Source: Acutalibacter sp. 1XD8-36 (lineage in GTDB: Bacteria > Bacillota > Clostridia > Oscillospirales > Acutalibacteraceae). From it: DNA of 64,000 nt. Made by a program: the position numbers and the translations under genes. The stretch covers positions 62,001 through 126,000 of the forward strand of contig NZ_QZDU01000005.1 of assembly GCF_009917525.1 (NCBI RefSeq), in the 5' to 3' direction. The notes beneath the pieces were generated by a model, which worked only from the letters and a program-made list of their open reading frames with translations, made no database searches and had not been told where the DNA came from. Shown piece after piece: positions 1 through 64,000 of the stretch. How positions within the stretch are numbered: the stretch's first letter is position 1; every line of letters begins with the position of its first letter.

Positions 1-435
1 CCTGATTGAATTATTTCTGCGGTCAATCAGCCGCTCTTTCGCCGCCTGCTGCTCTTTGGCCTTCTTTTCAGCGTTCTCTTTCGCAATTTTTCCATCCGGG
101 TCATTTGTACCGGACATAATGACTGTGATTTCGCCGTTGCCGTCAAACTGATAGCTGATATTTGTCACTGTTCCAAGGCAATTTGTTTTTACTGAAGAAA
201 CACATTCCGGGATAGCCGCCAGGTTTTCCTCTAAAAAGGTGGCTTTCTCCGGGTCATGGGCGCATTTCTCCAGGAAAGACGGTGATACCGAAACTGATGT
301 TGGAATGCCGCTAATTGAAGCAGAAGAATTAAAGTAACTGAATTTTTCCTTCAGTGCCTGCGCATGGTCTGCTCCCATACTTTTAGCAGCCATCCCCTGA
401 TACCCATAGCTGTTATTTACTGATGAAATTGCCAT
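1..435 (-). CDS. Partial hypothetical protein, DUF6033-like
   Basis: The reading frame opens at an ATG (433-435) behind a GGAGGG ribosome site at 442-447 and runs off the left edge, so the C-terminus is missing. The visible 145 residues start MAISSVNNSYGYQG, have a middle part with SVSPSFLEKCAHDPEK, then a beta segment (NISYQFDGNGEITVIM), and end in a charged Lys/Glu/Gln-rich helix. This layout resembles the DUF6033 family of Clostridia, whose function is unknown. No signal peptide or membrane segment is visible. The family name is given from memory and is moderately uncertain. It lies just downstream of the kinase/regulator pair on the same strand, so it could be co-transcribed with them. 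Confidence 0.55.
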   Translation of the reverse strand, partial: MAISSVNNSYGYQGMAAKSMGADHAQALKEKFSYFNSSASISGIPTSVSVSPSFLEKCAHDPEKATFLEENLAAIPECVSSVKTNCLGTVTNISYQFDGNGEITVIMSGTNDPDGKIAKENAEKKAKEQQAAKERLIDRRNNSIR

Positions 436-450
436 AATATTCCCTCCAAA

Positions 451-1815
451 TTATTCAATATTTTGAAGTATCACCGTAACGGTAAATACCTGCTTCTCAA
501 ATCCGGCCTCCAGCCCGCCCATATACTTCTCTGCAACCCGCCGCACATTGGCAAGGCCAATTCCGTGCATAGCCGCGTCCTCTTTCGTTGTGACAGGCAG
601 TCCGTCCGGTCCGAATATCACCTCTCCGGCAAAAGGATTTTTTACCTCTATCAAAAAGAACCTGCCCTTGCGCCTTACAGTCAGCGAAATAAAGCGCCCT
701 CCTTTATCAACTTTTTCGCAGGCCTCCAAAGCGTTTCTCAGCAGATTCTGCAGGACAATCCCTATGTCAAAGGCGTCGTAGCCAGCCGCAGGATAGTAAA
801 ACTCCGTCTGAAAGCGAACCCCCAAGTCCTGGCTCTGCCGCCGGGCATCGCTGATAATCACGTCAGTGACCGGGTTGCCTGTTTGAAGCGGCACCTCAAA
901 GTCCCGGATACTGCCGTCGACTTTTGCGATGTAATCTGCAAGGCTGTCGTATGCCCCTGTGCTTGCCAGCCCTTTGAGATTGGTCAGATGTCCGCGCATT
1001 TCGTGCTTCAAGCCGCGCACCTGGGCGTAAAACCGCTCCATTTCCCTTATGCGTTCCCGGATGGCCTCTGTCTGCCGGCGCTCCACAAATAAGGTTTCTC
1101 TCTCCTCCCGCAAAGTGTCCATGCGCTGCTGGATAGAAACGGTCAGGCAGGCTCCACAATAGAACAGCAGGGCCAGCGCCGGTACCACCCCAAGGAATGC
1201 TGGGTGCCGCTCGTAGAGCTCCAGTAAAATTCCGTCCTTGACCTCAATCAGCAGGTTGGAAATCACCTGACCGAACAGGACGCCTGCCGCCGGGATGACA
1301 CTGAGATAGCACAGCTCACGCCAGTTTAGGGCAGGCCTGCGCTTTTTTATCAGGCCCTGAAGGAAGTTAAGCATTGCTGCCAGCACAATCCCATGGGATA
1401 AAATCAGTATGGTAAGTAAAAGTGCTGAGCGGAGATAAACAGCCTCCGGAGGCTCAATAGGTTGGGGAAAGAGTCGTTCCGCCACAAAATACAAGCTCTC
1501 CACCGTCAGGGCGCTGGCGATTTTGGTATTCCAGAACAGCAGACCCAACAAAAAGGATATGGCTCTTTTTAGCTCCAAAAACCGTGAGGCGGCAACCATC
1601 AGCGTTAGCACAATTAGTGAAAATGTCCCCTGTGGCGCGGGCAGGCAGTCCCATAGCAATGATATGAGCAGGTGACCTGCAAACACCCCTGCTGCCTTCC
1701 ATTTCCGGCGCTCCCCTAAAAATGGGTGCAGAAACAGGGCCAGGCAGACGGCATAAAGCAGCTCCACGCCGATGGGAAAGAGCATGTTAAACACCTGGAA
1801 CCCAGCCTCGCTCAT
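451..1815 (-). CDS. AgrC-like sensor histidine kinase (GHKL ATPase domain)
   Basis: This 454-residue membrane kinase has about six hydrophobic segments in residues 1-220, a short coiled coil (~225-260), a dimerisation/H-box with the phospho-acceptor candidate in GLKHEMRGH, and a GHKL ATPase domain with an N-box (QNLLRNALEACE) and a G-box (HGIGLANVRRVAEK). That is the architecture of AgrC/ComD/VirS-type peptide sensors. It overlaps the LytTR regulator by four bases (1812-1815), so the two form a two-component pair. The signal is not evident: no AgrD-like peptide or AgrB protease was found next to it. The function as a kinase is well supported; the ligand is unknown. Confidence 0.85.
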   Translation of the reverse strand: MSEAGFQVFNMLFPIGVELLYAVCLALFLHPFLGERRKWKAAGVFAGHLLISLLWDCLPAPQGTFSLIVLTLMVAASRFLELKRAISFLLGLLFWNTKIASALTVESLYFVAERLFPQPIEPPEAVYLRSALLLTILILSHGIVLAAMLNFLQGLIKKRRPALNWRELCYLSVIPAAGVLFGQVISNLLIEVKDGILLELYERHPAFLGVVPALALLFYCGACLTVSIQQRMDTLREERETLFVERRQTEAIRERIREMERFYAQVRGLKHEMRGHLTNLKGLASTGAYDSLADYIAKVDGSIRDFEVPLQTGNPVTDVIISDARRQSQDLGVRFQTEFYYPAAGYDAFDIGIVLQNLLRNALEACEKVDKGGRFISLTVRRKGRFFLIEVKNPFAGEVIFGPDGLPVTTKEDAAMHGIGLANVRRVAEKYMGGLEAGFEKQVFTVTVILQNIE

Positions 1816-2525
1816 AGCCCTACCCCCTTTTTCAGAAAGCGCAGGTATGCCTTGACGAATTCCTGGTACTTATATTTGGAAATTAAAAGTTTTGCCCCAT
1901 TTGTCAGCGCTACTTCCGTTTTGGTGTAGCCCGCAACATAGGAGAGATTTACCAGATACCCCTTGTGTACGCGGAAAAAATGTCCCTGGAGCTCCAGCTC
2001 CAAATCGCCGATTTTTACGTAGCTGGCAAACTCGCCGTCTGTCAAGTGGAGTATAACCTTGTGGTTGCTGCTCTCGATATAATAGATATCGTCCAAAGAA
2101 ATTGTTTTGGTTGTGTTTGCAAATTGAAGTGTGAGGGCCGGTTTCTCTTTGGCAGATTCAATCCGCGCGACAGCCCGCGCAAAAACCTTGGCAAACTTCT
2201 CCTCGTCCACCGGCTTCAGCAGGTACTGGAACGCGTCCACATCAAAGGCGTCGAAAACATAGTGCTCGTAGCCGGTCACAAAGATTATGATTGGCTGCTG
2301 CCCTGTCCATTTTTCCCTGATTCTTTCTGCAAGGTCCATACCGTCTGGGCTGCCGGGAGCCAGCTCTATATCTAAAAGCAGCAGGTCGGTTTCCCGGGGG
2401 TCCGCTAAAAAAGCCGTAGCAGAGCTATGCTCCACGACTTCGCACAAATAAGGCTGTGCCTGTATTAAGGACAAAAGATATGCGCGGGTTTCGGATTCGT
2501 CATCACAAATTACAATTCTTATCAT
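1812..2525 (-). CDS. LytTR-family response regulator
   Basis: A 237-residue regulator. The N-terminal receiver domain (~1-120) shows the acidic DDE pocket near the start, the phospho-acceptor Asp in DLLLLDIEL, the conserved Thr in IIFVTGY and the Lys in LLKPV. The C-terminal LytTR DNA-binding domain (~135-235) includes YIESSNHKVILHL and HFFRVHKGYLVNL. It is of the AgrA/VirR type, which binds pairs of direct repeats upstream of targets. It is the first gene of the pair with the kinase that follows with a four-base overlap. No LytTR direct repeat was recognised in the upstream gap. Confidence 0.9.
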   Translation of the reverse strand: MIRIVICDDESETRAYLLSLIQAQPYLCEVVEHSSATAFLADPRETDLLLLDIELAPGSPDGMDLAERIREKWTGQQPIIIFVTGYEHYVFDAFDVDAFQYLLKPVDEEKFAKVFARAVARIESAKEKPALTLQFANTTKTISLDDIYYIESSNHKVILHLTDGEFASYVKIGDLELELQGHFFRVHKGYLVNLSYVAGYTKTEVALTNGAKLLISKYKYQEFVKAYLRFLKKGVGL

Positions 2526-2902
2526 ACTTAGCCTTCCTCTATTTTCTTATCGGTTTCAACTGCATATAAATGAAGCCGCCCGGCGCAACCGGACGGTTTG
2601 ACAGCGCAAGTGGGATATCTGCACCAGCAACAAGTCTTGTATACACTCGGCGCTCTGGCTGAACATCCAGCTCATTAGAGCGGCTATAATTTCTGCTCTA
2701 AAATTCATTTCTCCTCAACCGCCGAAAGGCCCGATATAAAATTCAAACAATATAATCAAAAAAACAGTAAGATATTGCTAGCTTCTCCCGCAGGCTCTTT
2801 GCTATAATCTTTAAAAGGCCAGCGCCAAAAAAATATAAGGAAAACCGCCGTCGCGCTTAAAATGCGGCAGGCTGTCGAATCATGAAAGGAAAGTGAAAAG
2901 CC
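2526..2902. other. Intergenic region between regulator pair and corrinoid remnant
   Basis: About 380 bases without a convincing gene. The left part must hold the promoter of the leftward LytTR/kinase operon. A TATAAT at 2803-2808 could be a -10 box for the rightward corrinoid gene, but no good -35 box lies 16-18 bases before it. No riboswitch fold was recognised. Confidence 0.4.
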
Positions 2903-3479
2903 ATGGAGCATCAGGAATTATTGCAGGAAATCAGCACGTTTTTGCAGAAGGGCACAGCCCAAAGGTCAAGGAGCTTGTGCAGGAGGCCATCGACAGCGGC
3001 CTGCCGCCCAAGAGCATCCTGGAGGAGGGCCTTTTAGCCGGTATGGGCATTATCGGTGAAAAGTTCAAGAATAATGAGGTCTTTGTCCCGGAGGTGCTTA
3101 TTGCTGCCCGGGCCATGAACGGCGGGGTCGAAGTGCTCAAGCCCCACCTAATGGAAGCAGGAGTTGAGACCAAGGGTGTGGTGGTTATAGGCACTGTCAA
3201 GGGCGACCTCCATGATATCGGCAAAAATCTTGCGAAGCTGATGATGGAGGGCAAGGGCTGGAGGTAATAGACCTTGGCATTGACATGGCACCAGAACAGT
3301 TTGTCGCTGCCGCAAAAGAGCATAACTCCGATATTATCTCCTGCTCTGCCCTGCTTACCACCACCATGGGCGAGATGAAAAATGTGGTGGATCTGGTGAA
3401 AGCAAATTCGGAGCTCTCGGGAAGGGTAAAGGTCATGATAGGCGGTGCGCCGGTAACAGAGGCCTTCTGCAGGAAGTAA
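2903..3479 (+). pseudogene. Decayed corrinoid (B12-binding) methyltransferase protein
   Basis: The pieces match a corrinoid protein of the MttC/MtbC/MtaC type. There is an N-terminal helical cap (ELVQEAIDSGLPPKSILEEG, then GMGIIGEKFKNNEVFVPE) and the cobalamin lower-ligand motif DLHDIGKN in a Rossmann-like domain, then DLGIDMAPEQF and a C-terminal MIGGAPVTEAFC. The ATG at 2903 follows GAAAGGAAAG, but the frame changes near 2945 and again near 3256, and the protein stops just after GGAPVTEAFC, about 30 residues short of the usual end. At least three lesions mean it is not functional. No matching methyltransferase (MttB-like) is adjacent. Confidence 0.8.
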
Positions 3480-3577
3480 AGAAGCGTATAGCGGCCCTCT
3501 TATGAAATAGCAATGCCAGGCATACTGAAACTCCGCTGCCTGCCAAGGCCATGGGAATCAGGGCCTCTACTTTGCTG

Positions 3578-5028
3578 TCAGGAAAAGTGTGATTCCCGCT
3601 TCTCCTTCCGATACGCCGCAGGCGGCACATTATAATACCTCTTAAACAGCCTGCAAAAATAATTGTAGTCGCTGTAGCTCACCTGAGCCGCCACGTCCGC
3701 AAGGGAGAGCTCTGTCTCCAGGAGGAGTTCGCTTGCCTTTTCCATTCGCAGCTTCAGAAGGTAGCCTGTTATGGTGCAGCCGGTGAATTTTTAAAAACCT
3801 CACAGAGATATGAGGGCGTCAGGTAAAACTCCCGGGCGATACGGTTTAAAGTGACCGGCTCTGAGTAGTGCTGGTACAGGTACTCCTTTATATCCGAGAC
3901 CGTGGTGGGTATCTGCCCGAAGTCCTCCCCCTCAGGCTGGTCTGTGCTGAGAAGCTGGGTGAGATAGTCGAAAAGCTCCGCAATATTTGAGAATTTTGAG
4001 GAGATGTCGTCGTACAGGAACTTCTCCAGGTTCAGGCCCTGTACCTTTGAGTCCAGCTTCTTGCTGGGGATGACCGAATAGGTGAGCTGTGAAATGAGCA
4101 TCAGCACCGAGGCCGGATTCCCTTGTGCCTTCCACTGGTCGGCAAGGCGGGATATCTCCCAGCGGAGCTTTTCGCTGTCCTTCTCTTCATAGAGCTTTTG
4201 CAGCGTGCCCAACCACCGGGCGACTTCCGTGAGGTTTGGGGGTGTATATAGGTAGCAGTCAGAGCGCTTTTGGAGCCTTGCGCAGCACAGCGCGCAGTTT
4301 GCCTGCCGGAACATGTTGTGGTACTCCCTGAGGGAATCCCCCACAAGGCTCACCCCCGACGGGATGCCCTCTCTTTGGCAGTATTTTTTCAGCGCCTCAA
4401 GATTGCACGGCTCGCTGCCGTCCCGCGAGACCACCATATAGAGTACCCTCCCGCCGTAGACGCTCACCGCCCGCGAGGTCACGGCCCCCTCGAAGGCCGG
4501 TAAGGGGCCGGGTGCGCCGTCGTCAGAGAGTATAAGCTGGTACGCCTTCCCTGCCTCAGCCGCCGTCTCCCTGCCCCGCCAGGCGTGCTGGAAGAATGCC
4601 TCATAGTTCATGGGGTCGATGGGAATGGCTATCTCCCTTTGCTCCCGCTCCTCAAGGGTGTGCTTTACCTGCCTGAGTGCCGCCACCAGCTCCTGGGTCT
4701 TCAATGGCTTTAGCAGATAACCGTAGGCCCCGTGGTTTATGGCCTTCTGGGACACGGAGAAGTCGCTGTAGCCGCTGAGGATTATAAATTCCGTAGGTAT
4801 ACCCTCTTCCCTAATCATATCCATCAGTACCCCGCCGCTTAGCTTCGGCATATGGATGTCCAAAAGGAGCAAATCCGGCTCCAGGGCGCGGATGTTCTGC
4901 AGGGCCAGCTCAGGGTCCGTGAACTGCCCTGCAACGGTAAAACCCTGCTCCTCCCAGTCCAGCATTTCGGCAAGGCCGCGTACTATCCACTCCTCGTCGT
5001 CCAGTATCATAACGGTGTGAAGCTTCAT
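3578..5028 (-). pseudogene. AraC-type response regulator of locus A, one-base frameshift
   Basis: A YesN-like regulator: receiver domain (~1-120) with the phospho-acceptor Asp in DLLLLDIHMPK, a variable linker, and a C-terminal AraC helix-turn-helix domain. The open frame from 5028 stops at 3769, inside the first AraC helix pair (YLTPSYLCEVFKN). The other half of the domain (KFTGCTITGYLLKLRMEKA to the second helix SYSDYNYFCRLFKRYY) continues in another frame to a stop at 3578-3580. The switch is at the run near 3788-3796, where the coding strand reads TTTTTAAAAATTC; one extra A would restore EVFKKFTG. This could be a real mutation, a reversible slippage site or an assembly error. It overlaps its partner kinase by four bases. 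Confidence 0.85.
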
Positions 5029-6809
5029 TCTGTCGTCTCCTTTCCCTCTGGCGGCAGCCAGATTTTTACGCAGGTATAGTATCCGTACCGCGACTGCAGC
5101 TCCATGCGGCTCCTGCCCTTATACTCCAGCTTCAGCCTCTGGCTGATGTTTATAAGCCCCACTCCAGCATAGGCCTCGGCGTGCTGCGCGGGCTCGTCCA
5201 GGTATTCTTGGAGCTGCTGGTTCAGCTCCGCCGCCTTTGCCGGAGGAATGCCCAGCCCGTTGTCGGCTACCAGGATACAGGTCTCGCCGTTATCCTCTGC
5301 GGACGCGCGTATAAGCAGCCTGCATGGCCCGTCCTTCTCCTCAAATCCATGCTTGATGGAGTTTTCCAGAAGGGGCTGCAGGACCATCTTCTGCATACGC
5401 AGCTCCCGGCATTCGCCGGGTACGGAAACCTTCAGGGAGTACCTGTTGGAGGCCCGCTGGGAGATGATGTTAAAGTAGTTCTCGGCGTGGGCCAGCTCCT
5501 GGCTCAGGCTCACTACAGAGGCGTCGCTGATGGAATAGCGGAATAAATCAGCCATGGAGGTGCAGATGCTCTCGATATACGGCACCTTATAGACCCGGGC
5601 CATGGAGGATATGCACTCCAGGGTGTTATACAGGAAATGGGGGTTTATCTGGCTGCGGTAATATTGGAGCTGGGCCTGGTTTTTCAGCAGCGACGTCTGG
5701 TACAATGCCCGCTGGGTCTCCTTTTGATTTTGCTCCATTTCCTCGATTTTGTCAAGCATATCGTTAATGCTGTCTGCCAGCAGCCCCATCTCCTCCACCT
5801 GCACAGGCCCAATGCGGGTATTGCTCTCCCGGGTCAGGTCGATTTCCTGAATCCGTCCGAGAAGCTGCTTTAAGGGTGAAGTAAGCTGCCTTGTGCCTGC
5901 AACCAGCATAAGGGTCTGCACCAGTATACAGGTTAAAAGAAAAAGAAATATCACTTTCTTAATGGGTATAAGGTCCCTTGAGAAGACCGCCTCCGGCGCG
6001 ATAATGTCCACGCTCCAGAGGGTGCCCTCCAGCTTGCGGCGGTAGGTGAGGGAGGTTACGCCGTTAAATTTAATTGAGCTCCCGCCGTAGGGTATCTCCG
6101 AAAGGGCCGCTTCGTCCTCCAAGGGGCTGCTGGTAAACACCATATCGTCCCCCTCGGTGAGAATAATCCTGGCGTTCTGCACACTTAAGCCCTCCATCAG
6201 GAGGTTTGTCAGATTTTCAAGCTTCAGAAGCATAAGACATGTAGCTGCAGGATATGCCGAGAAGTCCCCCTCTATGAGAGAGTATACCGGGGACACATAG
6301 AGAAAATAGGGCGTGTGCCTGTCCGTAGGAGAGGAGGTGTTATAGATTACCTTTGAGAAAAAGCTCTCCTTGCCCAGCTCCTGAGGGCTGAAGCCCTGCT
6401 CCTTTACAACTGCCTGCAAAAAGGCAGCGTGCTCGCCGGTGCTTTGGATTAAGTTGCCCTTCAGGTTTACAAAGGCAATCTCGCAAAGACCTGGGGAGAA
6501 AGAGATTATGCTGGACAGAAGGTCCGTAGCAGCGCGCTGGGCCTCGGCCCGGGAATAGGTGTTGCTCTCAAAGAGAAAAACCTGCACGCTGCGGGAATAG
6601 GCTGCAAGGGAGGCGGTGCGCTGTAGCTCGTTGAGGTATGCCGATACGCTCTGCTCGGCCTTCGCGGAGAGGCCCTCAAAGTATTCAAGGGACCTGTTCT
6701 GGCTGAGCATGTCCGTGAGCCGGTAAAAGACTATGCCGAAAAGGATTATCATTATCATTGAGATAAGCGTCAGCCGGTTTAGAATCGTCCGCAGGGTCCT
6801 TTTTTTCAT
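5025..6809 (-). CDS. YesM-type sensor histidine kinase of locus A
   Basis: Start chosen at the ATG 6807-6809, seven bases after GGAGG; upstream in-frame starts lie within or before that site. The protein (~594 residues) has an N-terminal membrane anchor, a large extracellular sensor region (~30-280), a second membrane segment (VIFLFLLTCILVQTLMLV), a HAMP domain, a His-kinase domain with HFLYNTLECIS (phospho-acceptor His in INPHFLYN), and an ATPase domain with ENSIKHGFE and DNGLGIPP. YesM kinases pair with YesN AraC regulators to control polysaccharide-derived sugar import. Here the regulator and the transporter genes lie on either side on the same strand. Confidence 0.92.
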   Translation of the reverse strand: MKKRTLRTILNRLTLISMIMIILFGIVFYRLTDMLSQNRSLEYFEGLSAKAEQSVSAYLNELQRTASLAAYSRSVQVFLFESNTYSRAEAQRAATDLLSSIISFSPGLCEIAFVNLKGNLIQSTGEHAAFLQAVVKEQGFSPQELGKESFFSKVIYNTSSPTDRHTPYFLYVSPVYSLIEGDFSAYPAATCLMLLKLENLTNLLMEGLSVQNARIILTEGDDMVFTSSPLEDEAALSEIPYGGSSIKFNGVTSLTYRRKLEGTLWSVDIIAPEAVFSRDLIPIKKVIFLFLLTCILVQTLMLVAGTRQLTSPLKQLLGRIQEIDLTRESNTRIGPVQVEEMGLLADSINDMLDKIEEMEQNQKETQRALYQTSLLKNQAQLQYYRSQINPHFLYNTLECISSMARVYKVPYIESICTSMADLFRYSISDASVVSLSQELAHAENYFNIISQRASNRYSLKVSVPGECRELRMQKMVLQPLLENSIKHGFEEKDGPCRLLIRASAEDNGETCILVADNGLGIPPAKAAELNQQLQEYLDEPAQHAEAYAGVGLINISQRLKLEYKGRSRMELQSRYGYYTCVKIWLPPEGKETTE

Positions 6810-6897
6810 TCTCATCCCTCCAAAATCACAGAGCCGCATACAGCAGAAACAGCCGTCCGGTAAAACCGGGCAGCCATTTCCGCGCTATTTACTTTTT

Positions 6898-8565
6898 TTA
6901 CTTTCCGAACTCGGCATTTATCTCGTCCAGCACCACGTTTACCTGGGGCATTTTCTCCTCAACCCAGGCTCTCCAGTTGGCCTCGATGTCGCCGTCCATG
7001 ACGATGAGCTTTGCGAACTCCTCGCCGTACTTATACTTGGTCTTCTCGTAGTTGGGGGATGTGAAGAAGTTCAAATCCCAGTCGATGGGCACCACTGTAC
7101 CCTGGTCACAGCCGTCCCTCTGCTTGCCTGCAAAGCGCTCGTCCACTATCTCCATAATGTCCTTGTCAAGGCCCGGGTCAACCAGGCCGAAGCCATCGGG
7201 GAGGATGGAGAGGTTATTGTACAGCGGGTTAAGAGAGGGATAGATGGTGTCGAGGTTTACAAAGTTGCCGTCCTCGCCCTTTTCGCGGAGGATGGTGATG
7301 TCGCCGTTATCATCCCTGGACCAGTCCTTGCCCTCAAAGCCCATGCGGATAAGGTTCTGCCCCTCGTCGGAAGCGGAGTACTCCAGCAAATCCATCAGGC
7401 GCTCAAACTTCTTGTCGTCCATAGTGGGTGAGAATATAGAGGCTGTCCAGTAGTTGGAGATTTCCTTTGCGTGGAATTTGCCGTCGTCGCCCACGATGTA
7501 CGCCATGTGCAGGTCGGTCTTGGGGTCACCGCCGGCGTTCTCGGCGTAGCGCTCAGAGGTGAGCTTCAGGCTGCGGCCAAAGCCCTGGTAGTAGGTGGCG
7601 CCTGCAATGCCGGAATAGTAGTGGGTGACCTCCTCCTGATTCTTCAGAGCGAAGAAGTCGGCATTGATAAGGCCCTCGCGGTATGCCTCGGAGTAGAGCT
7701 TCAGACCCTCAAGGGTGCTCTCCTCGGCAGCGCCCCAGATATACTTGCCGCTCTCATCCTTGTGGAAGTCGGCGTACTCTGCATTATAGGGGCTAATAAA
7801 GAGGGCCGCCAAGTTGTCCGGGCTCATGTCTATGGGCAGGGTCTTGCCGTTGCCCACAGGGTCGGCCTCTTTAATAAGGCGGGCATACTCCATAATCTCC
7901 TTGGGGGAATACTTCTCCTTCACCTCGAAGCCCACGTCCCTTGCCCAGTCCTGGCGTATCCAGAGGTTGGTATGGGAGACCAGTGGGTCGGTGGGCATGT
8001 CAAGGTAGATTACCCTTGGAATCATGTAGGCGCCGCCCACCTTCTCCTCTAGGGAGTCGGCAATGCCGGTGTTCTTATAGACCTTTGCCATGTTGGGCCA
8101 GCGCTCCTTCCAGCCGTCGGGAAGCTTGCGGATAAGACCCTGATCGGTGTAGTTCATGTAGTCGCCGTAGTTGAAGTCCCACATTACAAAGTCGGGCATG
8201 TCGCCGGAGTTTATCCAAATGCGGTTTTTCTCGCCCCAGTTGTCCCAGGTGAGGGCTATGGGCTCCCACTCGATGTTGAACTTCTCCTGGAAATGCTTTG
8301 AGAGCTCGTCGGCGTTGTAGTCAACGCCCTCCACCATTGCGACGGCGGCACAGGAGATAGTCAGCTTCTCGCTGTAATCCGGGGTATCGCCGGTTTCGGG
8401 CTCAGAGCTCTCAGTGGTCTCAGAGGCTTCTGAAGACTCCGGCTTGGACTCGGTCTTGGATTCGCCCGGCGTGGAGCTGCTGCCGCCAGAGCCGCCGCAG
8501 GCCCCAAGGCTTAGCACCAGAGCCAACACTAATATGGCTGCGGTTAGTTTTCGTGCCAGTTTCAT
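6898..8565 (-). CDS. Oligosaccharide ABC-transporter binding lipoprotein (locus A)
   Basis: A 555-residue secreted lipoprotein. The signal peptide ends in the lipobox LSLGACGG, with Cys as the lipidation site, followed by a Ser/Glu/Thr-rich tether (~25-60). The rest is a type 2 periplasmic-binding fold of the LplA/YtcQ family (family 1 extracellular solute-binding protein), with NSGDMPDFVMWDF and YYQGFGRSLKLT among recognisable segments. The ATG follows GGAGGAAAGAACT. It lies downstream of two permease genes and upstream of the YesM kinase. The sugar is not evident from sequence; the divergent operon suggests a mannose- or uronate-containing oligosaccharide. Confidence 0.88.
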   Translation of the reverse strand: MKLARKLTAAILVLALVLSLGACGGSGGSSSTPGESKTESKPESSEASETTESSEPETGDTPDYSEKLTISCAAVAMVEGVDYNADELSKHFQEKFNIEWEPIALTWDNWGEKNRIWINSGDMPDFVMWDFNYGDYMNYTDQGLIRKLPDGWKERWPNMAKVYKNTGIADSLEEKVGGAYMIPRVIYLDMPTDPLVSHTNLWIRQDWARDVGFEVKEKYSPKEIMEYARLIKEADPVGNGKTLPIDMSPDNLAALFISPYNAEYADFHKDESGKYIWGAAEESTLEGLKLYSEAYREGLINADFFALKNQEEVTHYYSGIAGATYYQGFGRSLKLTSERYAENAGGDPKTDLHMAYIVGDDGKFHAKEISNYWTASIFSPTMDDKKFERLMDLLEYSASDEGQNLIRMGFEGKDWSRDDNGDITILREKGEDGNFVNLDTIYPSLNPLYNNLSILPDGFGLVDPGLDKDIMEIVDERFAGKQRDGCDQGTVVPIDWDLNFFTSPNYEKTKYKYGEEFAKLIVMDGDIEANWRAWVEEKMPQVNVVLDEINAEFGK

Positions 8566-8651
8566 AGTTCTTTCCTCCTGAATAGAATTTGTATTGGGCC
8601 AACGGAATTATCCGTTTGCTCCGAAGCTTATTGTGCCCGGATAACCGGGAC

Positions 8652-9569
8652 TTAGGTTTTAATGGCTCCCACAAGCACTCCCTTGACGAAATATTTCTGC
8701 AGAAATGGGTATACCACCATTATGGGGGCCATTGTCACTACCACCGCCGCCATCTTCATGCCGGTGGCAAACCGGGTCATGCTCTCGCTTGCCGCCGAGG
8801 AGCCCCCGAGAACCGAGGAGTCTATCATCTGGGCGTCTATCACTATGGAGCGCAGCACCAGCTGCAATGGGGTCTTCTCCATGTCCCGGATGAATATCAT
8901 GGCGTTAAACCATTCGTTCCACCTGTCCACTGCGTAGAACAGCGTGATGGTGGCGAGAATCGGCGTTGAGAGGGGCAGTATTATACGGAAAAGTATGGCC
9001 CACTCATTGGCGCCGTCTATCTTCGCAGACTCTGTGAGCTCCTTTGGCAGGGACAAAAAGTAGTTCCTCATAATAATTAGATAGAAGGTGTTAATGCCCG
9101 AGGCCATGACCACCGACCATATGGAGTTTGTCAGGGCCAGTGACTTTATCAGCAGATAGAGAGGTATAATGCCGCCGGAGAAGAACATAGTGAACAGCGC
9201 GTAGAGCATGAATATCTTCTTCCCGGGGAAGTCGGCCTTGGAGAGGGCATAGGCCGTGCAGACCGTCAGGAGCATATTCACCGGCAGGCCCAGCAGCAGG
9301 ATTGTGAGGGTGGTGCGGTAGCCTATCCATATGCGGCCGTCCGCGAACAGGGCCCTGTACGAGTCAAAGGTGGGCTCTGCTGGAAAGAGCACGAAGGGCG
9401 AGCGGACGTACTCCCCTTCAGAGGTTATGCTGATGACTAGCACGTTGAAGAAGGGTACGATGATTATAATGGCGAACAGGGTCAGCAGCGTGTATGAGAC
9501 GATAAGCGTACCGTCCACCTTCTTCTCCCCGACAATGGAGGAGACGGGTTCCTTTATCTTTTTCTTCAT
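8652..9569 (-). CDS. Carbohydrate ABC transporter permease, LplC/YtcP type (locus A)
   Basis: Start taken at 9569 (MKKKIKEP), which has AGGAGGTCACC immediately upstream; a longer frame to 9605 would overlap the preceding gene. About 305 residues with six membrane helices and the inner-membrane component signature ESAKIDGANEWAILFRIILPL (EAA loop that contacts the ATPase) around residue 195. The C-terminus KYFVKGVLVGAIK is typical of LplC-type permeases. It forms the importer with the permease at 9583-10533 and the lipoprotein at 6898-8565; no ATPase is encoded in this cluster. Confidence 0.92.
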   Translation of the reverse strand: MKKKIKEPVSSIVGEKKVDGTLIVSYTLLTLFAIIIIVPFFNVLVISITSEGEYVRSPFVLFPAEPTFDSYRALFADGRIWIGYRTTLTILLLGLPVNMLLTVCTAYALSKADFPGKKIFMLYALFTMFFSGGIIPLYLLIKSLALTNSIWSVVMASGINTFYLIIMRNYFLSLPKELTESAKIDGANEWAILFRIILPLSTPILATITLFYAVDRWNEWFNAMIFIRDMEKTPLQLVLRSIVIDAQMIDSSVLGGSSAASESMTRFATGMKMAAVVVTMAPIMVVYPFLQKYFVKGVLVGAIKT

Positions 9570-9582
9570 AATGGTGACCTCC

Positions 9583-10533
9583 TCAGGCAAACAGTCCGTT
9601 TTCACCGACCAGCTTTGAGACGCGGTCGCAGGAAATCAGGAAAATAAAGTTTATAACGGATTTGAACAGGGATATGGCTGTGGAGAAGGAGAAGTCAGCC
9701 GAGGACTGGAAGGTTATCCGGTAGATGTAGGTATCGAGAATGTCCGAGACGTCCCGCACGGCGGGGTTGCTGAGATTGAATATCTGGTCAAACCCGGCGT
9801 TCATGATACCTCCCACGGCGAGAATAAACATTACGACGATGGTTGGTTTTATACAGGGCAGGGTGATATACACCATCTTCATCAGCCGCCCGGCTCCATC
9901 TATGTCAGCGGCCTCATACTGCTCGGTGTCTATGCCCGATATAGCCGCCATATAGATAATGGCGCTCCACCCTGCCCCCTTCCAGTTTTCGGTAATATAG
10001 AGCATGGGCCGGAATATCTTCTCATCTCCCAGGAAGTTTATGGGCTCCATACCTAGTGCGCTTAACATGGCGTTTACTGTGCCGTTATTGCCAAGTAGGT
10101 TCAGCATAATGCTCGCCACGATTACCCACGAGAGGAAGTGCGGAAAGGTGTAGATAGTCTGCAGCACCTTCTTGTACCGCTGGCTCCGTATCTCGTTTAT
10201 CAGCAGGGCAAGGATTATTGGTACCGGGAACTGGAACAGTATACGGCAAAAGCTGATTACCACCGTATTGCCCAGCGCCCGGAAGAAATCCGGGTCCCGA
10301 AATACAAACTCATAGTTCTGCAGGCCTATCCATGGGCTCATCCATATGCCAAGGTTTGCCTTATAGGTCTTGAAGGCCAGGCTCAGGCCGCCCATTGGCA
10401 TATAACAGAATATAGTGTACCATATCAGGCCCGGAAGAAGCAGTACGTATACCTGCCAGTTCAGCAGTATCCTCTTCCAAAGGCTAGTTTTCTTTGGCAC
10501 AGACGAGGCTGTGCGTTGTTTCTTCATTGTCAT
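9583..10533 (-). CDS. Sugar ABC transporter permease, LplB/YtmP type (locus A)
   Basis: A 316-residue permease with six predicted membrane helices, a cytoplasmic N-terminus, and an EAA loop (EQYEAADIDGAGRLMKMVYI then TLPCIKPT). The segment LLPGLIWYTIFCYMPMGGLSLAF and C-terminal NFIFLISCDRVSKL are characteristic of the LplB branch that accompanies LplA-type binding proteins. The ATG at 10531-10533 has AAGGAGGGG eight bases before it. It is the first gene of the leftward locus A operon, so the promoter lies in 10534-10690. Confidence 0.92.
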   Translation of the reverse strand: MTMKKQRTASSVPKKTSLWKRILLNWQVYVLLLPGLIWYTIFCYMPMGGLSLAFKTYKANLGIWMSPWIGLQNYEFVFRDPDFFRALGNTVVISFCRILFQFPVPIILALLINEIRSQRYKKVLQTIYTFPHFLSWVIVASIMLNLLGNNGTVNAMLSALGMEPINFLGDEKIFRPMLYITENWKGAGWSAIIYMAAISGIDTEQYEAADIDGAGRLMKMVYITLPCIKPTIVVMFILAVGGIMNAGFDQIFNLSNPAVRDVSDILDTYIYRITFQSSADFSFSTAISLFKSVINFIFLISCDRVSKLVGENGLFA

Positions 10534-10690
10534 TAAAGTAACCCCTCCTTTTTACTATGCTTATATTTTACCAGACCCCACGACTAGATGTATAGCACAT
10601 TTTTATTAAAAAGTTTCACTATTTTCAAGTGAGTTAAACAGTTATTATCATACAAACTTAAAATCGTGAAAGTAAAGCCTGAAAAAATGC

Positions 10691-10719
10691 TTTTCACTCC
10701 TGCCCGTCTACTATATAAT
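10691..10719 (+). promoter_or_regulatory. Promoter of the GH38-uxuA-kduD operon
   Basis: TTTTCA at 10691-10696, a 17-base spacer and TATAAT at 10714-10719. The likely transcript start is near 10726, about 40 bases before the chosen ATG. The ATG at 10718 lies inside this -10 box and so is not a start codon. Confidence 0.7.
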
Positions 10720-10765
10720 GAAAGCGTATGGGGCCTGGGCCCCGATTACTGAAAGGAGCGGTAGT

Positions 10766-13168
10766 ATGGATATGGAACAAAGACAACTGCCGGTATATCT
10801 GCTGACTTATGACCACGGAGGCTATATCCTCTGGGGTGAACACTTCAAGGAGAGGTTGGACAGCGCCATAGAGTGGCTGGAGAAGTATCCCTCCTTTAAG
10901 CTCGGCCTTGACAACGAGGCCTTTGCCTACGACCAGTACGCCGAGACCCAGCCGGAGATGGTGGAGTTTCTAAGGGAGAAGCTTAGGGAGTTTGCCGGTA
11001 GGCTTGCCATCGGCTCATCCACCTACGGGCAGCCGCTGTCTGTTTTCGTCAACGAGGAGTCCAACGTGCGGCAGCTCACCTATGCCATCCGCGCAAATCT
11101 CCGGCACTTCTCCCAGACCCCCAGTGTCTACGCCATCAGCGAGCACGCCCTGCACAGCCAGATTCCCCAGCTTATCCGGCTGTGCGGCTATGAGGGGGCA
11201 GTGATGCGCACCCACTTTATGATGTACGGCTATAACCCCACCTATCCGGCTGGCTACGGTACCTGGGTGGGCGTGGACGGCACAAGAGTGCCCACAGTGC
11301 CTACATATGACGGCCAGGGGGCCGAGTTCGGGATAACCACCTATGACAACTGGGTGCTCACCCGCTGGCCCGACCAGACAGACAGGTCTCTGGAGGATTT
11401 TGTAGAAAAGTTCCCGGACATTTATCCCCTGCTGGCCTCCCGGTACGACGACATTGTGCTGCGCTGTGAGGGGCTGACTAAACATGTAGAGGAGCGCAGG
11501 GAGCAGTATAAATGGATACTGCTGGAGGAGATACCCGAGCTCTTCGGCGAGCCACAGATGGACTTCGCCCCCGGAGCTAACGAGTTTGTGGTGCGTATGC
11601 CCTGGGGCTACTGCGGAAACCATATATTCAACCGCTGCCGCCAGGGGGAGCTGGGCGTGCTTACAGCGGAGAGGCTGAATACCTGGACAGTGCTTGCAGG
11701 GGGAGAGTCCCGGCAGGAGTTGCTTGAGGAGAGCTGGAAGAAGCTCCTTGTCACCCAGCACCACGACATACAGATATGCGGCCTGCTGGATGACGAGAGG
11801 AAATTCCTCACCCGCTCCCTGGAGGCCTCAAATGCTGTTACAGAGGAGTCCCTTGAGTATCTTTCAAGACAGTTTGCCACCGGGGACGGCAAATATGTAA
11901 TGGTGTACAACCCCCTCTCCTATACTGTCTGTCATGAGGTGGAGTACCAGGTTTCCTACCCCAGAGGAAAGGGCGGGACAGGATTCTCGGTATGGTTTGG
12001 AGATAAGGAGGTCCAGTGTGAATACAACGCCCTGGACTATAAGGAGAACAGGATAAGCCGGGCACGGCTGCGGTTTGCCGCAGAGGTCCCGGGCCAGTCC
12101 ATACGCTGCTATAGGATATCGGCTGAGCCCGGTGAGCTCTCGGAAGAAACCCGGCTCTCAGCCCTGACCGGCACGGTACTGGAGGCTTCACCCTACACCT
12201 TAGAACTGGATGAATACGGTATCCGCTCTCTTAAAAATGAAGATACCTATTATTTTAAGAATGGACAGGGCGCGCTCTTTGCCGGAGTGGTAGACGGAAA
12301 GGCTGAGGTCTCAAAAGGGATATGGAGTGCTGTCAGGCGCGGAAGCAGCGTTGAGGCCGAGTATATGGGGACAATAGGCACCGTTGGCATACACTTTACT
12401 ATGTGCTTCTCCGGGGAGCTCATCAAGTGCCGGGTAAGGTTCAGCCACCATGGAGAGACGATAGGCTCCACAGAGCGTGCGGAGGAGTTTAAGGCCAATC
12501 TCAACGGCTTTGTCCATGAGGACAAGCTCCGCTTCCTAATACCCATGAAGATGAACGGCGCAAAGGGTGTTCGGGACCTGCCCTTCCTTATTGAGGAGAC
12601 AGAGGACCGCTATATCCAGGGAAACTACTGGACGGCCTGCGGGGACGGCAGGCTTGGCGTGGCCTGCTTTAATAAGGGGGCCATGTGTATGGTAAAAGAG
12701 GAGGATGGGATTTCCATTCCTCTGGAATATGCCAACACCTATGTGTGGGGCTCCCGGATGCTGTACGGCGAGACGGAGCATGAGTTTGCCATCCTGCCCT
12801 ATACCGGCAGCTGGGCTGAGCAGGATTTGCACCGGAAGGCGCTGGCCTATGAGTATCCCCTTGGTATACACCCGGTGGCCTCCGGCCAGAATGGGCCATG
12901 GAAGGATGAGGTTACCTTCCTAAAGGTAGACGGCAGGGAAAATATCCTGCTCAGTGCATTGTACCCGGAGGATGGGGCGGTTATTGCCAGGGTATATGAA
13001 GCCGGCGGTAAGGAGGGTACTGTATCCCTCTACTCAGACTTTGCGGAAATAGACGGAGAGGTTGACCTGCTGGGAGGAGATATTTGCACTTCCGATGGAA
13101 CGCTCACTGTGGGCGCACACAAAATACACAGCTTAAGGCTGAAAAAAGGAGCTGATAAAAATGGCTGA
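10766..13168 (+). CDS. GH38-like alpha-mannosidase (divergent)
   Basis: Start chosen at 10766, seven bases after GAAAGGAG. The ~800-residue protein has a GH38-type N-terminal barrel (LDNEAFAYDQYAETQPEMVE, then GRLAIGSSTYGQP), the late zinc-site motif TQHHDIQICG around residue 335, and a long C-terminal beta-rich region as in GH38 enzymes. There is no signal peptide, so it would act on imported oligosaccharides in the cytosol. Odd point: the usual N-terminal HxD zinc motif appears as LTYDHGGYILWG, so substrate or mechanism may differ from classical alpha-mannosidases. It heads a six-gene operon and overlaps the next gene by eight bases. Confidence 0.75.
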   Translation: MDMEQRQLPVYLLTYDHGGYILWGEHFKERLDSAIEWLEKYPSFKLGLDNEAFAYDQYAETQPEMVEFLREKLREFAGRLAIGSSTYGQPLSVFVNEESNVRQLTYAIRANLRHFSQTPSVYAISEHALHSQIPQLIRLCGYEGAVMRTHFMMYGYNPTYPAGYGTWVGVDGTRVPTVPTYDGQGAEFGITTYDNWVLTRWPDQTDRSLEDFVEKFPDIYPLLASRYDDIVLRCEGLTKHVEERREQYKWILLEEIPELFGEPQMDFAPGANEFVVRMPWGYCGNHIFNRCRQGELGVLTAERLNTWTVLAGGESRQELLEESWKKLLVTQHHDIQICGLLDDERKFLTRSLEASNAVTEESLEYLSRQFATGDGKYVMVYNPLSYTVCHEVEYQVSYPRGKGGTGFSVWFGDKEVQCEYNALDYKENRISRARLRFAAEVPGQSIRCYRISAEPGELSEETRLSALTGTVLEASPYTLELDEYGIRSLKNEDTYYFKNGQGALFAGVVDGKAEVSKGIWSAVRRGSSVEAEYMGTIGTVGIHFTMCFSGELIKCRVRFSHHGETIGSTERAEEFKANLNGFVHEDKLRFLIPMKMNGAKGVRDLPFLIEETEDRYIQGNYWTACGDGRLGVACFNKGAMCMVKEEDGISIPLEYANTYVWGSRMLYGETEHEFAILPYTGSWAEQDLHRKALAYEYPLGIHPVASGQNGPWKDEVTFLKVDGRENILLSALYPEDGAVIARVYEAGGKEGTVSLYSDFAEIDGEVDLLGGDICTSDGTLTVGAHKIHSLRLKKGADKNG

Positions 13169-13919
13169 CCCCTTTCGTATGGACGGCAAGACCGCGCTGA
13201 TTACCGGCGCTGGCCGGGGTATCGGAAAAGCGATTTCAAAGGCTTTTGCCGGGCAGGGTGCTGAGCTGCTTCTCACCTCACGCAATGAGGAGAAGCTGCG
13301 CCTTGCCGCACGGGAGTTGACCACAGAGGGAGCAAAGTGCCGGTACTTCCCGGCAGACCTTAGCTGCATGGAGGATATTGAGAAGCTGATAGGCTGGATA
13401 AACGGCATAGACAGGATAGACTGCTATGTGAACAACGCCGCCTTTACAGATTTTTCCTACCCCACCCAAACAGGCGCTGAGACAATAGCCTCCCTGTTCC
13501 ATACCAACTACCGGGCCTCGGTGCTGCTGGCCCAGGCCGCGGCAAAGCATATGACTGCAAAGGATATAAAGGGCTGTATGCTCTTTGTCACCTCCATAAA
13601 TGCCATATCTGCCCTACCCAGCCAGGCGTTCTATTCCAGCACAAAGGCCGCGCTTGAGTCCATCATGAAGTCCTTCGCGGCTGAGCTTGCGCCCTATGGA
13701 ATCAGAGTAAATTCCATTGCCCCCGGCGCGATAATGACCGACATGAACTCCCACTTCACTCCTGAGAAGGTTACGGAGCTCAGCGCCAAAATACCACTTG
13801 GGTGCATAGGCGAGCCGGAGGATATAGGAGATGCGGCGGTGTTTCTCTGCTCCGACGCAGCAAGGTACGTCACCGGCACAACCCTTGTGGCCGACGGCGG
13901 TTATTTACTTAGAAGATAG
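13161..13919 (+). CDS. SDR-family oxidoreductase
   Basis: A 252-residue short-chain dehydrogenase/reductase. It has the Rossmann nucleotide motif TGAGRGIG (~residues 14-21), NNAAF in the position of NNAG, the catalytic Ser in FVTSINA, the YxxxK pair in YSSTKAA, and the usual VADGGYL end. Its ATG overlaps the end of the mannosidase gene and follows AAAGGAG, so translation is probably coupled. Operon context points to oxidation or reduction of a sugar or sugar acid; the exact substrate cannot be read from sequence. A second SDR at the end of the operon is much closer to KduD. Confidence 0.88.
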   Translation: MADPFRMDGKTALITGAGRGIGKAISKAFAGQGAELLLTSRNEEKLRLAARELTTEGAKCRYFPADLSCMEDIEKLIGWINGIDRIDCYVNNAAFTDFSYPTQTGAETIASLFHTNYRASVLLAQAAAKHMTAKDIKGCMLFVTSINAISALPSQAFYSSTKAALESIMKSFAAELAPYGIRVNSIAPGAIMTDMNSHFTPEKVTELSAKIPLGCIGEPEDIGDAAVFLCSDAARYVTGTTLVADGGYLLRR

Positions 13920-13933
13920 GCGAGGTAGATGAT

Positions 13934-14920
13934 ATGAAATTAGCAATGGCGTATTTTTATCCCGGGCATGAGGAGAAAATACCGCTCTCCCAGCAGCTTG
14001 GAGTAGACAGGGCGGTTATAAATGTCTGCAGTCAAAAAACACCCCTGCCTGATGGCGGGGGATGGGATTTTGCTCCATTTAAGAGCAAGGTTGAGAGCTT
14101 TTTGCAGGCGGGTATCAAGCCTGAGGTGGTAGAGGGGCCTACACCCCTTGAGAGGACGAAGCTGGGACTCTCTGGCAGGGACGAAGAAATCAAAGTGTTC
14201 TGTAAGCTTTTAGAGGTCATGGACAGCCTGGACATCCGCACGGTATGCTATAACTGGATGCCTGTTATCGGATGGTTCCGCTCCCGGAAGAACATTCCCG
14301 CCCGTGGGGGCGCTACAGTTACCGGGTACTGCCATAAGGACGTGGAGGGGGAGCCTCTGACCGAGTTCGGGGAGGTGACTCAAAAGCAGCTTTGGGAAAA
14401 CCTGGAGTATTTCCTGAAAGCCGTTGTGCCCGAGGCCGAGAGGCACGGCATACGTTTGGCCGTGCACCCCGACGACCCGCCGGTGCCGGCTATACGCGGG
14501 ATATCCCGCATTCTGATTTCCCCGGAGGCCCTGAAAAAGGTCACGGAGCTGGTTCCAAGCGAGTATAACGGTATCACCTTCTGCCAGGGCTCCATTGGTG
14601 CTGAGGGGGCCGATGTGCCAAAGACGCTTTCTGAATTTGCACAGAAGAAAAAGATTTTCTTTGCCCACTTCCGGGATATCCGTGGCACAGCTGAGGACTT
14701 CCGGGAGACCTTTCACGAGGACGGGCAGACGGACATGTACAAATGTATGAAATTATACTATGGGTATGGGCTTGACTGCTGTATCCGCCCGGACCATGTG
14801 CCCACAATGCTTGGTGAGGAGTGCAGCCAGCCGGGGTACTCTGTACTGGGAAACCTGTTCGCCGTTGGATACATGAAGGGCCTGATGGAGGCCGCGCAAA
14901 AAGAGATTGGAGGATTTTAA
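13934..14920 (+). CDS. uxuA: Mannonate dehydratase (UxuA family)
   Basis: A 328-residue TIM-barrel enzyme matching UxuA, which dehydrates D-mannonate to 2-keto-3-deoxygluconate in glucuronate breakdown. Recognisable parts are YNWMPVIGWFRS, the metal-binding HPDDPPVP, NGITFCQGSIG and the metal/active-site segment FAHFRDIRG. It is somewhat shorter than the ~350-395 residues of many homologues, but all these blocks are present. It lies between an SDR and an RraA-like gene with very short spacing. The usual partners UxuB (fructuronate reductase) and UxuC (isomerase) are not in the window; one of the neighbouring dehydrogenases could replace UxuB. Confidence 0.88.
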   Translation: MKLAMAYFYPGHEEKIPLSQQLGVDRAVINVCSQKTPLPDGGGWDFAPFKSKVESFLQAGIKPEVVEGPTPLERTKLGLSGRDEEIKVFCKLLEVMDSLDIRTVCYNWMPVIGWFRSRKNIPARGGATVTGYCHKDVEGEPLTEFGEVTQKQLWENLEYFLKAVVPEAERHGIRLAVHPDDPPVPAIRGISRILISPEALKKVTELVPSEYNGITFCQGSIGAEGADVPKTLSEFAQKKKIFFAHFRDIRGTAEDFRETFHEDGQTDMYKCMKLYYGYGLDCCIRPDHVPTMLGEECSQPGYSVLGNLFAVGYMKGLMEAAQKEIGGF

Positions 14921-14921
14921 C

Positions 14922-15611
14922 ATGACTAAAGAGGTAATGGACTCAATTCGTGAAAAACTTATGCAGGCGTATTCTGCCGACCTGTATGATGTGCTTGATA
15001 AGATGGGCTATCCCAACCAGTGCCTGGATTTGAGCATTTCTCCCCTAAGCCCGGACTGGAAAGCGGCGGGGCCCGCCTTCACCATCTGGGGCATAAGGGA
15101 GCCCCGGTTTGACGGAGATTTACCGAGGCCGGATTTTGACAATCACGCGCTATTTGACAGGATTTACCCCGGCTGTATCGTGGCAATAAACGCGGAGAAG
15201 GACCAGATTGTCGGGCACTGGGGCGAGATGATGAGCTACGGCGCGAGGGCCGCCGGAGCTGTGGGAGCGGTTATCGACGGCGGCACCCGGGATAAGCCCG
15301 GGATACTGGACATTGAGAATTGGAGCTGCTTTGCCCGTTACACCTCGCCCATCGAGTCAAAAAGCCGGTGGCGTCCCCGGGAGGTGGAAATCCCCATTTA
15401 CATGACCGGCACCCTGACAAGCTCAGTGCTTGTACGCCCTGGAGACTGGCTTTTCGGAGACGTGGACGGCGTTATCGTCATCCCAATAGAGATACTTGAG
15501 GAGGCAGCGGAGAAGGTAAGCGAGCTTGCCCACCTTGAGAGGCTGTCAAGGGAGGCTTTCCGTGAGGGCAAGACCTTTAGGGAGGTCTATGACATGTACC
15601 GGCGCGCATAA
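14922..15611 (+). CDS. RraA-like / HMG aldolase family protein
   Basis: Start taken at 14922, with GGAGG at 14909-14913 inside the end of uxuA; a frame beginning at 14907 would start before this ribosome site. The 229-residue protein has the family core AVIDGGTRDKPGIL, containing the Arg-Asp pair that binds pyruvate-type substrates and metal, plus DWLFGDVDGVIVIP. Members include 4-hydroxy-4-methyl-2-oxoglutarate aldolase/oxaloacetate decarboxylases and the RNase E regulator RraA; here an aldolase or lyase acting on a keto-acid is more likely because of the uronate operon. The reaction is inferred, not proven. Confidence 0.8.
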   Translation: MTKEVMDSIREKLMQAYSADLYDVLDKMGYPNQCLDLSISPLSPDWKAAGPAFTIWGIREPRFDGDLPRPDFDNHALFDRIYPGCIVAINAEKDQIVGHWGEMMSYGARAAGAVGAVIDGGTRDKPGILDIENWSCFARYTSPIESKSRWRPREVEIPIYMTGTLTSSVLVRPGDWLFGDVDGVIVIPIEILEEAAEKVSELAHLERLSREAFREGKTFREVYDMYRRA

Positions 15612-15639
15612 GGGCGGCGTTTTGCGAAAGGAGAAGGCT

Positions 15640-16668
15640 ATGAAAGGTATACAGGTACAGGACAGAGGCAGGGCCGCCCTGGTGGAGCTGCCCTGCCCGG
15701 AGCATAGAGAGGGGTATGCCATTGTCAGAGTGATGGCGGCAGGTATCTGCGGCACGGACGTCTCTACATTCCGGGGCACAAACGTAAACGTGTCCTCCTA
15801 TCCTATTATCATAGGCCACGAGACCGCCGGGATAGTGGAAGAAGTTGGAGAGAACCCATACGGCATTAAGCCAGGGGACCACGTGGTGCTTGACCCATAT
15901 TTATACTGCGGCAGGTGCTACCCCTGCTCTCAGGGAAAGACCAACTGCTGCGAGACCCTTCATTGCCTGGGCGTCCACTGCGACGGCTCAATGTGCGAGT
16001 ATTTTTCCCATCCTGTAAATATGCTCCGCAAAATACCGGAGGATATGCCCTGGGAGCGGGCTCCCCTTGCAGAGCCCCTGGTAATTAGTATCCACGGACT
16101 GCATACCTGCGGGCTGAAAGCCGGAGAGCATATTGTTATTATTGGCGCAGGGGCCATTGGCCTTTTGGCGGCTATGGGGGCCCTGGCATACGGAGCCGTG
16201 CCCATCCTCACGGACGTGGTGGACGGCAGACTGGAAACCGCCAAATCGCTGGGGATTCCCTATACAGTGAATCCCCAGAAGGATGACGCGGTTGAGCGCA
16301 TAATGGAGCTCACCAATGGGCGGGGCGCGGAGTGCTGTATGGAGGCCTCGGGCTCTGACGCAGGGGTGCAAAGCGCCATCAGCTATGCGGCATATACAGG
16401 ACGTATAGCTCTTACAGGCTGGCCCAAGCACGAGATTTCCCTGCTCACAAACCTTATCACTAAAAAGGAGCTGCATATCAGGGGCTCCCGGAATGGGGCG
16501 GGGGAATTTGAGGAGGCCATACAGCTGATTTACTCCGGAAGAGTGCCGGCCGAAAGGATAATTTCCAAGGTCGTGCCGTATCCCCAGCTCCCCCATATGC
16601 TGGGTGAACTCAGCCAGCGCCCAGGAGATTATCTGAAGGTCGTGGGACTGTTTGACAGGGAGGAATGA
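15640..16668 (+). CDS. Zinc-dependent alcohol/polyol dehydrogenase (MDR family)
   Basis: Start chosen at 15640, behind GAAAGGAGAAGG; an earlier in-frame start at 15526 lies within the RraA-like gene. The 342-residue protein shows the catalytic-zinc motif AGICGTD and GHETAGIVEEVG, the structural zinc Cys cluster CGRCYPCSQGKTNC, and the NAD-binding GAGAIGLLAA. This matches threonine, sorbitol and galactitol dehydrogenase relatives. In this operon it probably oxidises or reduces a sugar acid; replacing UxuB is one possibility. Substrate is not determined. Confidence 0.88.
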   Translation: MKGIQVQDRGRAALVELPCPEHREGYAIVRVMAAGICGTDVSTFRGTNVNVSSYPIIIGHETAGIVEEVGENPYGIKPGDHVVLDPYLYCGRCYPCSQGKTNCCETLHCLGVHCDGSMCEYFSHPVNMLRKIPEDMPWERAPLAEPLVISIHGLHTCGLKAGEHIVIIGAGAIGLLAAMGALAYGAVPILTDVVDGRLETAKSLGIPYTVNPQKDDAVERIMELTNGRGAECCMEASGSDAGVQSAISYAAYTGRIALTGWPKHEISLLTNLITKKELHIRGSRNGAGEFEEAIQLIYSGRVPAERIISKVVPYPQLPHMLGELSQRPGDYLKVVGLFDREE

Positions 16669-16671
16669 ATA

Positions 16672-17445
16672 ATGACACACCAGCTATTTGATATTGATGG
16701 CAGAAAAGCGATAGTCACCGGCGCTACCAGGGGACTGGGCTGGGGCATGGCAGAGGGGTTGATGGAGTCCGGCGCAGAGGTCGTAATCTGGGGAAGCTCA
16801 GAGAAGGTACATGATGTAGCGGAGGAGTTCCGGGAAAGGGGCTTTACCTGTCATGGCGTGGCGGCAGACCTGAGCGACCGCAAGAGCCTGAACGCCGGAT
16901 TTGTAAAGTCCATGGAACTTTTGGGAGGCAAAATCGACATCTTAGTAAACTGTGCGGGTATCCAGCGCCGCCACCCCAGCGAGGAGTTCCCCATGTCCGA
17001 CTGGGACAAGGTGCTTGAGGTAAACCTGACAGCTCCCTTTGAATTGTGCCAGCTGGCAGGGCGGGAAATGCTGAAAGCCGGCTATGGGAAAATCATAAAT
17101 ATTGCCTCCATGCAGTCGTTTTTCGGGGGCTTCACCATCCCCGCCTACGCCTCGGCAAAGGGAGGTATCGCGCTGTTGACAAAGGCCCTGTGCAACGAGT
17201 GGGCAGGACGTGGAATAAACGTCAACGCAATCGCGCCGGGATATATGGCTACGGAGATGAATCGTGCCCTCTTGGACCCGGCAAACCCCCGGTACAAGGA
17301 AATTACTGACCGTATCCCCGCCCACCGCTGGGGGCGTGCACTGGGCGAGGACATGAAGGGTGCCTGTATCTTTCTTGCAAGCCATGCTTCCGATTATCTT
17401 AACGGAGCGGTTATTCCTGTAGACGGCGGCTATGCCAGTAAGTAG
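16672..17445 (+). CDS. kduD: KduD-like 2-dehydro-3-deoxy-D-gluconate 5-dehydrogenase (SDR)
   Basis: A 257-residue SDR beginning four bases after the previous stop. It resembles KduD closely along its length: nucleotide motif TGATRGLGWGMAEG, LVNCAGIQRR, catalytic block INIASMQSFFGG followed by YASAKGG (YxxxK), NEWAGRGINVNAIAPGYMAT, DRIPAHRWG, and C-terminal DYLNGAVIPVDGGY. KduD interconverts 2,5-diketo-3-deoxygluconate and 2-keto-3-deoxygluconate, the same product made by UxuA. That makes 2-keto-3-deoxygluconate the common node of this operon. It is the last gene; no clear terminator was seen in the ~95 bases before the convergent GH39 end. Confidence 0.8.
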   Translation: MTHQLFDIDGRKAIVTGATRGLGWGMAEGLMESGAEVVIWGSSEKVHDVAEEFRERGFTCHGVAADLSDRKSLNAGFVKSMELLGGKIDILVNCAGIQRRHPSEEFPMSDWDKVLEVNLTAPFELCQLAGREMLKAGYGKIINIASMQSFFGGFTIPAYASAKGGIALLTKALCNEWAGRGINVNAIAPGYMATEMNRALLDPANPRYKEITDRIPAHRWGRALGEDMKGACIFLASHASDYLNGAVIPVDGGYASK

Positions 17446-17539
17446 CGGACCTTAATAAACTCTCTGATGTCTTCGGCAGTAACATTAAAAGTCCGTATTC
17501 TTTGCGTTACATTTCTCCTGCCGCCGTTTTTTTAAGTAT

Positions 17540-18691
17540 TTAGAAAGAGTCTAACCTGGTAAGCTTTATTAAAAACACATCATTCTCATTTTCCATAATA
17601 TCCAGCAGCATACATTCGTCCCCCTCGCTGATATCCAGCAGGTTAACCTGTAGCGGGGAATCACCTGCAAACATATTAAGCAGCTCCGCCTGCCGCTTGC
17701 TCAGGCTGTTCGGACGGCCCATCCTCATGTACATAGTGTATGGGTCATTTTTCTGGCAGCCAGTGCAGTACACCTGCAAAAGGTACTGTCCAGGCTCCAC
17801 TCCTGCCGCCGTTACCTGCAGCCTGCCCGCCGGACGGGCCGGGTGCTCCAGGCAGTAATACTTTTTATTTTCCATATCCTGCCGCACTATGTCGTTCCAG
17901 GTCAATATCTGTATTCCCTGGCTGTCCTTACAGGCAGTGCCATCCTGTCCGCCTACTTCAAGCCGTTTATCTCCCAGCTGCGACAGATAGCGGTAGGCAA
18001 AGTAGGCGGGCTTCCGTATGCCCTGAAGGTTGATTAGCCCGAACCCGCCGTGAAAGGCACCGGTCGGCGGGCCGTCCTCTTCAAATACGTCGGACACCTC
18101 ACAGTATGAGATAGAGTTCACCATTCCCTCAACCGTATGCAGCCGCGACAGCAGATAGGACGCCGCGTGATAGGAATCCCGCAGAGGGTCCCAATAGTCG
18201 TATGCCAGCCCCCACTCCGTAAAATGTATCTCAAGCTCGGGCCGCGGCGAATTTTCTACCGCCGCCTTTACCGCCCTCACCGCCTGCTCCAGTCCACTCG
18301 GGTCATAGCATATGCCCAGGGGCCATGAAGGGCCTGGGTCCCAAACCGGTATACCCGGTATATTCCCGGGCTCTGGCTCCTCACGGAAGCTTTTGACCGA
18401 ATAGTTATGGGCTGAAATGAAATCCAGAGGCACCTTTCTTTCTGTGCAGTGCTGTATCAGCCGCTCTATCCAGCTGATATCCCCGGCTACCGCAGGGCCA
18501 CCAACGCGGTAGCCTTCCGACACCCTCTTGACCGCCCTGGCAGTCACCTCATAGAGCCTCAGGTAGTCCTCCATGGTCCCGGTGAAAAACGGCGGGTTAT
18601 CCGGCTCGTTCCAGACTTCAAAATACCATCCCGCCACCTCTTCCCTGCCATAGCGCCCGGTAAAATGGCTGACCGTCTCATATATTAGGTC
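17540..18691 (-). pseudogene. GH39 beta-xylosidase, C-terminal part (interrupted gene)
   Basis: C-terminal 383 residues of a GH39 enzyme. It contains the acid/base motif WYFEVWNEPD and the nucleophile region ELEIHFTEWG, followed by a beta-sandwich tail. It has no start of its own. Upstream of the first internal ATG the frame continues as DLIYETVSHF back to 18691, where it meets a mobile element. The N-terminal part is at 21111-21506. Joining 21111 directly to 18691 gives 132 plus 383 residues in one frame, about the normal size for GH39 beta-xylosidases. The enzyme would have cleaved beta-xylosides in the cytosol as part of locus B. Confidence 0.88.
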
Positions 18692-18698
18692 CCCGCTT

Positions 18699-18716
18699 TA
18701 CTTTACTTAAGGATAA
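18699..18716 (+). repeat. Left terminal inverted repeat of the transposon remnant
   Basis: TACTTTACTTAAGGATAA, matching the reverse complement of 21090-21107 at 16 of 18 positions. It starts seven bases inside the left GA junction. Confidence 0.75.
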
Positions 18717-18765
18717 TCCTTCGGGGAACTGCCGCAAATGACACATTCCCCATAGTTTCTATATT

Positions 18766-19341
18766 TCAATCAATCTTCCCGACAAAACGGTAATAAATCT
18801 CAATATCCCATACTTTCTTACCATTCTCGTCCTTCCTCCACTGATGGACTGCGATTTTCTCAATCAGTTCATTCAAAAGAGGAGCGGTAAGCTCGTCAAT
18901 GGCACTGTATTTCTGGATTAAGTCTATCCACTGTTTTGCATCGTCCGTTTCCGCTTTGGCATCCTCAAGCCTTGCGGATACGGTCTTCATTGTTTCATCA
19001 AGCTGTTGCTGCTCCGTGCGGTATTTGACGGACAGCATGGAATAGTTTTCTTCGTCAAGAAGCCCTTTTACCCTGTCCTCGTACATCTTCGCAAAGAGGT
19101 TGTTTAATTCCTGCCTGCGTTTCTGCGCCCTTTTCAGCTCTTTTTCGTCACGGGCATTCTCTGTCCTCCGCTGTTTCTCACTGCTCTGCAGCAGCCGTTC
19201 CAGAATGGCGTCCTCATTCTCCTTTACCGCCATCAGCCAGTACTGTAACCTTCCGAGAACAAAAGCATAGAGCAGGTTGTAAGTGATGAAATGCAGGGAA
19301 CACGCTTCTTTCCCATGTGCGGAATACTGCGTGCAGCGGTA
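18766..19341 (-). pseudogene. Large serine recombinase, C-terminal fragment (TnpX/TndX family)
   Basis: The frame runs from about 19341 to a stop at 18766. It begins inside the recombinase zinc-ribbon (RCTQYSAHGKEACSLHFI, with Cys, Cys and His ligands), then NLLYAFVLGRLQYW, and a long coiled coil (~KELKRAQKRRQELNNLFAKM) ending in IDELTAPLLNELIEKIAVHQ, the DUF4368-type tail of Tn4451/Tn5397 recombinases. The N-terminal resolvase domain with the catalytic Ser is absent: the sequence upstream is the end of a MATE gene in a different frame. An internal ATG at 19233 is not the true start. Confidence 0.85.
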
Positions 19342-20447
19342 ATATAAATAAGGTTTAACGCCATTGGAATAAATGACAAACTGAACAAAGGCAATGCTTT
19401 AGATGCAGTCTGCACAAGTTCTGTATCGCTGTTGAAAATACAAATAACAAGTTTATCAAAGAAAAACAACGCACTGTAAATTAAGGCAGACAAAACTAAG
19501 TTGATGATAATTCCACAACGGAAAAGCCAATTTATTTCTCCAGTATCCTTTTTACCATAGCTGTTCCCCCAAAGTGGCTGTAAGCCTTGTGCAACACCCG
19601 AAAGAATTGCATTCGCAAGGGAATAAATAAAACTCAATACACTGAAAGTTGATACGCCAATATCTCCAACAAGGCTTGCTAACATAATGTTGTAGCATAA
19701 TGCCGTTACGGGAGTTGTAAGTTGTGAAATTGCTTCAGGAACACCACGCTTACAAATTTTCTTAACAAGTGTTACCTCCAATTTTATTAAATTCAGTTTC
19801 AAGCGTCCTTTTTTGTTCCAAAAATGTGACAGCAGAACAAGTACAGAAAATACCTGTCCTAATCCCGATGCAACTGCTGCACCAATTATTCCCATTCCAA
19901 ACGGGAAAATAAAAAGCCAATCTAAAAATATGTTTGCAATCGCACCAACACACATCCCAATGAAAGAGAGAGTCGGAGAACCGTCATTCCTCACAAATAC
20001 AGATAGACAGGTACTCATGAGCATCGGAATAGAAAATGCTGAATAATAAAGCAGATAGTCCGCCGCCATTTTTCTCATTTCATCACTTAACTTGCTTGCT
20101 CCACTTATATCCACAATTTGTTGTGAGAACACCATACCAACAATCATTAATAAAACAGACATAGCAAGTGTTAATGTAATTGCTGTCATAAACGCTTGAT
20201 TTGCCCCCTTTTTATCCTCTCTCCCCATTCGTATTGCAACTACAGTTGCACCACCCATTGGAAACATAGCGGCAATGGCTACAACAAAAGTGATAAACGG
20301 CACTGCAATATTTACTGCACCTAAAGCCGCCGAACCAACACCTTGACCGACAAAAATTCCATCAACAACATTGTAAAGATAGGTTACAAATAAGCCTCCC
20401 ATAGCAGGGAAAATGTAACCGCATAAAGATTTTACTTTTGCATTCAT
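19335..20447 (-). pseudogene. MATE-family efflux transporter, C-terminally truncated
   Basis: From an ATG at 20445-20447 behind GGAGG, the protein follows a MATE multidrug/Na+ antiporter with about ten visible membrane helices (VVDGIFVGQGVG, MGGATVVAIRMGRED, WGNSYGKKDTGE). The match ends at about residue 368 (PMALNLIY). From there the reading frame runs out of frame through the recombinase fragment to a stop at 19233. Intact relatives are ~440-450 residues, so one or two C-terminal helices are lost. A deletion fused the exporter and recombinase genes. Whether the truncated protein still works is unclear. Confidence 0.82.
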
Positions 20448-20509
20448 AAAATACCTCCATACAGGAAATGGGACAAAGCACGTTTATGCTTCATCCCATC
20501 TAAATAAAC

Positions 20510-20548
20510 AAAAAGTGGGATAAAGCCCAATAGGTCTTATCCCACTTC
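20510..20548 (-). terminator. Leader hairpin followed by T-run upstream of the MATE gene (attenuator candidate)
   Basis: On the minus strand AAGTGGGATAA pairs perfectly with TTATCCCACTT over 11 bases and is followed by TTTTTGTTTATTT, the form of an intrinsic terminator. It lies between the promoter at 20590-20617 and the MATE start at 20447, in the transcribed leader. A second hairpin (ATGGGATGAAGCA / TGCTTTGTCCCAT, ~20461-20493) follows just before the ribosome site. This arrangement suggests transcription attenuation, as known for tet(M) of Tn916, although a simple terminator for tnpV read-through is possible. Confidence 0.65.
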
Positions 20549-20589
20549 AACAATCTTATTTGATTGCAAGTCCTCTGACAAGCACATCT

Positions 20590-20617
20590 ATTATAACATA
20601 TTTTTATCAAAAGTCAA
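20590..20617 (-). promoter_or_regulatory. Promoter for the MATE gene inside the transposon remnant
   Basis: On the minus strand: TTGACT (20612-20617), 16-base spacer, TATAAT (20590-20595). It is placed between the tnpV stop and the leader hairpin, about 135 bases upstream of the exporter start. Confidence 0.75.
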
Positions 20618-20635
20618 ATCCCAAATCTGCTGTTT

Positions 20636-21010
20636 TCACTTAGAAAAAATAAGCTCCTCGTTCACAATCTCCCTCGCACAAGCCCTTATGTTATTGAGTC
20701 GCCCTGTCCATTCTAAGGCGTTTTCTTCCTTTAAGCGTTCCGTTATGCCCTGTGCCTGTTTCATACCCTCTATGAGCCTTTCAAAGCGTTCCTGAGCCTG
20801 CTTGTCGATGTTGGCAAGGTAAGCGTTCAGCCCGCCGCTTGTGAGAAGATTGGTGTATGTAGCCCTGCGGTACTGCTTCAGATAGTCCAGATGCCGCTGT
20901 CCCCATATGCCTATCGGCTGTTGTTCCTCAGCGAGTAATTTCAAGTCTGGAGTAAGATACCCGTTTTCTTCATGGTATGTGCCGCCTAACTGTTCAAATA
21001 TTGATTTCAT
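20636..21010 (-). CDS. tnpV: TnpV-family transposon protein
   Basis: Start chosen at 21010 (MKSIFEQLGGTYHEENG), with AAAAGGAG upstream; a longer frame is less likely because this length (124 residues) equals that of the second copy at 58823-59200. Conserved features are FEQLGGTY at the start, QPIGIWGQRHLDYLKQYRRA, NAYLANIDKQAQERF, and a C-terminal REIVNEELIF. TnpV is carried by Tn4451/Tn4453 and many related elements; its role is not established. Small, basic and soluble. It marks this insertion as Tn4451-like. Confidence 0.85.
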   Translation of the reverse strand: MKSIFEQLGGTYHEENGYLTPDLKLLAEEQQPIGIWGQRHLDYLKQYRRATYTNLLTSGGLNAYLANIDKQAQERFERLIEGMKQAQGITERLKEENALEWTGRLNNIRACAREIVNEELIFSK

Positions 21011-21089
21011 ATGCAAAAACTCCTTTTCTGTGTGTTTTGGCTTCTGCGGGGTATCTGCAAGCAATGTATCAGCAGGCTGTATGTATATG

Positions 21090-21107
21090 TTATCTTTAAG
21101 TTAAGTA
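21090..21107 (-). repeat. Right terminal inverted repeat of the transposon remnant
   Basis: Reverse complement TACTTAACTTAAAGATAA, 16 of 18 identical to 18699-18716. It ends next to the GA junction at 21109-21110. Confidence 0.75.
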
Positions 21108-21110
21108 ATC

Positions 21111-21506
21111 CCCCCATTTTTCATAGGAGGTCGGCGGGGTCACGTTGGCCCTCTCCCAATACACCGTTGTGCTGCCGCTGGCAAGGGCCTCCGGCATAAA
21201 ATCAAACACCACAAACGGGCGGATATCGTTCTCAAGCAGGAAGTCATATACCTCGTCTAAATACTGCCAGCTGTACACTGCCCTGCCCTCAGCGTCCTCT
21301 CGGTACACCCCCATATCATCCTGAAAGATACCGTGAAAGCGCAGGTACTCAAATCCGCATTCCCTCACCGCCTGCACAAGATGCTTCTGGTGCCCGCTCC
21401 TCAGCAGCAGTCCTGCGCGCGCAGCGCTTATACAGCGCAGGGCAGTCCTGCTGTTTTCCCCTATAATTTTTTTCGCGTCTACTGTTATACGGCGAATCTT
21501 CTCCAT
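21111..21506 (-). pseudogene. GH39 beta-xylosidase, N-terminal part (interrupted gene)
   Basis: Start chosen at 21506 (MEKIRRITVDAKK); a frame beginning further upstream would run through the terminator hairpin of the previous gene. The 132 residues carry the GH39 N-terminal signatures YLRFHGIFQDDM and YLDEVYDFLLENDIRPFVV, and end in SYEKWG, after which the transposon begins; translation runs only three codons into it. The catalytic NEP and nucleophile regions are on the far side of the insertion (17540-18691), so this piece alone is inactive. Confidence 0.88.
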
Positions 21507-21547
21507 GTTACACACCACCACTTGTTTTTCGTTTTCTTTTAAGATGA

Positions 21548-21574
21548 AAACCGGCCGCCCTGTGGCGGCCGGTT
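21548..21574 (-). terminator. Rho-independent terminator after the locus B binding-protein gene
   Basis: AAACCGGCCGCC pairs perfectly with GGCGGCCGGTTT around a three- to four-base loop; on the minus strand it is followed by a short T stretch. It separates the importer operon from the xylosidase gene, so xylosidase expression may depend on read-through. Confidence 0.8.
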
Positions 21575-21582
21575 TCAAAACT

Positions 21583-23431
21583 CTACTTTAAGCCCAATGC
21601 CTCCCTGGTGTCGGAAATCACTCCAGACAGTTCCTCCTCCTGCTCCTTTCCAACCTTCAGCCAATATTCATATATCTCGTCTATATGGAACGCTTCAAGT
21701 CCTGCTATATACTCATCCTGCCGCCGCTCAAATTCCTCATCGCTTTCAGCCAGAATACAGCGGAACAGGTTTTTGAACTCATAGCTCTGTAAATTGGCGT
21801 CAAGAGTCTGCAATTCAGCGGGCAGGCTGCCCAGGTTATACACTGTCATATCAATATTGCCGCCTGGAGAAAGGGCGTCGTACATCTCAGGCATGGTGTC
21901 ATAGCCATAGTGCTCCAGCATGTCCCGGTGGACGCCGCGCATCTTTTTCTCCAGAGCCTGGGGCGAGGAACTCCACAGGTCCAGTGCCACGCCTGTTGAG
22001 GGCTCTATAGTGCCATACCCATAGCCCACGAATTTATCCAGGATATTGATACCCTCTGTTTTCTGCAGCTCCGGGTCGCTGCGGTCCAACGCCAGATATT
22101 CCTCGGTAGGTGTGGGTACTCCGTCTTCAATAGTCCAGTGCTTCCCCTCTTTTCCGTCATAGATTACCCTGGCGTTCTCATAGGATGATACCCAGTCCAG
22201 CAGCGCCACCGCCTTTTCCGGGTACTTGCACCCGGCAGAGACTCCGTAGTTGAACTGGCCCGCGATATAATAGCGGTACAGTGTAAACTTGTCGGTGTCG
22301 TCCTTCATCGGCGGCAGGCAGGTGAAGCCCTTCCCGGTCTCCCCTATGCTGTCAAAATAATCGTGCGCGCTCTGGATATCCCAGCCGGTATTTATATACA
22401 GATACCGCCCCGTGCCCAGCTTGCTGCAATACTGGTCCTGCTTTTGGGTAAAGGAGTCCGGGTCCAGAATGCCCATCTGGTTTGCCTTGTTAAACCATCT
22501 GACTGCCCGCCAGAAGGGTCCCTCCTTATCTGTCTGCGCGTTGCTCTCAATAATCTTGCCTGTTGAAATGTCGGAATACAGTATTCTGTCCCCGGGTGTT
22601 AGGCAGGTATACCCCTCGGCATAGGGCAGGTTGTATGTGATATGCCAGTCCCCCCAGCCCTGTGAATCGCCAAACCAGCTGCCCACAGCGTAGACCTTCT
22701 CCCCGTCTGCGTTTACACTTTCCAGGTCCTGCATCTGCTTTAGAACCTCAAGAAGGTCTGTGTCGTAATCGTTGATTTCCGGATAGCCAAGCTCCGCGTA
22801 CAGGTCCCAGCGTATAAACTGTCCGGCGATGGGCTGCAGGCCCGCGTCATAGGTGCCCCTCTGCATACCTATGGCGTATACTTTACCGTCAGGGCTCAGG
22901 GTGGTGCGCTTGAGCTCAAGGCTCACCTGAGCCAGCGGGTCCGCCGCCATGTTTGGAGCGTAGTCCGCAAGGTAATCATCCAGCGCCAGTATCTGCCCCC
23001 CCCTGGACCATCTGTCCGATGTACCGCAGGGTGTCCGTCTCAGGTATGAAGAATATGTCCGGCAGGTCGTTGCTGGCAATCATAGCCGGAAGCTGCTGCT
23101 GGGCATCCTGCTCGCTGGTGGGTATCAGGTCCACAATGACCCCCACCTCTTCCTCGATAATCCTCGCTATCTCGTTGTCCATCGGGCCGGTGCCGTATGG
23201 ATTGACCGAGCAGGACATCACCTTCAGCGTCACAGGCTCCTCTCCGTCTGCGGCCCCCTGGTCCTCGGGCCCACTCTCTTTTGCTGTGCCCTCAGTCCCG
23301 CTGCCGGAGCTTCCGCCTGCGGATGAACTGCTCTCCCCATTGGGAGCGCCCGCACAGGCTGCCGCTGTAAGCAGGATAAGCAGACATAGGGCAATAGCCG
23401 CCAGCTTCTTATACTGTCTTTGACCGTTCAT
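21583..23431 (-). pseudogene. Oligosaccharide-binding lipoprotein of locus B, frameshift in an 8-G run
   Basis: N-terminal part from 23431: signal peptide with lipobox LLTAAACAG, a Ser/Gly/Glu-rich tether, then VTLKVMSCSVNPYG and NDLPDIFFIPETDTL. The frame ends in nonsense after GQMVQGG. The rest of the binding domain (ILALDDYLADYAPN onward, to LEAFHIDEIYEYWLKVG at the end) is in another frame that reaches 21583. The change is at 22996-23003, eight C on the plus strand; seven would give MVQGGQILALDDY and one ~616-residue LplA/YtcQ-type protein. A real loss, a slippage switch or an assembly error are all possible. The two permeases of this importer are immediately upstream and intact. Confidence 0.87.
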
Positions 23432-23481
23432 TTTCCTACCTCCTAAATTTTATTCATCCGCCCGCCCAGTTCCAGGGCCGC

Positions 23482-24339
23482 TCAGCCCTTCACCGACCCG
23501 AGCATGATTCCTTTGACAAAAAACCGCTGCATAAACGGATACACCAGCAGTATTGGCATAACGGTAATACAGGTCATGGTAAGGCGCACCGCCATTGGCT
23601 CTATGCGCACCTTCCCTGTAATCGCCTCAGACATGGAGCTGGACTGCATCATCCGATATAACAGGTATTGCAGTGTCTGCAAATTTGCGTCCGTCACCAG
23701 GAACATATTGTCCGACCAGGCGTTCCACTGCCATACGGCCCCGAACACTGCCACACACGCCAGGACCGGCTTGCACACCGGCAGGATGATTTTAAAGAAT
23801 ACCGTAAGAGTGCCCGCCCCGTCCAGAGCCGCCGACTCCTCCAGGGATGGCGGCAGCGACTCTACGTAGGTCTTTATCAGCACCACATAGAATGCGGAAA
23901 CAGCCCCGGGCAGCACATACAGAAGGAAATTATTCTTCAGCTCCAGCCGCACCATCAGCACGTACCAGGGTATCAGCCCGCTGGTAAAATACATTGTAGC
24001 CACTATCATGCGGTATATCCACTTTCGCATGGGCAGGTCCTTTACCGTCACCATATAGCCGATAAATCCGCAAAACAGCAGGTTTAAGACCGTGCCCACC
24101 ACCGTCCTCGCCACCGACACCCAAATACCCGTTAGAATAAGGGGTGTTTGAAACACGTATGCAAAGTTTTCCAGAGTTACGCCGGGCGGGAAAAAGTATA
24201 CTCCCTTTGTCACCTCCTCCGCTGCGCTAAAGCTGTTGATTACCACAAAGTACAGCGGATATATCCATACCACCGCCAGCAAAAACAGGAACACATATAT
24301 GATTCCCCTGGAAACCGCGCCCGTCTTGTTCCGAATCAT
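23482..24339 (-). CDS. Carbohydrate ABC transporter permease, LplC type (locus B)
   Basis: A 285-residue inner-membrane permease with six predicted helices and the EAA loop ESAALDGAGTLTVFFKIILP about residue 180. The C-terminus RFFVKGIMLGSVKG is typical for this family. It starts 17 bases after the stop of the partner permease. With the partner and the (frameshifted) lipoprotein it would import oligosaccharides, probably xylo- or gluco-oligomers given the GH39 and GH5 neighbours. No local ATPase gene. Confidence 0.92.
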   Translation of the reverse strand: MIRNKTGAVSRGIIYVFLFLLAVVWIYPLYFVVINSFSAAEEVTKGVYFFPPGVTLENFAYVFQTPLILTGIWVSVARTVVGTVLNLLFCGFIGYMVTVKDLPMRKWIYRMIVATMYFTSGLIPWYVLMVRLELKNNFLLYVLPGAVSAFYVVLIKTYVESLPPSLEESAALDGAGTLTVFFKIILPVCKPVLACVAVFGAVWQWNAWSDNMFLVTDANLQTLQYLLYRMMQSSSMSEAITGKVRIEPMAVRLTMTCITVMPILLVYPFMQRFFVKGIMLGSVKG

Positions 24340-24355
24340 TCACTCTCACTTCCTC

Positions 24356-25306
24356 TCAGAAAATACTCTCGCCGCGTACCTTTTTTGATACGGTATTGGC
24401 TGCCGTCAGCAAAGCAATACTGATAATGGACTTGAACATCCCCATCGCTGTGGCGTAGGAATACTGGGAATTGATTATACCCATGCGATAGATGTATGTA
24501 TCAAATACCTCAAGCCTGTCAATAACCATCGGGTTTTGGAACACGTAATACTGCTCAAACCCATTGCTGAGGATGTTCGCCACCGCCATAAGGAACAGCA
24601 CAAAGAAGGTAGGCAGTATCCCAGGTATGGTAACATGCATAACTTTTCTCAGCTCACCTGCGCCATCCACTGCGGCAGCGTCATAAAGGGCCTGGTCAAT
24701 TCCTGCGATAGCCGCCATATAGATAATAGCGTCCCAGCCCGCCTGCTTCCATATGCTTATAGCCGTCTGCATTCCCCAGGCAATATCCTCGTTTCCCAGC
24801 AGGTTCACAGTCTCGCCGCCGCCGAAAAACGCCAGCGCACGGTTTAACATTCCCCCTTCAGAGGAGAAAAAGATAAAGAATATGGCGTAAATCAGCACCC
24901 ATGAGATAAAGTTTGGGATAGAGGACGCTGTTTGAATGAACTTACCGTACCGGGCGCTGCGCACCTGTGAAATCAGGATAGCCAGAAGCACAGGCGCCGC
25001 CATCGACGCGATTTTCAGCAGGCTGAGCATCAAGGTATTGCGGATAACTATGGGAAAATCGCTTATGCCTGAAAATAGGTATTCAAAATATTTCAGGCCC
25101 GCGAAGTTCATCTGGCTCAGAGCAAGGCCCGGAGCATAGTCCACAAAGGCATATACCCAGCCCAAAAGCGGAACGTAATGAAACAGGAGCACCAGGCATA
25201 CAAAGGGCAGTACCAGAAGCGTCAGTTTTATCTGCCGGGCTCTCCTGCCGCTCCACCTTCCGAGTGCAGGCGGTCCCGGGGCTTTTTTCATTATTTTCGT
25301 GAGCAA
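24356..25306 (-). CDS. Sugar ABC transporter permease, LplB type (locus B)
   Basis: Start is a TTG at 25304-25306, eight bases after GGGAGG; the next in-frame ATG is only five codons later and is less well spaced. The ~316-residue protein has a basic N-terminus, six membrane helices, the EAA loop LYDAAAVDGAGELRKVMHV and C-terminal ALLTAANTVSKKVRGE. It pairs with the LplC-type permease that follows. It is separated by ~180 bases from the response regulator upstream, so it may start the transport operon. Confidence 0.9.
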   Translation of the reverse strand: MLTKIMKKAPGPPALGRWSGRRARQIKLTLLVLPFVCLVLLFHYVPLLGWVYAFVDYAPGLALSQMNFAGLKYFEYLFSGISDFPIVIRNTLMLSLLKIASMAAPVLLAILISQVRSARYGKFIQTASSIPNFISWVLIYAIFFIFFSSEGGMLNRALAFFGGGETVNLLGNEDIAWGMQTAISIWKQAGWDAIIYMAAIAGIDQALYDAAAVDGAGELRKVMHVTIPGILPTFFVLFLMAVANILSNGFEQYYVFQNPMVIDRLEVFDTYIYRMGIINSQYSYATAMGMFKSIISIALLTAANTVSKKVRGESIF

Positions 25307-25484
25307 TGCTATCTCCTCCCTCTAAACTGTCAGTTTTACTGTATTTATTATACATAAATCTAAACAAAGCTTCAAATACAATAAATTTAGAATCATATAA
25401 AAAATATATGGAACTTGGAAAAGCGCCGCGATTTCTCGCGGCGCCCTTTTTGGCCTTACTGGTACGGCTATTAGATTTTCCCTC

Positions 25485-27020
25485 CTACGCCTCGTCAGAG
25501 ACGTGGAACATCATCCGGTATTCTGAGGGATATTGCCCGGTGATTTTTTTGAAGGTATTGGAAAAATAGTTTGCGCTTCCAAAGCCCACTTTTTTCGCTA
25601 TCTCATGGGACCTTAGGGACGTAGTGCGCAGCAGCTCCTGCGCCCCTTCTATCCTCACCCGGCACAGGTACTCAGAGAACATCTCCCCCACCTCGCTTTT
25701 GAAAAGCTGTCCCAGATACGCCGCGTTCATCCTGTACTTCTGCGCCAGGGTCTTTAGTGATATTTCCTCGCTATAGTGCGTGCGGATATAGCTTACCACG
25801 GCTGCCACAACCGGGTTTTTGTCCCGGTAAAAGCTCTGCCGCCAGCCTGCCACCATCTCTACGCACTCCTCCAGCCGCGCAAGCAGCTGCTCCATATCCA
25901 CCAAGCTGAATATCTCCTTCAGGTATCCGGCAAACAGCTGCTTGCGTCCGCCTTCAAAATCCTTTGACATCCGCAGCAGAATCTCACCTGCAAGTATATG
26001 AATTGTCTCCGGCGCCGCTGAGAGTGAAATGCCGCCGAATGTGTCTCTCAAAAACGCCTTTGCCCCAGATACATCCCCTGCCTGGATGAAATTGTCCAGC
26101 TGCTTAAAGTCTGTCTCCACAGCGGAGCCGTCCATCTCATGCCTGATATGCTCCTCAAAAACCACCGAGTCCGGCGGAAGCACCAGGCGGTACTCCAGAA
26201 GCTTCTCCGCCTCCCGGAACCCCTCAGCCGCCCCCTCCCAGCCGCGCCTTGGGGCTGCAACCGCCACAAAAACCTTCAGCCGTAGCGCCCGGCTCAAAGC
26301 CTCCTGGCACCTTTTTACCTGCCTGTCAAGCTGGGCCATATTACCTGCTTCTCCGTCCCAGCAGAAAAGCAGCACCCCCTGCCCCTGCCAATTCACAAAG
26401 GCAATAAGGTTTTCCATCCCGGCCTCCTGGAGCACACTATAAATCCCGGCTGAATCCCCTCTGTGTTTAGATGGCGCTGGCTGCAGTATCGCCGCCTGAT
26501 ACCATTCCATATCTATCGGGAAACCGAGAAACTCGGCCCTCGCTGCTAGCTCCTCCTCAGAAATTGTACCACTGACCCAGCGGGATAATATATTATTGCG
26601 CAGAAGCTGATAGCTCTCCTGTACTGAGGCTTGCTGTCTTCGCTCATTGTCCAGCTTCTGCGTCAGGTGCCGCAGCGTCTCTTCAAGCTCGCTCTCCTCA
26701 ATGGGCTTCAGCAAATAGTTTTCAATGCCGTACTGGGAGGCCTCCTTAACGTACTGGAAGTCGTCATACCCGCTTAGTATAATTGTCTTTATGTGCATCC
26801 CCAGCTCCCGGAGATTCCGCAGAAGCTCAAGCCCGCTCATGCCCTGCATACGTATGTCAGTTATGAGAATATCGGTCTCCTTTTTCCTAAGCAGCTCCAG
26901 CGCCTGCTCGCCGCTTTCGGCCTTGTCTGTAATCTCTATTCCGAATTCTTCCCATGGTATGACCTTCTCAAACCCCTTTAATATCAGCGGTTCGTCATCA
27001 ACTACCATCGCCGTATACAT
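25485..27020 (-). CDS. YesN-type AraC-family response regulator (locus B)
   Basis: Start chosen at 27020 (MYTAMVVDDEPLILKG); the frame continues upstream to 27107 but that part lies inside the kinase gene and does not look like a receiver domain. Receiver domain ~1-120 with DDEP, phospho-acceptor Asp in DILITDIRMQG and Lys in LLKPIEE; a long middle region; C-terminal AraC DNA-binding domain (~410-511) with ISLKTLAQKYRMNAAYLGQ and GFGSANYFSNTFKK, both helix-turn-helix units intact. It overlaps the kinase gene by 23 bases. It should control the neighbouring importer and glycosidase genes. Confidence 0.92.
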   Translation of the reverse strand: MYTAMVVDDEPLILKGFEKVIPWEEFGIEITDKAESGEQALELLRKKETDILITDIRMQGMSGLELLRNLRELGMHIKTIILSGYDDFQYVKEASQYGIENYLLKPIEESELEETLRHLTQKLDNERRQQASVQESYQLLRNNILSRWVSGTISEEELAARAEFLGFPIDMEWYQAAILQPAPSKHRGDSAGIYSVLQEAGMENLIAFVNWQGQGVLLFCWDGEAGNMAQLDRQVKRCQEALSRALRLKVFVAVAAPRRGWEGAAEGFREAEKLLEYRLVLPPDSVVFEEHIRHEMDGSAVETDFKQLDNFIQAGDVSGAKAFLRDTFGGISLSAAPETIHILAGEILLRMSKDFEGGRKQLFAGYLKEIFSLVDMEQLLARLEECVEMVAGWRQSFYRDKNPVVAAVVSYIRTHYSEEISLKTLAQKYRMNAAYLGQLFKSEVGEMFSEYLCRVRIEGAQELLRTTSLRSHEIAKKVGFGSANYFSNTFKKITGQYPSEYRMMFHVSDEA

Positions 27021-28878
27021 TCCTCTGCAGCTCCTCTCCCGACAGCCTCTGGATTCGCATATCCACTCTTGTACCGATACCCTCCCTGCTCTGTATCTCA
27101 AGCCCATAGGGTTCCTTATAAATCATCCGTATCCTGTTCTGCACGTTATGCAGCCCGATTTTCTCATACGCCGCCCTGTCCGACCGGTCCAGGCTCTCCC
27201 TTAGCTGTGCAAGCTCCTCTTTCGCCATGCCGTTTCCGTTGTCGGTAATCGAGACTATTATCGCCTCCCCTTCGCACCGGCCCTCTATCAGGATATGATT
27301 CTCCTTTCGGGACCAGTCAAACCCGTGCACAACCGAGTTCTCGATTATCGGCTGTATCAGGTGCCTCAGCACCGCGCAGTCCAGAATGTCCGGGTCTATC
27401 CGGTACTCCACCTTCATTCTCCCCTGATAGCGGATATTCAATAGGGACAGATAGGTTTTGCAGTAGTCAAGCTCCTCCCTGAGCGTAACCACCGAACTGC
27501 CCTTAAAGCCCTGGCGGAACAGCTTCGCCAGAATTTTAATCATCTCCGCAGTTTCCTTGTCCTGAAGGTCCACCGCGCTCATGCGGATAGTCTCAAGTGT
27601 ATTGTACAGGAAGTGGGGATTTATTTGGGCCTGCAGGGCGTATATCTCCGCGGTCTTCTGCCTTAGCTCCGCATTAGTACGGTCCAAATGTGCCTGATAC
27701 TCCCGCTGGATGTACTTCTGCAGCTGCTCGCTCATTAAGTTCAGGTTTACGGCAATCTGCTTTATCTCATCGTCCGCCCCCAGTACCTCTGCCCTTGCTG
27801 TCAGGTCTCCTTTTGAGATTTCAGCCAGGGTATTATTGATGGAAAGAATGCGCCCAAACAGCCGCCTGGTGCTTATATATCTCAAAAGCAGAATGAGGCA
27901 TACGCACAGGCAGCATGCGGCACCCACCAACAGATTTAGGCTGTTGGCATAACGGCTGAGTTCCCTGTCTGAGATAAAGCTTACCACATGAAAGCCGAAC
28001 TCCGAGTTTGAGACAATATTTACAATCTGGTTACCGGCCCTTTGTGTCCCGGTGCGAAACCGGTCTATCTTGTCCAGCTCCCCGCTGTAGGAACCGTCAT
28101 ACCTGTCGGTGGAATCAAAGATAATCTGTTCGTCCCTGCTTAAAATCAAAATGTCCCCCAGCAGATACGGACTAAACTGATTATATGCGCTTTTTATCAT
28201 CCCCGGGTTGTACACCGCAGCCAAAATCCCGCTGTATCTGGAGGTATCTTCTGCCTTGCGTATATAGTCATAGATAACGTACATCTCCGGTGAGCTCCCG
28301 CCGCTTTCCAGCTCGCCTGCAGACAGGAACCTAACCCGGCGCTCATTGATATTTTCCGTCTTGTTTTCCGAAATTTCAGCCGCGATACGCCCATAATAGT
28401 CCGTCCCATACCCCCGGCGGGACACATTCAATATCTGCTCCGATGGACTTATCAGCAGTATATCGCTGATGTCAGTGTCAATAGGCAGGGCATTCTCCGT
28501 CAGGTAGGCGTCCAGTTCCCGGCGTATATCCAGCTCCTCAGAAAAGGCCAGTCCGTCGTCCGGACTGCGGCCGAAGAGCTCCTCTACGGCGCTGACCGCC
28601 GGTTCTCCCTCCGGCCCGCCTTTTACTGTACCCAGATACAGGCCGCTGAGTATCTTTTTGAAGTTCCTGTTCTGCTGGTTAAATCTGGCGTTGATGGTCT
28701 CAAGGACCTGCATATTGTGGTATATGGCCTGGTCCGTCAGCGAGTCCTTGACCGCCTTTGCTATAAGCGCCGCCATAACGCTAATCATTATTACAATAAT
28801 GACCGAATATATAGTCATCAACCGCAAAAAGAACCTGTTTCCTATTTTCTCCCTGTACAAGGCAAATAGTCCCTTCAT
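26998..28878 (-). CDS. YesM-type sensor histidine kinase (locus B)
   Basis: A 626-residue membrane kinase: N-terminal helix (RLMTIYSVIIVIMISVMAAL), extracellular sensor region (~45-300), second helix (LLVGAACCLCVCLILLL), HAMP domain, then the His-kinase region with INPHFLYNTLETIR (phospho-acceptor His) and an ATPase domain with PIIENSVVHGF and DNGNGM. The ATG follows AGGAGGGGCT. It is the first gene of the pair with the AraC regulator. The signal is probably an extracellular oligosaccharide or the ligand-loaded binding lipoprotein, but this is inferred. Confidence 0.93.
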   Translation of the reverse strand: MKGLFALYREKIGNRFFLRLMTIYSVIIVIMISVMAALIAKAVKDSLTDQAIYHNMQVLETINARFNQQNRNFKKILSGLYLGTVKGGPEGEPAVSAVEELFGRSPDDGLAFSEELDIRRELDAYLTENALPIDTDISDILLISPSEQILNVSRRGYGTDYYGRIAAEISENKTENINERRVRFLSAGELESGGSSPEMYVIYDYIRKAEDTSRYSGILAAVYNPGMIKSAYNQFSPYLLGDILILSRDEQIIFDSTDRYDGSYSGELDKIDRFRTGTQRAGNQIVNIVSNSEFGFHVVSFISDRELSRYANSLNLLVGAACCLCVCLILLLRYISTRRLFGRILSINNTLAEISKGDLTARAEVLGADDEIKQIAVNLNLMSEQLQKYIQREYQAHLDRTNAELRQKTAEIYALQAQINPHFLYNTLETIRMSAVDLQDKETAEMIKILAKLFRQGFKGSSVVTLREELDYCKTYLSLLNIRYQGRMKVEYRIDPDILDCAVLRHLIQPIIENSVVHGFDWSRKENHILIEGRCEGEAIIVSITDNGNGMAKEELAQLRESLDRSDRAAYEKIGLHNVQNRIRMIYKEPYGLEIQSREGIGTRVDMRIQRLSGEELQRNVYGDGS

Positions 28879-28922
28879 AGCCCCTCCTGACCGCCGGACG
28901 GCTCTGTGCGCCGGGCCAATGC

Positions 28923-30503
28923 TTACCCGAACACCACCTTCTCCAGCAAGCTCTCCCCTCCAGCTCCAACCAACCGTACCACTGTCTCCCCGGCGGCCTT
29001 CAGCTCCACCGGCCCGCTCCCGGCCCCAACCGTGCCAAGACTTCGCCCGTCCTGCAGAACCTCCACCTTCCCCAAGGCCCCTTCAGCAAACACTACCTCT
29101 ACGGTGCTTCCCTGTACGGCGTTATAGAGAGTGTACTCCGCGTATTCTCCGGCTCTAAGGCTAAGTGTAAATGCGTCCCAGCAGCAGTCAAAGCCGAAGC
29201 GCTTTTCTGGCATTGTCTTTGGCTCTACTATCCTCATTCCCGAGCCCCTGCGGTACCCGCTGAGAGCGTCGGTCTTTTCAGTGCCAAGGCAGCCGCCCTC
29301 GTCAAAGTCCGTGGCCCTCACAGAGCAGCCCGGCTCCCTACGGACGCTGGCGCTGACTTCCGGGCGCTCGTCGCAATGCTCTATCTTCATATTCTCCAGG
29401 TATTCATTAAACATATCCACAGCTTCCCTATAAGCCGGGCGCTCCCCGCCGCTTGTATAGGCGGTAAATTTGTCCCAGCCCCCGGGCTTTCTCACCGAAT
29501 AGGGGGAGTTCGTGCAGTCCATCTTCTTCCAGGGCCAAACATTGTACCCAACCCCCAGCTTTGCCCCCAGTGGATAGAGCGCGGCAAACCACTCCGGCGT
29601 GTTCTCCCCGCTCTCTCCGAGCCAGAGGGGTTTGTTCCAGCGCTCGGCAAGCTTCAGGAACTCCCTGTATGCGCCAATATCCGGCATCACGGCATATCGG
29701 TGGAAGTGTATCACCATATTGCTGTCATAATCCTCACAGAATACCGCCGGGTCAGTGGACCAGCTGCTGCCCTCGATGGAGAGCATATGCCGCCTGTCAT
29801 GCCTGCGTATCTCTTTGATAGCCGCAATGTAAAACTCACGGAGCTTTGGCAGGAGATACTGGCAAGGCTTTCTGCCGTCGTCCGGGCGCAGGGGCTCGTT
29901 CAGGATGTCGTAGCCGCCCACTATCCAGCGGTCCTTATACTTCTCTGAGAGCTCTCCCCACAGGGCGATTGCCTTGTCCCAGCTGTCCCTATCGGTAAAG
30001 AGCCGTGGGAAGTCGTCCACGCAGTCGTCGATATTGGCACCGGTCTGGCCCCCGGGAGCGCCGTGCAAATCCAGAAAGGCGTATATCCTGGCCTCCTCGC
30101 ACCAGTCCAGCAGGCGGTCAATGAGCCTAAACCCATCCTCCTTAAAGTGCACCCCCGGCTCGTCCTCCATGAGCACCCGCCAGCCGATGGGCACCCGCAC
30201 GGAGTTATATCCAAGCTCCGCCATACGCAGAATATCCTCCCTGCGCACATAATTCTCCCGGAATTTAGGCCAGAACCCGGCAGCATACTCACTCCCCGCC
30301 AGCTCCCGCACAATCTCCTCAAGCCTTCTGGGGCGGTCGCCTCTTGGCCCTGCCTTCCACATGTACCCCTCCGGCAGCAGCCAGTTCCCCAGCCCCCAGC
30401 CGGACAGGATTATGGGCTCATCCTTCTCGTTGACTATTTCCCGGCCCCGCGCGCGCAAATAACCGCTGACCCGCTCTCTGGAAAGTTTTTCTCTGGTAGT
30501 CAT
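28923..30503 (-). CDS. Glycoside hydrolase family 5 (endo-glucanase/mannanase-like)
   Basis: A 526-residue protein with a GH5 barrel: LGYNSVRVPIGW near the start, LDLHGAPGGQTGAN, the acid/base Glu in DILNEPLRP, the HFHRY block, and the nucleophile Glu in WLGESGENTPEW. After the barrel (~residue 380) comes a beta-rich C-terminal domain (~430-526) that could be a carbohydrate-binding or accessory sandwich. No signal peptide is visible, so it probably acts on imported oligosaccharides. ATG follows AAAGGAGG. It is divergent from the GH13 gene. GH5 substrates are diverse (beta-glucan, mannan, xyloglucan), so specificity is open. Confidence 0.87.
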   Translation of the reverse strand: MTTREKLSRERVSGYLRARGREIVNEKDEPIILSGWGLGNWLLPEGYMWKAGPRGDRPRRLEEIVRELAGSEYAAGFWPKFRENYVRREDILRMAELGYNSVRVPIGWRVLMEDEPGVHFKEDGFRLIDRLLDWCEEARIYAFLDLHGAPGGQTGANIDDCVDDFPRLFTDRDSWDKAIALWGELSEKYKDRWIVGGYDILNEPLRPDDGRKPCQYLLPKLREFYIAAIKEIRRHDRRHMLSIEGSSWSTDPAVFCEDYDSNMVIHFHRYAVMPDIGAYREFLKLAERWNKPLWLGESGENTPEWFAALYPLGAKLGVGYNVWPWKKMDCTNSPYSVRKPGGWDKFTAYTSGGERPAYREAVDMFNEYLENMKIEHCDERPEVSASVRREPGCSVRATDFDEGGCLGTEKTDALSGYRRGSGMRIVEPKTMPEKRFGFDCCWDAFTLSLRAGEYAEYTLYNAVQGSTVEVVFAEGALGKVEVLQDGRSLGTVGAGSGPVELKAAGETVVRLVGAGGESLLEKVVFG

Positions 30504-30532
30504 GATTACTCCTCCTTTATAATTGCTTATGG

Positions 30533-30667
30533 TATAACTATAGCTCTTATTACTTGTTGTAGCAACTGGTAATTATTCACAAATATTTCGGTGTGTTTTT
30601 GAGCAGTTCATCAGGGCCCACAATATTGACAACCCTCTTTTTACCTGCTATAGTAAGTATAACTATA
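30533..30667. promoter_or_regulatory. Divergent GH5/GH13 promoter region with paired TATAACTATA sites
   Basis: Rightward promoter: TTGACA 30626-30631, 17-base spacer, TATAGT 30649-30654. Leftward promoter: TTGCTA, 17-base spacer, TATAGT, with the -10 inside the left repeat. The 11-base sequence GTATAACTATA occurs at 30532-30542 and again at 30657-30667, once on each side close to each gene start. The two copies could be operators for a common regulator, or may merely reflect AT-rich -10 regions. Confidence 0.5.
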
Positions 30668-30687
30668 AACTTAAAAAGGAGATTCCC

Positions 30688-32340
30688 ATGCAACTATCAA
30701 AAGACTGGATAAAGGACCTTATAATCTACCAGATATATCCCCGCAGCTTCTGTGATTCTAACGGCGACGGAATAGGCGACCTGCCGGGCATTCTCTCAAG
30801 GCTGGACCACCTGTCGGACCTTGGGGTGAACGCCCTGTGGCTCTCGCCGGTGTACCGCTCCCCAAACGACGATAACGGCTACGATATCTCCGGCTATCAG
30901 GAGATAATGGAGGAGTTCGGCTCCATGGAGGACTGGGACAGGCTGCGGGACGCCTGCCATGAGCGTGGTATCCGCATTATTATGGATATGGTCGTAAACC
31001 ATTCCTCGGACGAACACCCATGGTTTACAGAGTCCCGCTCCTCAAGGGATAACCCAAAAAGCGAATACTATATCTGGCGTGACCCTGTGGACGGGCACGA
31101 GCCCAATAACTGGGCCTCCTGCTTCGGGGGCAGCGCCTGGGAGTTCGTGCCGGAGCGCGGCCAGTACTATTTCCACTATTTTTCTAAAAAGCAGCCTGAC
31201 CTGAACTGGGCCTGCCCGGAACTCCGGGAGGAGATATACTCCATGATGAACTGGTGGGTGGCTAAGGGAGTTGAGGGCTTTAGGGTGGACGCTATCAGCT
31301 ATCTGGACAAGCCCCAGGATTTCCCCGACTCAAAGCTTCCCCCGCGCCCGGACGGCTACTCCTTCCCTGACTGCCTGACCTGCCGCCCCGGCACCCATGG
31401 CCATATCCGGGAGATGAACAGGCGGGTATATTCCCCCGGGAACGTGATGACCGTGGGCGAGGTATCGGCCCCCACAGTGGAGGAGCTGGCAAACTATGTG
31501 CGCACAGAGCGGGAGGAGTTCGACATGGCTATCCCCTTTGTGCCGCCTATTGAGGAGATAAATACCTGGTCTCCGGAGAAGCTGAAGCATGATGCCTGGG
31601 AGAGCTATCGAATTATGCCGGAGGACGGCTGGTGGGCAAGGTTCCTCTCTAACCACGACAAGCCGCGGCAGGTGTCCCTCTACGGCGACGACGGTGAATA
31701 CTGGGAGGCCTCCGCAAAGCTTCTGGCTATGTTTATCCACACCCTACCCGGCACTCCCTTCATATATCAGGGTGAGGAGATAGGCATGACAAATGTGAGC
31801 TTCCCCTCCATTGAGGACTACGACGACCCCAGCACCCGGGACCAGTACCATCAGTACATACTCTCCGGCATGGACCCCTCCAAAGCCCTATCCCTTGTCA
31901 GGCTTGAGAGCCGGGACAATGCTCGCACGCCAATGCAGTGGGATTCCTCCGAAAATGCCGGGTTTACCACTGGAAAGCCCTGGCTGAAGGTAAACCCCAA
32001 CGCCTCAAAAATAAATGTGGAGGCCCAAAGACAGGACCCCCACTCAATATATAGCTTCTATAAAAATCTTATTGCCCTCCGCAAAACCTGCCCGGCTTTG
32101 TCCAGGGGCAACCTCTGCTTCCTTGACACCGGCTGCCCTGAGCTCATCGGCCTCACCCGCAGCTATGAGGGCAAGGGCCTTTTGGTCTTCCTGAACTTCT
32201 CTAAAGAGGGGCATACGATACCCTCTAGGCTGCTGGAGAATGCCGGAGCTGTCCTCATGTCCTCCTATGACAAGAAGGGCAGCTACCAGGGAGAGAACCT
32301 GCGGCCCTATGAGGCGGTCATTTTTAAGATGAAAGATTAG
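30688..32340 (+). CDS. GH13 alpha-glucosidase / oligo-1,6-glucosidase type
   Basis: A 550-residue cytosolic GH13 enzyme: IIYQIYPRSFCDSNGDGIGD (calcium-binding-type loop), conserved region I DMVVNHSSDEHPWF, region II with nucleophile Asp in GFRVDAISYLDK (~200), region III with acid/base Glu in VGEVSAP, and region IV FLSNHDKPRQ. The start motif and the NHSSDEHPWF block place it with MalL/TreC-type glucosidases. MalL or dextran glucosidase activity is more likely than trehalose-6-phosphate hydrolysis because no trehalose PTS is adjacent. It has its own promoter and a strong AAAGGAG site. The stop overlaps the convergent polyferredoxin gene end by four bases. Confidence 0.9.
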   Translation: MQLSKDWIKDLIIYQIYPRSFCDSNGDGIGDLPGILSRLDHLSDLGVNALWLSPVYRSPNDDNGYDISGYQEIMEEFGSMEDWDRLRDACHERGIRIIMDMVVNHSSDEHPWFTESRSSRDNPKSEYYIWRDPVDGHEPNNWASCFGGSAWEFVPERGQYYFHYFSKKQPDLNWACPELREEIYSMMNWWVAKGVEGFRVDAISYLDKPQDFPDSKLPPRPDGYSFPDCLTCRPGTHGHIREMNRRVYSPGNVMTVGEVSAPTVEELANYVRTEREEFDMAIPFVPPIEEINTWSPEKLKHDAWESYRIMPEDGWWARFLSNHDKPRQVSLYGDDGEYWEASAKLLAMFIHTLPGTPFIYQGEEIGMTNVSFPSIEDYDDPSTRDQYHQYILSGMDPSKALSLVRLESRDNARTPMQWDSSENAGFTTGKPWLKVNPNASKINVEAQRQDPHSIYSFYKNLIALRKTCPALSRGNLCFLDTGCPELIGLTRSYEGKGLLVFLNFSKEGHTIPSRLLENAGAVLMSSYDKKGSYQGENLRPYEAVIFKMKD

Positions 32341-33236
32341 AGCTTCTGCTTTTTGGAGGTGCTGTCTGAGAGGGGGTAAACCGGCGTGACCGCCCCTTTC
32401 GGGCAGACCTCCTTGCATTTTCCGCAGCGTATGCACTCCACGCTGTTTATATCCTTCGTCACCTCCACCCCCATGGGGCAGCTCTCCTCGCACTTTTTGC
32501 AGCCTATACATTTGCTCTTATCCAGCTTCATCTGATAGAAGCCGAAGCGGTTAAAAAGGGAGTAGAACGCCCCCAGCGGGCAGAGGTACCGGCAGAATGC
32601 CCTTGGGATAAACACACACGCCGCAATAATCACCACCAGTACCAGGGCCTTCCAGCTAAACAGCGCTCCTACTAAAGCCCGCAGCGAAGGGTTTGTCAGC
32701 AGCAGCGGCACGCCTCCGCCCAGGGTGCCCGCCGGACAGATGTACTTGCAGAAGTACGGCGGGTTCACCCCGGTATCATTCACAGCGAAGGCCGGGAGCA
32801 GAATCACCGTCACCAGCAGGACTATGTATTTGAGCCATCGCAGCGGGCGGTCGATTTTCCTTGTCACCTTAAGCTTTGGCACTGGTACCTTATGGAGTAA
32901 ATCCTGCAAAAGCCCAAAGGGGCACAGCAGCCCGCACGCGAGCCTGCCCAGCACCACCCCGAACAGCATTAAGAGGCCCAGCACATAAAACGGGAACCTA
33001 TGTCCCGCGCTGCCCAGCGCCGCCTGTAATGAGCCGATTGGACAGGCACCAAGGGCCCCGGGGCAGGAGTAGCAGTTCAGCACCGGCACACATACGGCCT
33101 TGGTGCCGCCGGTGAATATCCTCCCCTTGGCAAAGCCTATGGCGTAGCCGTTGACCAGCACAGCCGAAACCAGCTGCACCCTGCGCTGGAAGCTGAGCCT
33201 ATGCTTTTTCAGCCTATCCCTATACATTCCAGGCAT
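32337..33236 (-). CDS. NapH/YccM-like 4Fe-4S membrane polyferredoxin
   Basis: A 299-residue membrane protein with about five hydrophobic helices, several Cys-containing loops (NCYSCPGALGACPIG, CGLLCPFGLLQD, CKYICPAGTLGG, CRYLCPLGAF) and two C-terminal 4Fe-4S clusters (CIGCKKCEESCPMG and CIRCGKCKEVCPKG). Such proteins pass electrons across the membrane. It is the third gene of a conserved trio with a TlpA-like thioredoxin and a small CXXC membrane protein, and its start overlaps that small gene. The trio probably supplies reducing power for thiol or flavoprotein chemistry outside the membrane. Confidence 0.88.
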   Translation of the reverse strand: MPGMYRDRLKKHRLSFQRRVQLVSAVLVNGYAIGFAKGRIFTGGTKAVCVPVLNCYSCPGALGACPIGSLQAALGSAGHRFPFYVLGLLMLFGVVLGRLACGLLCPFGLLQDLLHKVPVPKLKVTRKIDRPLRWLKYIVLLVTVILLPAFAVNDTGVNPPYFCKYICPAGTLGGGVPLLLTNPSLRALVGALFSWKALVLVVIIAACVFIPRAFCRYLCPLGAFYSLFNRFGFYQMKLDKSKCIGCKKCEESCPMGVEVTKDINSVECIRCGKCKEVCPKGAVTPVYPLSDSTSKKQKL

Positions 33237-33355
33237 ATCATCACCGCCTTCTGTAACACATCTACATGCTCCCGCCGCAAGATGCCCACCGCTATAAAGA
33301 GTACCCCCAGGGCCAGCAGGCCATACCGCGCTGCCAGGACCCTTTTACTTTTCAA
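33209..33355 (-). CDS. 48-residue CXXC membrane protein (CD1871A family)
   Basis: A small gene too short for usual gene calling. It starts at a TTG (33353-33355) inside the end of the thioredoxin gene and stops inside the start of the polyferredoxin gene, overlapping both. The product begins MKSKRVLAARYGLLALG, has one membrane helix (~10-25), and ends with ICLECIGIG, the CXXC motif typical of the family. Position between a TlpA-like protein and a polyferredoxin is the characteristic context of CD1871A-type proteins. The overlap on both sides suggests translational coupling and fixed stoichiometry. Confidence 0.85.
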   Translation of the reverse strand: MKSKRVLAARYGLLALGVLFIAVGILRREHVDVLQKAVMICLECIGIG

Positions 33356-33878
33356 GGCTAATCTCCGCCTTTCCCAGCTTCTTCAGGGCGCTGTTAATAG
33401 CGGACAGGTACGCGCCCTCCAGGTCCTGCTGCATTCCAAGTATCCCTTCCCCTATCTGTTCGCCGTCCGGGCCGATAAAGATAGTTATAGGTATAGCCTG
33501 CGCCACCTTCAGCATTTCCTTAAAGCTGTCGTCGCCGTCTACCAGGGTGATTCCCTCGTAGCCTGCGTAGTTAAGAATCTCCTTTGCCGTCTCCTCGTTG
33601 CCCTCTGCGTCCACACAGACGGTGATAAGCTGTACATTGTCCGGCAGGGCCTTCTCGAAGGCCGCCAAGTCGGGCATTTCCGCAATACAGGGGGAGCAGA
33701 AGGTGCCCCAGAAGTTTATAACAGTCAAGTCCTTTTTCCCCATATCCTTGCCGCTGAAGCTGCCGCCGTCCAGGGTGCTGGCGGTAAATGAGCCAAACTC
33801 TCCGCTCCCGGAACAGCCGGTAAGCGCCACAATAAGCAGGACGCTTAAAATGGCTAAAAATATGCGCTTGTTTTTCAT
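33345..33878 (-). CDS. TlpA/ResA-like thiol-disulfide oxidoreductase lipoprotein
   Basis: A 177-residue protein with an N-terminal signal and lipobox (LIVALTGCSGSG) and a thioredoxin-like redoxin domain: TVINFWGTFCSPCIAEMPDL, with the redox-active pair as CSPC (~residue 64), followed by DNVQLITVCVDAEG and IPITIFIGPDGEQ. It is outside the membrane and reduces or transfers disulfides, probably receiving electrons from the adjoining small CXXC protein and polyferredoxin. The frame overlaps the small CXXC gene by 11 bases. Confidence 0.9.
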   Translation of the reverse strand: MKNKRIFLAILSVLLIVALTGCSGSGEFGSFTASTLDGGSFSGKDMGKKDLTVINFWGTFCSPCIAEMPDLAAFEKALPDNVQLITVCVDAEGNEETAKEILNYAGYEGITLVDGDDSFKEMLKVAQAIPITIFIGPDGEQIGEGILGMQQDLEGAYLSAINSALKKLGKAEISLEK

Positions 33879-33965
33879 GCTAAGTACCTCTTTTCTAAGT
33901 TATCGGGGGCGTCCCCTGTCTATTATTATACACATTATCGTGAAAATAGCAAGCTGTATGTAAGC

Positions 33966-33993
33966 GAGAGGCCCCGGCTGCCCGGGGCTTCTC
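33966..33993. terminator. GC-rich hairpin terminator between thioredoxin and DUF3892 genes
   Basis: GAGAGGCCCCGG pairs with CCGGGGCTTCTC around CTGC. It lies just after the DUF3892 stop on the minus strand and probably ends that transcript. The following T stretch is only modest on the minus strand. Confidence 0.6.
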
Positions 33994-33995
33994 TT

Positions 33996-34304
33996 TTAGT
34001 TAAGGCCTTTTGGGGAGCTGGGCAGGTCGCCCAGGTTATTGCTCTCGTCACCGTCGGGCAGTGAGCGCAGGTACTCGCTGCCGTTGCGGCTGGCTATGGC
34101 TACCCCACGGATTCCCCCCTGCTTGGCGAGGGCCACTCCCTCCCGCTTTGAGAGCACCCTACCGTCGGATAGCTGATACCCGGCTATCTTGCCGTTTTTG
34201 CGCACCAGCTGGGTGATGGACTTGGCGTCCTTATTCGGCACAGGGTTCATGATGTTGATATTTGCCGGCAGGTTTCCAATTCTGCCGTCTGCTTTGAGTG
34301 GCAT
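33996..34304 (-). CDS. DUF3892-containing small protein
   Basis: A 102-residue soluble protein. The core QLVRKNGKIAGYQLSDGRVLSKREGVALAKQGGI plus GSEYLRSLPDGDESNNLGDLP matches DUF3892, a short domain common in Firmicutes with unknown role. A Shine-Dalgarno-like AAGGAAGGA precedes the ATG. No linked partner; it is transcribed away from the YifB gene. The quoted domain elements are what supports the call. Confidence 0.75.
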   Translation of the reverse strand: MPLKADGRIGNLPANINIMNPVPNKDAKSITQLVRKNGKIAGYQLSDGRVLSKREGVALAKQGGIRGVAIASRNGSEYLRSLPDGDESNNLGDLPSSPKGLN

Positions 34305-34425
34305 ACTAATCCTTCCTTTCAGTTCTGTATGGATACACTCATATTTTGATGCTTTGTGCGGGCAAATATGCGAAATTAGACAAGTGAAAAAACCTTTTAA
34401 AATAATTCTTTATTGAAATTAAATA

Positions 34426-34454
34426 TTGCAAAAGCATGTGGTATAGTATATAAT
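34426..34454 (+). promoter_or_regulatory. Promoter of yifB-sfsA
   Basis: TTGCAA at 34426-34431, 17-base spacer, TATAAT at 34449-34454, about 40 bases upstream of the YifB start. Confidence 0.8.
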
Positions 34455-34492
34455 ATTGAATATCTTTGCATTTTTTGTAAGGTGGGGTCTCT

Positions 34493-36007
34493 ATGGTCTC
34501 AAAAACATACAGCATGGGCGCCTTCGGCCTGGAGGCCTTTCCAGTGGAGGTGGAGACCGACCTTTCCCAGGGGCTCCCGGCCTTTGAGGTGGTGGGCCTG
34601 CCGGACGCCGCGGTGAAGGAGTCCAGGGACCGGGTGCGGGCCGCAATGAAAAACTGCGGCTTCGACTTCCCGATTGGGCGCATTATAATGAACCTGGCCC
34701 CCGCCGACAAGCGCAAGGAGGGCCCAATATATGACCTTCCCCTGCTGCTGTCCCTATTAAAAGCCTCGGGACAGCTGGCCTGCGACACTGACGGCGCGGT
34801 ATTTTTAGGCGAGCTCTCCCTTTCCGGGGAGGTGCGGCGCATATATGGGGTACTGGCTATGGCTGTGAAGGCAAAGGAGGCCGGGTTTACCGAGCTCTTC
34901 GTGCCCGCCGCCAACGCCCGGGAGGGCTCGGTTATACAGGGCCTGCGGGTATACCCGGTGGAGAATGTGCGGCAGCTGGTGGACCATCTCACAGGCCGGA
35001 AGCCCATCTCCCCCACGGAGCCCGCCGCCCAGGAGCGCTCCACAGACGCCATGTTGGACTTTGCCGATGTGCGCGGACAGTACGAAGTAAAGCGCGCCCT
35101 GGAGATAGCTGCCAGCGGAGGCCACAGCGTCATTATGGTGGGCACCCCCGGCTCCGGCAAAAGCATGATGGCTAAGCGCATACCTTCTATCCTCCCGGAG
35201 ATGACCTTTAGCGAGGCTCTTGAGTCCACCATGGTGCACTCCATAGCGGGCAAACTCCCCGAGGGCAGCGCGCTACTGGGCTCCAGGCCCTTCAGGGCCC
35301 CGCACCACACTATCTCGGCGGCAGGGCTCTCCGGCGGGGGCAGCTCTCCAAAGCCCGGTGAGATTTCCCTTGCCCATAACGGCGTGTTATTCCTGGACGA
35401 GCTGCCGGAGTTTACCCGACCCGCCATGGAGATACTCCGCCAACCCATGGAGGATGGGGAAGTCACCATCTCAAGGGTGGGCGGCAATGCCACCTTCCCC
35501 TGCAGGTTCATGCTGGTAGCCGCCATGAATCCCTGTCCCTGCGGCTACCACGGCCACCCCACCAGGCCCTGCACCTGCTCGCCAAGGGCTGTGGAACGGT
35601 ATCAGTCCAGGATATCCGGTCCCCTTTTAGAGCGCATTGACCTGCATATACAGGTGCTGCCTGTGGAATTTCAGCAGCTCTCGGGGAAAAACACCGGGGA
35701 GTCCTCGGCTCAGATACGCCAGCGGGTAAACAGGGCCCGGCAGCTCCAGGTGGAGCGCTACGCGGACCTTGGGTACGCCTGTAACGCTGACATCCCCTCC
35801 TCCCAGCTGGAGGAAATCTGCATGGCTACCCATGATGCCTACAGCCTGCTGGAGTCGGCCTTCCAGCGCTTCGGCTTCTCAGCCAGGAGCTATACCCGGG
35901 TGCTTCGGGTCGCCAGGACCATTGCCGATTTGGAGGGCAGCGAGACCGTCCAGGACGACCACGTGGCGGAGGCCATACAGTATCGCACCCTGGATAGAAA
36001 GCCGTAG
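34493..36007 (+). CDS. comM: YifB/ComM family Mg-chelatase-like AAA+ ATPase
   Basis: A 504-residue protein: an N-terminal Lon-protease-like fold (SMGAFGLEAFPVEVETDL, DLPLLLSLLKASG), a Walker A GTPGSGKSMMAKR (~residue 222), Walker B VLFLDELPEF, sensor block AAMNPCPCGYHG with the conserved Cys cluster, and a C-terminal helical domain (GFSARSYTRVLRVARTIADL). ComM proteins are hexameric helicases that extend branch migration during natural transformation; in Clostridia the role is less studied. Start has AAGGTGGGG upstream. It is followed at eight bases by sfsA. Confidence 0.92.
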   Translation: MVSKTYSMGAFGLEAFPVEVETDLSQGLPAFEVVGLPDAAVKESRDRVRAAMKNCGFDFPIGRIIMNLAPADKRKEGPIYDLPLLLSLLKASGQLACDTDGAVFLGELSLSGEVRRIYGVLAMAVKAKEAGFTELFVPAANAREGSVIQGLRVYPVENVRQLVDHLTGRKPISPTEPAAQERSTDAMLDFADVRGQYEVKRALEIAASGGHSVIMVGTPGSGKSMMAKRIPSILPEMTFSEALESTMVHSIAGKLPEGSALLGSRPFRAPHHTISAAGLSGGGSSPKPGEISLAHNGVLFLDELPEFTRPAMEILRQPMEDGEVTISRVGGNATFPCRFMLVAAMNPCPCGYHGHPTRPCTCSPRAVERYQSRISGPLLERIDLHIQVLPVEFQQLSGKNTGESSAQIRQRVNRARQLQVERYADLGYACNADIPSSQLEEICMATHDAYSLLESAFQRFGFSARSYTRVLRVARTIADLEGSETVQDDHVAEAIQYRTLDRKP

Positions 36008-36014
36008 GTTTCCA

Positions 36015-36716
36015 ATGACTTATGAAAAAGTAATCCCCGGCATATTCAAATCCCGGCCCAACCGGTTTATCGCCCATGTGGAGACGGCTGAGGGCCTGGA
36101 GGTCTGCCATGTGAAGAATACCGGCCGCTGCCGTGAGCTGCTGGTTGAAGGAGCCAGGGTGTATCTCTCTGAGAGCGGCAATCCGGCGCGAAAGACACGG
36201 TTCGACCTGGTCGCCGTCGAAAAGGGTCACCTGCTCATAAATATGGACAGCCAAGCCCCCAATAAAGTGGCTGCCGAGTACATGCCCGACCTCCTTCCCG
36301 GTCTCACTCTTCTGCGCCCGGAGACGAAGTTCGGCAGCTCACGGTTTGACTTTTACGCCGAGGCCGCCGGGGAAAAGTGGTTTGTAGAGGTAAAGGGCGT
36401 TACCCTGGAGCGCGGCGGGCTGACATTGTTCCCGGACGCCCCTACTTTAAGGGGTGCTAAGCACCTTCGGGAGCTCTGCGGCTGTATAAAGGAGGGGTAC
36501 CGGGCCTGCGCGCTGTTTGTGGTGCAGATGTCCGGCGTGCGGGGCTTCACCCCTAACTTTGAGACGGACCCGGAGTTTGCAAAGGCCCTTATTGAGGCGG
36601 GAAACTCCGGCGTCAGACTGGAGGCTGTGGACTGCTTTGTAACCCCTGAAAGCCTCAGTATTCGGCATAAACTGCCAATATTACTGCATTTTGAAAAAAA
36701 TCTTCAACAAAATTGA
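36015..36716 (+). CDS. sfsA: SfsA family DNA/RNA nuclease-like protein
   Basis: A 233-residue protein matching SfsA (sugar fermentation stimulation protein A): FKSRPNRFIAHVE and CHVKNTGRCRELL at the N-terminus (OB-like part), and a PD-(D/E)XK-like core with ETKFGSSRFDFYAE and WFVEVKGVTLE, then LFPDAPTLRGAKHL. Historic link to sugar fermentation genes in E. coli; the fold suggests a nuclease. Translated from an ATG eight bases after the YifB stop, so co-transcribed with it. No strong ribosome site is visible, consistent with coupling. Confidence 0.92.
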   Translation: MTYEKVIPGIFKSRPNRFIAHVETAEGLEVCHVKNTGRCRELLVEGARVYLSESGNPARKTRFDLVAVEKGHLLINMDSQAPNKVAAEYMPDLLPGLTLLRPETKFGSSRFDFYAEAAGEKWFVEVKGVTLERGGLTLFPDAPTLRGAKHLRELCGCIKEGYRACALFVVQMSGVRGFTPNFETDPEFAKALIEAGNSGVRLEAVDCFVTPESLSIRHKLPILLHFEKNLQQN

Positions 36717-36756
36717 AATATATTTTCAAAAACCGTTTTTAATTCTCTAAACGTAA

Positions 36757-36785
36757 TTGACTTTTCAAAGCATTGCATTTATACT
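36757..36785 (+). promoter_or_regulatory. Promoter of the BlaI-type regulator
   Basis: TTGACT 36757-36762, 17-base spacer, TATACT 36780-36785. The following stretch contains ACATATAAGCTACACA, which has the TACA half-sites used by BlaI/MecI repressors, so autoregulation is possible but unproven. Confidence 0.7.
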
Positions 36786-36848
36786 ACATATAAGCTACAC
36801 AGAACATTGAGTTCGTATCATTTATTATTAATCTGGGAGGTTCCCACC

Positions 36849-37250
36849 ATGAACACCGAACATCCGCGATATTTCAGGCTCACCAAGTCCGAAAACGAGA
36901 TTATGGAGCTGATGTGGAAAGAGGGGCATCCGCTCTCGCGCTCGGAAATCATTGAGTTGACCCCCGAACGCACCTGGAAGCCGTCATCAATCCATATTCT
37001 TCTGAACTCCATGCTGGAGAAAAATGCCATCGAGGTGGCAGGCTTTGTCCAGAGCACCAAGAACTACGCGCGCACCTTCACCCCCTGCGTGTCCTCAGAC
37101 ACCTATGCCATAATGCAGATAAAGAACAGCCCTGCGTTCTCCCAGAACTCCGTGCCCTCCCTTGTGACGGCGCTGGTGGAGGACGTGACGGAGCTTGATA
37201 TCCTTGGGCAGCTTGAGGACATAATCAAGGCCAGGCGGAAGGAATTGTAA
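36849..37250 (+). CDS. BlaI/MecI/CopY-type transcriptional repressor
   Basis: Start chosen at 36849 (MNTEHPRYF), behind GGGAGG; an upstream in-frame ATG at 36807 precedes the ribosome site. A 133-residue winged helix protein: LTKSENEIMELMWKEGHPLSRSEI (helices 1-2) and WKPSSIHILLNSMLEKNAIEV (recognition helix). The C-terminal half includes ALVEDVTELDILGQLED, as in the dimerisation region. BlaI repressors are usually released by a BlaR-type sensor protease; no such gene is next to it here, so it is an orphan. Confidence 0.87.
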   Translation: MNTEHPRYFRLTKSENEIMELMWKEGHPLSRSEIIELTPERTWKPSSIHILLNSMLEKNAIEVAGFVQSTKNYARTFTPCVSSDTYAIMQIKNSPAFSQNSVPSLVTALVEDVTELDILGQLEDIIKARRKEL

Positions 37251-37276
37251 GTCATGCAAGTACAATACGTGATATG

Positions 37277-37308
37277 AAAAAGCGGGTGGGGTTTTCCCTC
37301 CCGCTTTT
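37277..37308 (+). terminator. Terminator after the BlaI-type gene
   Basis: AAAAAGCGGG pairs with CCCGCTTTT around a T-rich loop; it works on both strands and sits between the convergent ends of the BlaI-type gene and the small gene at 37324-37524. Confidence 0.75.
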
Positions 37309-37323
37309 CCGCTTTCGCAGAGC

Positions 37324-37524
37324 TCAGCGCCTGAGCATGAGCTCGTCTATGAGCCTGCGCATATCGGCCTCGCTGTGGATTTCCTTCTGGCGCTCCTCCA
37401 GGGCTGACCTAACCTCCTCGGGCAGGTCGTGATAGCCCGGATAATCCACAGGCAGGAGCCCTGCCATCATGCCGCTTCCGGGATAGCCTATAAACGAGCT
37501 GTTCCCCAACTGATACGGAAACAT
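37324..37524 (-). CDS. Small hypothetical protein (66 residues)
   Basis: Begins MFPYQLGNSSFIGYPGSGMM behind GGGGGTGA and ends in a charged helix (DLPEEVRSALEERQKEIHSEADMRRLIDELM). The first half is aromatic and Gly-rich, the second half a clear amphipathic helix. I do not recognise the family. The position between terminators and a good ribosome site support a real gene. No link to a pathway can be made. Confidence 0.6.
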   Translation of the reverse strand: MFPYQLGNSSFIGYPGSGMMAGLLPVDYPGYHDLPEEVRSALEERQKEIHSEADMRRLIDELMLRR

Positions 37525-37597
37525 AAAATCACCCCCAGGCCTAGTATGCGCAGGCCGGAGGTGATTTTAACGCGGCAAATTCTGTATTGAAAAAGGC

Positions 37598-38209
37598 TTA
37601 TTTTATTTTCCTGGCTATAATCCGCTCATAGGCGTGCTCATGGTGGATATCCCCTGGATGGGTGTCCTTAAAAGTCCCCTCCAGGTGGTGCACTATCTCC
37701 CAGCCCTCGTACTTTGCCGGGAGCTCGCCCACATCAAAAAGGCTGTGGGTAAATGGGGCGTTGTCAGGCGTGGCAGGCAGCCGGTTTGTGAAGACTCCCA
37801 CGGCGTTATAGCCGCCGGGCTTCGTGTGCTCCTGCATTCTCCTTATAAAGCCGTCACGGACTTCCTTCTCTGGTAGGTGAAGCACGCCATGAGACAGTAT
37901 CACGTCATAATCCTTTTCAAACTCAAAAGAGCCCAAATCCTGGCAGAAGAAATTGACTTGCACCCCAAGGCCCCGTGCAATCTCACGCGCCTTGGCTATA
38001 CCGTTTTCCGATATATCAAAGGCGTCCACAGTATGCCCAAGCTTTGCCAGGAATACTGAGTTCCTGCCTTCACCGCAGCCCACGTCCAGAACCAGTGAAT
38101 TCGGCGGGAAGATAGAGTAATACTCGTTCACGTCTACAGTGGGGCCTTTGGAAAAAGTAGCAACACCACTATCGCTGTAGGTCTTCTCCCAAAACGGTTT
38201 CTCCTGCAT
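37598..38209 (-). CDS. Class I SAM-dependent methyltransferase (TehB-like)
   Basis: A 203-residue soluble methyltransferase: SAM motif I LVLDVGCGEGRNSVFLAKLG (~residues 35-54), the acidic second-strand residue in VDAFDISE, and motif IV in YDVILSHGVLHLPEKEVRDG. This resembles TehB/tellurite-type and other small-molecule methyltransferases; the acceptor cannot be told. Ends are well separated from neighbours; it starts just 11 bases after the stop of the aspartate kinase gene on the same strand, so the two may share a transcript. Confidence 0.87.
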   Translation of the reverse strand: MQEKPFWEKTYSDSGVATFSKGPTVDVNEYYSIFPPNSLVLDVGCGEGRNSVFLAKLGHTVDAFDISENGIAKAREIARGLGVQVNFFCQDLGSFEFEKDYDVILSHGVLHLPEKEVRDGFIRRMQEHTKPGGYNAVGVFTNRLPATPDNAPFTHSLFDVGELPAKYEGWEIVHHLEGTFKDTHPGDIHHEHAYERIIARKIK

Positions 38210-38220
38210 TCTTAGCCTCC

Positions 38221-39429
38221 TTAATTTTCAAAGAACTTAGAGTGTATAGCCTCCACCGCCCTGTCGCTGTCGGCCTTGTGCACCAGCACGGAAATCTTTA
38301 TCTCGCTTGTGGAAATCATCTGTATGTTCACGTTGCGGCTGAAAAGCGCCTCGAACATCTCCGCCGCCACGCCGGGGTGGGTCTCCATGCCTGCGCCAAC
38401 TATGGAGACCTTGGACACGTTGTCGTCGGCAACCAGGCTTGTTGCGCCCAGCTTCTCGGTATACTCCTTTAGGAGCTCTATGGTGTCCTCCATCCTATCC
38501 TTTTCAACGGTAAAGCTGATGTCCTTAGTACCGTTGCGGCCTATGGACTGGAGTATTATGTCCACGTTTGTACCCTTTGATGATAGCTTCGAGAAAATCT
38601 TATAGGCAAGGCCCGGCTTATCCGGCACGCCGATAATAGATATGCGGGCAATATTGTCGTCCTTCGCCACGCCGCTTAATAGCATTTGTTCCACGCTGTT
38701 ATCCTCCTTCACGATAGTCCCCTTGGCCCCTGTCAGGCTTGAGAGGACCTCCAGCTCGATATTATATTTTTTCGCCATCTCAACTGAACGGTTATGGAGC
38801 ACCTGGGCCCCAAGGGTCGCCAGCTCAAGCATCTCATCATAGGTGATGGAATTGAGCTTCTTTGCCCCGGGTATCTTCCTGGGGTCGGCAGTGTACACGC
38901 CGTCCACGTCGGTGTATATCTGGCAGAGGTCCGCGTGCATGGCGGCAGCCATAGCCACGGCACTGGTGTCCGAGCCGCCCCGCCCCAGGGTCGTCATGTC
39001 GCCGTAACGGTTCACCCCCTGGAAGCCTGTTATCACCACAATGCGGCGCTTGTCGAGCTCCTTCTTCACCCTTGAGGTGTCTATCTTTTTAATGCGTGCA
39101 TTGCCATAATCCGAGGTGGTGTCAAAGCCGGCCTGCCAGCCCAGCAGGGACACTACCGGATAGCCCATACGCTCGATAGCCATGGCTAAAAGCGAAGCCG
39201 AAATCTGCTCGCCCGAGGAGAGCAGCATATCCATTTCCCGCTTGGAAGGCCGCTGGTTTACCTCAGCCGCCTTGGCGATAAGGTCGTCGGTGGTATCCCC
39301 CTGGGCCGAGACCACCACCAGCACATCGTTGCCGCCCTTATAAGCGGTGGTGACGATATTCGCCACATTGTCAATGCGCTTGGCGTCCCGTACAGAGGAC
39401 CCGCCGAATTTCTGTACAATTAAAGCCAT
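38221..39429 (-). CDS. lysC: Aspartate kinase
   Basis: Start at 39429 (MALIVQKFGGSSV). A 402-residue monofunctional aspartokinase: N-terminal kinase fold with KFGGSSV, GGNDVLVVVSAQGDTTD, TLGRGGSDTSAVA and the YTDVDGVYTADPR segment, then two ACT domains (ISIIGVPDKPGLAYKIF and VSIVGAGMETHPGVA) for feedback inhibition by lysine and/or threonine. It makes aspartyl phosphate, the first step to lysine, methionine and threonine. It lies downstream of hom and thrB on the same strand but has its own strong promoter. Confidence 0.96.
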   Translation of the reverse strand: MALIVQKFGGSSVRDAKRIDNVANIVTTAYKGGNDVLVVVSAQGDTTDDLIAKAAEVNQRPSKREMDMLLSSGEQISASLLAMAIERMGYPVVSLLGWQAGFDTTSDYGNARIKKIDTSRVKKELDKRRIVVITGFQGVNRYGDMTTLGRGGSDTSAVAMAAAMHADLCQIYTDVDGVYTADPRKIPGAKKLNSITYDEMLELATLGAQVLHNRSVEMAKKYNIELEVLSSLTGAKGTIVKEDNSVEQMLLSGVAKDDNIARISIIGVPDKPGLAYKIFSKLSSKGTNVDIILQSIGRNGTKDISFTVEKDRMEDTIELLKEYTEKLGATSLVADDNVSKVSIVGAGMETHPGVAAEMFEALFSRNVNIQMISTSEIKISVLVHKADSDRAVEAIHSKFFEN

Positions 39430-39466
39430 ATACAACCCCTCATTGCTTTGGTTATTGTTTTAGCGT

Positions 39467-39495
39467 ATTATAGCGCTAAAAGAAATATCTGTCAA
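39467..39495 (-). promoter_or_regulatory. lysC promoter
   Basis: Minus strand: TTGACA (39490-39495), 17-base spacer, TATAAT (39467-39472), i.e. a consensus promoter about 38 bases before the lysC start, in the gap after thrB. The short leader leaves no room for a lysine riboswitch. Confidence 0.88.
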
Positions 39496-39575
39496 TACAG
39501 GCCGGATAATTCCGGCAATTTATACATTCGTATGCAAAAACCCTGGAAATCTTGCGTTCAGGTTTTACTCCGGGC

Positions 39576-40472
39576 TCACTCTATAACCACCTTGGCCCCC
39601 TCCTGGTCGGCCTGCAAAATCTCCACCCGCCAGCCGGTTATGCCCTTATCCTCCAGATGTGATATGCAGTTCCTGCCAAAATCAGCGGCATTCTCCGTCT
39701 CCACCATAGCGATTATGGTTGGTCCCGCGCCGCTGACATAGGTACCTAGACTCCCCAGCTCGTAGCTCATGCGGAACACATTGTCGTAATTCTCAATAAG
39801 CCCCGAGCGGTATGGCTGGTGTATCCTGTCCTGGACCGCCACTCTCAGGTTATGGAGCTCCCCTGAGAATAGTGATGCCGTCATGAGCCCAGAGCGGGAC
39901 AGATTGTACACCGCGTCCTCACGGCTGTACTCCTTCGGGAGCGCGGCCCTTGCCTTCTCAGTTTTCAGCTCGAAGGGCGGTATCATCACCGCAAAGCGTA
40001 TCTTTTCGCTCACGGGGACGCTGACGCTATAGACCCTCTCCCCCTCCATAGCCGAGGCCACCAGTCCTCCTGAGAGGGCGGGGCTGGTATTGTCCGGATG
40101 GCCCTCTATCTTTGCCGCAAGGTTTATAAGGTCGGTATGTGACAGTGGGTTGCCCATGAAACGGTTGGCCGCCAGAATCCCGGCAACTATACACGCCGAG
40201 CTGCTCCCAAGGCCCCTTGCCATAGGTATGTTGTTCTCCTGGATGATTTTCAGGCCCGGCAGCTTCTTGCCGCAGATATTGTAAAGATGGCTTGCCGCCC
40301 AGAAGATAAGGTTGCTCTCGTCCCTGGGCACGTCCAGGCCGTCGGTACAGCTTATGTCAAGGCCGTCATATTCCTCCACCCAGACCCGGTTTTTCATGGT
40401 GAGGGCAATACCCAGCGAGTCAAATCCGGAGCCAAGGTTGGCGCTGGTAGCCGGCACATCTATGCGTATCAT
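39576..40472 (-). CDS. thrB: Homoserine kinase
   Basis: A 298-residue GHMP kinase: N-terminal VPATSANLGSGFDSLG, the ATP-binding glycine motif PMARGLGSSSACIVAG (~residue 85), and C-terminal GTYVSGAGPTIIAMVE (motif 3). It phosphorylates homoserine in threonine synthesis. It follows hom at 12 bases spacing. Threonine synthase (thrC) is not in the window. Confidence 0.95.
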   Translation of the reverse strand: MIRIDVPATSANLGSGFDSLGIALTMKNRVWVEEYDGLDISCTDGLDVPRDESNLIFWAASHLYNICGKKLPGLKIIQENNIPMARGLGSSSACIVAGILAANRFMGNPLSHTDLINLAAKIEGHPDNTSPALSGGLVASAMEGERVYSVSVPVSEKIRFAVMIPPFELKTEKARAALPKEYSREDAVYNLSRSGLMTASLFSGELHNLRVAVQDRIHQPYRSGLIENYDNVFRMSYELGSLGTYVSGAGPTIIAMVETENAADFGRNCISHLEDKGITGWRVEILQADQEGAKVVIE

Positions 40473-40484
40473 CTAAATGCCCCC

Positions 40485-41732
40485 TTAAAAATCCGATATC
40501 CTGATGCGGTCCAGGACCCTGACTCCCCCGGCCTCAAGCTTGTCAATGCAGCCCTTAAGCTGTGCCTCGGTTATGTTCTCCACGGAAAGCCCCGCCTCAC
40601 CGGGGGCCTCCTCCCTGCGCACTATCCTCGCCGCCCCGGGAAGGACCCAGGCGGCCATGGCAAAGGCTTCGTCGGAGGAGCCCTCCCCCTGGACGCGCAG
40701 GAAGAAGTCTCCGGTTATGCTCTCAAAGGGCTCGATATAGTCCGGCTTCGCGTCCTCCCAGAACAGGTATTTTCTCGCCTTCATATGCTTCACGCAGTCG
40801 ATAACATCCGCAACCACCGCGCTTGCAGTGGGCAGCTTCCCCGCGCCCTTGCCGTAGAACACCACATCCCCGGTGGCGTCGCCTCTTACCAGAATGCCGT
40901 TGAACACATCGTCCACATTGGCGAGCTGGCTGTCCCGGCTGATGAACATCGGGGCCACCATTATGGCTATGCGCCCATTCTCCAGCATACTCACCTGGCC
41001 TATAAGCTTTATCACCCCGCCCCAGGCAGAGGCGTAGGCCACGTCTTCTAAAGTTATCCTGGTAATGCCCTCGGTGTGCACATCCTCCGGGTACACATGG
41101 GTGCCGAAGGCGAGGCTTGCCAGTATACATATCTTCCGGCAGGCGTCCGCACCCTCCACGTCCGCAGAGGGGTCCCGCTCGGCATAGCCCAGCTCCTGGG
41201 CCAGCTTCAGAGCCTCTTCAAAGCCCATATGCTCCCTTATCATCTTTGTGAGGATAAAGTTCGTGGTGCCGTTCAGAATACCTGCTATCTCGCTGACCTC
41301 GTTGGCGGCAAGGCACTGGCTGATGGGCCTTATAATAGGTATGCCGCCGCCCACACTTGCCTCAAAGAGGAAGTTCAGGTTATTCCTCTGGGCCAGGGCC
41401 AAAAGCTCCGCACCCTTAGCTGCCACCAGTTCCTTGTTTGACGTCACCACGGATTTTCCGTTCTCAAGACACTGGCGCACAAAGGTATACGCGGGCTCAA
41501 GGCCGCCCATGCACTCAACTACTATAGTGACCTCCGGGTCATTTAAAACCGTATTGAAATCTTTTGTAAATCTGCCGGCATAGGGCAGCTCCGGGAACTC
41601 CCTCAGGTCCAAAATATGCCTGACCCTTATCTCCTCCTTGGCCCGGCGCGTAATGCTGTCCGTATGGGTCAGAAGCACCTCCAGCACGCCGGAGCCGACA
41701 ACTCCGTGGCCCAATACTGCAATATCTGCCAT
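40485..41732 (-). CDS. hom: Homoserine dehydrogenase
   Basis: A 415-residue enzyme: NAD(P)-binding N-terminus GHGVVGSGVLEVL, catalytic domain with GGLEPAYTFVRQ, the substrate-binding block ILNGTTNFILTKM, GYAERDPSADVEGADACRK (with conserved Asp/Lys residues), and a C-terminal ACT-like regulatory domain. It reduces aspartate semialdehyde to homoserine. Order hom-thrB-lysC gives most of the aspartate branch to threonine. ATG follows GGGAAGTG. Confidence 0.95.
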   Translation of the reverse strand: MADIAVLGHGVVGSGVLEVLLTHTDSITRRAKEEIRVRHILDLREFPELPYAGRFTKDFNTVLNDPEVTIVVECMGGLEPAYTFVRQCLENGKSVVTSNKELVAAKGAELLALAQRNNLNFLFEASVGGGIPIIRPISQCLAANEVSEIAGILNGTTNFILTKMIREHMGFEEALKLAQELGYAERDPSADVEGADACRKICILASLAFGTHVYPEDVHTEGITRITLEDVAYASAWGGVIKLIGQVSMLENGRIAIMVAPMFISRDSQLANVDDVFNGILVRGDATGDVVFYGKGAGKLPTASAVVADVIDCVKHMKARKYLFWEDAKPDYIEPFESITGDFFLRVQGEGSSDEAFAMAAWVLPGAARIVRREEAPGEAGLSVENITEAQLKGCIDKLEAGGVRVLDRIRISDF

Positions 41733-41777
41733 TTCATCACTTCCCTAAATATATTCTATAATAGAGCTGTTCCTGCC

Positions 41778-44276
41778 TTATCCCGGCACATCCGGCGTGT
41801 GGTCCTCCGGAGGCTGGTCTGTAGGCTCCTCAGTGGGCTCCTGGGTCGGCGTCTCTGTAGGCTCCTGGGTCGGCTCCTGGGTGGGCTCTGTTGTGGGCTC
41901 GTCACTGGGCGTGGGGTTAAAGCTCGGCGGAGGCTCCGGGGTGTCCGCCGGCCCTGTAGATGGGTCCGCACTGGGGTCTGCGCTGGGACTGGCACTCGGC
42001 GACACAGAGGGCACTACCGATGGCGCCGCCGACGGCGAGGCCGAAGGGGACGGAGACGGGCCGGTGATATGGTCCGAGCCGCCGTTGCAGGTGCCCGGTG
42101 CGTTGCCGGGCTCATACCAGCCTGTTGCCGTGTTGAAGCAGCTGGGCCCAGCCAGCTTGCCGCTGCTGCGGCAGAAGGCGGTGGAATACACGTTATCGCT
42201 TAGAATCCAGCTTTTATCTCCCCAGTCGTAGTTCTCATAGAGGTAGTTCATCACCGTCTTCCAGATACGCATGGACATATTTCCGTCCCCCAGCTCCCTG
42301 GAGTAGGTGTAGCCGTTCCAGACACCCGCCACACAGAAGGGGGTGCCCCCGACAAAGTACAAGTCGTAGTCGTCGTCGGTAGTGCCGGTCTTGCCAAACA
42401 CCTTCATGGGCATGTCCGCAAGGTAGCCGCCGGTGGAGTTGGCGTAGTAAATGGGCTTTTCCAGGAGCTTGTTCATTATAGTCGCGCTCTCCTCACGCAT
42501 TACCCGCTCTCCGTTCTCCATACCCTCCCTATTGTCCAGTATCACGTTGCCGCTGTGGTCCTGTACATAGTAATATGTGACCGGCCTATGGTACACGCCG
42601 CCGTTTGCAAATATCTGGTAGCCCGAGGTCATATCGGCTACGGTAACGCCCCAATACTGGGTGCCAAGGGCCATGGCTGAACGGCTGTGGGCGTCCACGT
42701 CTGCCGTCAATGTAGAGAAGTGCAGCTTCTCCGTCAGCCACTCGTAGCAGGCCTCAGCAGTGAGCGTAGTGCAGAGCTGGGCGGCGGGGGCGTTCATGGA
42801 CATCTCAATGGCCTGGTCCACGCACATATAGTCGGTGTACCTGCCGTTCCAGTTGGCAGGCCCGGGCTCGCCGCCTATTCCGTTCCAGTCGGCTAGTGGC
42901 TGGTTTTTCAGCAGCGTGCCGTAGGTTATAGTGCCGTTCTCTATACCCAGCGGGTAGGGGCTCACAGTCTTCATGGATGAGCCGCAGGGACGCATGGCCT
43001 GGGTAGCGTTGCTGTAGAGCAGCGCGCCCGTGCGCTCATACCTGCTGCCGATAGTCACCAGCACCCGCCCGGTATATGGGTCCATGGCGTAAAAGCCCGT
43101 ATCAATATCGTCGTCGGCCGGGAGCATATCTAAATTTGTGAGGAACAGGCGCTCTATATCGTTCTGCATTTTATAGTCCATGGCGCAGTAGATGGATAGG
43201 CCGCCGTTATACATGACCGTCTCGGCGTACTCCTCGGAGTAGCCGTACTTGTCCATCAGGTCCTCCTTTACCTGGTTGAAGCAGTCGTCAATGTACCAGT
43301 TCCACTTGTCCAGGTCCAGCTCGGCGTCGTCCTCCTCCTCGTCAATATCCGCGCCGATAAAGTCCATGCCTGCAAGCTCCTGTATGGCCTGGTTATACTC
43401 CGCCCTGGTGATAGGCTGCAGGTGCTCGGTGTCCATCTCCCCGGACTCTGAGAGCTCCAGCATACGGTCCAGCACCAGCTCGGCCTTTTCCTTGCTCTCC
43501 TCAGGGAAGATAAGGGGGTTATACTGATAGGGGTTCTGGGTAATGCCCGCTATAAGGGCACACTCAGCCAGGGAGCACTCTGTAATGCTCTTTTCAAAGT
43601 AGCACTGGGCGGCGGACTCAACCCCTTGGCAGATACCGCCGTAGTTTACTATATTAAGATAGGCCTCCAGTATCTGGGCCTTTGTGTACTTGTCCTTCTC
43701 CATGTTCAAGGCCGTGAATATCTCCGTAACCTTGCGCATAATGCTCACCTGGTTTTCACCGGTGATATTCTTTATCAGCTGCTGTGTCAGGGTGGAGCCG
43801 CCGCGCCCGGGTTGCCCGGTCATCAGGTGCAGGACAGCTCCCGCCGTGCCCTTCCAGTCCACGCCCTGGTGCTGGTAGAAGCGGTGGTCCTCTATGCACA
43901 CCTGGGCCGTCTGCATCTGCAGTGGGATATCCTCAAGGGGCATCCAGACCCTGTTCTCGTTGCGGTACAGCGGCAGGTATTCAGTGGGGTTGCCCGCCTC
44001 GTCCATCAGGTATATCTCGCTGGAATAGTTCAGGTTGCCCGCGTTTATATCCGGTGGCTCGGCGTTGCGGAAGCTTAAAATATAGGAGGCCACAGACCAG
44101 AACACCAGCAGCCCCGTAATGGCGGCTATCCAGAACACAGTCTTGAATACCTTCCAGACCATGCCGCCCATAGTAGCCACAGTTGCCCCTGCTGATTTTG
44201 TGAACTCACCCTCTGTATGCTGGCTGGGCACGCGCATAGAGGTGGTGGTGTACTTGTTGATGTCTTCCTTTCTCAT
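41778..44276 (-). CDS. Class A penicillin-binding protein (glycosyltransferase/transpeptidase)
   Basis: Start chosen at 44276 (MRKEDINKYTTTSMR), behind GGAGGGA; an upstream frame to 44351 has no ribosome site. ~832 residues: cytoplasmic N-terminus, one membrane helix (~50-72), a GT51 domain with EDHRFYQHQGVDWKG and RGGSTLTQQLIKN, then a transpeptidase domain with the SxxK motif in CGSSMKT, SMNAPA and KTGTTDD. The last ~95 residues are a Pro/Ser/Thr/Glu-rich low-complexity tail (PSPSASPSA then EPTQEPTETPTQEP) outside the cell. It polymerises and crosslinks peptidoglycan. The tail may span or anchor into the wall. Confidence 0.94.
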   Translation of the reverse strand: MRKEDINKYTTTSMRVPSQHTEGEFTKSAGATVATMGGMVWKVFKTVFWIAAITGLLVFWSVASYILSFRNAEPPDINAGNLNYSSEIYLMDEAGNPTEYLPLYRNENRVWMPLEDIPLQMQTAQVCIEDHRFYQHQGVDWKGTAGAVLHLMTGQPGRGGSTLTQQLIKNITGENQVSIMRKVTEIFTALNMEKDKYTKAQILEAYLNIVNYGGICQGVESAAQCYFEKSITECSLAECALIAGITQNPYQYNPLIFPEESKEKAELVLDRMLELSESGEMDTEHLQPITRAEYNQAIQELAGMDFIGADIDEEEDDAELDLDKWNWYIDDCFNQVKEDLMDKYGYSEEYAETVMYNGGLSIYCAMDYKMQNDIERLFLTNLDMLPADDDIDTGFYAMDPYTGRVLVTIGSRYERTGALLYSNATQAMRPCGSSMKTVSPYPLGIENGTITYGTLLKNQPLADWNGIGGEPGPANWNGRYTDYMCVDQAIEMSMNAPAAQLCTTLTAEACYEWLTEKLHFSTLTADVDAHSRSAMALGTQYWGVTVADMTSGYQIFANGGVYHRPVTYYYVQDHSGNVILDNREGMENGERVMREESATIMNKLLEKPIYYANSTGGYLADMPMKVFGKTGTTDDDYDLYFVGGTPFCVAGVWNGYTYSRELGDGNMSMRIWKTVMNYLYENYDWGDKSWILSDNVYSTAFCRSSGKLAGPSCFNTATGWYEPGNAPGTCNGGSDHITGPSPSPSASPSAAPSVVPSVSPSASPSADPSADPSTGPADTPEPPPSFNPTPSDEPTTEPTQEPTQEPTETPTQEPTEEPTDQPPEDHTPDVPG

Positions 44277-44416
44277 AGGCAGTCCCTCCGTGATAATTTT
44301 AGGATTAGTAAAATATGTTAATATTTTGATAGCTTGTCCAAATACTGGCATAAAATGCAGCTTTACGTGGCAGAATAGGCGTATATCAAGCTATTCATAG
44401 AAGGAAGGCGACGGAT

Positions 44417-44818
44417 ATGACCCACAAAAGCTATAAGACCCTAACGATACTTCTGCTGATAGTCACTGTAATCGCCCTGCTGCTTGCCGCCGTCATGCTC
44501 ACTCTTGGGCGAAGCTCCGCGGCGGCCTCCGGCAAACCGGAAAGCCCGCCGGAAAAATCTGTTACGTCCTATTATACCCCAAAGCCCTCTCCAAGTCAAG
44601 AAAACAGCGAAATCGAAGAAAATACCACCGGCGGCGATTTTCTTGTCACTATTTACCGCGGCGGTATCGGCGTGTTCCAGCCGGGCAAGTCCGTGCCTGT
44701 GCTCACAAAGCACACGGAGGTATACCTGCTGCCACAGGAGGACATAGATCTGCTGCGCAAGGGTATCCGGGCAAGGGATTTGTCCCATGCCAAGGAAATC
44801 CTTGAGGACTTCGACTGA
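44417..44818 (+). CDS. Membrane-anchored protein with BofC-C-like domain
   Basis: A 133-residue protein with one N-terminal membrane helix (ILLLIVTVIALLLAAVML), a Pro/Ser/Glu-rich linker (~40-70) and a small C-terminal domain: FLVTIYRGGIGVF, LTKHTEVYLLPQEDIDLLRKGI, HAKEILEDFD. That last part resembles the C-terminal BofC-type domain found in many clostridial single-pass proteins. BofC regulates an intercompartmental sporulation protease in Bacillus; whether this protein does so is unknown. It has a GGAAGG site and is divergent from the penicillin-binding protein gene. Confidence 0.6.
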   Translation: MTHKSYKTLTILLLIVTVIALLLAAVMLTLGRSSAAASGKPESPPEKSVTSYYTPKPSPSQENSEIEENTTGGDFLVTIYRGGIGVFQPGKSVPVLTKHTEVYLLPQEDIDLLRKGIRARDLSHAKEILEDFD

Positions 44819-44860
44819 GCGGCGCTATAATATAGCAGAACAATTTTTTATAACACGGAA

Positions 44861-44895
44861 AGAACGCCCTGCCGGACCTGCCGGCGGGGCGTTCT
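44861..44895. terminator. Bidirectional terminator between convergent genes
   Basis: AGAACGCCC-T-GCCGG pairs with GCCGG-C-GGGGCGTTCT around ACCT. It lies between the ends of the membrane protein gene (plus) and the SASP gene (minus) and can serve both. Confidence 0.75.
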
Positions 44896-44915
44896 CCCTT
44901 AGCTTTGGGCTAATC

Positions 44916-45107
44916 TTACTTCATGCCCTTCTCATAGCTCTCAATCATCTTTTTTACCATCTGGCCTCCCACGGAACCAGCCTGACGGGCGGTGATGTCG
45001 CCGTTATAGCCCTGCTTCAGGTTGACGCCAACCTCAGAGGCGGCCTGCATCTTAAACTGCTCCATAGCTTCCTTGGCCTCAGGGACCATTACAGAATTGC
45101 TCTTCAT
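44916..45107 (-). CDS. Alpha/beta-type small acid-soluble spore protein
   Basis: Start chosen at 45107 (MKSNSVMVPEAKEAM), behind GGAGACG. A ~63-residue SASP: EQFKMQAASEVGVNL around the protease (GPR) recognition region, then GYNGDITARQAGSVGGQMVKK, the conserved DNA-binding helix block. These proteins coat spore DNA and protect it. This is direct evidence that the organism belongs to a sporulating lineage. Expression would be by the forespore sigma factor SigG; no SigG promoter was assigned. Confidence 0.93.
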   Translation of the reverse strand: MKSNSVMVPEAKEAMEQFKMQAASEVGVNLKQGYNGDITARQAGSVGGQMVKKMIESYEKGMK

Positions 45108-45213
45108 GATTCTCGTCTCCTTCAAAAGTGTTTTTTCGCGTTTGCATTAGCTATTGTGGCACAGCTGCCCGCTTTTATTATTGACAATTTTTGCATGGCT
45201 GCGAAGGCATTTT

Positions 45214-46179
45214 TCAAGCTTCCAGAGCCCCCTCAAGCCTCTCCCTCACCTTATCCTGAAAGTACCCGCTGAGCCCGGAGTCAGGCAGCAGCTCCCGCAC
45301 CCGCGCCTTTGCCGCCTCCAGCTTCCCGCCGTCATACACGTCCATTACACATAAAAGGAAATCCATCTCCTCACCCTTGCCGCACACCTCCAGTACCGTC
45401 GGCAGATACCGTTCAATAAAATCCTCATTCCTGAGCCCGGCCGCGGCATTCATAATCTCCCGCCAGCTGGAGAGATTTCCCTCCCTTGGCGGGAACAGCA
45501 GCCCCGCTGCTTTATCCCAGTCCACCGCTTCCAAAATAGCCTCATATTCCTGCCGGTGGCCCAGCATGGCCAGATACCTCAGCAGTGAGGTATCGTCCGG
45601 ACACTCCTCAAAGTCCTTACGGCGCTCAGCCAGTGTCTCCCGGCTCCTGCCGGTATTGTGACATAGCTGGTCCTGCTGAAGCCTCATTGGCAGATACCAG
45701 TTATGCTCCAAATCGCCCTCGGTCTTTTCCACAAACTCGTCCGCGATAGATAGGGCACGGTCAAAGGCCTCCCGGCCCTGCTGTATCCACATATGCACCT
45801 TTTCGGCCTCCAGCCGCTCCATGTCGCGCTCCAGTTCCCGATGGTCTTCCCCGCCGTTTTTCATTGCCGCCTCAATAGTCAGCAGCTGGGAGTTGATATA
45901 GCCCATGGCCTCCCTGAAGGACCTGTCGTCCCGGAGCACCGAGTATTTTAACACCAGGTCCTCTGTGCGCTCCAGGGAGGTCAGGCCAAAGAGCTCGTCA
46001 ATGCTCACGCCGAAAAACGCGGCTATCCTAGGCAGCAGGCTTATCTCCGGAGAGCCGCTGCCCACCTCCCACCGGGACACGGTCTGCGGGGCCAGATACA
46101 GATACTCTGCCAGCTCCGTCTGGGTCACGTCCCTTTCCTTCCTTAATATTGCGATTTTTTCTCCAATAGTCAGCTTCAT
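45214..46179 (-). CDS. XRE-family transcriptional regulator with long C-terminal helical domain
   Basis: Start at 46179 (MKLTIGEKIAILRKERD), preceded by AAGGGG. Residues 1-65 form a helix-turn-helix (VTQTELAEYLYLAPQTVSRWEVGSGSPE and FGVSIDELFGL). Residues ~75-321 are alpha-helical, with repeated units such as LLRYLAMLGHRQEYEAIL that look like tetratricopeptide repeats, a common sensor arrangement in clostridial XRE proteins. It is divergent from the sigma factor gene at 46407. Target genes are unknown. Confidence 0.87.
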   Translation of the reverse strand: MKLTIGEKIAILRKERDVTQTELAEYLYLAPQTVSRWEVGSGSPEISLLPRIAAFFGVSIDELFGLTSLERTEDLVLKYSVLRDDRSFREAMGYINSQLLTIEAAMKNGGEDHRELERDMERLEAEKVHMWIQQGREAFDRALSIADEFVEKTEGDLEHNWYLPMRLQQDQLCHNTGRSRETLAERRKDFEECPDDTSLLRYLAMLGHRQEYEAILEAVDWDKAAGLLFPPREGNLSSWREIMNAAAGLRNEDFIERYLPTVLEVCGKGEEMDFLLCVMDVYDGGKLEAAKARVRELLPDSGLSGYFQDKVRERLEGALEA

Positions 46180-46406
46180 ATACAATGCCCCTTAAAAAAT
46201 ATTTTAATCCCCCGGGTTTACTTAAAGTATAGCATGTGAAAATACCGGAGTCCAGCAAGGCCTCCTTGCATAAATCCCAATGCTCCCTTGATTTGCATTC
46301 CCACAGGAAATTTGATAAAATTATCTTATCTATTGAAATATCCCTGCGCAAATGGCGAGTTAATATACAGAGGGCCCTCTTAAACTCTTTTGAAAGGAGA
46401 ATTGAA

Positions 46407-46991
46407 ATGGACGACATGGAAATTGTCCGGCTGTTCTGGCAGCGGGACGAGGCCGCCATTGCCGAGACAGAGTGCAAGTACGGCAGCTTCTGCCTGGGCG
46501 TCGCCATGAGCCTGCTCTCCGACGGCGAGGACGCCAGGGAGTGCGTAAACGAGGCGCTCTATCAGGCCTGGAGCCGGATACCGCCGCAGCGCCCGGAGAA
46601 GCTAAGGCCCTGGCTGGGCCGGGTTGTGCGGAATATCGCCGTAAGCCTATGGCGCAAAAACCACCGGCAGAAGCGGTATAACGGGCTTGAGCAGGCCCTA
46701 AGCGAGCTGGAGGACTGCGTCCCGGCGGCGGTGGACCTTCAGCAGGATGTAGAGGGCGCGGAGCTGGGCGAGGCCATCAGCCGGTGGCTTGCGGCGCTTG
46801 GCAAGGAGGACCGGATATTATTCGTGCGGCGGTACTGGTACGATATCCCCCTTGGTGAGCTGGCAAACGAAATAGGCGTGCCGCCGAAGAAGCTTTCCCA
46901 AAGGATGTACCGTCTGAGACAGAATCTCAAGTCATTTCTAGAAAAGGAGGACAGGCCCTATGAAAACTGTGGACAGCTGCGCTCTGTTTGA
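46407..46991 (+). CDS. ECF-like RNA polymerase sigma factor
   Basis: Start at 46407, behind GAAAGGAG. A 194-residue sigma-70 family protein: sigma region 2 (VRLFWQRDEAAIAETE, DGEDARECVNEALYQAWSR, RPWLGRVVRNIAVSLWRK) and region 4 (LGKEDRILFVRRYWYDIPLGELANE and VPPKKLSQRMYRLRQNLK). It overlaps by 32 bases a membrane protein of the DUF4179 type, which is the usual anti-sigma-like partner of such clostridial sigma factors. The signal and regulon cannot be read here. Confidence 0.88.
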   Translation: MDDMEIVRLFWQRDEAAIAETECKYGSFCLGVAMSLLSDGEDARECVNEALYQAWSRIPPQRPEKLRPWLGRVVRNIAVSLWRKNHRQKRYNGLEQALSELEDCVPAAVDLQQDVEGAELGEAISRWLAALGKEDRILFVRRYWYDIPLGELANEIGVPPKKLSQRMYRLRQNLKSFLEKEDRPYENCGQLRSV

Positions 46992-48030
46992 GGGCATTGG
47001 CTATATCGACCCGGAATTTATCCAGGAGGCATACGAGCCTCTGGGCGCAAAGCCCGCTCCGATGGTGCACATAAGTAAGCTTGGCGCGCTGGCGGCTTCA
47101 CTTGCGGTGGCTACGGCCCTGCTCTTTGGAGCCAACGCCCTATTCCCCGCCTTCGCCGAGAGCCTGCCCATTGTTGGCGAGGCCTTCCGGCAGCTGAACT
47201 CACTGGGGGCCAACGCCCCGGGCTATGAGGGTGTAGTGCAGAGCTTGGGAAAGAGCGCAAAAAACGGACAGTACCAGGTTACCGCTACAGAGGCCTACTG
47301 CGACGGCGAGTACATCTTCCTCGCCCTGCGGCTGGACCCCCTGGACAGCAAGCTGCTGCAAATGCAGTCCCTTGAGACTGTGGAGCTTGAGGACGCTCCC
47401 GGCTGGAGTATTGAAGTGGACGGCAATGCAGGAGGGTTGGTCTACGAGACCCCGGTGTTCACCCGGCGGGGCTATTACTATGAGTGCCCGCCCATGATGA
47501 TACGCCTGCCCGAGCCTACAGCCAGCGGGACTGTCCGGGTCAGCGCAAGTATCACCTCCCTGTCAGGACGCACCCAGGAGTCCATTGACCAGGGCGGCGA
47601 AGGACAGATAGTCTCTCTGGAGCCCCTGGCCCTCAGCTTCGACCTGCCGGTGAGCTCCCAGCACAACATACACCGAGAGCAGGAGGGCGTCTCTGTTGAC
47701 GGCATATCCCTCACCTCCTGGACCAGCTCGCCCAGCAAGTTTACCGTGACGCTCAGCTACCCCTACTCCACTCCTGATGGTCTGGATGCGGCGGCTGTCA
47801 CCGACAGCGGCATAGACCTTGGCAGCGACCTGCGGGAAAACGGCGACTTCGGCGACGGACGCTATCAGCCCGGGGACACGGCGGTACAGACCTGCTCGTT
47901 CACCGGCGCCCCCGAGGGCACAGGGACCGTCACCGTGACAGTTTTCTCCAACTCGTCCGGCGAGGAGCGGAGGGAGCTTGCCAGGTTCAGGATAGACTTG
48001 GAGAACGGAGAGGCAACCGTAGTAGAATAA
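46960..48030 (+). CDS. DUF4179-like membrane protein, putative anti-sigma factor
   Basis: A 356-residue protein with a short cytoplasmic N-terminus (~1-45), one membrane helix (ALAASLAVATALLFGANALF), then an extracellular region starting with IVGEAFRQLN and KNGQYQVTATEAYCDGEYIFLALRL, typical of DUF4179, followed by beta-rich repeats. Its overlap with the sigma gene points to an anti-sigma role: holding the sigma factor at the membrane until an envelope signal arrives. That role is inferred from context, not from a recognisable zinc anti-sigma domain. Confidence 0.75.
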   Translation: MKTVDSCALFEGIGYIDPEFIQEAYEPLGAKPAPMVHISKLGALAASLAVATALLFGANALFPAFAESLPIVGEAFRQLNSLGANAPGYEGVVQSLGKSAKNGQYQVTATEAYCDGEYIFLALRLDPLDSKLLQMQSLETVELEDAPGWSIEVDGNAGGLVYETPVFTRRGYYYECPPMMIRLPEPTASGTVRVSASITSLSGRTQESIDQGGEGQIVSLEPLALSFDLPVSSQHNIHREQEGVSVDGISLTSWTSSPSKFTVTLSYPYSTPDGLDAAAVTDSGIDLGSDLRENGDFGDGRYQPGDTAVQTCSFTGAPEGTGTVTVTVFSNSSGEERRELARFRIDLENGEATVVE

Positions 48031-48045
48031 TTTGCAACCACAAAC

Positions 48046-48071
48046 GAAGCGCCCCCTTTTGGGGGCGCTTC
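48046..48071 (+). terminator. Terminator of the sigma/anti-sigma operon
   Basis: GAAGCGCCCCC pairs perfectly with GGGGGCGCTTC around a TTTT loop, 15 bases after the DUF4179 gene stop. Confidence 0.85.
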
Positions 48072-48087
48072 TTGATGCAAATCAAAA

Positions 48088-48111
48088 GGCCGGCAGGTTT
48101 CCCCGCCGGCC
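48088..48111 (-). terminator. Terminator of the MsmX/UgpC-type ATPase gene
   Basis: GGCCGGC pairs with GCCGGCC and on the minus strand runs into TTTTG, directly after the ATPase stop at 48127. Confidence 0.75.
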
Positions 48112-48126
48112 CAACATATGGCAGAT

Positions 48127-49239
48127 TTAGTTCAGAATAGTAACCTCGGTCTCCTTGTCGAAGACATGCATCTTGTTCAGGTCGAAGGCAATCTTGCACT
48201 TGTCGCCGGGCTTCGCAGTGGAGGTGGGCTCCACGCGGGCGGTAACAGCAGTGCCCTCGCAGTTCAGGTACAGGTAGGTCTCAGCGCCCATCAGCTCGGT
48301 GACCTCCACCTCACATGTGGTGTGGGCCCCGCCCACCTTCTCGATAAAGTCGGGCTCGTCGTGTACGTCCTCAGGACGGATACCGAAGACAACTTCCTTG
48401 CCAACATAGTTGCCGATATCGGTGCCCTCTGCCTTCTTTGCGGGGACGGTGATGGTGCAGGCCCCGAAGGTCAGGGTGTAGTCGCTGCCGTTCTTCGCTA
48501 CCTTGGCGTCGATGAAGTTCATCTGGGGAGAGCCCATGAAGCCGGCCACGAACTCGTTGACAGGATACTCATACAGGTTCTGGGGCGTGTCCACCTGCTG
48601 GATGAAGCCGTCCTTCATAACCACTATGCGGTCGCCCATGGTCATAGCCTCGGTCTGGTCGTGGGTAACGTAGATAAAGGTGGTGCCCAGCTTGATGTGC
48701 AGCTTGGAAATCTCGGTCCTCATCTGAGCGCGGAGCTTAGCGTCCAGGTTGGACAGCGGCTCGTCGAGCAGGAAGACCTTGGGGTCACGGACGATGGCGC
48801 GGCCCAGGGCCACGCGCTGGCGCTGGCCGCCGGACAGAGCCTTGGGCTTGCGGTCCAGAAGGTGGGCAATGTCCAGGATACGGGCAGCCTCCTCAACGCG
48901 GCGCTTAATCTCATCCTTGGGAGTCTTGCGCAGCTTCAGGCCGAAGGCCATGTTGTCATACACGGTCATGTGTGGATACAGGGCGTAGTTCTGGAACACC
49001 ATGGCTATGTCGCGGTCCTTGGGGGCTATGTCGTTGGAAAGGGTGTCGCCGATGTACAGCTCGCCCTTGCTTATCTCCTCAAGGCCGGCAATCATACGCA
49101 GGGTGGTGGACTTGCCGCAGCCGGAGGGTCCAACCAGGATGATAAACTCCTTGTCTTCAATCTCCAGGTTGAAGTCCGTAACAGCCGTTACGCCGCCGGA
49201 ATAAATCTTATAGATATTTCTTAAACTCAAGCTTGCCAT
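48127..49239 (-). CDS. msmX: ABC transporter ATPase, MsmX/UgpC type (multi-sugar)
   Basis: Start chosen at 49239 ([16 protein letters not shown]), after GGAGGAAAAC. 370 residues: Walker [11 protein letters not shown]-loop [19 protein letters not shown], signature [14 protein letters not shown], Walker [17 protein letters not shown], and a C-terminal TOBE/OB regulatory region ([14 protein letters not shown]). MsmX-type ATPases are shared by several sugar importers. The gene stands alone with its own promoter and terminator, whereas both oligosaccharide importers in this window lack an ATPase. It is therefore a good candidate to energise them, an inference from known MsmX biology. Confidence 0.92.
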
Positions 49240-49285
49240 ATGTTTTCCTCCTGTCAGGCTCGTGGAGCCCAATTGATTTATATGT

Positions 49286-49294
49286 ATTATATCA
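49286..49294 (-). promoter_or_regulatory. Extended -10 promoter of the ATPase gene
   Basis: On the minus strand TGATATAAT, an extended -10 box (TG at 49293-49294, TATAAT at 49286-49291), about 47 bases upstream of the start. No good -35 box is seen, as is normal for extended -10 promoters. Confidence 0.6.
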
Positions 49295-49479
49295 GAAAAA
49301 AACCGATTTGAATAGTCGTGATATATCCAAAGATTTATCCCCACCTTTAGACGCTTTTACCAAAAAACAATATTCACAAATGAATTATGTGAAATTTGAC
49401 GAATGGAAAATTCACATCATAATACTTGGGGTCAATCGTAATGGAGCGTACTCTATATTGCGAAATTTCTCCCAGGGAA

Positions 49480-49519
49480 AAACCCGCGCAGCCGGGTACA
49501 GCCCTGGCCTCGCGGGTTT
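49480..49519 (-). terminator. Terminator after the DUF4830-like gene
   Basis: AAACCCGCG pairs with CGCGGGTTT; on the minus strand it is followed by TTTTCCC. It lies ~60 bases after the stop at 49579. Apart from this hairpin and the ATPase promoter, the 49240-49578 gap shows no gene. Confidence 0.75.
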
Positions 49520-49578
49520 ACATTTACCGGCTTTTTCACATTTTCCACAGGGTATTCCACAGCAGACAGTGGAAAACT

Positions 49579-50256
49579 TCAGTCCGTGGGCCAGGCGTCC
49601 TCAGGTACAGCCCCGGCGTCCTCTGCCCCCTCCTCCTGCTGGACCTGGGACACGGCAGAGCTCTCCATTGAAGCGTCGGCGCTCTCCTCAGCGGAGCTCT
49701 CCACCTGGCTGCTTTCAACAGCGCTGGAGTTTACATAACTACTGGCACTCTCGGCAGACTGGCTATCCGGGGCCGGAGTTACCTCACCATACCTGGCGCT
49801 GTCCTTGGCAAAGCCGTGCATGAAGCCGTCAACCTTGCCGCAGGCCACGTCCCCGCCGATTATCACCTCGCCGTATACCAGCAGCGTGGCATAAACCTCG
49901 GTCTCGTCCGGGTAGTTGGTGATAAGGTACTTGTACTGGGTCACCACCTGGCCCGAGTAGGGGGCCAGGTCAAAGCCCTGGGCCTGCTGCATGGCGTTGT
50001 AGTTCTTGTACACGTCGTTGAACTCCCGGGGTATCATTACCTCCCGGGTCTCTGCAGGCTCAGGCTCCACCTGCCAGCCGAAGCCGGTGAGATAGGCAAG
50101 GCGCTCCTCGCTGGTCCCGCCCTTCACCTGCTGGGGCTCCTTTGTCTCGCCGTCCCCTCCCTGCCAGCGCAGGAAGAGGCAGGCCGCCACCACTGCCAGG
50201 GCAAGCACGGCAAAGGCGGCTGCGCGTTTTTTGTTTGCTTTCAAAGATACGAACAT
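49579..50256 (-). CDS. DUF4830-like membrane-anchored protein
   Basis: Start taken at the ATG 50254-50256 (MFVSLKANKKR); a GTG two codons earlier is possible. ~225 residues: one N-terminal membrane helix (AAAFAVLALAVVAACLFL), then a domain with YLTGFGWQVEPEPAE, VMIPREFNDVYKNYNAMQ, QGFDLAPYSG and YGEVIIGGDVACG, matching DUF4830 of Clostridia (unknown function). The last ~60 residues are a Ser/Glu/Ala-rich acidic tail. The domain is probably outside the membrane. It stands alone; no functional context is seen. Confidence 0.75.
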   Translation of the reverse strand: MFVSLKANKKRAAAFAVLALAVVAACLFLRWQGGDGETKEPQQVKGGTSEERLAYLTGFGWQVEPEPAETREVMIPREFNDVYKNYNAMQQAQGFDLAPYSGQVVTQYKYLITNYPDETEVYATLLVYGEVIIGGDVACGKVDGFMHGFAKDSARYGEVTPAPDSQSAESASSYVNSSAVESSQVESSAEESADASMESSAVSQVQQEEGAEDAGAVPEDAWPTD

Positions 50257-50318
50257 AAGCACCGTTCCTCTCTATGGGTTCCTGCTCCATTTGTATGCAG
50301 TAAGGAACGGCGGTATAC

Positions 50319-50900
50319 TCAAAGGACGCTATAATCTGTCCATCTAATCTGAAAGTCTATGGGCCCTCTGGAGCAGAGGGTCAGCCAAAACCCCTGACCG
50401 GCGTGGGTAATTGGCATACTATAAAAACAGCACTCCCTATCCCCCGATAGCTCCGGGCGCTCCCCCAGAGAGGAAAACTCCGTCTCCAAAAGCCCCTGGG
50501 AGAAGCCCCGGCCCGTGAGCTTCATATGGCTCTCCTTGCAGGTCCAGAGCTGAGTCAGAAGGGAGTTATCCCCACCGGTAAGCCCGAGCTCACCGGCGGT
50601 GCATATCTTCCCCCTCAGCCCCGGGGAGAACTCCCTCACCCGCTCAAGGTCAAGGCCCACCGGCACGCTATATACAGCGCAGGCTATGAGCCCCCGGCTG
50701 TGGCTGATACTGAACTCCGGCCCTCCTTTAAAATAGGGCTTGCCGTGCTCCCCCTTCAGCGCCCGGTCCATCAAGGCGTCGGCGCTTACAGAGGCTTCAC
50801 AGAGGTCCAGCTCCATGAGTCCAAGCCTAAGCAGGGCCCAGCCGGCGTAGTGCTCCCGGCGAAGGCTCTCCCCGGGGGGCATTGCGGTGATGTATACCAT
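50319..50900 (-). CDS. 4'-phosphopantetheinyl transferase (Sfp-like)
   Basis: A 193-residue enzyme with the family motifs GKPYF plus FSISHS, the magnesium-binding VGLDLERVRE, and WTCKESHMKLTGRG. It transfers phosphopantetheine from CoA to carrier proteins. It overlaps nothing and sits two bases after the MATE gene on the same strand, so the two are probably co-transcribed. No carrier protein or NRPS/PKS gene is nearby, so it may be the cell's general Sfp-type enzyme. It is a little shorter than Bacillus Sfp (224). Confidence 0.9.
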   Translation of the reverse strand: MVYITAMPPGESLRREHYAGWALLRLGLMELDLCEASVSADALMDRALKGEHGKPYFKGGPEFSISHSRGLIACAVYSVPVGLDLERVREFSPGLRGKICTAGELGLTGGDNSLLTQLWTCKESHMKLTGRGFSQGLLETEFSSLGERPELSGDRECCFYSMPITHAGQGFWLTLCSRGPIDFQIRWTDYSVL

Positions 50901-50902
50901 GC

Positions 50903-52285
50903 TCAGCTTTCAAAGAGATTGTCCCGGGTAATGTTCTTCAGCCACTTGCCCGAGCGGTATCTGTGTATGACCGCGGGCCACTTGACGAACTCGTCCAGGC
51001 ACAGTATAAAGTACACCCAAAGCACCGGCAGCTTCAGCACAAAGGCCGCAAGGAAGCCCACCGGCACGGCATAAACCCACATAACTATGGCGTCGCAGAT
51101 AAGCCCAAATCGGCTGTCGCCGCCGGCCCTGAACACCCCCGCTATAAGTGTGGTGTTCACCGCACAGCCCATTATATAGTAGCTGTTTATAAGCAGCATT
51201 ACACCGAGATACTCTATTGCGGTCTCCGTAAAGTTACCGGCTCCCGCGTACATCATCACAAATGGCCTGGCTATGAGCACTATGACCCCGCCTATGGCCC
51301 CCGACAGCACAGTGAGCCAGAGCACCTTCCTGCCGTCGGAGCGTGTCTCCTCCAGCTTCCCCTCCCCCATCTTCTGGCCCAGGAGTATGCCTCCTGCGTT
51401 GGCAAGGCCGAAGCAGAGGATTGTGCCGAAGCTGCGCACCACAGCCGCCAGGGAGTTCGCCGCCACAGCGTCCGTGCCCAGGTGCCCGATTATCACCGAG
51501 TACATGGAGAAGGCCAGGCCCCACACCACGTCGTTGCCTATGGCGGGCAGCGAGAGCTTCATAAAGTCCGTAAAGAGCAGCTTATTGCGGATAAACATGG
51601 TCTTAAAGCGCAGCTTGATATGCTCGGACCTTGCGGAGACCACAAAGCACAGGGCAAGCTCCACAAGCCTCGAGATAGAGGTGGCCAGGGCCACGCCCAT
51701 CACCCCAAGCTTTGGCGCTCCCAGCCAGCCGAAGATGAACACCGCGTTCAGTATCACGTTTAGCACCACGGCAATGGAGTTGAGCACAGTGCCGATGGTG
51801 ACCTTGCCCACGCTGCGCAGTATGGCGATATAGACCTCTGTAACGCCCCAGCAGAGATAGCATATGCTGAGTATCCTTATGTACCCGGCCCCAAGGGTTA
51901 TTAGCTCCTGGTCGTCTGTGAAGACCAGCATCATGTACTCGGGGATGGTAAGGGCCAGGGCCGCCACTATTATAGATACGCCCAGGGAGAAGCGCATGGC
52001 TATGCCCTGGACCACTTCTATGGCCCTGTAGTCCTTCTTGCCAAAATACTGGGCGCAGAGCATGGTGGCCCCGGTGCCAAGGCCATAGAACAGCATAAAC
52101 AGCACATGGGCGTACTGGCTGGCAAGGCTCACCGCCGAGATTGCCGACTGCCCTACAAAGTTGAGCATCACTACGTCCGCCGAGCTCACAAGGGAGCTCA
52201 GAAGGTTTTGCAGGACTATTGGTATCACAAGCTTTGCAATCTGACCGTAGAAGGGGTCCTGAAGCCCTCTGAATCTTTTCATCAT
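50903..52285 (-). CDS. MATE-family efflux transporter
   Basis: A 460-residue protein with twelve predicted membrane helices in two six-helix halves; recognisable segments are LVIPIVLQNLLSSLVSSADVV, MLFYGLGTGATMLCAQYFGKKD, ILLGQKMGEGKLEE and INSYYIMGCAVNTTLIAGVFRAGGDSR. It would export drugs or cationic compounds using an ion gradient. Full length, unlike the truncated MATE gene inside the transposon remnant, to which it is only distantly similar. The ATG follows AGGAGGAAATA. Confidence 0.9.
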   Translation of the reverse strand: MMKRFRGLQDPFYGQIAKLVIPIVLQNLLSSLVSSADVVMLNFVGQSAISAVSLASQYAHVLFMLFYGLGTGATMLCAQYFGKKDYRAIEVVQGIAMRFSLGVSIIVAALALTIPEYMMLVFTDDQELITLGAGYIRILSICYLCWGVTEVYIAILRSVGKVTIGTVLNSIAVVLNVILNAVFIFGWLGAPKLGVMGVALATSISRLVELALCFVVSARSEHIKLRFKTMFIRNKLLFTDFMKLSLPAIGNDVVWGLAFSMYSVIIGHLGTDAVAANSLAAVVRSFGTILCFGLANAGGILLGQKMGEGKLEETRSDGRKVLWLTVLSGAIGGVIVLIARPFVMMYAGAGNFTETAIEYLGVMLLINSYYIMGCAVNTTLIAGVFRAGGDSRFGLICDAIVMWVYAVPVGFLAAFVLKLPVLWVYFILCLDEFVKWPAVIHRYRSGKWLKNITRDNLFES

Positions 52286-52391
52286 TATTTCCTCCTGACT
52301 TTAGCATGTCACCCAACTATATCACAGTTCAGCCGGGATATCAAGCCCAAGATGAAAAAGATTTTTTCTTGGGCTCTAAGGGTGATTCCTG

Positions 52392-52420
52392 TTGCAAAAG
52401 GGAGCGGCTTATGCTATTAT
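52392..52420 (+). promoter_or_regulatory. guaA promoter
   Basis: TTGCAA 52392-52397, 17-base spacer, TATTAT 52415-52420. The transcript would start only ~25 bases before the ATG, leaving no space for a guanine riboswitch. Confidence 0.7.
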
Positions 52421-52451
52421 ATAGTATATTTTTCAGGGAGGTCGTGACATC

Positions 52452-53993
52452 ATGCCAAAAGCGAACAGAGGCCATCAGGCGGTGGTCGTGCTGGACTTCG
52501 GCGGGCAGTATGCCCAGCTCATCGCCCGCCGCGTGCGGGACCGGAAAGTTTACTGCGAGATAAAGCCCTACTGGACCGACCCCGGGGAGCTCTCCGGGTA
52601 TAAGGGTATCATTTTCACCGGCGGCCCCGGCAGCGTCTACGCCCCGGAAGCCCCCCTCTGCAAGCCGGAGCTCTTTGGCCTTGGGATACCTGTGCTGGGT
52701 ATCTGCTACGGCGCGCAGGTCATGGCCCAGGTGCTTGGCGGCAGGGTTGGCCCTATGGAGGCCCCGGAGTTCGGGAAGACCCTCACGCGGTTCTCCGGGG
52801 AGTCCCCACTCTTTGAGGGCGTACCGGAGAGCGTAGTGTGGATGAGCCATAACGACGGCATTACAGAGGCTCCCCAGGGCTTCGCCCCCAGCGCCTGCTC
52901 CGCCCACTGCCCCATAGCCGCCATGGAGGACCGGCAGAGGAAGCTCTACGCCGTGCAGTTCCACCCGGAGGTGGCCCATACTGAGCACGGCGGTAGAATG
53001 CTCGAGAATTTCTTATATAATGTATGCGCCTGCTCCGGTGACTGGGAGATGGGCTCCTTTGCAAGGGACACTGTGGAGAGCCTTAGGGAGACTATCGGGG
53101 ACCGGCGGGTACTCTGCGGGCTCTCCGGCGGCGTGGACTCCTCGGTGGCGGCAATGCTGGTGCACAAGGCTGTGGGCAAAAACCTCACCTGTATTTTTGT
53201 GGACCATGGGCTGCTGAGAAAGGACGAGGGGGACCTGGTGGAGCAGGTGTTCAAAAAGGAGTTTGACATGAACATCATAAGGGTCAACGCCGGGGAGCGC
53301 TTCCTTACAAAGCTCCAGGGGGTCACGGACCCTGAGCGCAAGCGGAAGATAATCGGCGAGGAGTTTATCCGCGTGTTCGAGGCCGAGGCCGCCAAGCTCG
53401 GCAAGGTCGAGCTCCTCTGCCAGGGCACCATCTACCCCGACGTGGTGGAGAGCGGCAGCGGACAGGCTGCAGTGATAAAATCCCACCACAACGTGGGTGG
53501 GCTCCCCGAGGATGTGGGCTTCGAGGGGATAGTCGAGCCCCTTAGGGACCTCTTTAAGGACGAGGTCCGCAGGCTAGGCACAGAGCTCGGCATACCGGAG
53601 GCCCTTGTCTGGCGGCAGCCCTTCCCCGGCCCCGGCCTTGCCGTGCGCATAATCGGGGAGATAACCCCGGAGCGCGTTGCCACCCTCCAGGAGGCCGACG
53701 CAATCTTCCGGGAGGAGGTAGCGAGGGCCGGGCTCGAGAGGGATATCGGGCAGTACTTCGCGGTGCTCACCGGCACCCGCAGCGTCGGGGTCATGGGCGA
53801 CGGGCGCAGCTACGGCGAGACCGTGGCCCTGAGAGCCGTGAACACCACCGACTTTATGACCGCCGACTGGTATCAAATGCCCTACGAGGTCCTGGGCCGG
53901 GCGTCCAACAGGATAGTCAACGAGGTACCGGGAGTGACCAGGGTGGTCTATGATGTGACCAGCAAGCCGCCGGCGACGATTGAGTTCGAATAA
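52452..53993 (+). CDS. guaA: GMP synthase (glutamine-hydrolysing)
   Basis: A 513-residue enzyme converting XMP to GMP. N-terminal class I glutamine amidotransferase with the catalytic Cys in LGICYGAQ (residue 85) and the His/Glu of [13 protein letters not shown] pyrophosphatase domain with the PP-loop [14 protein letters not shown]-terminal dimerisation domain with [13 protein letters not shown] and ending PPATIEFE. Start behind GGGAGG. The last bases, GAGTTCGAATAA, are repeated at 63416-63427 and define the integration site of the downstream element. The integration has kept the coding sequence complete. Confidence 0.97.
53982..53993 (+). repeat. Left attachment core (attL) at the guaA 3' end
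   Basis: GAGTTCGAATAA, the last codons and stop of guaA. A copy with one change (GAGTTCGAGTAA) is found at 63416-63427. The 3' end of guaA is a known integration site for tyrosine-recombinase elements. DNA becomes AT-rich right after this point. Confidence 0.75.
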
Positions 53994-54053
53994 GTTGAGA
54001 GGTCGAAGAAACCCAGTGTTTATGCGGGTTTGCGGCATTTCAAGAGGTCTTTT

Positions 54054-54070
54054 GATAACAATTTGATAAC
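54054..54070 (+). repeat. Recombinase arm-type repeat, left end
   Basis: GATAACAATTTGATAAC: two GATAAC units 11 bases apart. Nearly the same 17-mer (15/17) occurs near the right end at 63298-63314. They probably bind the integrase or excisionase. Confidence 0.55.
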
Positions 54071-54159
54071 GGTTGTATAAGAGCCATTATTCTTGTAATC
54101 CAGTGGTTTTAGGGTTAGAGAATGAAAGAGAATGGTTTTTTACAATAACAATCCATATT

Positions 54160-54205
54160 AAAACGCCCTTAGCTGTGGGTAGCAACTCATAGCTAAGGGC
54201 GTTTT
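54160..54205. terminator. Terminator at the left edge of the integrated element
   Basis: AAAACGCCCTTAGCT pairs with AGCTAAGGGCGTTTT around a ~16-base loop; active for the leftward methyltransferase gene and possibly for guaA. Confidence 0.75.
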
Positions 54206-54218
54206 GTCGTTTGCCTAT

Positions 54219-54797
54219 TTATTTCCTTCCTAAATATCTGTTTACCTTTTTCTTGTAATTCAGATATTCATCACCGAACGCCAATAACATTGCGTCCTCT
54301 TCGTTGTTTACAATCTGCAAATGGAGCGTGAGAATTGCAAAGGCTGAAAATATGAGAAGCACCCAATTAAAAAATACCATTAAAACGCCTAAATACATAA
54401 GATCAAAGCCAAGAAAGGCTGGGTTACGGCTTATCTTGAATACTCCTGATGTGACAAGTTCTGTTTTATCTTTCGATACGCCTGCACGCCAACTATCACG
54501 CATTGTAAGCATAGCTGTTATAAAAAGTGCGACTCCCAATGCAGAGATAGTTAGTCCTGCAATTCTAACCCACACAGGAGAAATAGACCAGTCTAACACA
54601 ATGCTTATGACCTCTACGACTACAACGCAGAATGTTGCAATACCCATTGTAATTTCAATATATAGAGGAACGCCTTGCTTTCCCTTTCCGATTTGCGTGG
54701 TATGGATTCCTTTTTTCTTTTGCTCTATTTTCTTTGCATAGTAGCAAGCATAGAAAACAAGCAAAATGATAGCAGTCAATATTTGAAAAATAGTCAT
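54219..54797 (-). CDS. Isoprenylcysteine methyltransferase-like membrane protein
   Basis: A 192-residue membrane protein with about five helices. The segment GVFKISRNPAFLGFDLMYLG and the C-terminal region with EEDAMLLAFGDEYLNYKKKVNRYL are characteristic of the ICMT/phospholipid methyltransferase family, where the Arg-Asn-Pro and Glu residues help bind SAM. Bacterial members methylate various lipids or small molecules; this substrate is unknown. AT-rich, part of the integrated element, and transcribed together with or just after the XRE regulator (gap ~20 bases). Confidence 0.8.
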   Translation of the reverse strand: MTIFQILTAIILLVFYACYYAKKIEQKKKGIHTTQIGKGKQGVPLYIEITMGIATFCVVVVEVISIVLDWSISPVWVRIAGLTISALGVALFITAMLTMRDSWRAGVSKDKTELVTSGVFKISRNPAFLGFDLMYLGVLMVFFNWVLLIFSAFAILTLHLQIVNNEEDAMLLAFGDEYLNYKKKVNRYLGRK

Positions 54798-54818
54798 AGT
54801 ATTTGTTCCTCGCTGTTT

Positions 54819-55349
54819 TTACATATCTTTTAGCTTGTCCTTGAATTGCTCGACTAATGTGTCGCTTAATTCCTGCGAGGGAACTTTCGCCCAGATTTGT
54901 GTGGTATCGAACTTCGGATAGTGATAACGCCAGTTGTCGTATTCTTCCCTGCTGATTTCCTCGGAAGATAGCTTGTCCGCCTGCTCTTTCCAAGCACAGA
55001 GCATTTTTGATAGCTCGGCAGCGTCCTTACCTTTGTCCTTGTTGACTTTCAGACAAACTTCTCCGTCTGCTTCGCTGACGGTAAGACCGTAAATATCTTC
55101 AAGGGTAAATAAGGTGTGCATAAGACCGATGTAGCTGTCAATGTCGGGAACATCAAGAGCCTGCGGGGAAACATCAAGCACCTGTGCTAATGCAGCCGTT
55201 AAGTCTGCTTTTGGTTTACGAGAGCCAGTTTCGTACTGTGCCAGACGCACATCTGCACTCCGTTCGGGAAAGCCGACAGCCGTGCCAAGATATTTTTGCG
55301 TCATACCACGCAAAAGCCTGAAAAAATGTATTCTTTCGCCAATAGCCAT
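54819..55349 (-). CDS. XRE-family regulator of the integrated element
   Basis: A 176-residue protein. Residues 1-65 are a Cro/CI-type helix-turn-helix (FFRLLRGMTQKYLGTAVGF, VRLAQYETGSRKPKADLTAAL), followed by a C-terminal helical domain (~80-176). Such regulators with this tail are common in clostridial mobile elements next to the integrase. ATG follows AAGGAGTG. Promoter at 55383-55412 is well formed. It may control the element genes on both sides, but this is inferred. Confidence 0.85.
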   Translation of the reverse strand: MAIGERIHFFRLLRGMTQKYLGTAVGFPERSADVRLAQYETGSRKPKADLTAALAQVLDVSPQALDVPDIDSYIGLMHTLFTLEDIYGLTVSEADGEVCLKVNKDKGKDAAELSKMLCAWKEQADKLSSEEISREEYDNWRYHYPKFDTTQIWAKVPSQELSDTLVEQFKDKLKDM

Positions 55350-55657
55350 AGTATTTACACTCCTTGCTTATGTACTGCAACCAGTATAGCAGATATGTTT
55401 AGAAATTGTCAAGAGGAAACGAAACAAAAAAGTTTAATATTTTCTCTAAAACCTCTTGATACAAGCGTATTTGCTTAGTATAATAGAAAACACTAAGCTG
55501 ATATGCTTAATTAAAACTGAATGACCGTCCGAGTAGGATACTTCGCCACGACCTTTTGATTTGTTCAAGAGTGAGCGAGATAACGCCGCTGAAATGGGGG
55601 CAGGAACGATATTCGGGGAGAACGGCAGCTTAAAAATCTAATGAAAGGACTGATGAT
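55350..55657. promoter_or_regulatory. Divergent promoter region of the integrated element
   Basis: Leftward promoter for the XRE gene: TTGACA (complement of 55407-55412), 18-base spacer, TATACT (55383-55388). Rightward promoter: TTGATA 55456-55461, 17-base spacer, TATAAT 55479-55484, about 180 bases before the integrase chimera. The leader from 55490 to 55657 has no clear gene. No operator palindrome was identified. Confidence 0.7.
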
Positions 55658-56470
55658 ATGGAAAACAAATTTATTCGTGCCGATGATGTGGCACAGGAAC
55701 TAAGCGTATCAAAGCCCTATGCCTATAAGCTCATCAGAAAGCTGAATGAGGAACTGAAAGCACAGGGATTTATTACGATTGCGGGGCGTGTAAACCGCCA
55801 GTATTTTTATGAAAGGCTCTACGGAGCAGGAAATCCTGCCGCAAAGGTGGGAAATATGGGGAGTGAGGAACACAAGGAAATGCTGTTTTGGACAAAGGAA
55901 GAATATAAGAAATTTTCCTATGAAATGATGGACAAACCAGTTTCCTTTTACGCCTTTGAGATGCTCTACTGGTGCGGTATCCGAGAGGGCGAATTATTAG
56001 CCTTAACCGCCGCCGATTTCAACTTTGATAAAGAAACGGTCACGATTAACAAATCCTATCAGCGTTTACACGGCGAAGATGTGATTACCACACCGAAAAC
56101 AAAGAAAAGCAACCGCACGATTAAAATGCCGCATTTTCTCTGTGAGGAAATGCAGGAGTATCTCGGTATGCTCTATGGCTTGAAAAAGAAAGACCGTATC
56201 TTTACGGTAACGAAAAGTTATCTTCATCACGAGATGGACAGAGGGGCGGAAGCCGCAGGCGTGAAGCGCATACGGATTCACGATTTACGTCACAGCCATA
56301 TAAGTTTGCTGATTGATATGGGTTTTTCAGCGGTAGCGATTGCAGACCGTGTAGGACACGAAAGCATTGACATCACTTATCAGTACGCACACCTGTTTCC
56401 GTCTAAACAGACGGAAATGGCAAACAGATTGGACGATTTAGGGAAAGGGGATTTTGAAAATGTCGGCTAA
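55658..56470 (+). pseudogene. Chimera of a small HTH protein and the integrase catalytic domain
   Basis: One open frame of 270 residues. Residues 1-56 (RADDVAQELSVSKPYAYKL... FITIAGRVNRQYFYERLYG) match the small excisionase/MerR-like HTH protein normally encoded upstream of integrases in such elements. From residue ~58 (NPAAKVGNMG) it is the second half of a tyrosine recombinase: GIREGELLALTAADF (catalytic Arg), TTPKTKKSNRTIKMP (Lys), IHDLRHSHISLL (His-x-x-Arg), GHESIDITYQYAHLF (His and Tyr nucleophile). The integrase's arm-binding and core-binding N-terminal domains (~160 residues) are missing. An in-frame deletion best explains this; it probably cannot integrate or excise normally. Confidence 0.85.
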
Positions 56471-56795
56471 GAACAGAGATAACAAAAACCGTTGGAGGAA
56501 TATCACAGTAGGGCTTCGGGTATCGCCCGAAGAAAATGAACTCATTAACAAGGCAGTTGCTTTATCGGGATTGCCGAAACAGGAATACTGTTACCGCCGC
56601 TGTCTGAATCAGGATGTGGTGGTGCAGGGCAATCCGAGAGTATTTAAGGCACTGCACAAGGAACTTGCCGCCGTTCTTACGGAATTGCAAAGGATTGAAG
56701 CGGGAAACGACATAAACGATGAACTTCTGAATGTCATTGAACTGATTACTATTATCCTCGGCGGTCTGAAAGGAGAAGATGGGAATGGAGAATAA
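56460..56795 (+). CDS. MobC-like mobilization accessory protein
   Basis: Start at 56460, overlapping the integrase stop, with GGGAAAGGGG upstream. A 111-residue protein with a ribbon-helix-helix-like N-terminal part (TVGLRVSPEENELINKAVALSG, KQEYCYRRCLNQDVVV) and a C-terminal helix pair (NDELLNVIELITIILGGLKG). This matches plasmid mobilization relaxosome proteins of the MobC type found beside relaxases, which open oriT DNA. It is a basic, soluble protein. Its relaxase partner at 58203 is broken, so mobilization would need another relaxase. Confidence 0.65.
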   Translation: MSAKNRDNKNRWRNITVGLRVSPEENELINKAVALSGLPKQEYCYRRCLNQDVVVQGNPRVFKALHKELAAVLTELQRIEAGNDINDELLNVIELITIILGGLKGEDGNGE

Positions 56796-57927
56796 AAGAG
56801 AAATGACTGTTCCGAATGTATCTGTTGGCGCAGATACGGAACAGCCAATTCAAAAATGTACTGACCATAGTATATCCGACTGCGATGAAAATATCAAGAG
56901 TTTTGAAGAAATGCAAAGGGAAATGCTGCGGCAGTTATCCCCCTCGTATCTCAAGACAGTATCAATGGCAGCTTTGTATGACACGGTATTTGATATACAG
57001 ACGCCGCTGATTGATGGTTTGCTCCAAAGGGGAACTTACCTTTTCGTAGGCTCTCCGAAAGTGGGGAAAAGTTTTATGATGGCACAGCTCGCTTACCATA
57101 TCAGCACAGGAATACCATTGTGGGATTATAAGGTGCGAAAAGCAACGGTGCTTTACTTTGCTCTTGAAGATGATTACCCACGCTTGCAGAAACGATTGTT
57201 TCAGATGTTCGGCGCAGAAGAAACAGGCAATCTATATTTTGCAACGGAGTGTAAAACGGTCAATGGCGGTTTAGAAGAACAAATCAGAGGATTTATGCAG
57301 GAACATCCCGACACAGGTTTAATAATCATAGATACCTTAAAGCGTGTCCGTGAAGCTGGCGGGGCAGATTACAGTTACGCAAGCGACTATGACATTGTGG
57401 CAAGGCTCAAAGCGTTGGCGGACAGTTACAAAGTTACAATGCTTATCGTTCATCATACCCGAAAGCAGAAAGCAGAAGATATATTTGATATGATTTCGGG
57501 AACGAATGGACTGATGGGTGCGGCGGACGGCGCATTTGTCCTCAGCAAGGAAAAGAGAACTTCCAATAATGCTACGCTTGATGTGGCGGGCAGGGATCAG
57601 CAGGATGTGAAAATTCATCTTGTGAGAGATACCGAGTGTTTGGTGTGGAATTTTGAAAAATCGGAAACGGAGTTGTGGAAAGAACCGCCTGAGCCAATGC
57701 TTGAAAAAATTGCAGCTACTCTTTTTTCGGAAAGTAACAGATGGGAGGGAACAGCTTCAGAACTTTGTGAAAGGCTCGGCGTGGATATAAAACCGAATGT
57801 GCTTTCACTTAGGCTTAGTATCAACGCAAGCAGACTGTTTCGTGATTATGGTATCCGCTATCAGAACAGCCGCACGCACGATGGCAGAAAGGTTTCGCTT
57901 TGGAAAGAAGCCGATGGGGCGGCGTGA
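56785..57927 (+). CDS. RepA-like AAA ATPase (RecA-fold helicase)
   Basis: Start taken at 56785 (MENKREMTV), nine bases after AGGAG; an ATG two codons earlier is closer to the site. ~380 residues with a RecA-like fold: Walker A FVGSPKVGKSFMMAQLA (~residue 98), VLYFALEDDYPRLQKRLF, Walker B TGLIIIDTLKRVRE, and MLIVHHTRKQKAED with the sensor His. This is the RepA/Bro-type replicative helicase family carried by plasmids and mobilizable elements. C-terminal winged-helix-like part (TASELCERLGVDIKPN). It may replicate the element after excision. Confidence 0.83.
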   Translation: MENKREMTVPNVSVGADTEQPIQKCTDHSISDCDENIKSFEEMQREMLRQLSPSYLKTVSMAALYDTVFDIQTPLIDGLLQRGTYLFVGSPKVGKSFMMAQLAYHISTGIPLWDYKVRKATVLYFALEDDYPRLQKRLFQMFGAEETGNLYFATECKTVNGGLEEQIRGFMQEHPDTGLIIIDTLKRVREAGGADYSYASDYDIVARLKALADSYKVTMLIVHHTRKQKAEDIFDMISGTNGLMGAADGAFVLSKEKRTSNNATLDVAGRDQQDVKIHLVRDTECLVWNFEKSETELWKEPPEPMLEKIAATLFSESNRWEGTASELCERLGVDIKPNVLSLRLSINASRLFRDYGIRYQNSRTHDGRKVSLWKEADGAA

Positions 57928-58202
57928 CAAACGGTGTCAAAGGTGTCAATGTTTTGAGAGCAGTATCGCTGTCAAAAACATTGTCACTATCGTCACACAT
58001 TGACACGGTTTGAAGTTTAGACGGGGTTGTAAGGGTGTCCTTTTCAAAGGACAGCCCTTACCCCTCGGAGAGCGCAAAACCTGCGTGCAGGTTGCATTTT
58101 TGTTGGCGTAGCTGACATAAGTGCTTTTGCGTTACTTTCGCAGAAAGTAACAAAGGCTCACCGCAAGCGGCGAAAAGATAAGAATGGAAAGGAAGTGATT
58201 TT
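57928..58202. other. Inverted-repeat-rich region: candidate replication origin and oriT
   Basis: Gap between the RepA-like gene and the relaxase start. It holds: CAAACGGTGTCAA (57928-57940) against TTGACACGGTTTG (58000-58012), 12/13 complementary; an inner CAATGTTTT / AAAACATTG pair; a hairpin at 58031-58059 (AAGGGTGTCCTTT with AAAGGACAGCCCTT); ACCTGC-GT-GCAGGT at 58079-58092; and GTTACTTTC-GCA-GAAAGTAAC at 58131-58151. Position next to repA and mob fits an origin of replication followed by oriT. No nic site can be assigned from sequence alone. Confidence 0.5.
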
Positions 58203-58813
58203 ATGCAGAGAACGATAAGCGCAATGGTCGGGAAAGGCTCGGTCAATCACAACAGCCGTAAATTCAAAGCGGAGAACATCTCTCTGTTTTGGACTATAAA
58301 AAGCAGGAGCGAGCAGAAGAAATTGAACAACTGGAAAGCAAAATCATAGACAAGCAGACCGAGTTTGAAACACTTTCCAAGCGTATTCAAAATTTTGATA
58401 AGGGTACAGCTTCGCTTTTGCAAATGCAGAATGTACTGGAGAATGCCCCCGAATATCAGTTACCCGAACCGCAAGGCTTTATGACTGCAAAAAGTTATAA
58501 GAGCAAGATTGTCGAGCCGTTAGTTAAGCGGTTGAAATCTCTCATTAAAACACTTATGGTGCGGTGCTTTCAAGCGATTGACGATTACCAAAGGCTCAAT
58601 CAGACAAACGCCAGTCTATACCGTAGCAATGAACGGATTAAAAGTCAAAACGAGCAACTGACCGCTGATAATAACCGATTGAGGGAAGAAGCCAAAGACT
58701 ATAAGCTGCTGCGAAAGGTGTTTGGTAGTAAGCAGATTGACAGTCTGTTGGAGCAGGCAAGGCAGTCTAAACAGCGTGGCACACGCTTTAGAAATAAAGA
58801 AAACGAAAGGTAG
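58203..58813 (+). pseudogene. MobA/Pre-type relaxase with internal deletion
   Basis: The start at 58203 (MQRTISAMVGKGSVNHNSRKF), behind GGAAAGGAAG, is the typical N-terminus of a Mob/Pre relaxase. After about 26 residues (KAENI) the frame breaks and soon stops. The frame from 58289 to 58813 is the usual C-terminal part: long coiled coil (EEIEQLESKIIDKQTEFETLSKRI), then PEPQGFMTAKSYKSKIVEPL, and a second coiled coil (NERIKSQNEQLTADNNRLREE). The catalytic middle with the HUH/His and Tyr residues is missing, so the relaxase is inactive. The deletion scar is near 58283. Confidence 0.8.
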
Positions 58814-58822
58814 GAACAAACA

Positions 58823-59200
58823 ATGGCAAAGACAATTTTTGAAGAAATGGGCGGCACTTATGTACGGCAAGGGGATTATTTTATCCCCTGCCTTACCTTA
58901 CCAGCCGAAAAAGAAAACAAGCCTATCGGTGTATGGGGACAGCGGCACAAACGCTATCTACGAGAGCATAAAAGAGCAACCTATACTACCCTGTTCATAA
59001 GCGGCAAGCTGAACAGCTATCTTGCCAACATTGACGAACAAGCAGAAGAATTGTTTTCTCGGTTGGTAAAACAGATAGCAGAGCGTGAGGGCGTGACGGA
59101 ACAGTTAAAAGCGGAAAACCAGATGAAATGGATCGGATTGATGAATAATATCCGAAGCAGGGTGATAGAGGTTGTGAATGCTGAGCTGATTTATGTCTAA
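58823..59200 (+). CDS. tnpV: TnpV-family transposon protein, second copy
   Basis: A 125-residue protein with the same layout as the tnpV at 20636-21010: FEEMGGTY at the start, PIGVWGQRHKRYLREHKRA, NSYLANIDEQAEELF, and VIEVVNAELIYV at the end. About half the residues agree between the copies, so they are relatives rather than recent duplicates. ATG eight to nine bases after AGGAAC. It lies after the broken relaxase and before the restriction-modification operon. Function not known. Confidence 0.85.
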   Translation: MAKTIFEEMGGTYVRQGDYFIPCLTLPAEKENKPIGVWGQRHKRYLREHKRATYTTLFISGKLNSYLANIDEQAEELFSRLVKQIAEREGVTEQLKAENQMKWIGLMNNIRSRVIEVVNAELIYV

Positions 59201-59207
59201 GCATCTA

Positions 59208-59249
59208 AAGAATTGCTCGACGCATCTATATGAGTGTCGGGCAATTCTT
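59208..59249. terminator. Hairpin between tnpV and the restriction-modification operon
   Basis: AAGAATTGC-T-CGAC pairs with GTCG-G-GCAATTCTT around a 14-base loop, just after the tnpV stop. Likely a terminator that insulates the next operon. Confidence 0.6.
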
Positions 59250-59258
59250 ACATGGGAC

Positions 59259-59287
59259 TTGAAAAAATCACGATTTTGTGATATTAT
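59259..59287 (+). promoter_or_regulatory. Promoter and operator of the restriction-modification operon
   Basis: TTGAAA 59259-59264, 17-base spacer, TATTAT 59282-59287. The spacer contains the inverted repeat ATCAC-GATTTT-GTGAT (59267-59282), which would let a dimeric controller block or recruit RNA polymerase. This fits C-protein autoregulation, but binding is not shown. Confidence 0.6.
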
Positions 59288-59338
59288 AAATAAAAATGAA
59301 CATGCTTGTTGCTATATAGCTCTTTCAGGAGGTGTGGT

Positions 59339-59563
59339 ATGGCTATTAACTATGATAAACTTTTTCATATGATGATCGATAGAAAAATAACCAACATTCA
59401 GCTAAAGGATATGGCTGGGGTTAGTGCCAATATTATTACTCGCCTTAAGCGTGATGAGTATATTTCAATAGAAAGTATAGAAAAAATCTGTAAGGCTCTA
59501 CAATGCGGAGTGGATGATATTTTGGAGTTCGTCGACAAGGAGGGACAACATGAAAATCAATGA
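59339..59563 (+). CDS. Controller (C) protein-like HTH regulator
   Basis: Start at 59339, behind GGAGGTG. A 74-residue Cro/CI-type helix-turn-helix protein: NYDKLFHMMIDRKITNIQLKDMAGVSANIITRLKRDEYISIE, then KICKALQCGVDDILEF. Its size and its place directly before an endonuclease gene, overlapping it by 14 bases, match the controller proteins that delay nuclease synthesis until methylation is complete. It may also be a general XRE regulator (HTH_26 type). It probably binds the palindrome at 59267-59282. Confidence 0.75.
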   Translation: MAINYDKLFHMMIDRKITNIQLKDMAGVSANIITRLKRDEYISIESIEKICKALQCGVDDILEFVDKEGQHENQ

Positions 59564-61073
59564 TTATAACGCAACATTAGATGAAAAAATATCTGAGTTT
59601 GACATGTGGGTGACTCCTTCGCTTGGAGAAATAAGAGATACGCCACAATTCAGAATTAATCTTGAGCAGTTGAAAAAAGGATTTGACTACATAGCCGATA
59701 TTACCGAGAATTTCGCAGATGTTTCACATTGCTCATCATCTGCCTTGGCAGCAAATGTACTGGGGTATTTATCTGGAAAAGATGATGACGCTGCCAAAGA
59801 AATACTTGATAATATATGTAATGTTCTTTTGTTGGCTACTGGAAAAACTGATAATAACCTAAAGTGCCAGTTCCCGCTTATGCTTAGAAATCAAATCGGA
59901 ATAAGTACTTATCCTCAAAAATTGAGTGGAGAAAGATGGAGAGATAAAGATATTCCCCGAGCTTTTTCTATGACAGATGTTACCAAAACAATAGTACAAC
60001 TTACCGGCAAAGATGATTATAGAATTGTATTTGTCGAAAGCTATTTTCATTTGATTATATCAGATGAAGATTACGCAAAGCAGCTCTGGAGTTTAGGAAA
60101 TGCTTATGTATCACAAAAAGAATTGGGAAACGCAGATGCTCTTATCAGTTCGATAGTAATCTTTCAGTCTAGAGGATCTATCACTGCTACACAGGGGCAT
60201 ATTCCAGAAACTATATTAAGAAAGTATATGACTGAATGGGGTTTAAGTGCAGGAACAGACTTCAATACACAAGATGTTGAAGTTGGTGAAATTTTGGGTG
60301 ATTTGCCTGTAGACAATAAACTAAAAAAGAGAAAGTATGATTTTATTGTTCCTTTCCAGTCAAGAAGATCAGGTGCAAAAGTCTTTATACAGAGCCAGTT
60401 TTATGCTGGAGATTCTGGAAGTGTATCGCACAAAGTTGTAGATCAAACCGACAGCACTCGAGAAGTGACTTTGCAGAAATACCCAGACGCTGTATTTATA
60501 GAGTATCTTGATGGAGCTGGCTATTTTTCCTCTCTGAATGGAGACTTGCGCAAGATGTTGGCGAAACCGACAACAAAGGATTTTATTCAAATCCGCACAG
60601 CACCACTTAAATTGCGCAGGGCATTGCAAGGAATTTTGTTCCTCACGCCACTTGAGATTGAGCATGCTGTAATTAGAACATCTGGAAAAGAGGATGAGAT
60701 TTATCAGCTTTTAAGAGATGAAGGATATACTGATAAAGAAATCAACCGAGCATTTTCGGCTTCCGTAAGCGAGAAAAATATTGTGGCCTACGATGAACAC
60801 AAGTATGCAATTAGTTCCGACCGGGTAGAAATTGTTCGTAAGTATTGCTTATTGGATATCATTGCAAATTACGGAGCACCTATTTCCGTCGGAAATGAAT
60901 CAGGATGTCTCTTGGTTGCGGGGTTTGAAACCTCTTGGGGGCTACCACAAAACGAGGCGATTAGAATAGCCCAGGAAGTTTTTCCTGGGCTAGGTAAACT
61001 TTGGCATAATGTCCAAGATGCTTTTGATGACATTCAGTGGTTAATTAGTAAAGGGATTGTTATTACAAAATAG
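59550..61073 (+). CDS. Type II restriction endonuclease (PD-(D/E)XK-like)
   Basis: Start taken at 59550 (MKINDYNATLDEKI), with AAGGAGGG upstream; the frame extends further left inside the controller gene. ~507 residues. The central region RKYDFIVPFQSRRSGAKVFI followed by QSQFYAGDSGSVSHKVVDQ (~residues 258-300) has the shape of a nuclease core: Asp, then a QxQ/ExK-like strand, then an Arg/Lys helix. The C-terminal third contains small helical units (LRDEGYTDKEINRAF). I do not recognise a prototype enzyme, so the recognition site is unknown. The methyltransferase gene follows after 10 bases. Confidence 0.75.
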   Translation: MKINDYNATLDEKISEFDMWVTPSLGEIRDTPQFRINLEQLKKGFDYIADITENFADVSHCSSSALAANVLGYLSGKDDDAAKEILDNICNVLLLATGKTDNNLKCQFPLMLRNQIGISTYPQKLSGERWRDKDIPRAFSMTDVTKTIVQLTGKDDYRIVFVESYFHLIISDEDYAKQLWSLGNAYVSQKELGNADALISSIVIFQSRGSITATQGHIPETILRKYMTEWGLSAGTDFNTQDVEVGEILGDLPVDNKLKKRKYDFIVPFQSRRSGAKVFIQSQFYAGDSGSVSHKVVDQTDSTREVTLQKYPDAVFIEYLDGAGYFSSLNGDLRKMLAKPTTKDFIQIRTAPLKLRRALQGILFLTPLEIEHAVIRTSGKEDEIYQLLRDEGYTDKEINRAFSASVSEKNIVAYDEHKYAISSDRVEIVRKYCLLDIIANYGAPISVGNESGCLLVAGFETSWGLPQNEAIRIAQEVFPGLGKLWHNVQDAFDDIQWLISKGIVITK

Positions 61074-61083
61074 GAGGGGCATT

Positions 61084-61833
61084 ATGACTATATCTGAAAA
61101 AATCAAACATGCCCTTGATACTGATGGAGTTGCTATTCTTCCGCCTATGGATGTGTTTGAATCTATTGCAATATTAAAAGAAACTGATATATGTGTCAAT
61201 TGTACTATGCTTGACCCCTGGTACAATAAAGGATTTGGTGGAGAATTGCCTACGAGTGAATATGACGACTTTATCACAAGATTATTAAACCAAACTGGTG
61301 AAATAAGCGATTTAATGTATTTGTGGGGGTTCCCTGAAATCATTGGTCCTTATGTTAGATATGCACCAAGCGGGTTTTACATGGCTGCATGGTTGACATG
61401 GTATTACAAGAACTGCCCATCAGTTATTAGAGGATGGAGATCAAGTCAAAATGCCTGTTTACAGTTCATGCGTAAAGGCCACAAATTGCATCCTGAACAT
61501 TTCTTGAACGATGAGCAGAAAGAAAAATTTGAATCTGGAAAAATGCGTTTTGTGCCTGGACCACCAAGCGTAATTGAAGCACCTCTTATTATCGGGTTTG
61601 TTGGTAAAAAAGAACGAACTGGTCATCCTTCTCAAAAGCCTGAAGCTGTATTCGATAAACTTCTTTTGATGGCCAATCAAAAAGGAGATATTGTTTTTGA
61701 TCCTATGGCAGGCTCGGGAACAACTGCAGCTTGTGCCAAGAAGCATGGAATGAAAAGTATTGTCTGTGATATGAACGAAGACTATATTCAAATGATTGAA
61801 AAAAGAATGGGCGTTAATAGAATTGTGACTTGA
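61084..61833 (+). CDS. DNA methyltransferase, beta-class (N6-adenine or N4-cytosine)
   Basis: Start taken at 61084 (MTISEKIKHALD), behind AGGAGGGG. A 249-residue enzyme: catalytic motif IV as DPWY (LDPWYNKGFGG, ~residue 43), target region in the middle, RTGHPSQKPEAVFDKLL (motif near X), and the SAM motif I FDPMAGSGTTAACAKKHG (~213). Motif IV before motif I makes it beta-class amino-methyltransferase. DPWY is a variant of the common DPPY/SPPY. It should protect the host from the endonuclease encoded just upstream. Small size implies one target domain and a short recognition site. Confidence 0.87.
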   Translation: MTISEKIKHALDTDGVAILPPMDVFESIAILKETDICVNCTMLDPWYNKGFGGELPTSEYDDFITRLLNQTGEISDLMYLWGFPEIIGPYVRYAPSGFYMAAWLTWYYKNCPSVIRGWRSSQNACLQFMRKGHKLHPEHFLNDEQKEKFESGKMRFVPGPPSVIEAPLIIGFVGKKERTGHPSQKPEAVFDKLLLMANQKGDIVFDPMAGSGTTAACAKKHGMKSIVCDMNEDYIQMIEKRMGVNRIVT

Positions 61834-61917
61834 TTCGATGTTCGTATCAGAGCTTGGATAGATAACTATAACCACAGATTATCATTATTAAAATTTGAGA
61901 GCGGGGCGGGATATGAT

Positions 61918-62379
61918 ATGTCAACAGAAAATTTCACAATAACTATTCAGGGAGATAGCGAAGGATATGTAACCTTTGAATGTCCCTATTGTGACTCGGA
62001 ATTTAAGCTGCAAGCTGGAGAATATCAGAATGACGATGAACCTTTTGAAGAACTGTTTTGCCCATACTGCGGTTTGGCAAAAGAGAAAAATGAATTTCTG
62101 TCATCAGATGTAATTGAGCAGGCACAAGCGATAGCTTATAACCATATGGTGGAGGAATTAAATAAGTCATTCAAGAAAATGCAGAGGTCGGTTAATCGCT
62201 CAAAGGGCTTGATAAAAATGGATTTTAAGCCATTGAAAAAGGTTGCAACAAAAGAATTGAAGGATAAGGATACCACGGAAACAGAGTTTACTTGTTCATG
62301 TTGTGGTCGCAGAGTTAAGGTGCTTTATTGTGCTGGAGCGGCAAAGATATTTTGTCCGTATTGCGGGGTGGATATATGA
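61918..62379 (+). CDS. Double zinc-ribbon protein of unknown function
   Basis: A 153-residue soluble protein. N-terminal ribbon: CPYC (22-25) and CPYC (48-51). Middle: charged helical region (~60-115) with many Lys. C-terminal ribbon: CSCC (126-129) and CPYC (146-149). Two such ribbons at the ends of a basic helix suggest nucleic-acid or protein binding. I do not recognise a named family. Its stop overlaps the next start by four bases, so the two are coupled. It lies directly after the restriction-modification operon, behind a GAGCGGGGCGG-like site. Confidence 0.7.
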   Translation: MSTENFTITIQGDSEGYVTFECPYCDSEFKLQAGEYQNDDEPFEELFCPYCGLAKEKNEFLSSDVIEQAQAIAYNHMVEELNKSFKKMQRSVNRSKGLIKMDFKPLKKVATKELKDKDTTETEFTCSCCGRRVKVLYCAGAAKIFCPYCGVDI

Positions 62380-63215
62380 ACAGATTAGAATTAAGAAAAC
62401 TGAGTTTAGAATTTCGCAGGTTATCAAGTAATCTGCTCAATAGCACTGATGACACGGCAGATATAAATCTTTCTCGTTTCCTCAAATTTATAGATGGAAA
62501 TGAGTTAATATCAGGATTTATTAAAGATAAAATCTCGGGTGTCGATTATGATTTTAAGAAATGCTACGCCATAGGCTGTTCAGGGTGGGCGGATTTTAAT
62601 CCGCCTGAAGATGAAGCGTGTCATATTAAGGCACAGTATGATTATCTTTTGTTTATAAACAATGGGGATAAGATAAATGTGCGTGGACAGTCAATGCGAT
62701 ATTGTTGGTCAAGTAGAAAAATAAATGATAATATTCAAAGTTTCCTTGATATGGCGTTTAAACCTCTTATAGATTTCATAAATGACTGTCTTTCGATGGA
62801 AATGATTGTTTGTGATGAGGAGGAAAAAACTATGAGTGGAAATACATATATTCAAAATATTGAAACTGTTAATGGTTCGGCAAGCCAACAGAATAGTGGA
62901 GTAATAAATACTTACAACACTACAAATGATACAAGTTCTATGATTACTTTGATTGACAAATTGCTTGCATCACTTCCTGAGGTGCAGGGAGTTGACTCGG
63001 AAGAAATCGAGAATGTGAAAGATGATTTGGAAATGATTCAGGAGCAGTTGAAAAGCGATGTTCCGAAAAAAAACCGTATAGGAAAGGCTCTTGCAGGAAT
63101 AAAAAAGTTTGCAGGCGATTTTTCTATGAAACTTGCAGTGACACTTGCCGCTGGAGCAGTTACGGGAACAGATTGGAATATGTTACTGCAACAGGTTGAA
63201 AATTTTATTAAATAA
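62376..63215 (+). CDS. Unknown protein with helical N-domain, N/Q/T-rich linker and C-terminal tail
   Basis: A 279-residue protein. Residues 1-~148 (LSLEFRRLSSNLLNSTDD, LSRFLKFIDGNELISGFIKD, DYLLFINNGDKI) resemble, from memory, a widespread uncharacterised N-domain. Then a polar segment (YIQNIETVNGSASQQNSG, VINTYNTTND, ~158-190) that resembles linkers with potential beta-amyloid character. Then a helical region (LIDKLLASLPEVQG, DDLEMIQEQL) and a C-terminal stretch MKLAVTLAAGAVTGTD with weak membrane-like character. No catalytic motif is visible. The coupling with the zinc-ribbon gene and the location by a restriction system suggest a defence role; this is inference. Confidence 0.65.
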   Translation: MNRLELRKLSLEFRRLSSNLLNSTDDTADINLSRFLKFIDGNELISGFIKDKISGVDYDFKKCYAIGCSGWADFNPPEDEACHIKAQYDYLLFINNGDKINVRGQSMRYCWSSRKINDNIQSFLDMAFKPLIDFINDCLSMEMIVCDEEEKTMSGNTYIQNIETVNGSASQQNSGVINTYNTTNDTSSMITLIDKLLASLPEVQGVDSEEIENVKDDLEMIQEQLKSDVPKKNRIGKALAGIKKFAGDFSMKLAVTLAAGAVTGTDWNMLLQQVENFIK

Positions 63216-63297
63216 AAAAGTTTGAGAAATGCATTTATGATTTAACACGAAACATGTAGCTATTATCCGCAGTTTCAGAGTTAGTGTTATCAATGCC

Positions 63298-63314
63298 GAT
63301 AACAAAATGATAAC
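63298..63314 (+). repeat. Recombinase arm-type repeat, right end
   Basis: GATAACAAAATGATAAC, 15 of 17 identical to 54054-54070 and in the same orientation. It sits ~100 bases before the second att core, as the first sits ~60 bases after the first. Confidence 0.55.
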
Positions 63315-63415
63315 ATTAGCTCATATAGGCAGGATAATATGGATACATCAAATAATCAAAAGAACTGAAAACACGACAGAGAATAGTACCTAAACAAAAT
63401 GCGTTAGGCTTTGTC

Positions 63416-63427
63416 GAGTTCGAGTAA
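63416..63427 (+). repeat. Second attachment core (attR-like)
   Basis: GAGTTCGAGTAA, 11 of 12 identical to the guaA terminal sequence 53982-53993. Marks the right end of the first integrated element (~9.4 kb). Sequence to the right remains AT-rich, so another element probably follows. Confidence 0.65.
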
Positions 63428-63477
63428 TGATAAATGTCGTATGTCAATAAACAAATCGGAATTTGGAGGAGAGACAA

Positions 63478-63834
63478 ATGGATATCAACTATAAGCAATG
63501 CGCTATCAATTGTGTTGGTGGAGACACATTGAAGCAATATAAGAAACAATTTGATGAGTGTAATCAAGATTTTGACTTGTTGTTTTCTAGGGATACAGGC
63601 GATAAAGATTTTTATAGAAGAATAATTGAACCAGGACATATTTACGAAACAGGATATCCCAGATGTATATGCTGGCAGAATGATGATAGCAAAGATAAAT
63701 GTGAGTGTTCAAGACAAGCCATAATCTATTTGTATTCACAGTTACTCCCTAATAGTGAGCTTACAGTCGAAACAATCCAAACAGTTCGAATGGGTGGGGA
63801 AAGCTGTAGATTCAGAATTACATTAGGAAAGTAA
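63478..63834 (+). CDS. Small Cys-containing protein of unknown function
   Basis: Start chosen at 63478 (MDINYKQCAINCVGG), behind GGAGGAGAG. A 118-residue soluble protein with a helical first half (DTLKQYKKQFDECNQDF, DFYRRIIEPGHIY), a Cys cluster (YPRCICWQNDDSKDKCECS), and the end VRMGGESCRFRITLG. The pattern G-x-x-x-C-x-F-x-I at the C-terminus is seen in V4R and ATC-hydrolase-like small-molecule binding domains, but I cannot assign it. It is cargo of the presumed second element after the attR-like site. Confidence 0.55.
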   Translation: MDINYKQCAINCVGGDTLKQYKKQFDECNQDFDLLFSRDTGDKDFYRRIIEPGHIYETGYPRCICWQNDDSKDKCECSRQAIIYLYSQLLPNSELTVETIQTVRMGGESCRFRITLGK

Positions 63835-63905
63835 TTATAGATAAATTCCACTTTGTTGATTATAATAGTAGAGAGCAACGAATTGATATTTTCTTGTTTG
63901 TGCGT

Positions 63906-63922
63906 GGCAACATTTTGGCAAC
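63906..63922 (+). repeat. Third arm-type repeat near the window end
   Basis: GGCAACATTTTGGCAAC has the same spacing and core (GnnAACAnTTTGnnAAC) as the repeat at 54054-54070. It may bind the recombinase of the second element. The remaining ~80 bases to the window end show no complete gene. Confidence 0.4.
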
Positions 63923-64000
63923 AGGAAATCAGTAAGCCAGAATAAATGATGTAATTGAAGTAAAAAGGGGGCGTATATTTGCATAAGGCTTAAACAAGCA

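Follow-up and report, generated by a model that had tools for sequence, protein, structure and literature searches.

The GH39 β-xylosidase gene in the window, by which is meant the whole 64,000-nucleotide stretch of Acutalibacter sp. 1XD8-36 DNA that was analysed, is interrupted after codon 132 by an insert of 2,419 bp. This insert is very probably a decayed mobilizable transposon of the Tn4451/TnpX type, which entered the gene by means of a GG core, underwent an internal deletion of about 6.2 kb and is now fixed in place unless a close TnpX arrives. The window copy is a relic and not a working member of this group; no relaxase is found among its open reading frames and, of TnpX, only residues 377–568 are left. 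The features are collected in Table 1.

Table 1. Features of the interrupted gene, of its insert and of a further tnpV gene, in window positions
Feature	Position	Strand	Remarks
GH39 β-xylosidase gene, C-terminal part, open to stop	17540–18691	-	Pfam Glyco_hydro_39 from profile position 129; 1w91 chain from 132
Insert of 2,419 bp, a TnpX-type mobilizable element with an internal deletion	18692–21110	-	Both ends match those of full-length relatives
GG crossover core, tnpX end (CC on + strand)	18693–18694	-	Placed by junction comparison and symmetry
Inverted repeat, tnpX end	18698–18715	+	16/18 with other end
tnpX remnant	18766–19344	-	Parental residues 377–568, 98.4% identity; PF14287
MATE-family transporter gene, truncated	19233–20447	-	Parental residues 1–368 of 436 with 2 substitutions, followed by 36 foreign residues
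Internal deletion junction, MATE/tnpX	19343–19344		2-bp (TA) overlap; joins positions 4255 and 10486 of parent L130
tnpV of element	20636–21064	-	PF14198, E 6.6e-42; 20640–21110 100% identical to parent
Inverted repeat, tnpV end	21091–21108	-	16/18; end sequence in 47 genome-contig stretches
GH39 β-xylosidase gene, N-terminal part, 132 codons	21111–21506	-	Pfam Glyco_hydro_39 profile positions 3–128; 1w91 chain 20–130
GG crossover core, tnpV end (CC on + strand)	21112–21113	-	Placed by junction comparison
Uninterrupted tnpV gene, another mobile region	58823–59200	+	PF14198; GG target (about 58871–58872) free

Judged by similarity, the interrupted gene encodes a GH39 β-xylosidase whose GH39 domain is continuous over the insertion point, and the best solved-structure matches of both parts are proteins named β-xylosidases. 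When compared with the solved β-xylosidase 1w91, residues 24–131 of the N-terminal part align up to chain position 130 and the C-terminal part begins at position 132, and therefore no residue has been lost or duplicated. The sequence-only reading had claimed that excision would restore the reading frame, and this is borne out, as the flanks joined by script give a continuous frame of 515 codons (515 aa) in which the sole stop is the terminal one. Moreover, the joined protein aligns without a gap at the joint to nine homologues from genomes of the same genus, the gaps lying elsewhere in the alignment. An empty allele was not encountered among 394 genomes of the order, where the one match at E ≤ 1e-100 came from the organism's own genome; within the genus, 12 of 29 genomes match the GH39 protein (own genome included), with only distant homologues besides the window's gene.

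The insert has the ends and the gene content of a mobile element. Its 18-base inverted repeat agrees at 16 positions, whereas in 200 single-base shuffles, made on the 60-bp segments at the two ends, agreement never exceeded 13. Enclosed by the repeats are genes for TnpV and a MATE-family transporter together with the DUF4368 part of a TnpX-like recombinase. This recombinase remnant retains the C-terminal part of the protein but has neither the resolvase nor the recombinase domain, and its zinc ribbon lacks the start. In these respects the initial interpretation of the DNA as a mobile-element remnant with exact junctions and a recombinase deprived of its catalytic domain is upheld. By DNA search the organism's own genome contains the element once, with its ends matching nowhere else there, and an Rfam search of 17300–21700 gave no match.

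What has been lost can be read from an intact relative (L130; G325:C10:58487-67136), which occupies 8,650 bp on one contig of a Lachnospiraceae genome and carries tnpV, the MATE gene, three sigma-70 region-4-like genes (one of which scores below the Pfam cut-off), an AAA gene, a Mob_Pre relaxase and tnpX. Its TnpX is a protein of 568 aa with all four Pfam domains, namely Resolvase, Recombinase, zinc ribbon and C-terminal DUF4368, and the parental element thus has both the tnpV and the mobilization relaxase that Tn4451/TnpX-type mobilizable transposons require. Across tnpV and the retained part of the MATE gene only 4 of 1,768 bp differ between the two elements (99.77% identity), and the tnpX end is 98% identical. 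In the window copy approximately 6.2 kb is missing, and with it have gone two thirds of tnpX, the 3′ end of the MATE gene and the mobilization genes.

The deletion junction was sought with a 27-base pattern, allowing up to 2 mismatches, in 398 family genomes and was present in only one of them, the organism's own. This bears on the alternative that the deletion derivative is a non-autonomous unit, already shrunken on arrival and moved by a helper TnpX, which we regard as unlikely. Both ends are indeed present, and a further locus (G435:C455) likewise has an internally shortened tnpX arm; however, neither the other family genomes nor any viral contig yielded the junction, and two other carriers of the same MATE gene (L108 and L097) match up to the breakpoint with no tnpX sequence joined there. 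Scans of viral contigs found 0 stretches with the ends, 0 with the targets and 0 with the deletion junction, and a plasmid DNA search found 17 records whose matches all fell on the tnpV part, with none spanning 80% of the query. An assembly chimera, for which it could be argued that the genome is a draft in 65 contigs, is scarcely credible, since the breakpoints have only 2 bp in common, an overlap judged insufficient to mislead an assembler, and both flanks and ends fit the family pattern.

The position of the crossover is placed by comparison of natural junctions at a putative 2-bp GG core, and not at GA. The core of Tn4451 is GA, and GA does stand at both window junctions, as the sequence-only reading had stated; the recombination that it located there is shifted to GG by the junction comparison, the unoccupied sites and the symmetry of the joint. 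Among the distinct tnpX-end junctions, GG follows directly after the arm in all 24 and GA occurs in 20, while the base next to GG varies (A10, G7, C4, T3). This count was made without demanding GG or GA in the pattern, a GG-demanding pattern yields the same 24, and it is a lower bound, as insertions with identical target sequence were counted once. Eight of these insertions, which have an identical 300-bp arm, have GG alone in common beyond it and continue with AGA, AGA, CGA, CGA, TGG, ATG, AGA and CGA, and a GA core, which had been assumed at first, was rejected on account of such differing bases. In 43 of 45 junctions at the tnpV end, G stands third, with A in the other 2, and the base preceding GG again varies (A21, G13, C7, T4).

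Unoccupied sites give the same picture. Of 30 tnpV loci in the genomes that host the family, 15 had a readable site, 12 with the Asp codon and 3 without, two of these three being the family's own kind; in the 12 Asp-type genes the deciding base is A in 10, C in 1 and T in 1, and never G. In other genomes G occupies this place in 2 of 17 unoccupied tnpV sites, to be set against the 43 of 45 filled tnpV ends (Fisher p 1.8e-10; 19 sites were listed, and two, L027 and one in L061, were judged by eye not to be tnpV and dropped before the test). In the free tnpV of the window itself the deciding base is G, and this gene therefore cannot separate GG from GA. In the joint, dyad symmetry reaches 14 of 18 around GG, compared with no more than 7 of 18 at 21 other centres and 5 at the GA centre, and a tandem pair (L093) displays the predicted joint. 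A crossover at GA, as in Tn5397, would agree with the GA at both window junctions and at most tnpX-end junctions, but it is contradicted by the four tnpX-end junctions that have no GA, as at L170 and L171, by the bases that differ between GG and GA beyond identical arms, and by the unoccupied sites and the dyad, and it can be given almost no credence. GA is common at the junctions because the usual target is a Gly-Asp codon pair of tnpV genes. For the window element, bases 18692 and 21111 are each C, so that removal of 18692–21110 gives the same product as removal of 18693–21111.

By comparison of the sequences beyond the arms, the family most often enters tnpV genes of other mobile elements, where it targets the Gly codon of Gly-Asp-Tyr. 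Seventeen of the 24 tnpX-end junctions read on as Gly-Asp-Tyr-x-x-Pro, and for 7 of these a match to TnpV sets in at the junction, with profile position 4 or 5. The family's own tnpV has no Asp codon at the corresponding place in all 42 readable copies (48 examined), and the lineage may therefore avoid its own sequence; the six remaining copies gave no reading, three of them having fewer than 330 bases of sequence. The free target in the window's other tnpV has the top score among 9,609 window GG sites. The reading frame beside this gene (59514–61073) was considered as an intact TnpX and rejected, having no Pfam match and a weak match to a type II restriction enzyme.

The GH39 insertion site is the GG inside Trp-Gly-Asp, where 11 of the 12 upstream bases equal a known target, as is the case for 4 of the 9,609 window GG sites, itself included. 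Over a longer stretch, 18 sites are equally good at 16 upstream bases and 303 at 20; a 40-nt weight matrix ranks the site 214th of 9,609 (251st with the left 20 nt alone), and its right half is unlike tnpV. The site is thus not singled out by the matrix or at 16 or 20 bp, and the claim of resemblance rests on the left 12 bp. As the usual landing place of the full-size relatives is a gene that belongs to other mobile elements, the GH39 insertion looks stray, and it looks frozen rather than a genetic switch.

The idea of a conditional off-switch for xyloside use, raised from the sequence alone, is not supported. A reversible switch of this kind, with the element excised in trans under some condition and the xylosidase restored, would be in keeping with element ends that look like family ends, GH39 halves free of frame damage and the presence of other DUF4368 recombinases, the genome having 11 DUF4368 matches, of which one is the window remnant. 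However, the search for an intact TnpX-like gene that could act in trans, conducted among DUF4368 carriers and with identity for some taken from part of the protein, gave only distant ones, the closest intact recombinase compared being 50.5–50.7% identical to the parental TnpX; thus the cognate recombinase that a switch needs in the same cell was not found among those compared. Given also that the genome has one element copy with no further match to its ends, we consider a switch highly improbable.

The preferred history, a GG-core insertion followed or preceded by decay, would run as follows. A circular joint (...AAAGC-GG-GGATTAC...) would recombine with GG in the target to give the shared 2-bp core, and the element would have landed in the GH39 gene where the upstream 12 bp resemble a known tnpV target. 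An illegitimate internal deletion of about 6.2 kb, either before or after insertion, would have taken out the relaxase, the catalytic domains of the recombinase and the 3′ end of the MATE gene whilst leaving both ends. With its barrel split, the GH39 enzyme is predicted to be inactive, and the insertion would persist unless a close TnpX comes from outside.

Tn5397 carries its own conjugation genes, unlike the present element, and its TndX is related, the parental TnpX being 37.6% identical to plasmid genes annotated tndX. The parental element differs from Tn4451 in its MATE cargo in place of cat and in its GG core; GA may not be a defining feature of Tn4451/TnpX-type elements, and the window copy differs further in having neither a complete tnpX nor a relaxase. 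According to the parts of the literature available, the parental element resembles Tn4451/Tn4453 in having tnpV, a mobilization gene, a large serine recombinase like TnpX and a putative 2-bp crossover, all documented for Tn4451 (PMC3158075, PMC5704250), although Tn4451 is described as having low target specificity (PMC5704250) whereas tnpV is a frequent target here. Like the present family, Tn5397 strongly prefers one coding motif, a Fic domain, but with a central GA instead of GG (PMC4430133). The Tn4451-like Tn6104-Tn6106 of C. difficile have tnpV and are sited inside a larger element, and Tn6115 is reported to have a GG direct repeat like the present core; these elements differ in gene content, and the available portion of that report describes no tnpV targeting (PMC3158075). 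IME_Rho_tet, from gut Clostridia, is likewise a mobilizable element with a serine recombinase, terminal inverted repeats and a preference for one small-ORF family, but its target gene is MAFF2 (116 of 256 matched sites) and its cargo tetracycline resistance (PMC12904643). Multi-targeting large serine recombinases with DUF4368 have several target gene clusters and belong to a clade that includes TndX-like proteins, with an example core of TT in contrast to GG (PMC10083194).

A traceable history of intact relative, insertion and internal deletion thus supplants the unsupported gene-switch idea, and for this group of recombinases the crossover is placed at GG from natural junctions. Near-identical elements across many species offer candidate attachment-site pairs for a multi-target recombinase. 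It is conceivable, though we hold this tentatively, that a TnpX-type lineage of gut Clostridia lives mainly by GG-core insertion into Gly-Asp codons in the tnpV of other TnpX/TnpV elements, from which the GH39 insertion strayed, and that it may spare its own sequence, ride on rivals and disable their tnpV. The window insert is an ordinary relic that exposes a family often nested in tnpV, which offers a naturally occurring example of elements lodged in a single gene of others.

The insert lies within a GH39 beta-xylosidase gene, as the sequence-only reading had claimed. The N part of 132 codons matches positions 3–128 of the Pfam GH39 profile and the C part takes up the profile from 129, while on the solved beta-xylosidase 1w91 the two map to chain 20–130 and from 132 onwards, with other solved beta-xylosidases likewise giving adjoining stretches. 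The claim that removal of the insert rebuilds the reading frame also holds, in that the halves, when joined by script, give 515 residues with one stop, which is terminal, and the product aligns continuously, free of gaps at the junction, with nine GH39 proteins from same-genus genomes. Judging by its genes, the set beside GH39 suggests hexuronate use.

Coordinates of the features (G, genome; C, contig; L, DNA stretch compared)
Feature	Location	Strand	Observation
Neighbours of GH39	window 13161-17445		UxuA-like, RraA-like, a zinc dehydrogenase, two short-chain dehydrogenases
GH39, C part	window 17540-18691	minus
Insert	window 18692-21110		2,419 bp
GH39, N part	window 21111-21506	minus
Inverted repeat	window ~20511-20550		hairpin-like, 5' of MATE gene (by eye)
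Second mobile region	window 54819-63834		tyrosine integrase, NikA-like protein, AAA_25 protein, tnpV, then probable restriction-modification pair (weak REase_II match, N6_N4 methylase); also PDC-M14A/PDC-M14B candidate defence pair
Free tnpV target	near window 58871		top-scoring site in window (matrix)
Parental element	G325:C10:58487-67136		intact relative
Second MATE gene	G000:C8:14902-16119 (L027)		75% identical to insert stretch 19343-20599
Other family copy	G435:C455:156-545 (L176, L184)		tnpX arm shortened, query 1-290 abutting 485-584: a second internal deletion
Tandem elements	L093, ~700-1820		two family elements head to tail

Read along the minus strand, the Pfam matches of the insert are tnpV, then a gene for a MATE transporter, then a TnpX-like recombinase of which the DUF4368 end remains. 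Its ends form the 18-base inverted repeat that had been described, with 16 of 18 positions paired, and none of 200 shuffles was as good. The tnpV-end sequence was found in 47 stretches in a scan of the genome collection, 24 of them labelled Lachnospiraceae and many presumably of mouse gut origin, judged by strain and catalogue names. Two stretches, L108 and L097, contain the same tnpV and MATE genes as the insert up to the breakpoint (99.8% and 99.3% identity, respectively), and L108 has the tnpX end on the same contig (98% identity to the insert), so a full-length 8,650-bp element exists in a Lachnospiraceae genome. This parental element contains tnpV, MATE (436 aa), an AAA gene, a Mob_Pre relaxase, three sigma-70 region-4-like genes, one of them under Pfam's cut-off, and a 568-aa TnpX with Resolvase, Recombinase, zinc ribbon and DUF4368 domains; by this gene set and these recombinase domains it is classed as a Tn4451/TnpX-type mobilizable element. 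The window copy equates to the parental element minus ~6.2 kb, with MATE cut after residue 368 and tnpX picking up at residue 377 across a 2-bp TA overlap, a junction present in 1 of 398 genomes of the host's taxonomic family, its own (27-base pattern, up to two mismatches). The window feature is a decayed Tn4451/TnpX-type member of an already known sort. The inverted repeat before its MATE gene, which has no match in Rfam, is perhaps an attenuator. The MATE gene of L027 sits among ORFs that, by eye, resemble conjugation or mobilization genes.

The resident recombinase has indeed lost its catalytic domains. A search of the genome for an intact TnpX-like protein returned 11 DUF4368 matches (10 above Pfam's cut-off), one being the insert's remnant, but within this search, restricted to DUF4368 recombinases, the closest intact protein compared shares 50.5–50.7% identity with the parental TnpX. 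A DNA search of the genome turned up no further copy of the element. Taken together, these observations make excision in trans unlikely at present, though both ends of the insert persist. The proposed conditional off-switch for xyloside use stands unsupported rather than disproved.

Recombination had been claimed to take place at GA. Among the distinct junctions of all loci gathered, the tnpV end has GGG before GATTACTTAAC in 43 of 45 cases and GGA in two, the base preceding GG being variable (A21 G13 C7 T4). At the tnpX end GG follows straight after the conserved arm in 24/24 junctions, with a pattern free of any GG requirement, and the next base again varies (A10 G7 C4 T3). Eight insertions with an identical 300-bp arm continue after GG with A-GA, A-GA, C-GA, C-GA, T-GG, A-TG, A-GA and C-GA; these bases therefore come from the target, which leaves GG as the sole sequence shared by the two sides. 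A GA crossover would need G at the deciding base in nearly all unoccupied tnpV genes. Those in host genomes of the element family have A in 10 of 12, C in one, T in one and G in none, and an earlier set had G in 2/17, the window's own tnpV among the two, which fits GG. Dyad symmetry of the joint reaches 14/18 when centred on GG and at most 7/18 at 21 other centres tried, and the joint between the tandem elements of L093 matches the predicted circular joint. GA is nevertheless seen at 20/24 tnpX-end junctions, a frequency explained by the Gly-Asp codon pair that the family usually targets. The GA claim is not borne out.

According to the papers cited here, the TnpX target is 2 bp, Tn6104–Tn6106 carry tnpV, as does the parental element, and Tn6115 has a GG repeat like the core of the present family (PMC3158075), whereas Tn5397, with a Fic target, has a central GA (PMC4430133). 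Also described are Tn4451 and mobilizable elements that disrupt genes (PMC5704250), IME_Rho_tet inserting in MAFF2 ORFs (PMC12904643) and multi-targeting DUF4368 recombinases (PMC10083194). Titles and abstract openings of the 'TnpV' literature, among the matches listed, gave no sign of tnpV as an integration target, which is weak evidence of absence.

The TnpV motif Gly-Asp-Tyr-x-x-Pro continues 17 of the 24 tnpX-end junctions, seven of these with a TnpV match beginning at the junction (profile position 4 or 5); the seven junctions outside the 17 are that of the GH39 insertion, a tandem joint and five at further sites. Flanks at the tnpV end are tnpV-like by eye in 35/45. Nine host genomes hold 185 tnpV matches, counting fragments and the family's own copies. 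At the GH39 site 11 of 12 upstream bases equal a known target; of the window's 9,609 GG sites, 4 reach this level, counting the GH39 site. The right half of the site does not look like tnpV, a 40-nt matrix places the site 214th of 9,609, and in the nearest-target test 18 sites are as good over 16 upstream bases and 303 over 20. Since only the left 12 bp are tnpV-like and broader scores do not pick the site out, GH39 is most readily taken for a stray target.

The family's own tnpV reads ENGYL(I/T/V)P in all 42 readable copies (of 48; L071–L117 plus the window), without the Asp codon seen at all 17 of the tnpX-end junctions that have tnpV as their target. A bolder possibility is that the elements avoid their own tnpV as a target; the missing codon would also follow from simple descent of a single tnpV subfamily. 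What is gained beyond the window feature itself is the frequent nesting of the family in tnpV, together with a crossover core that, from the junction sequences, is GG.
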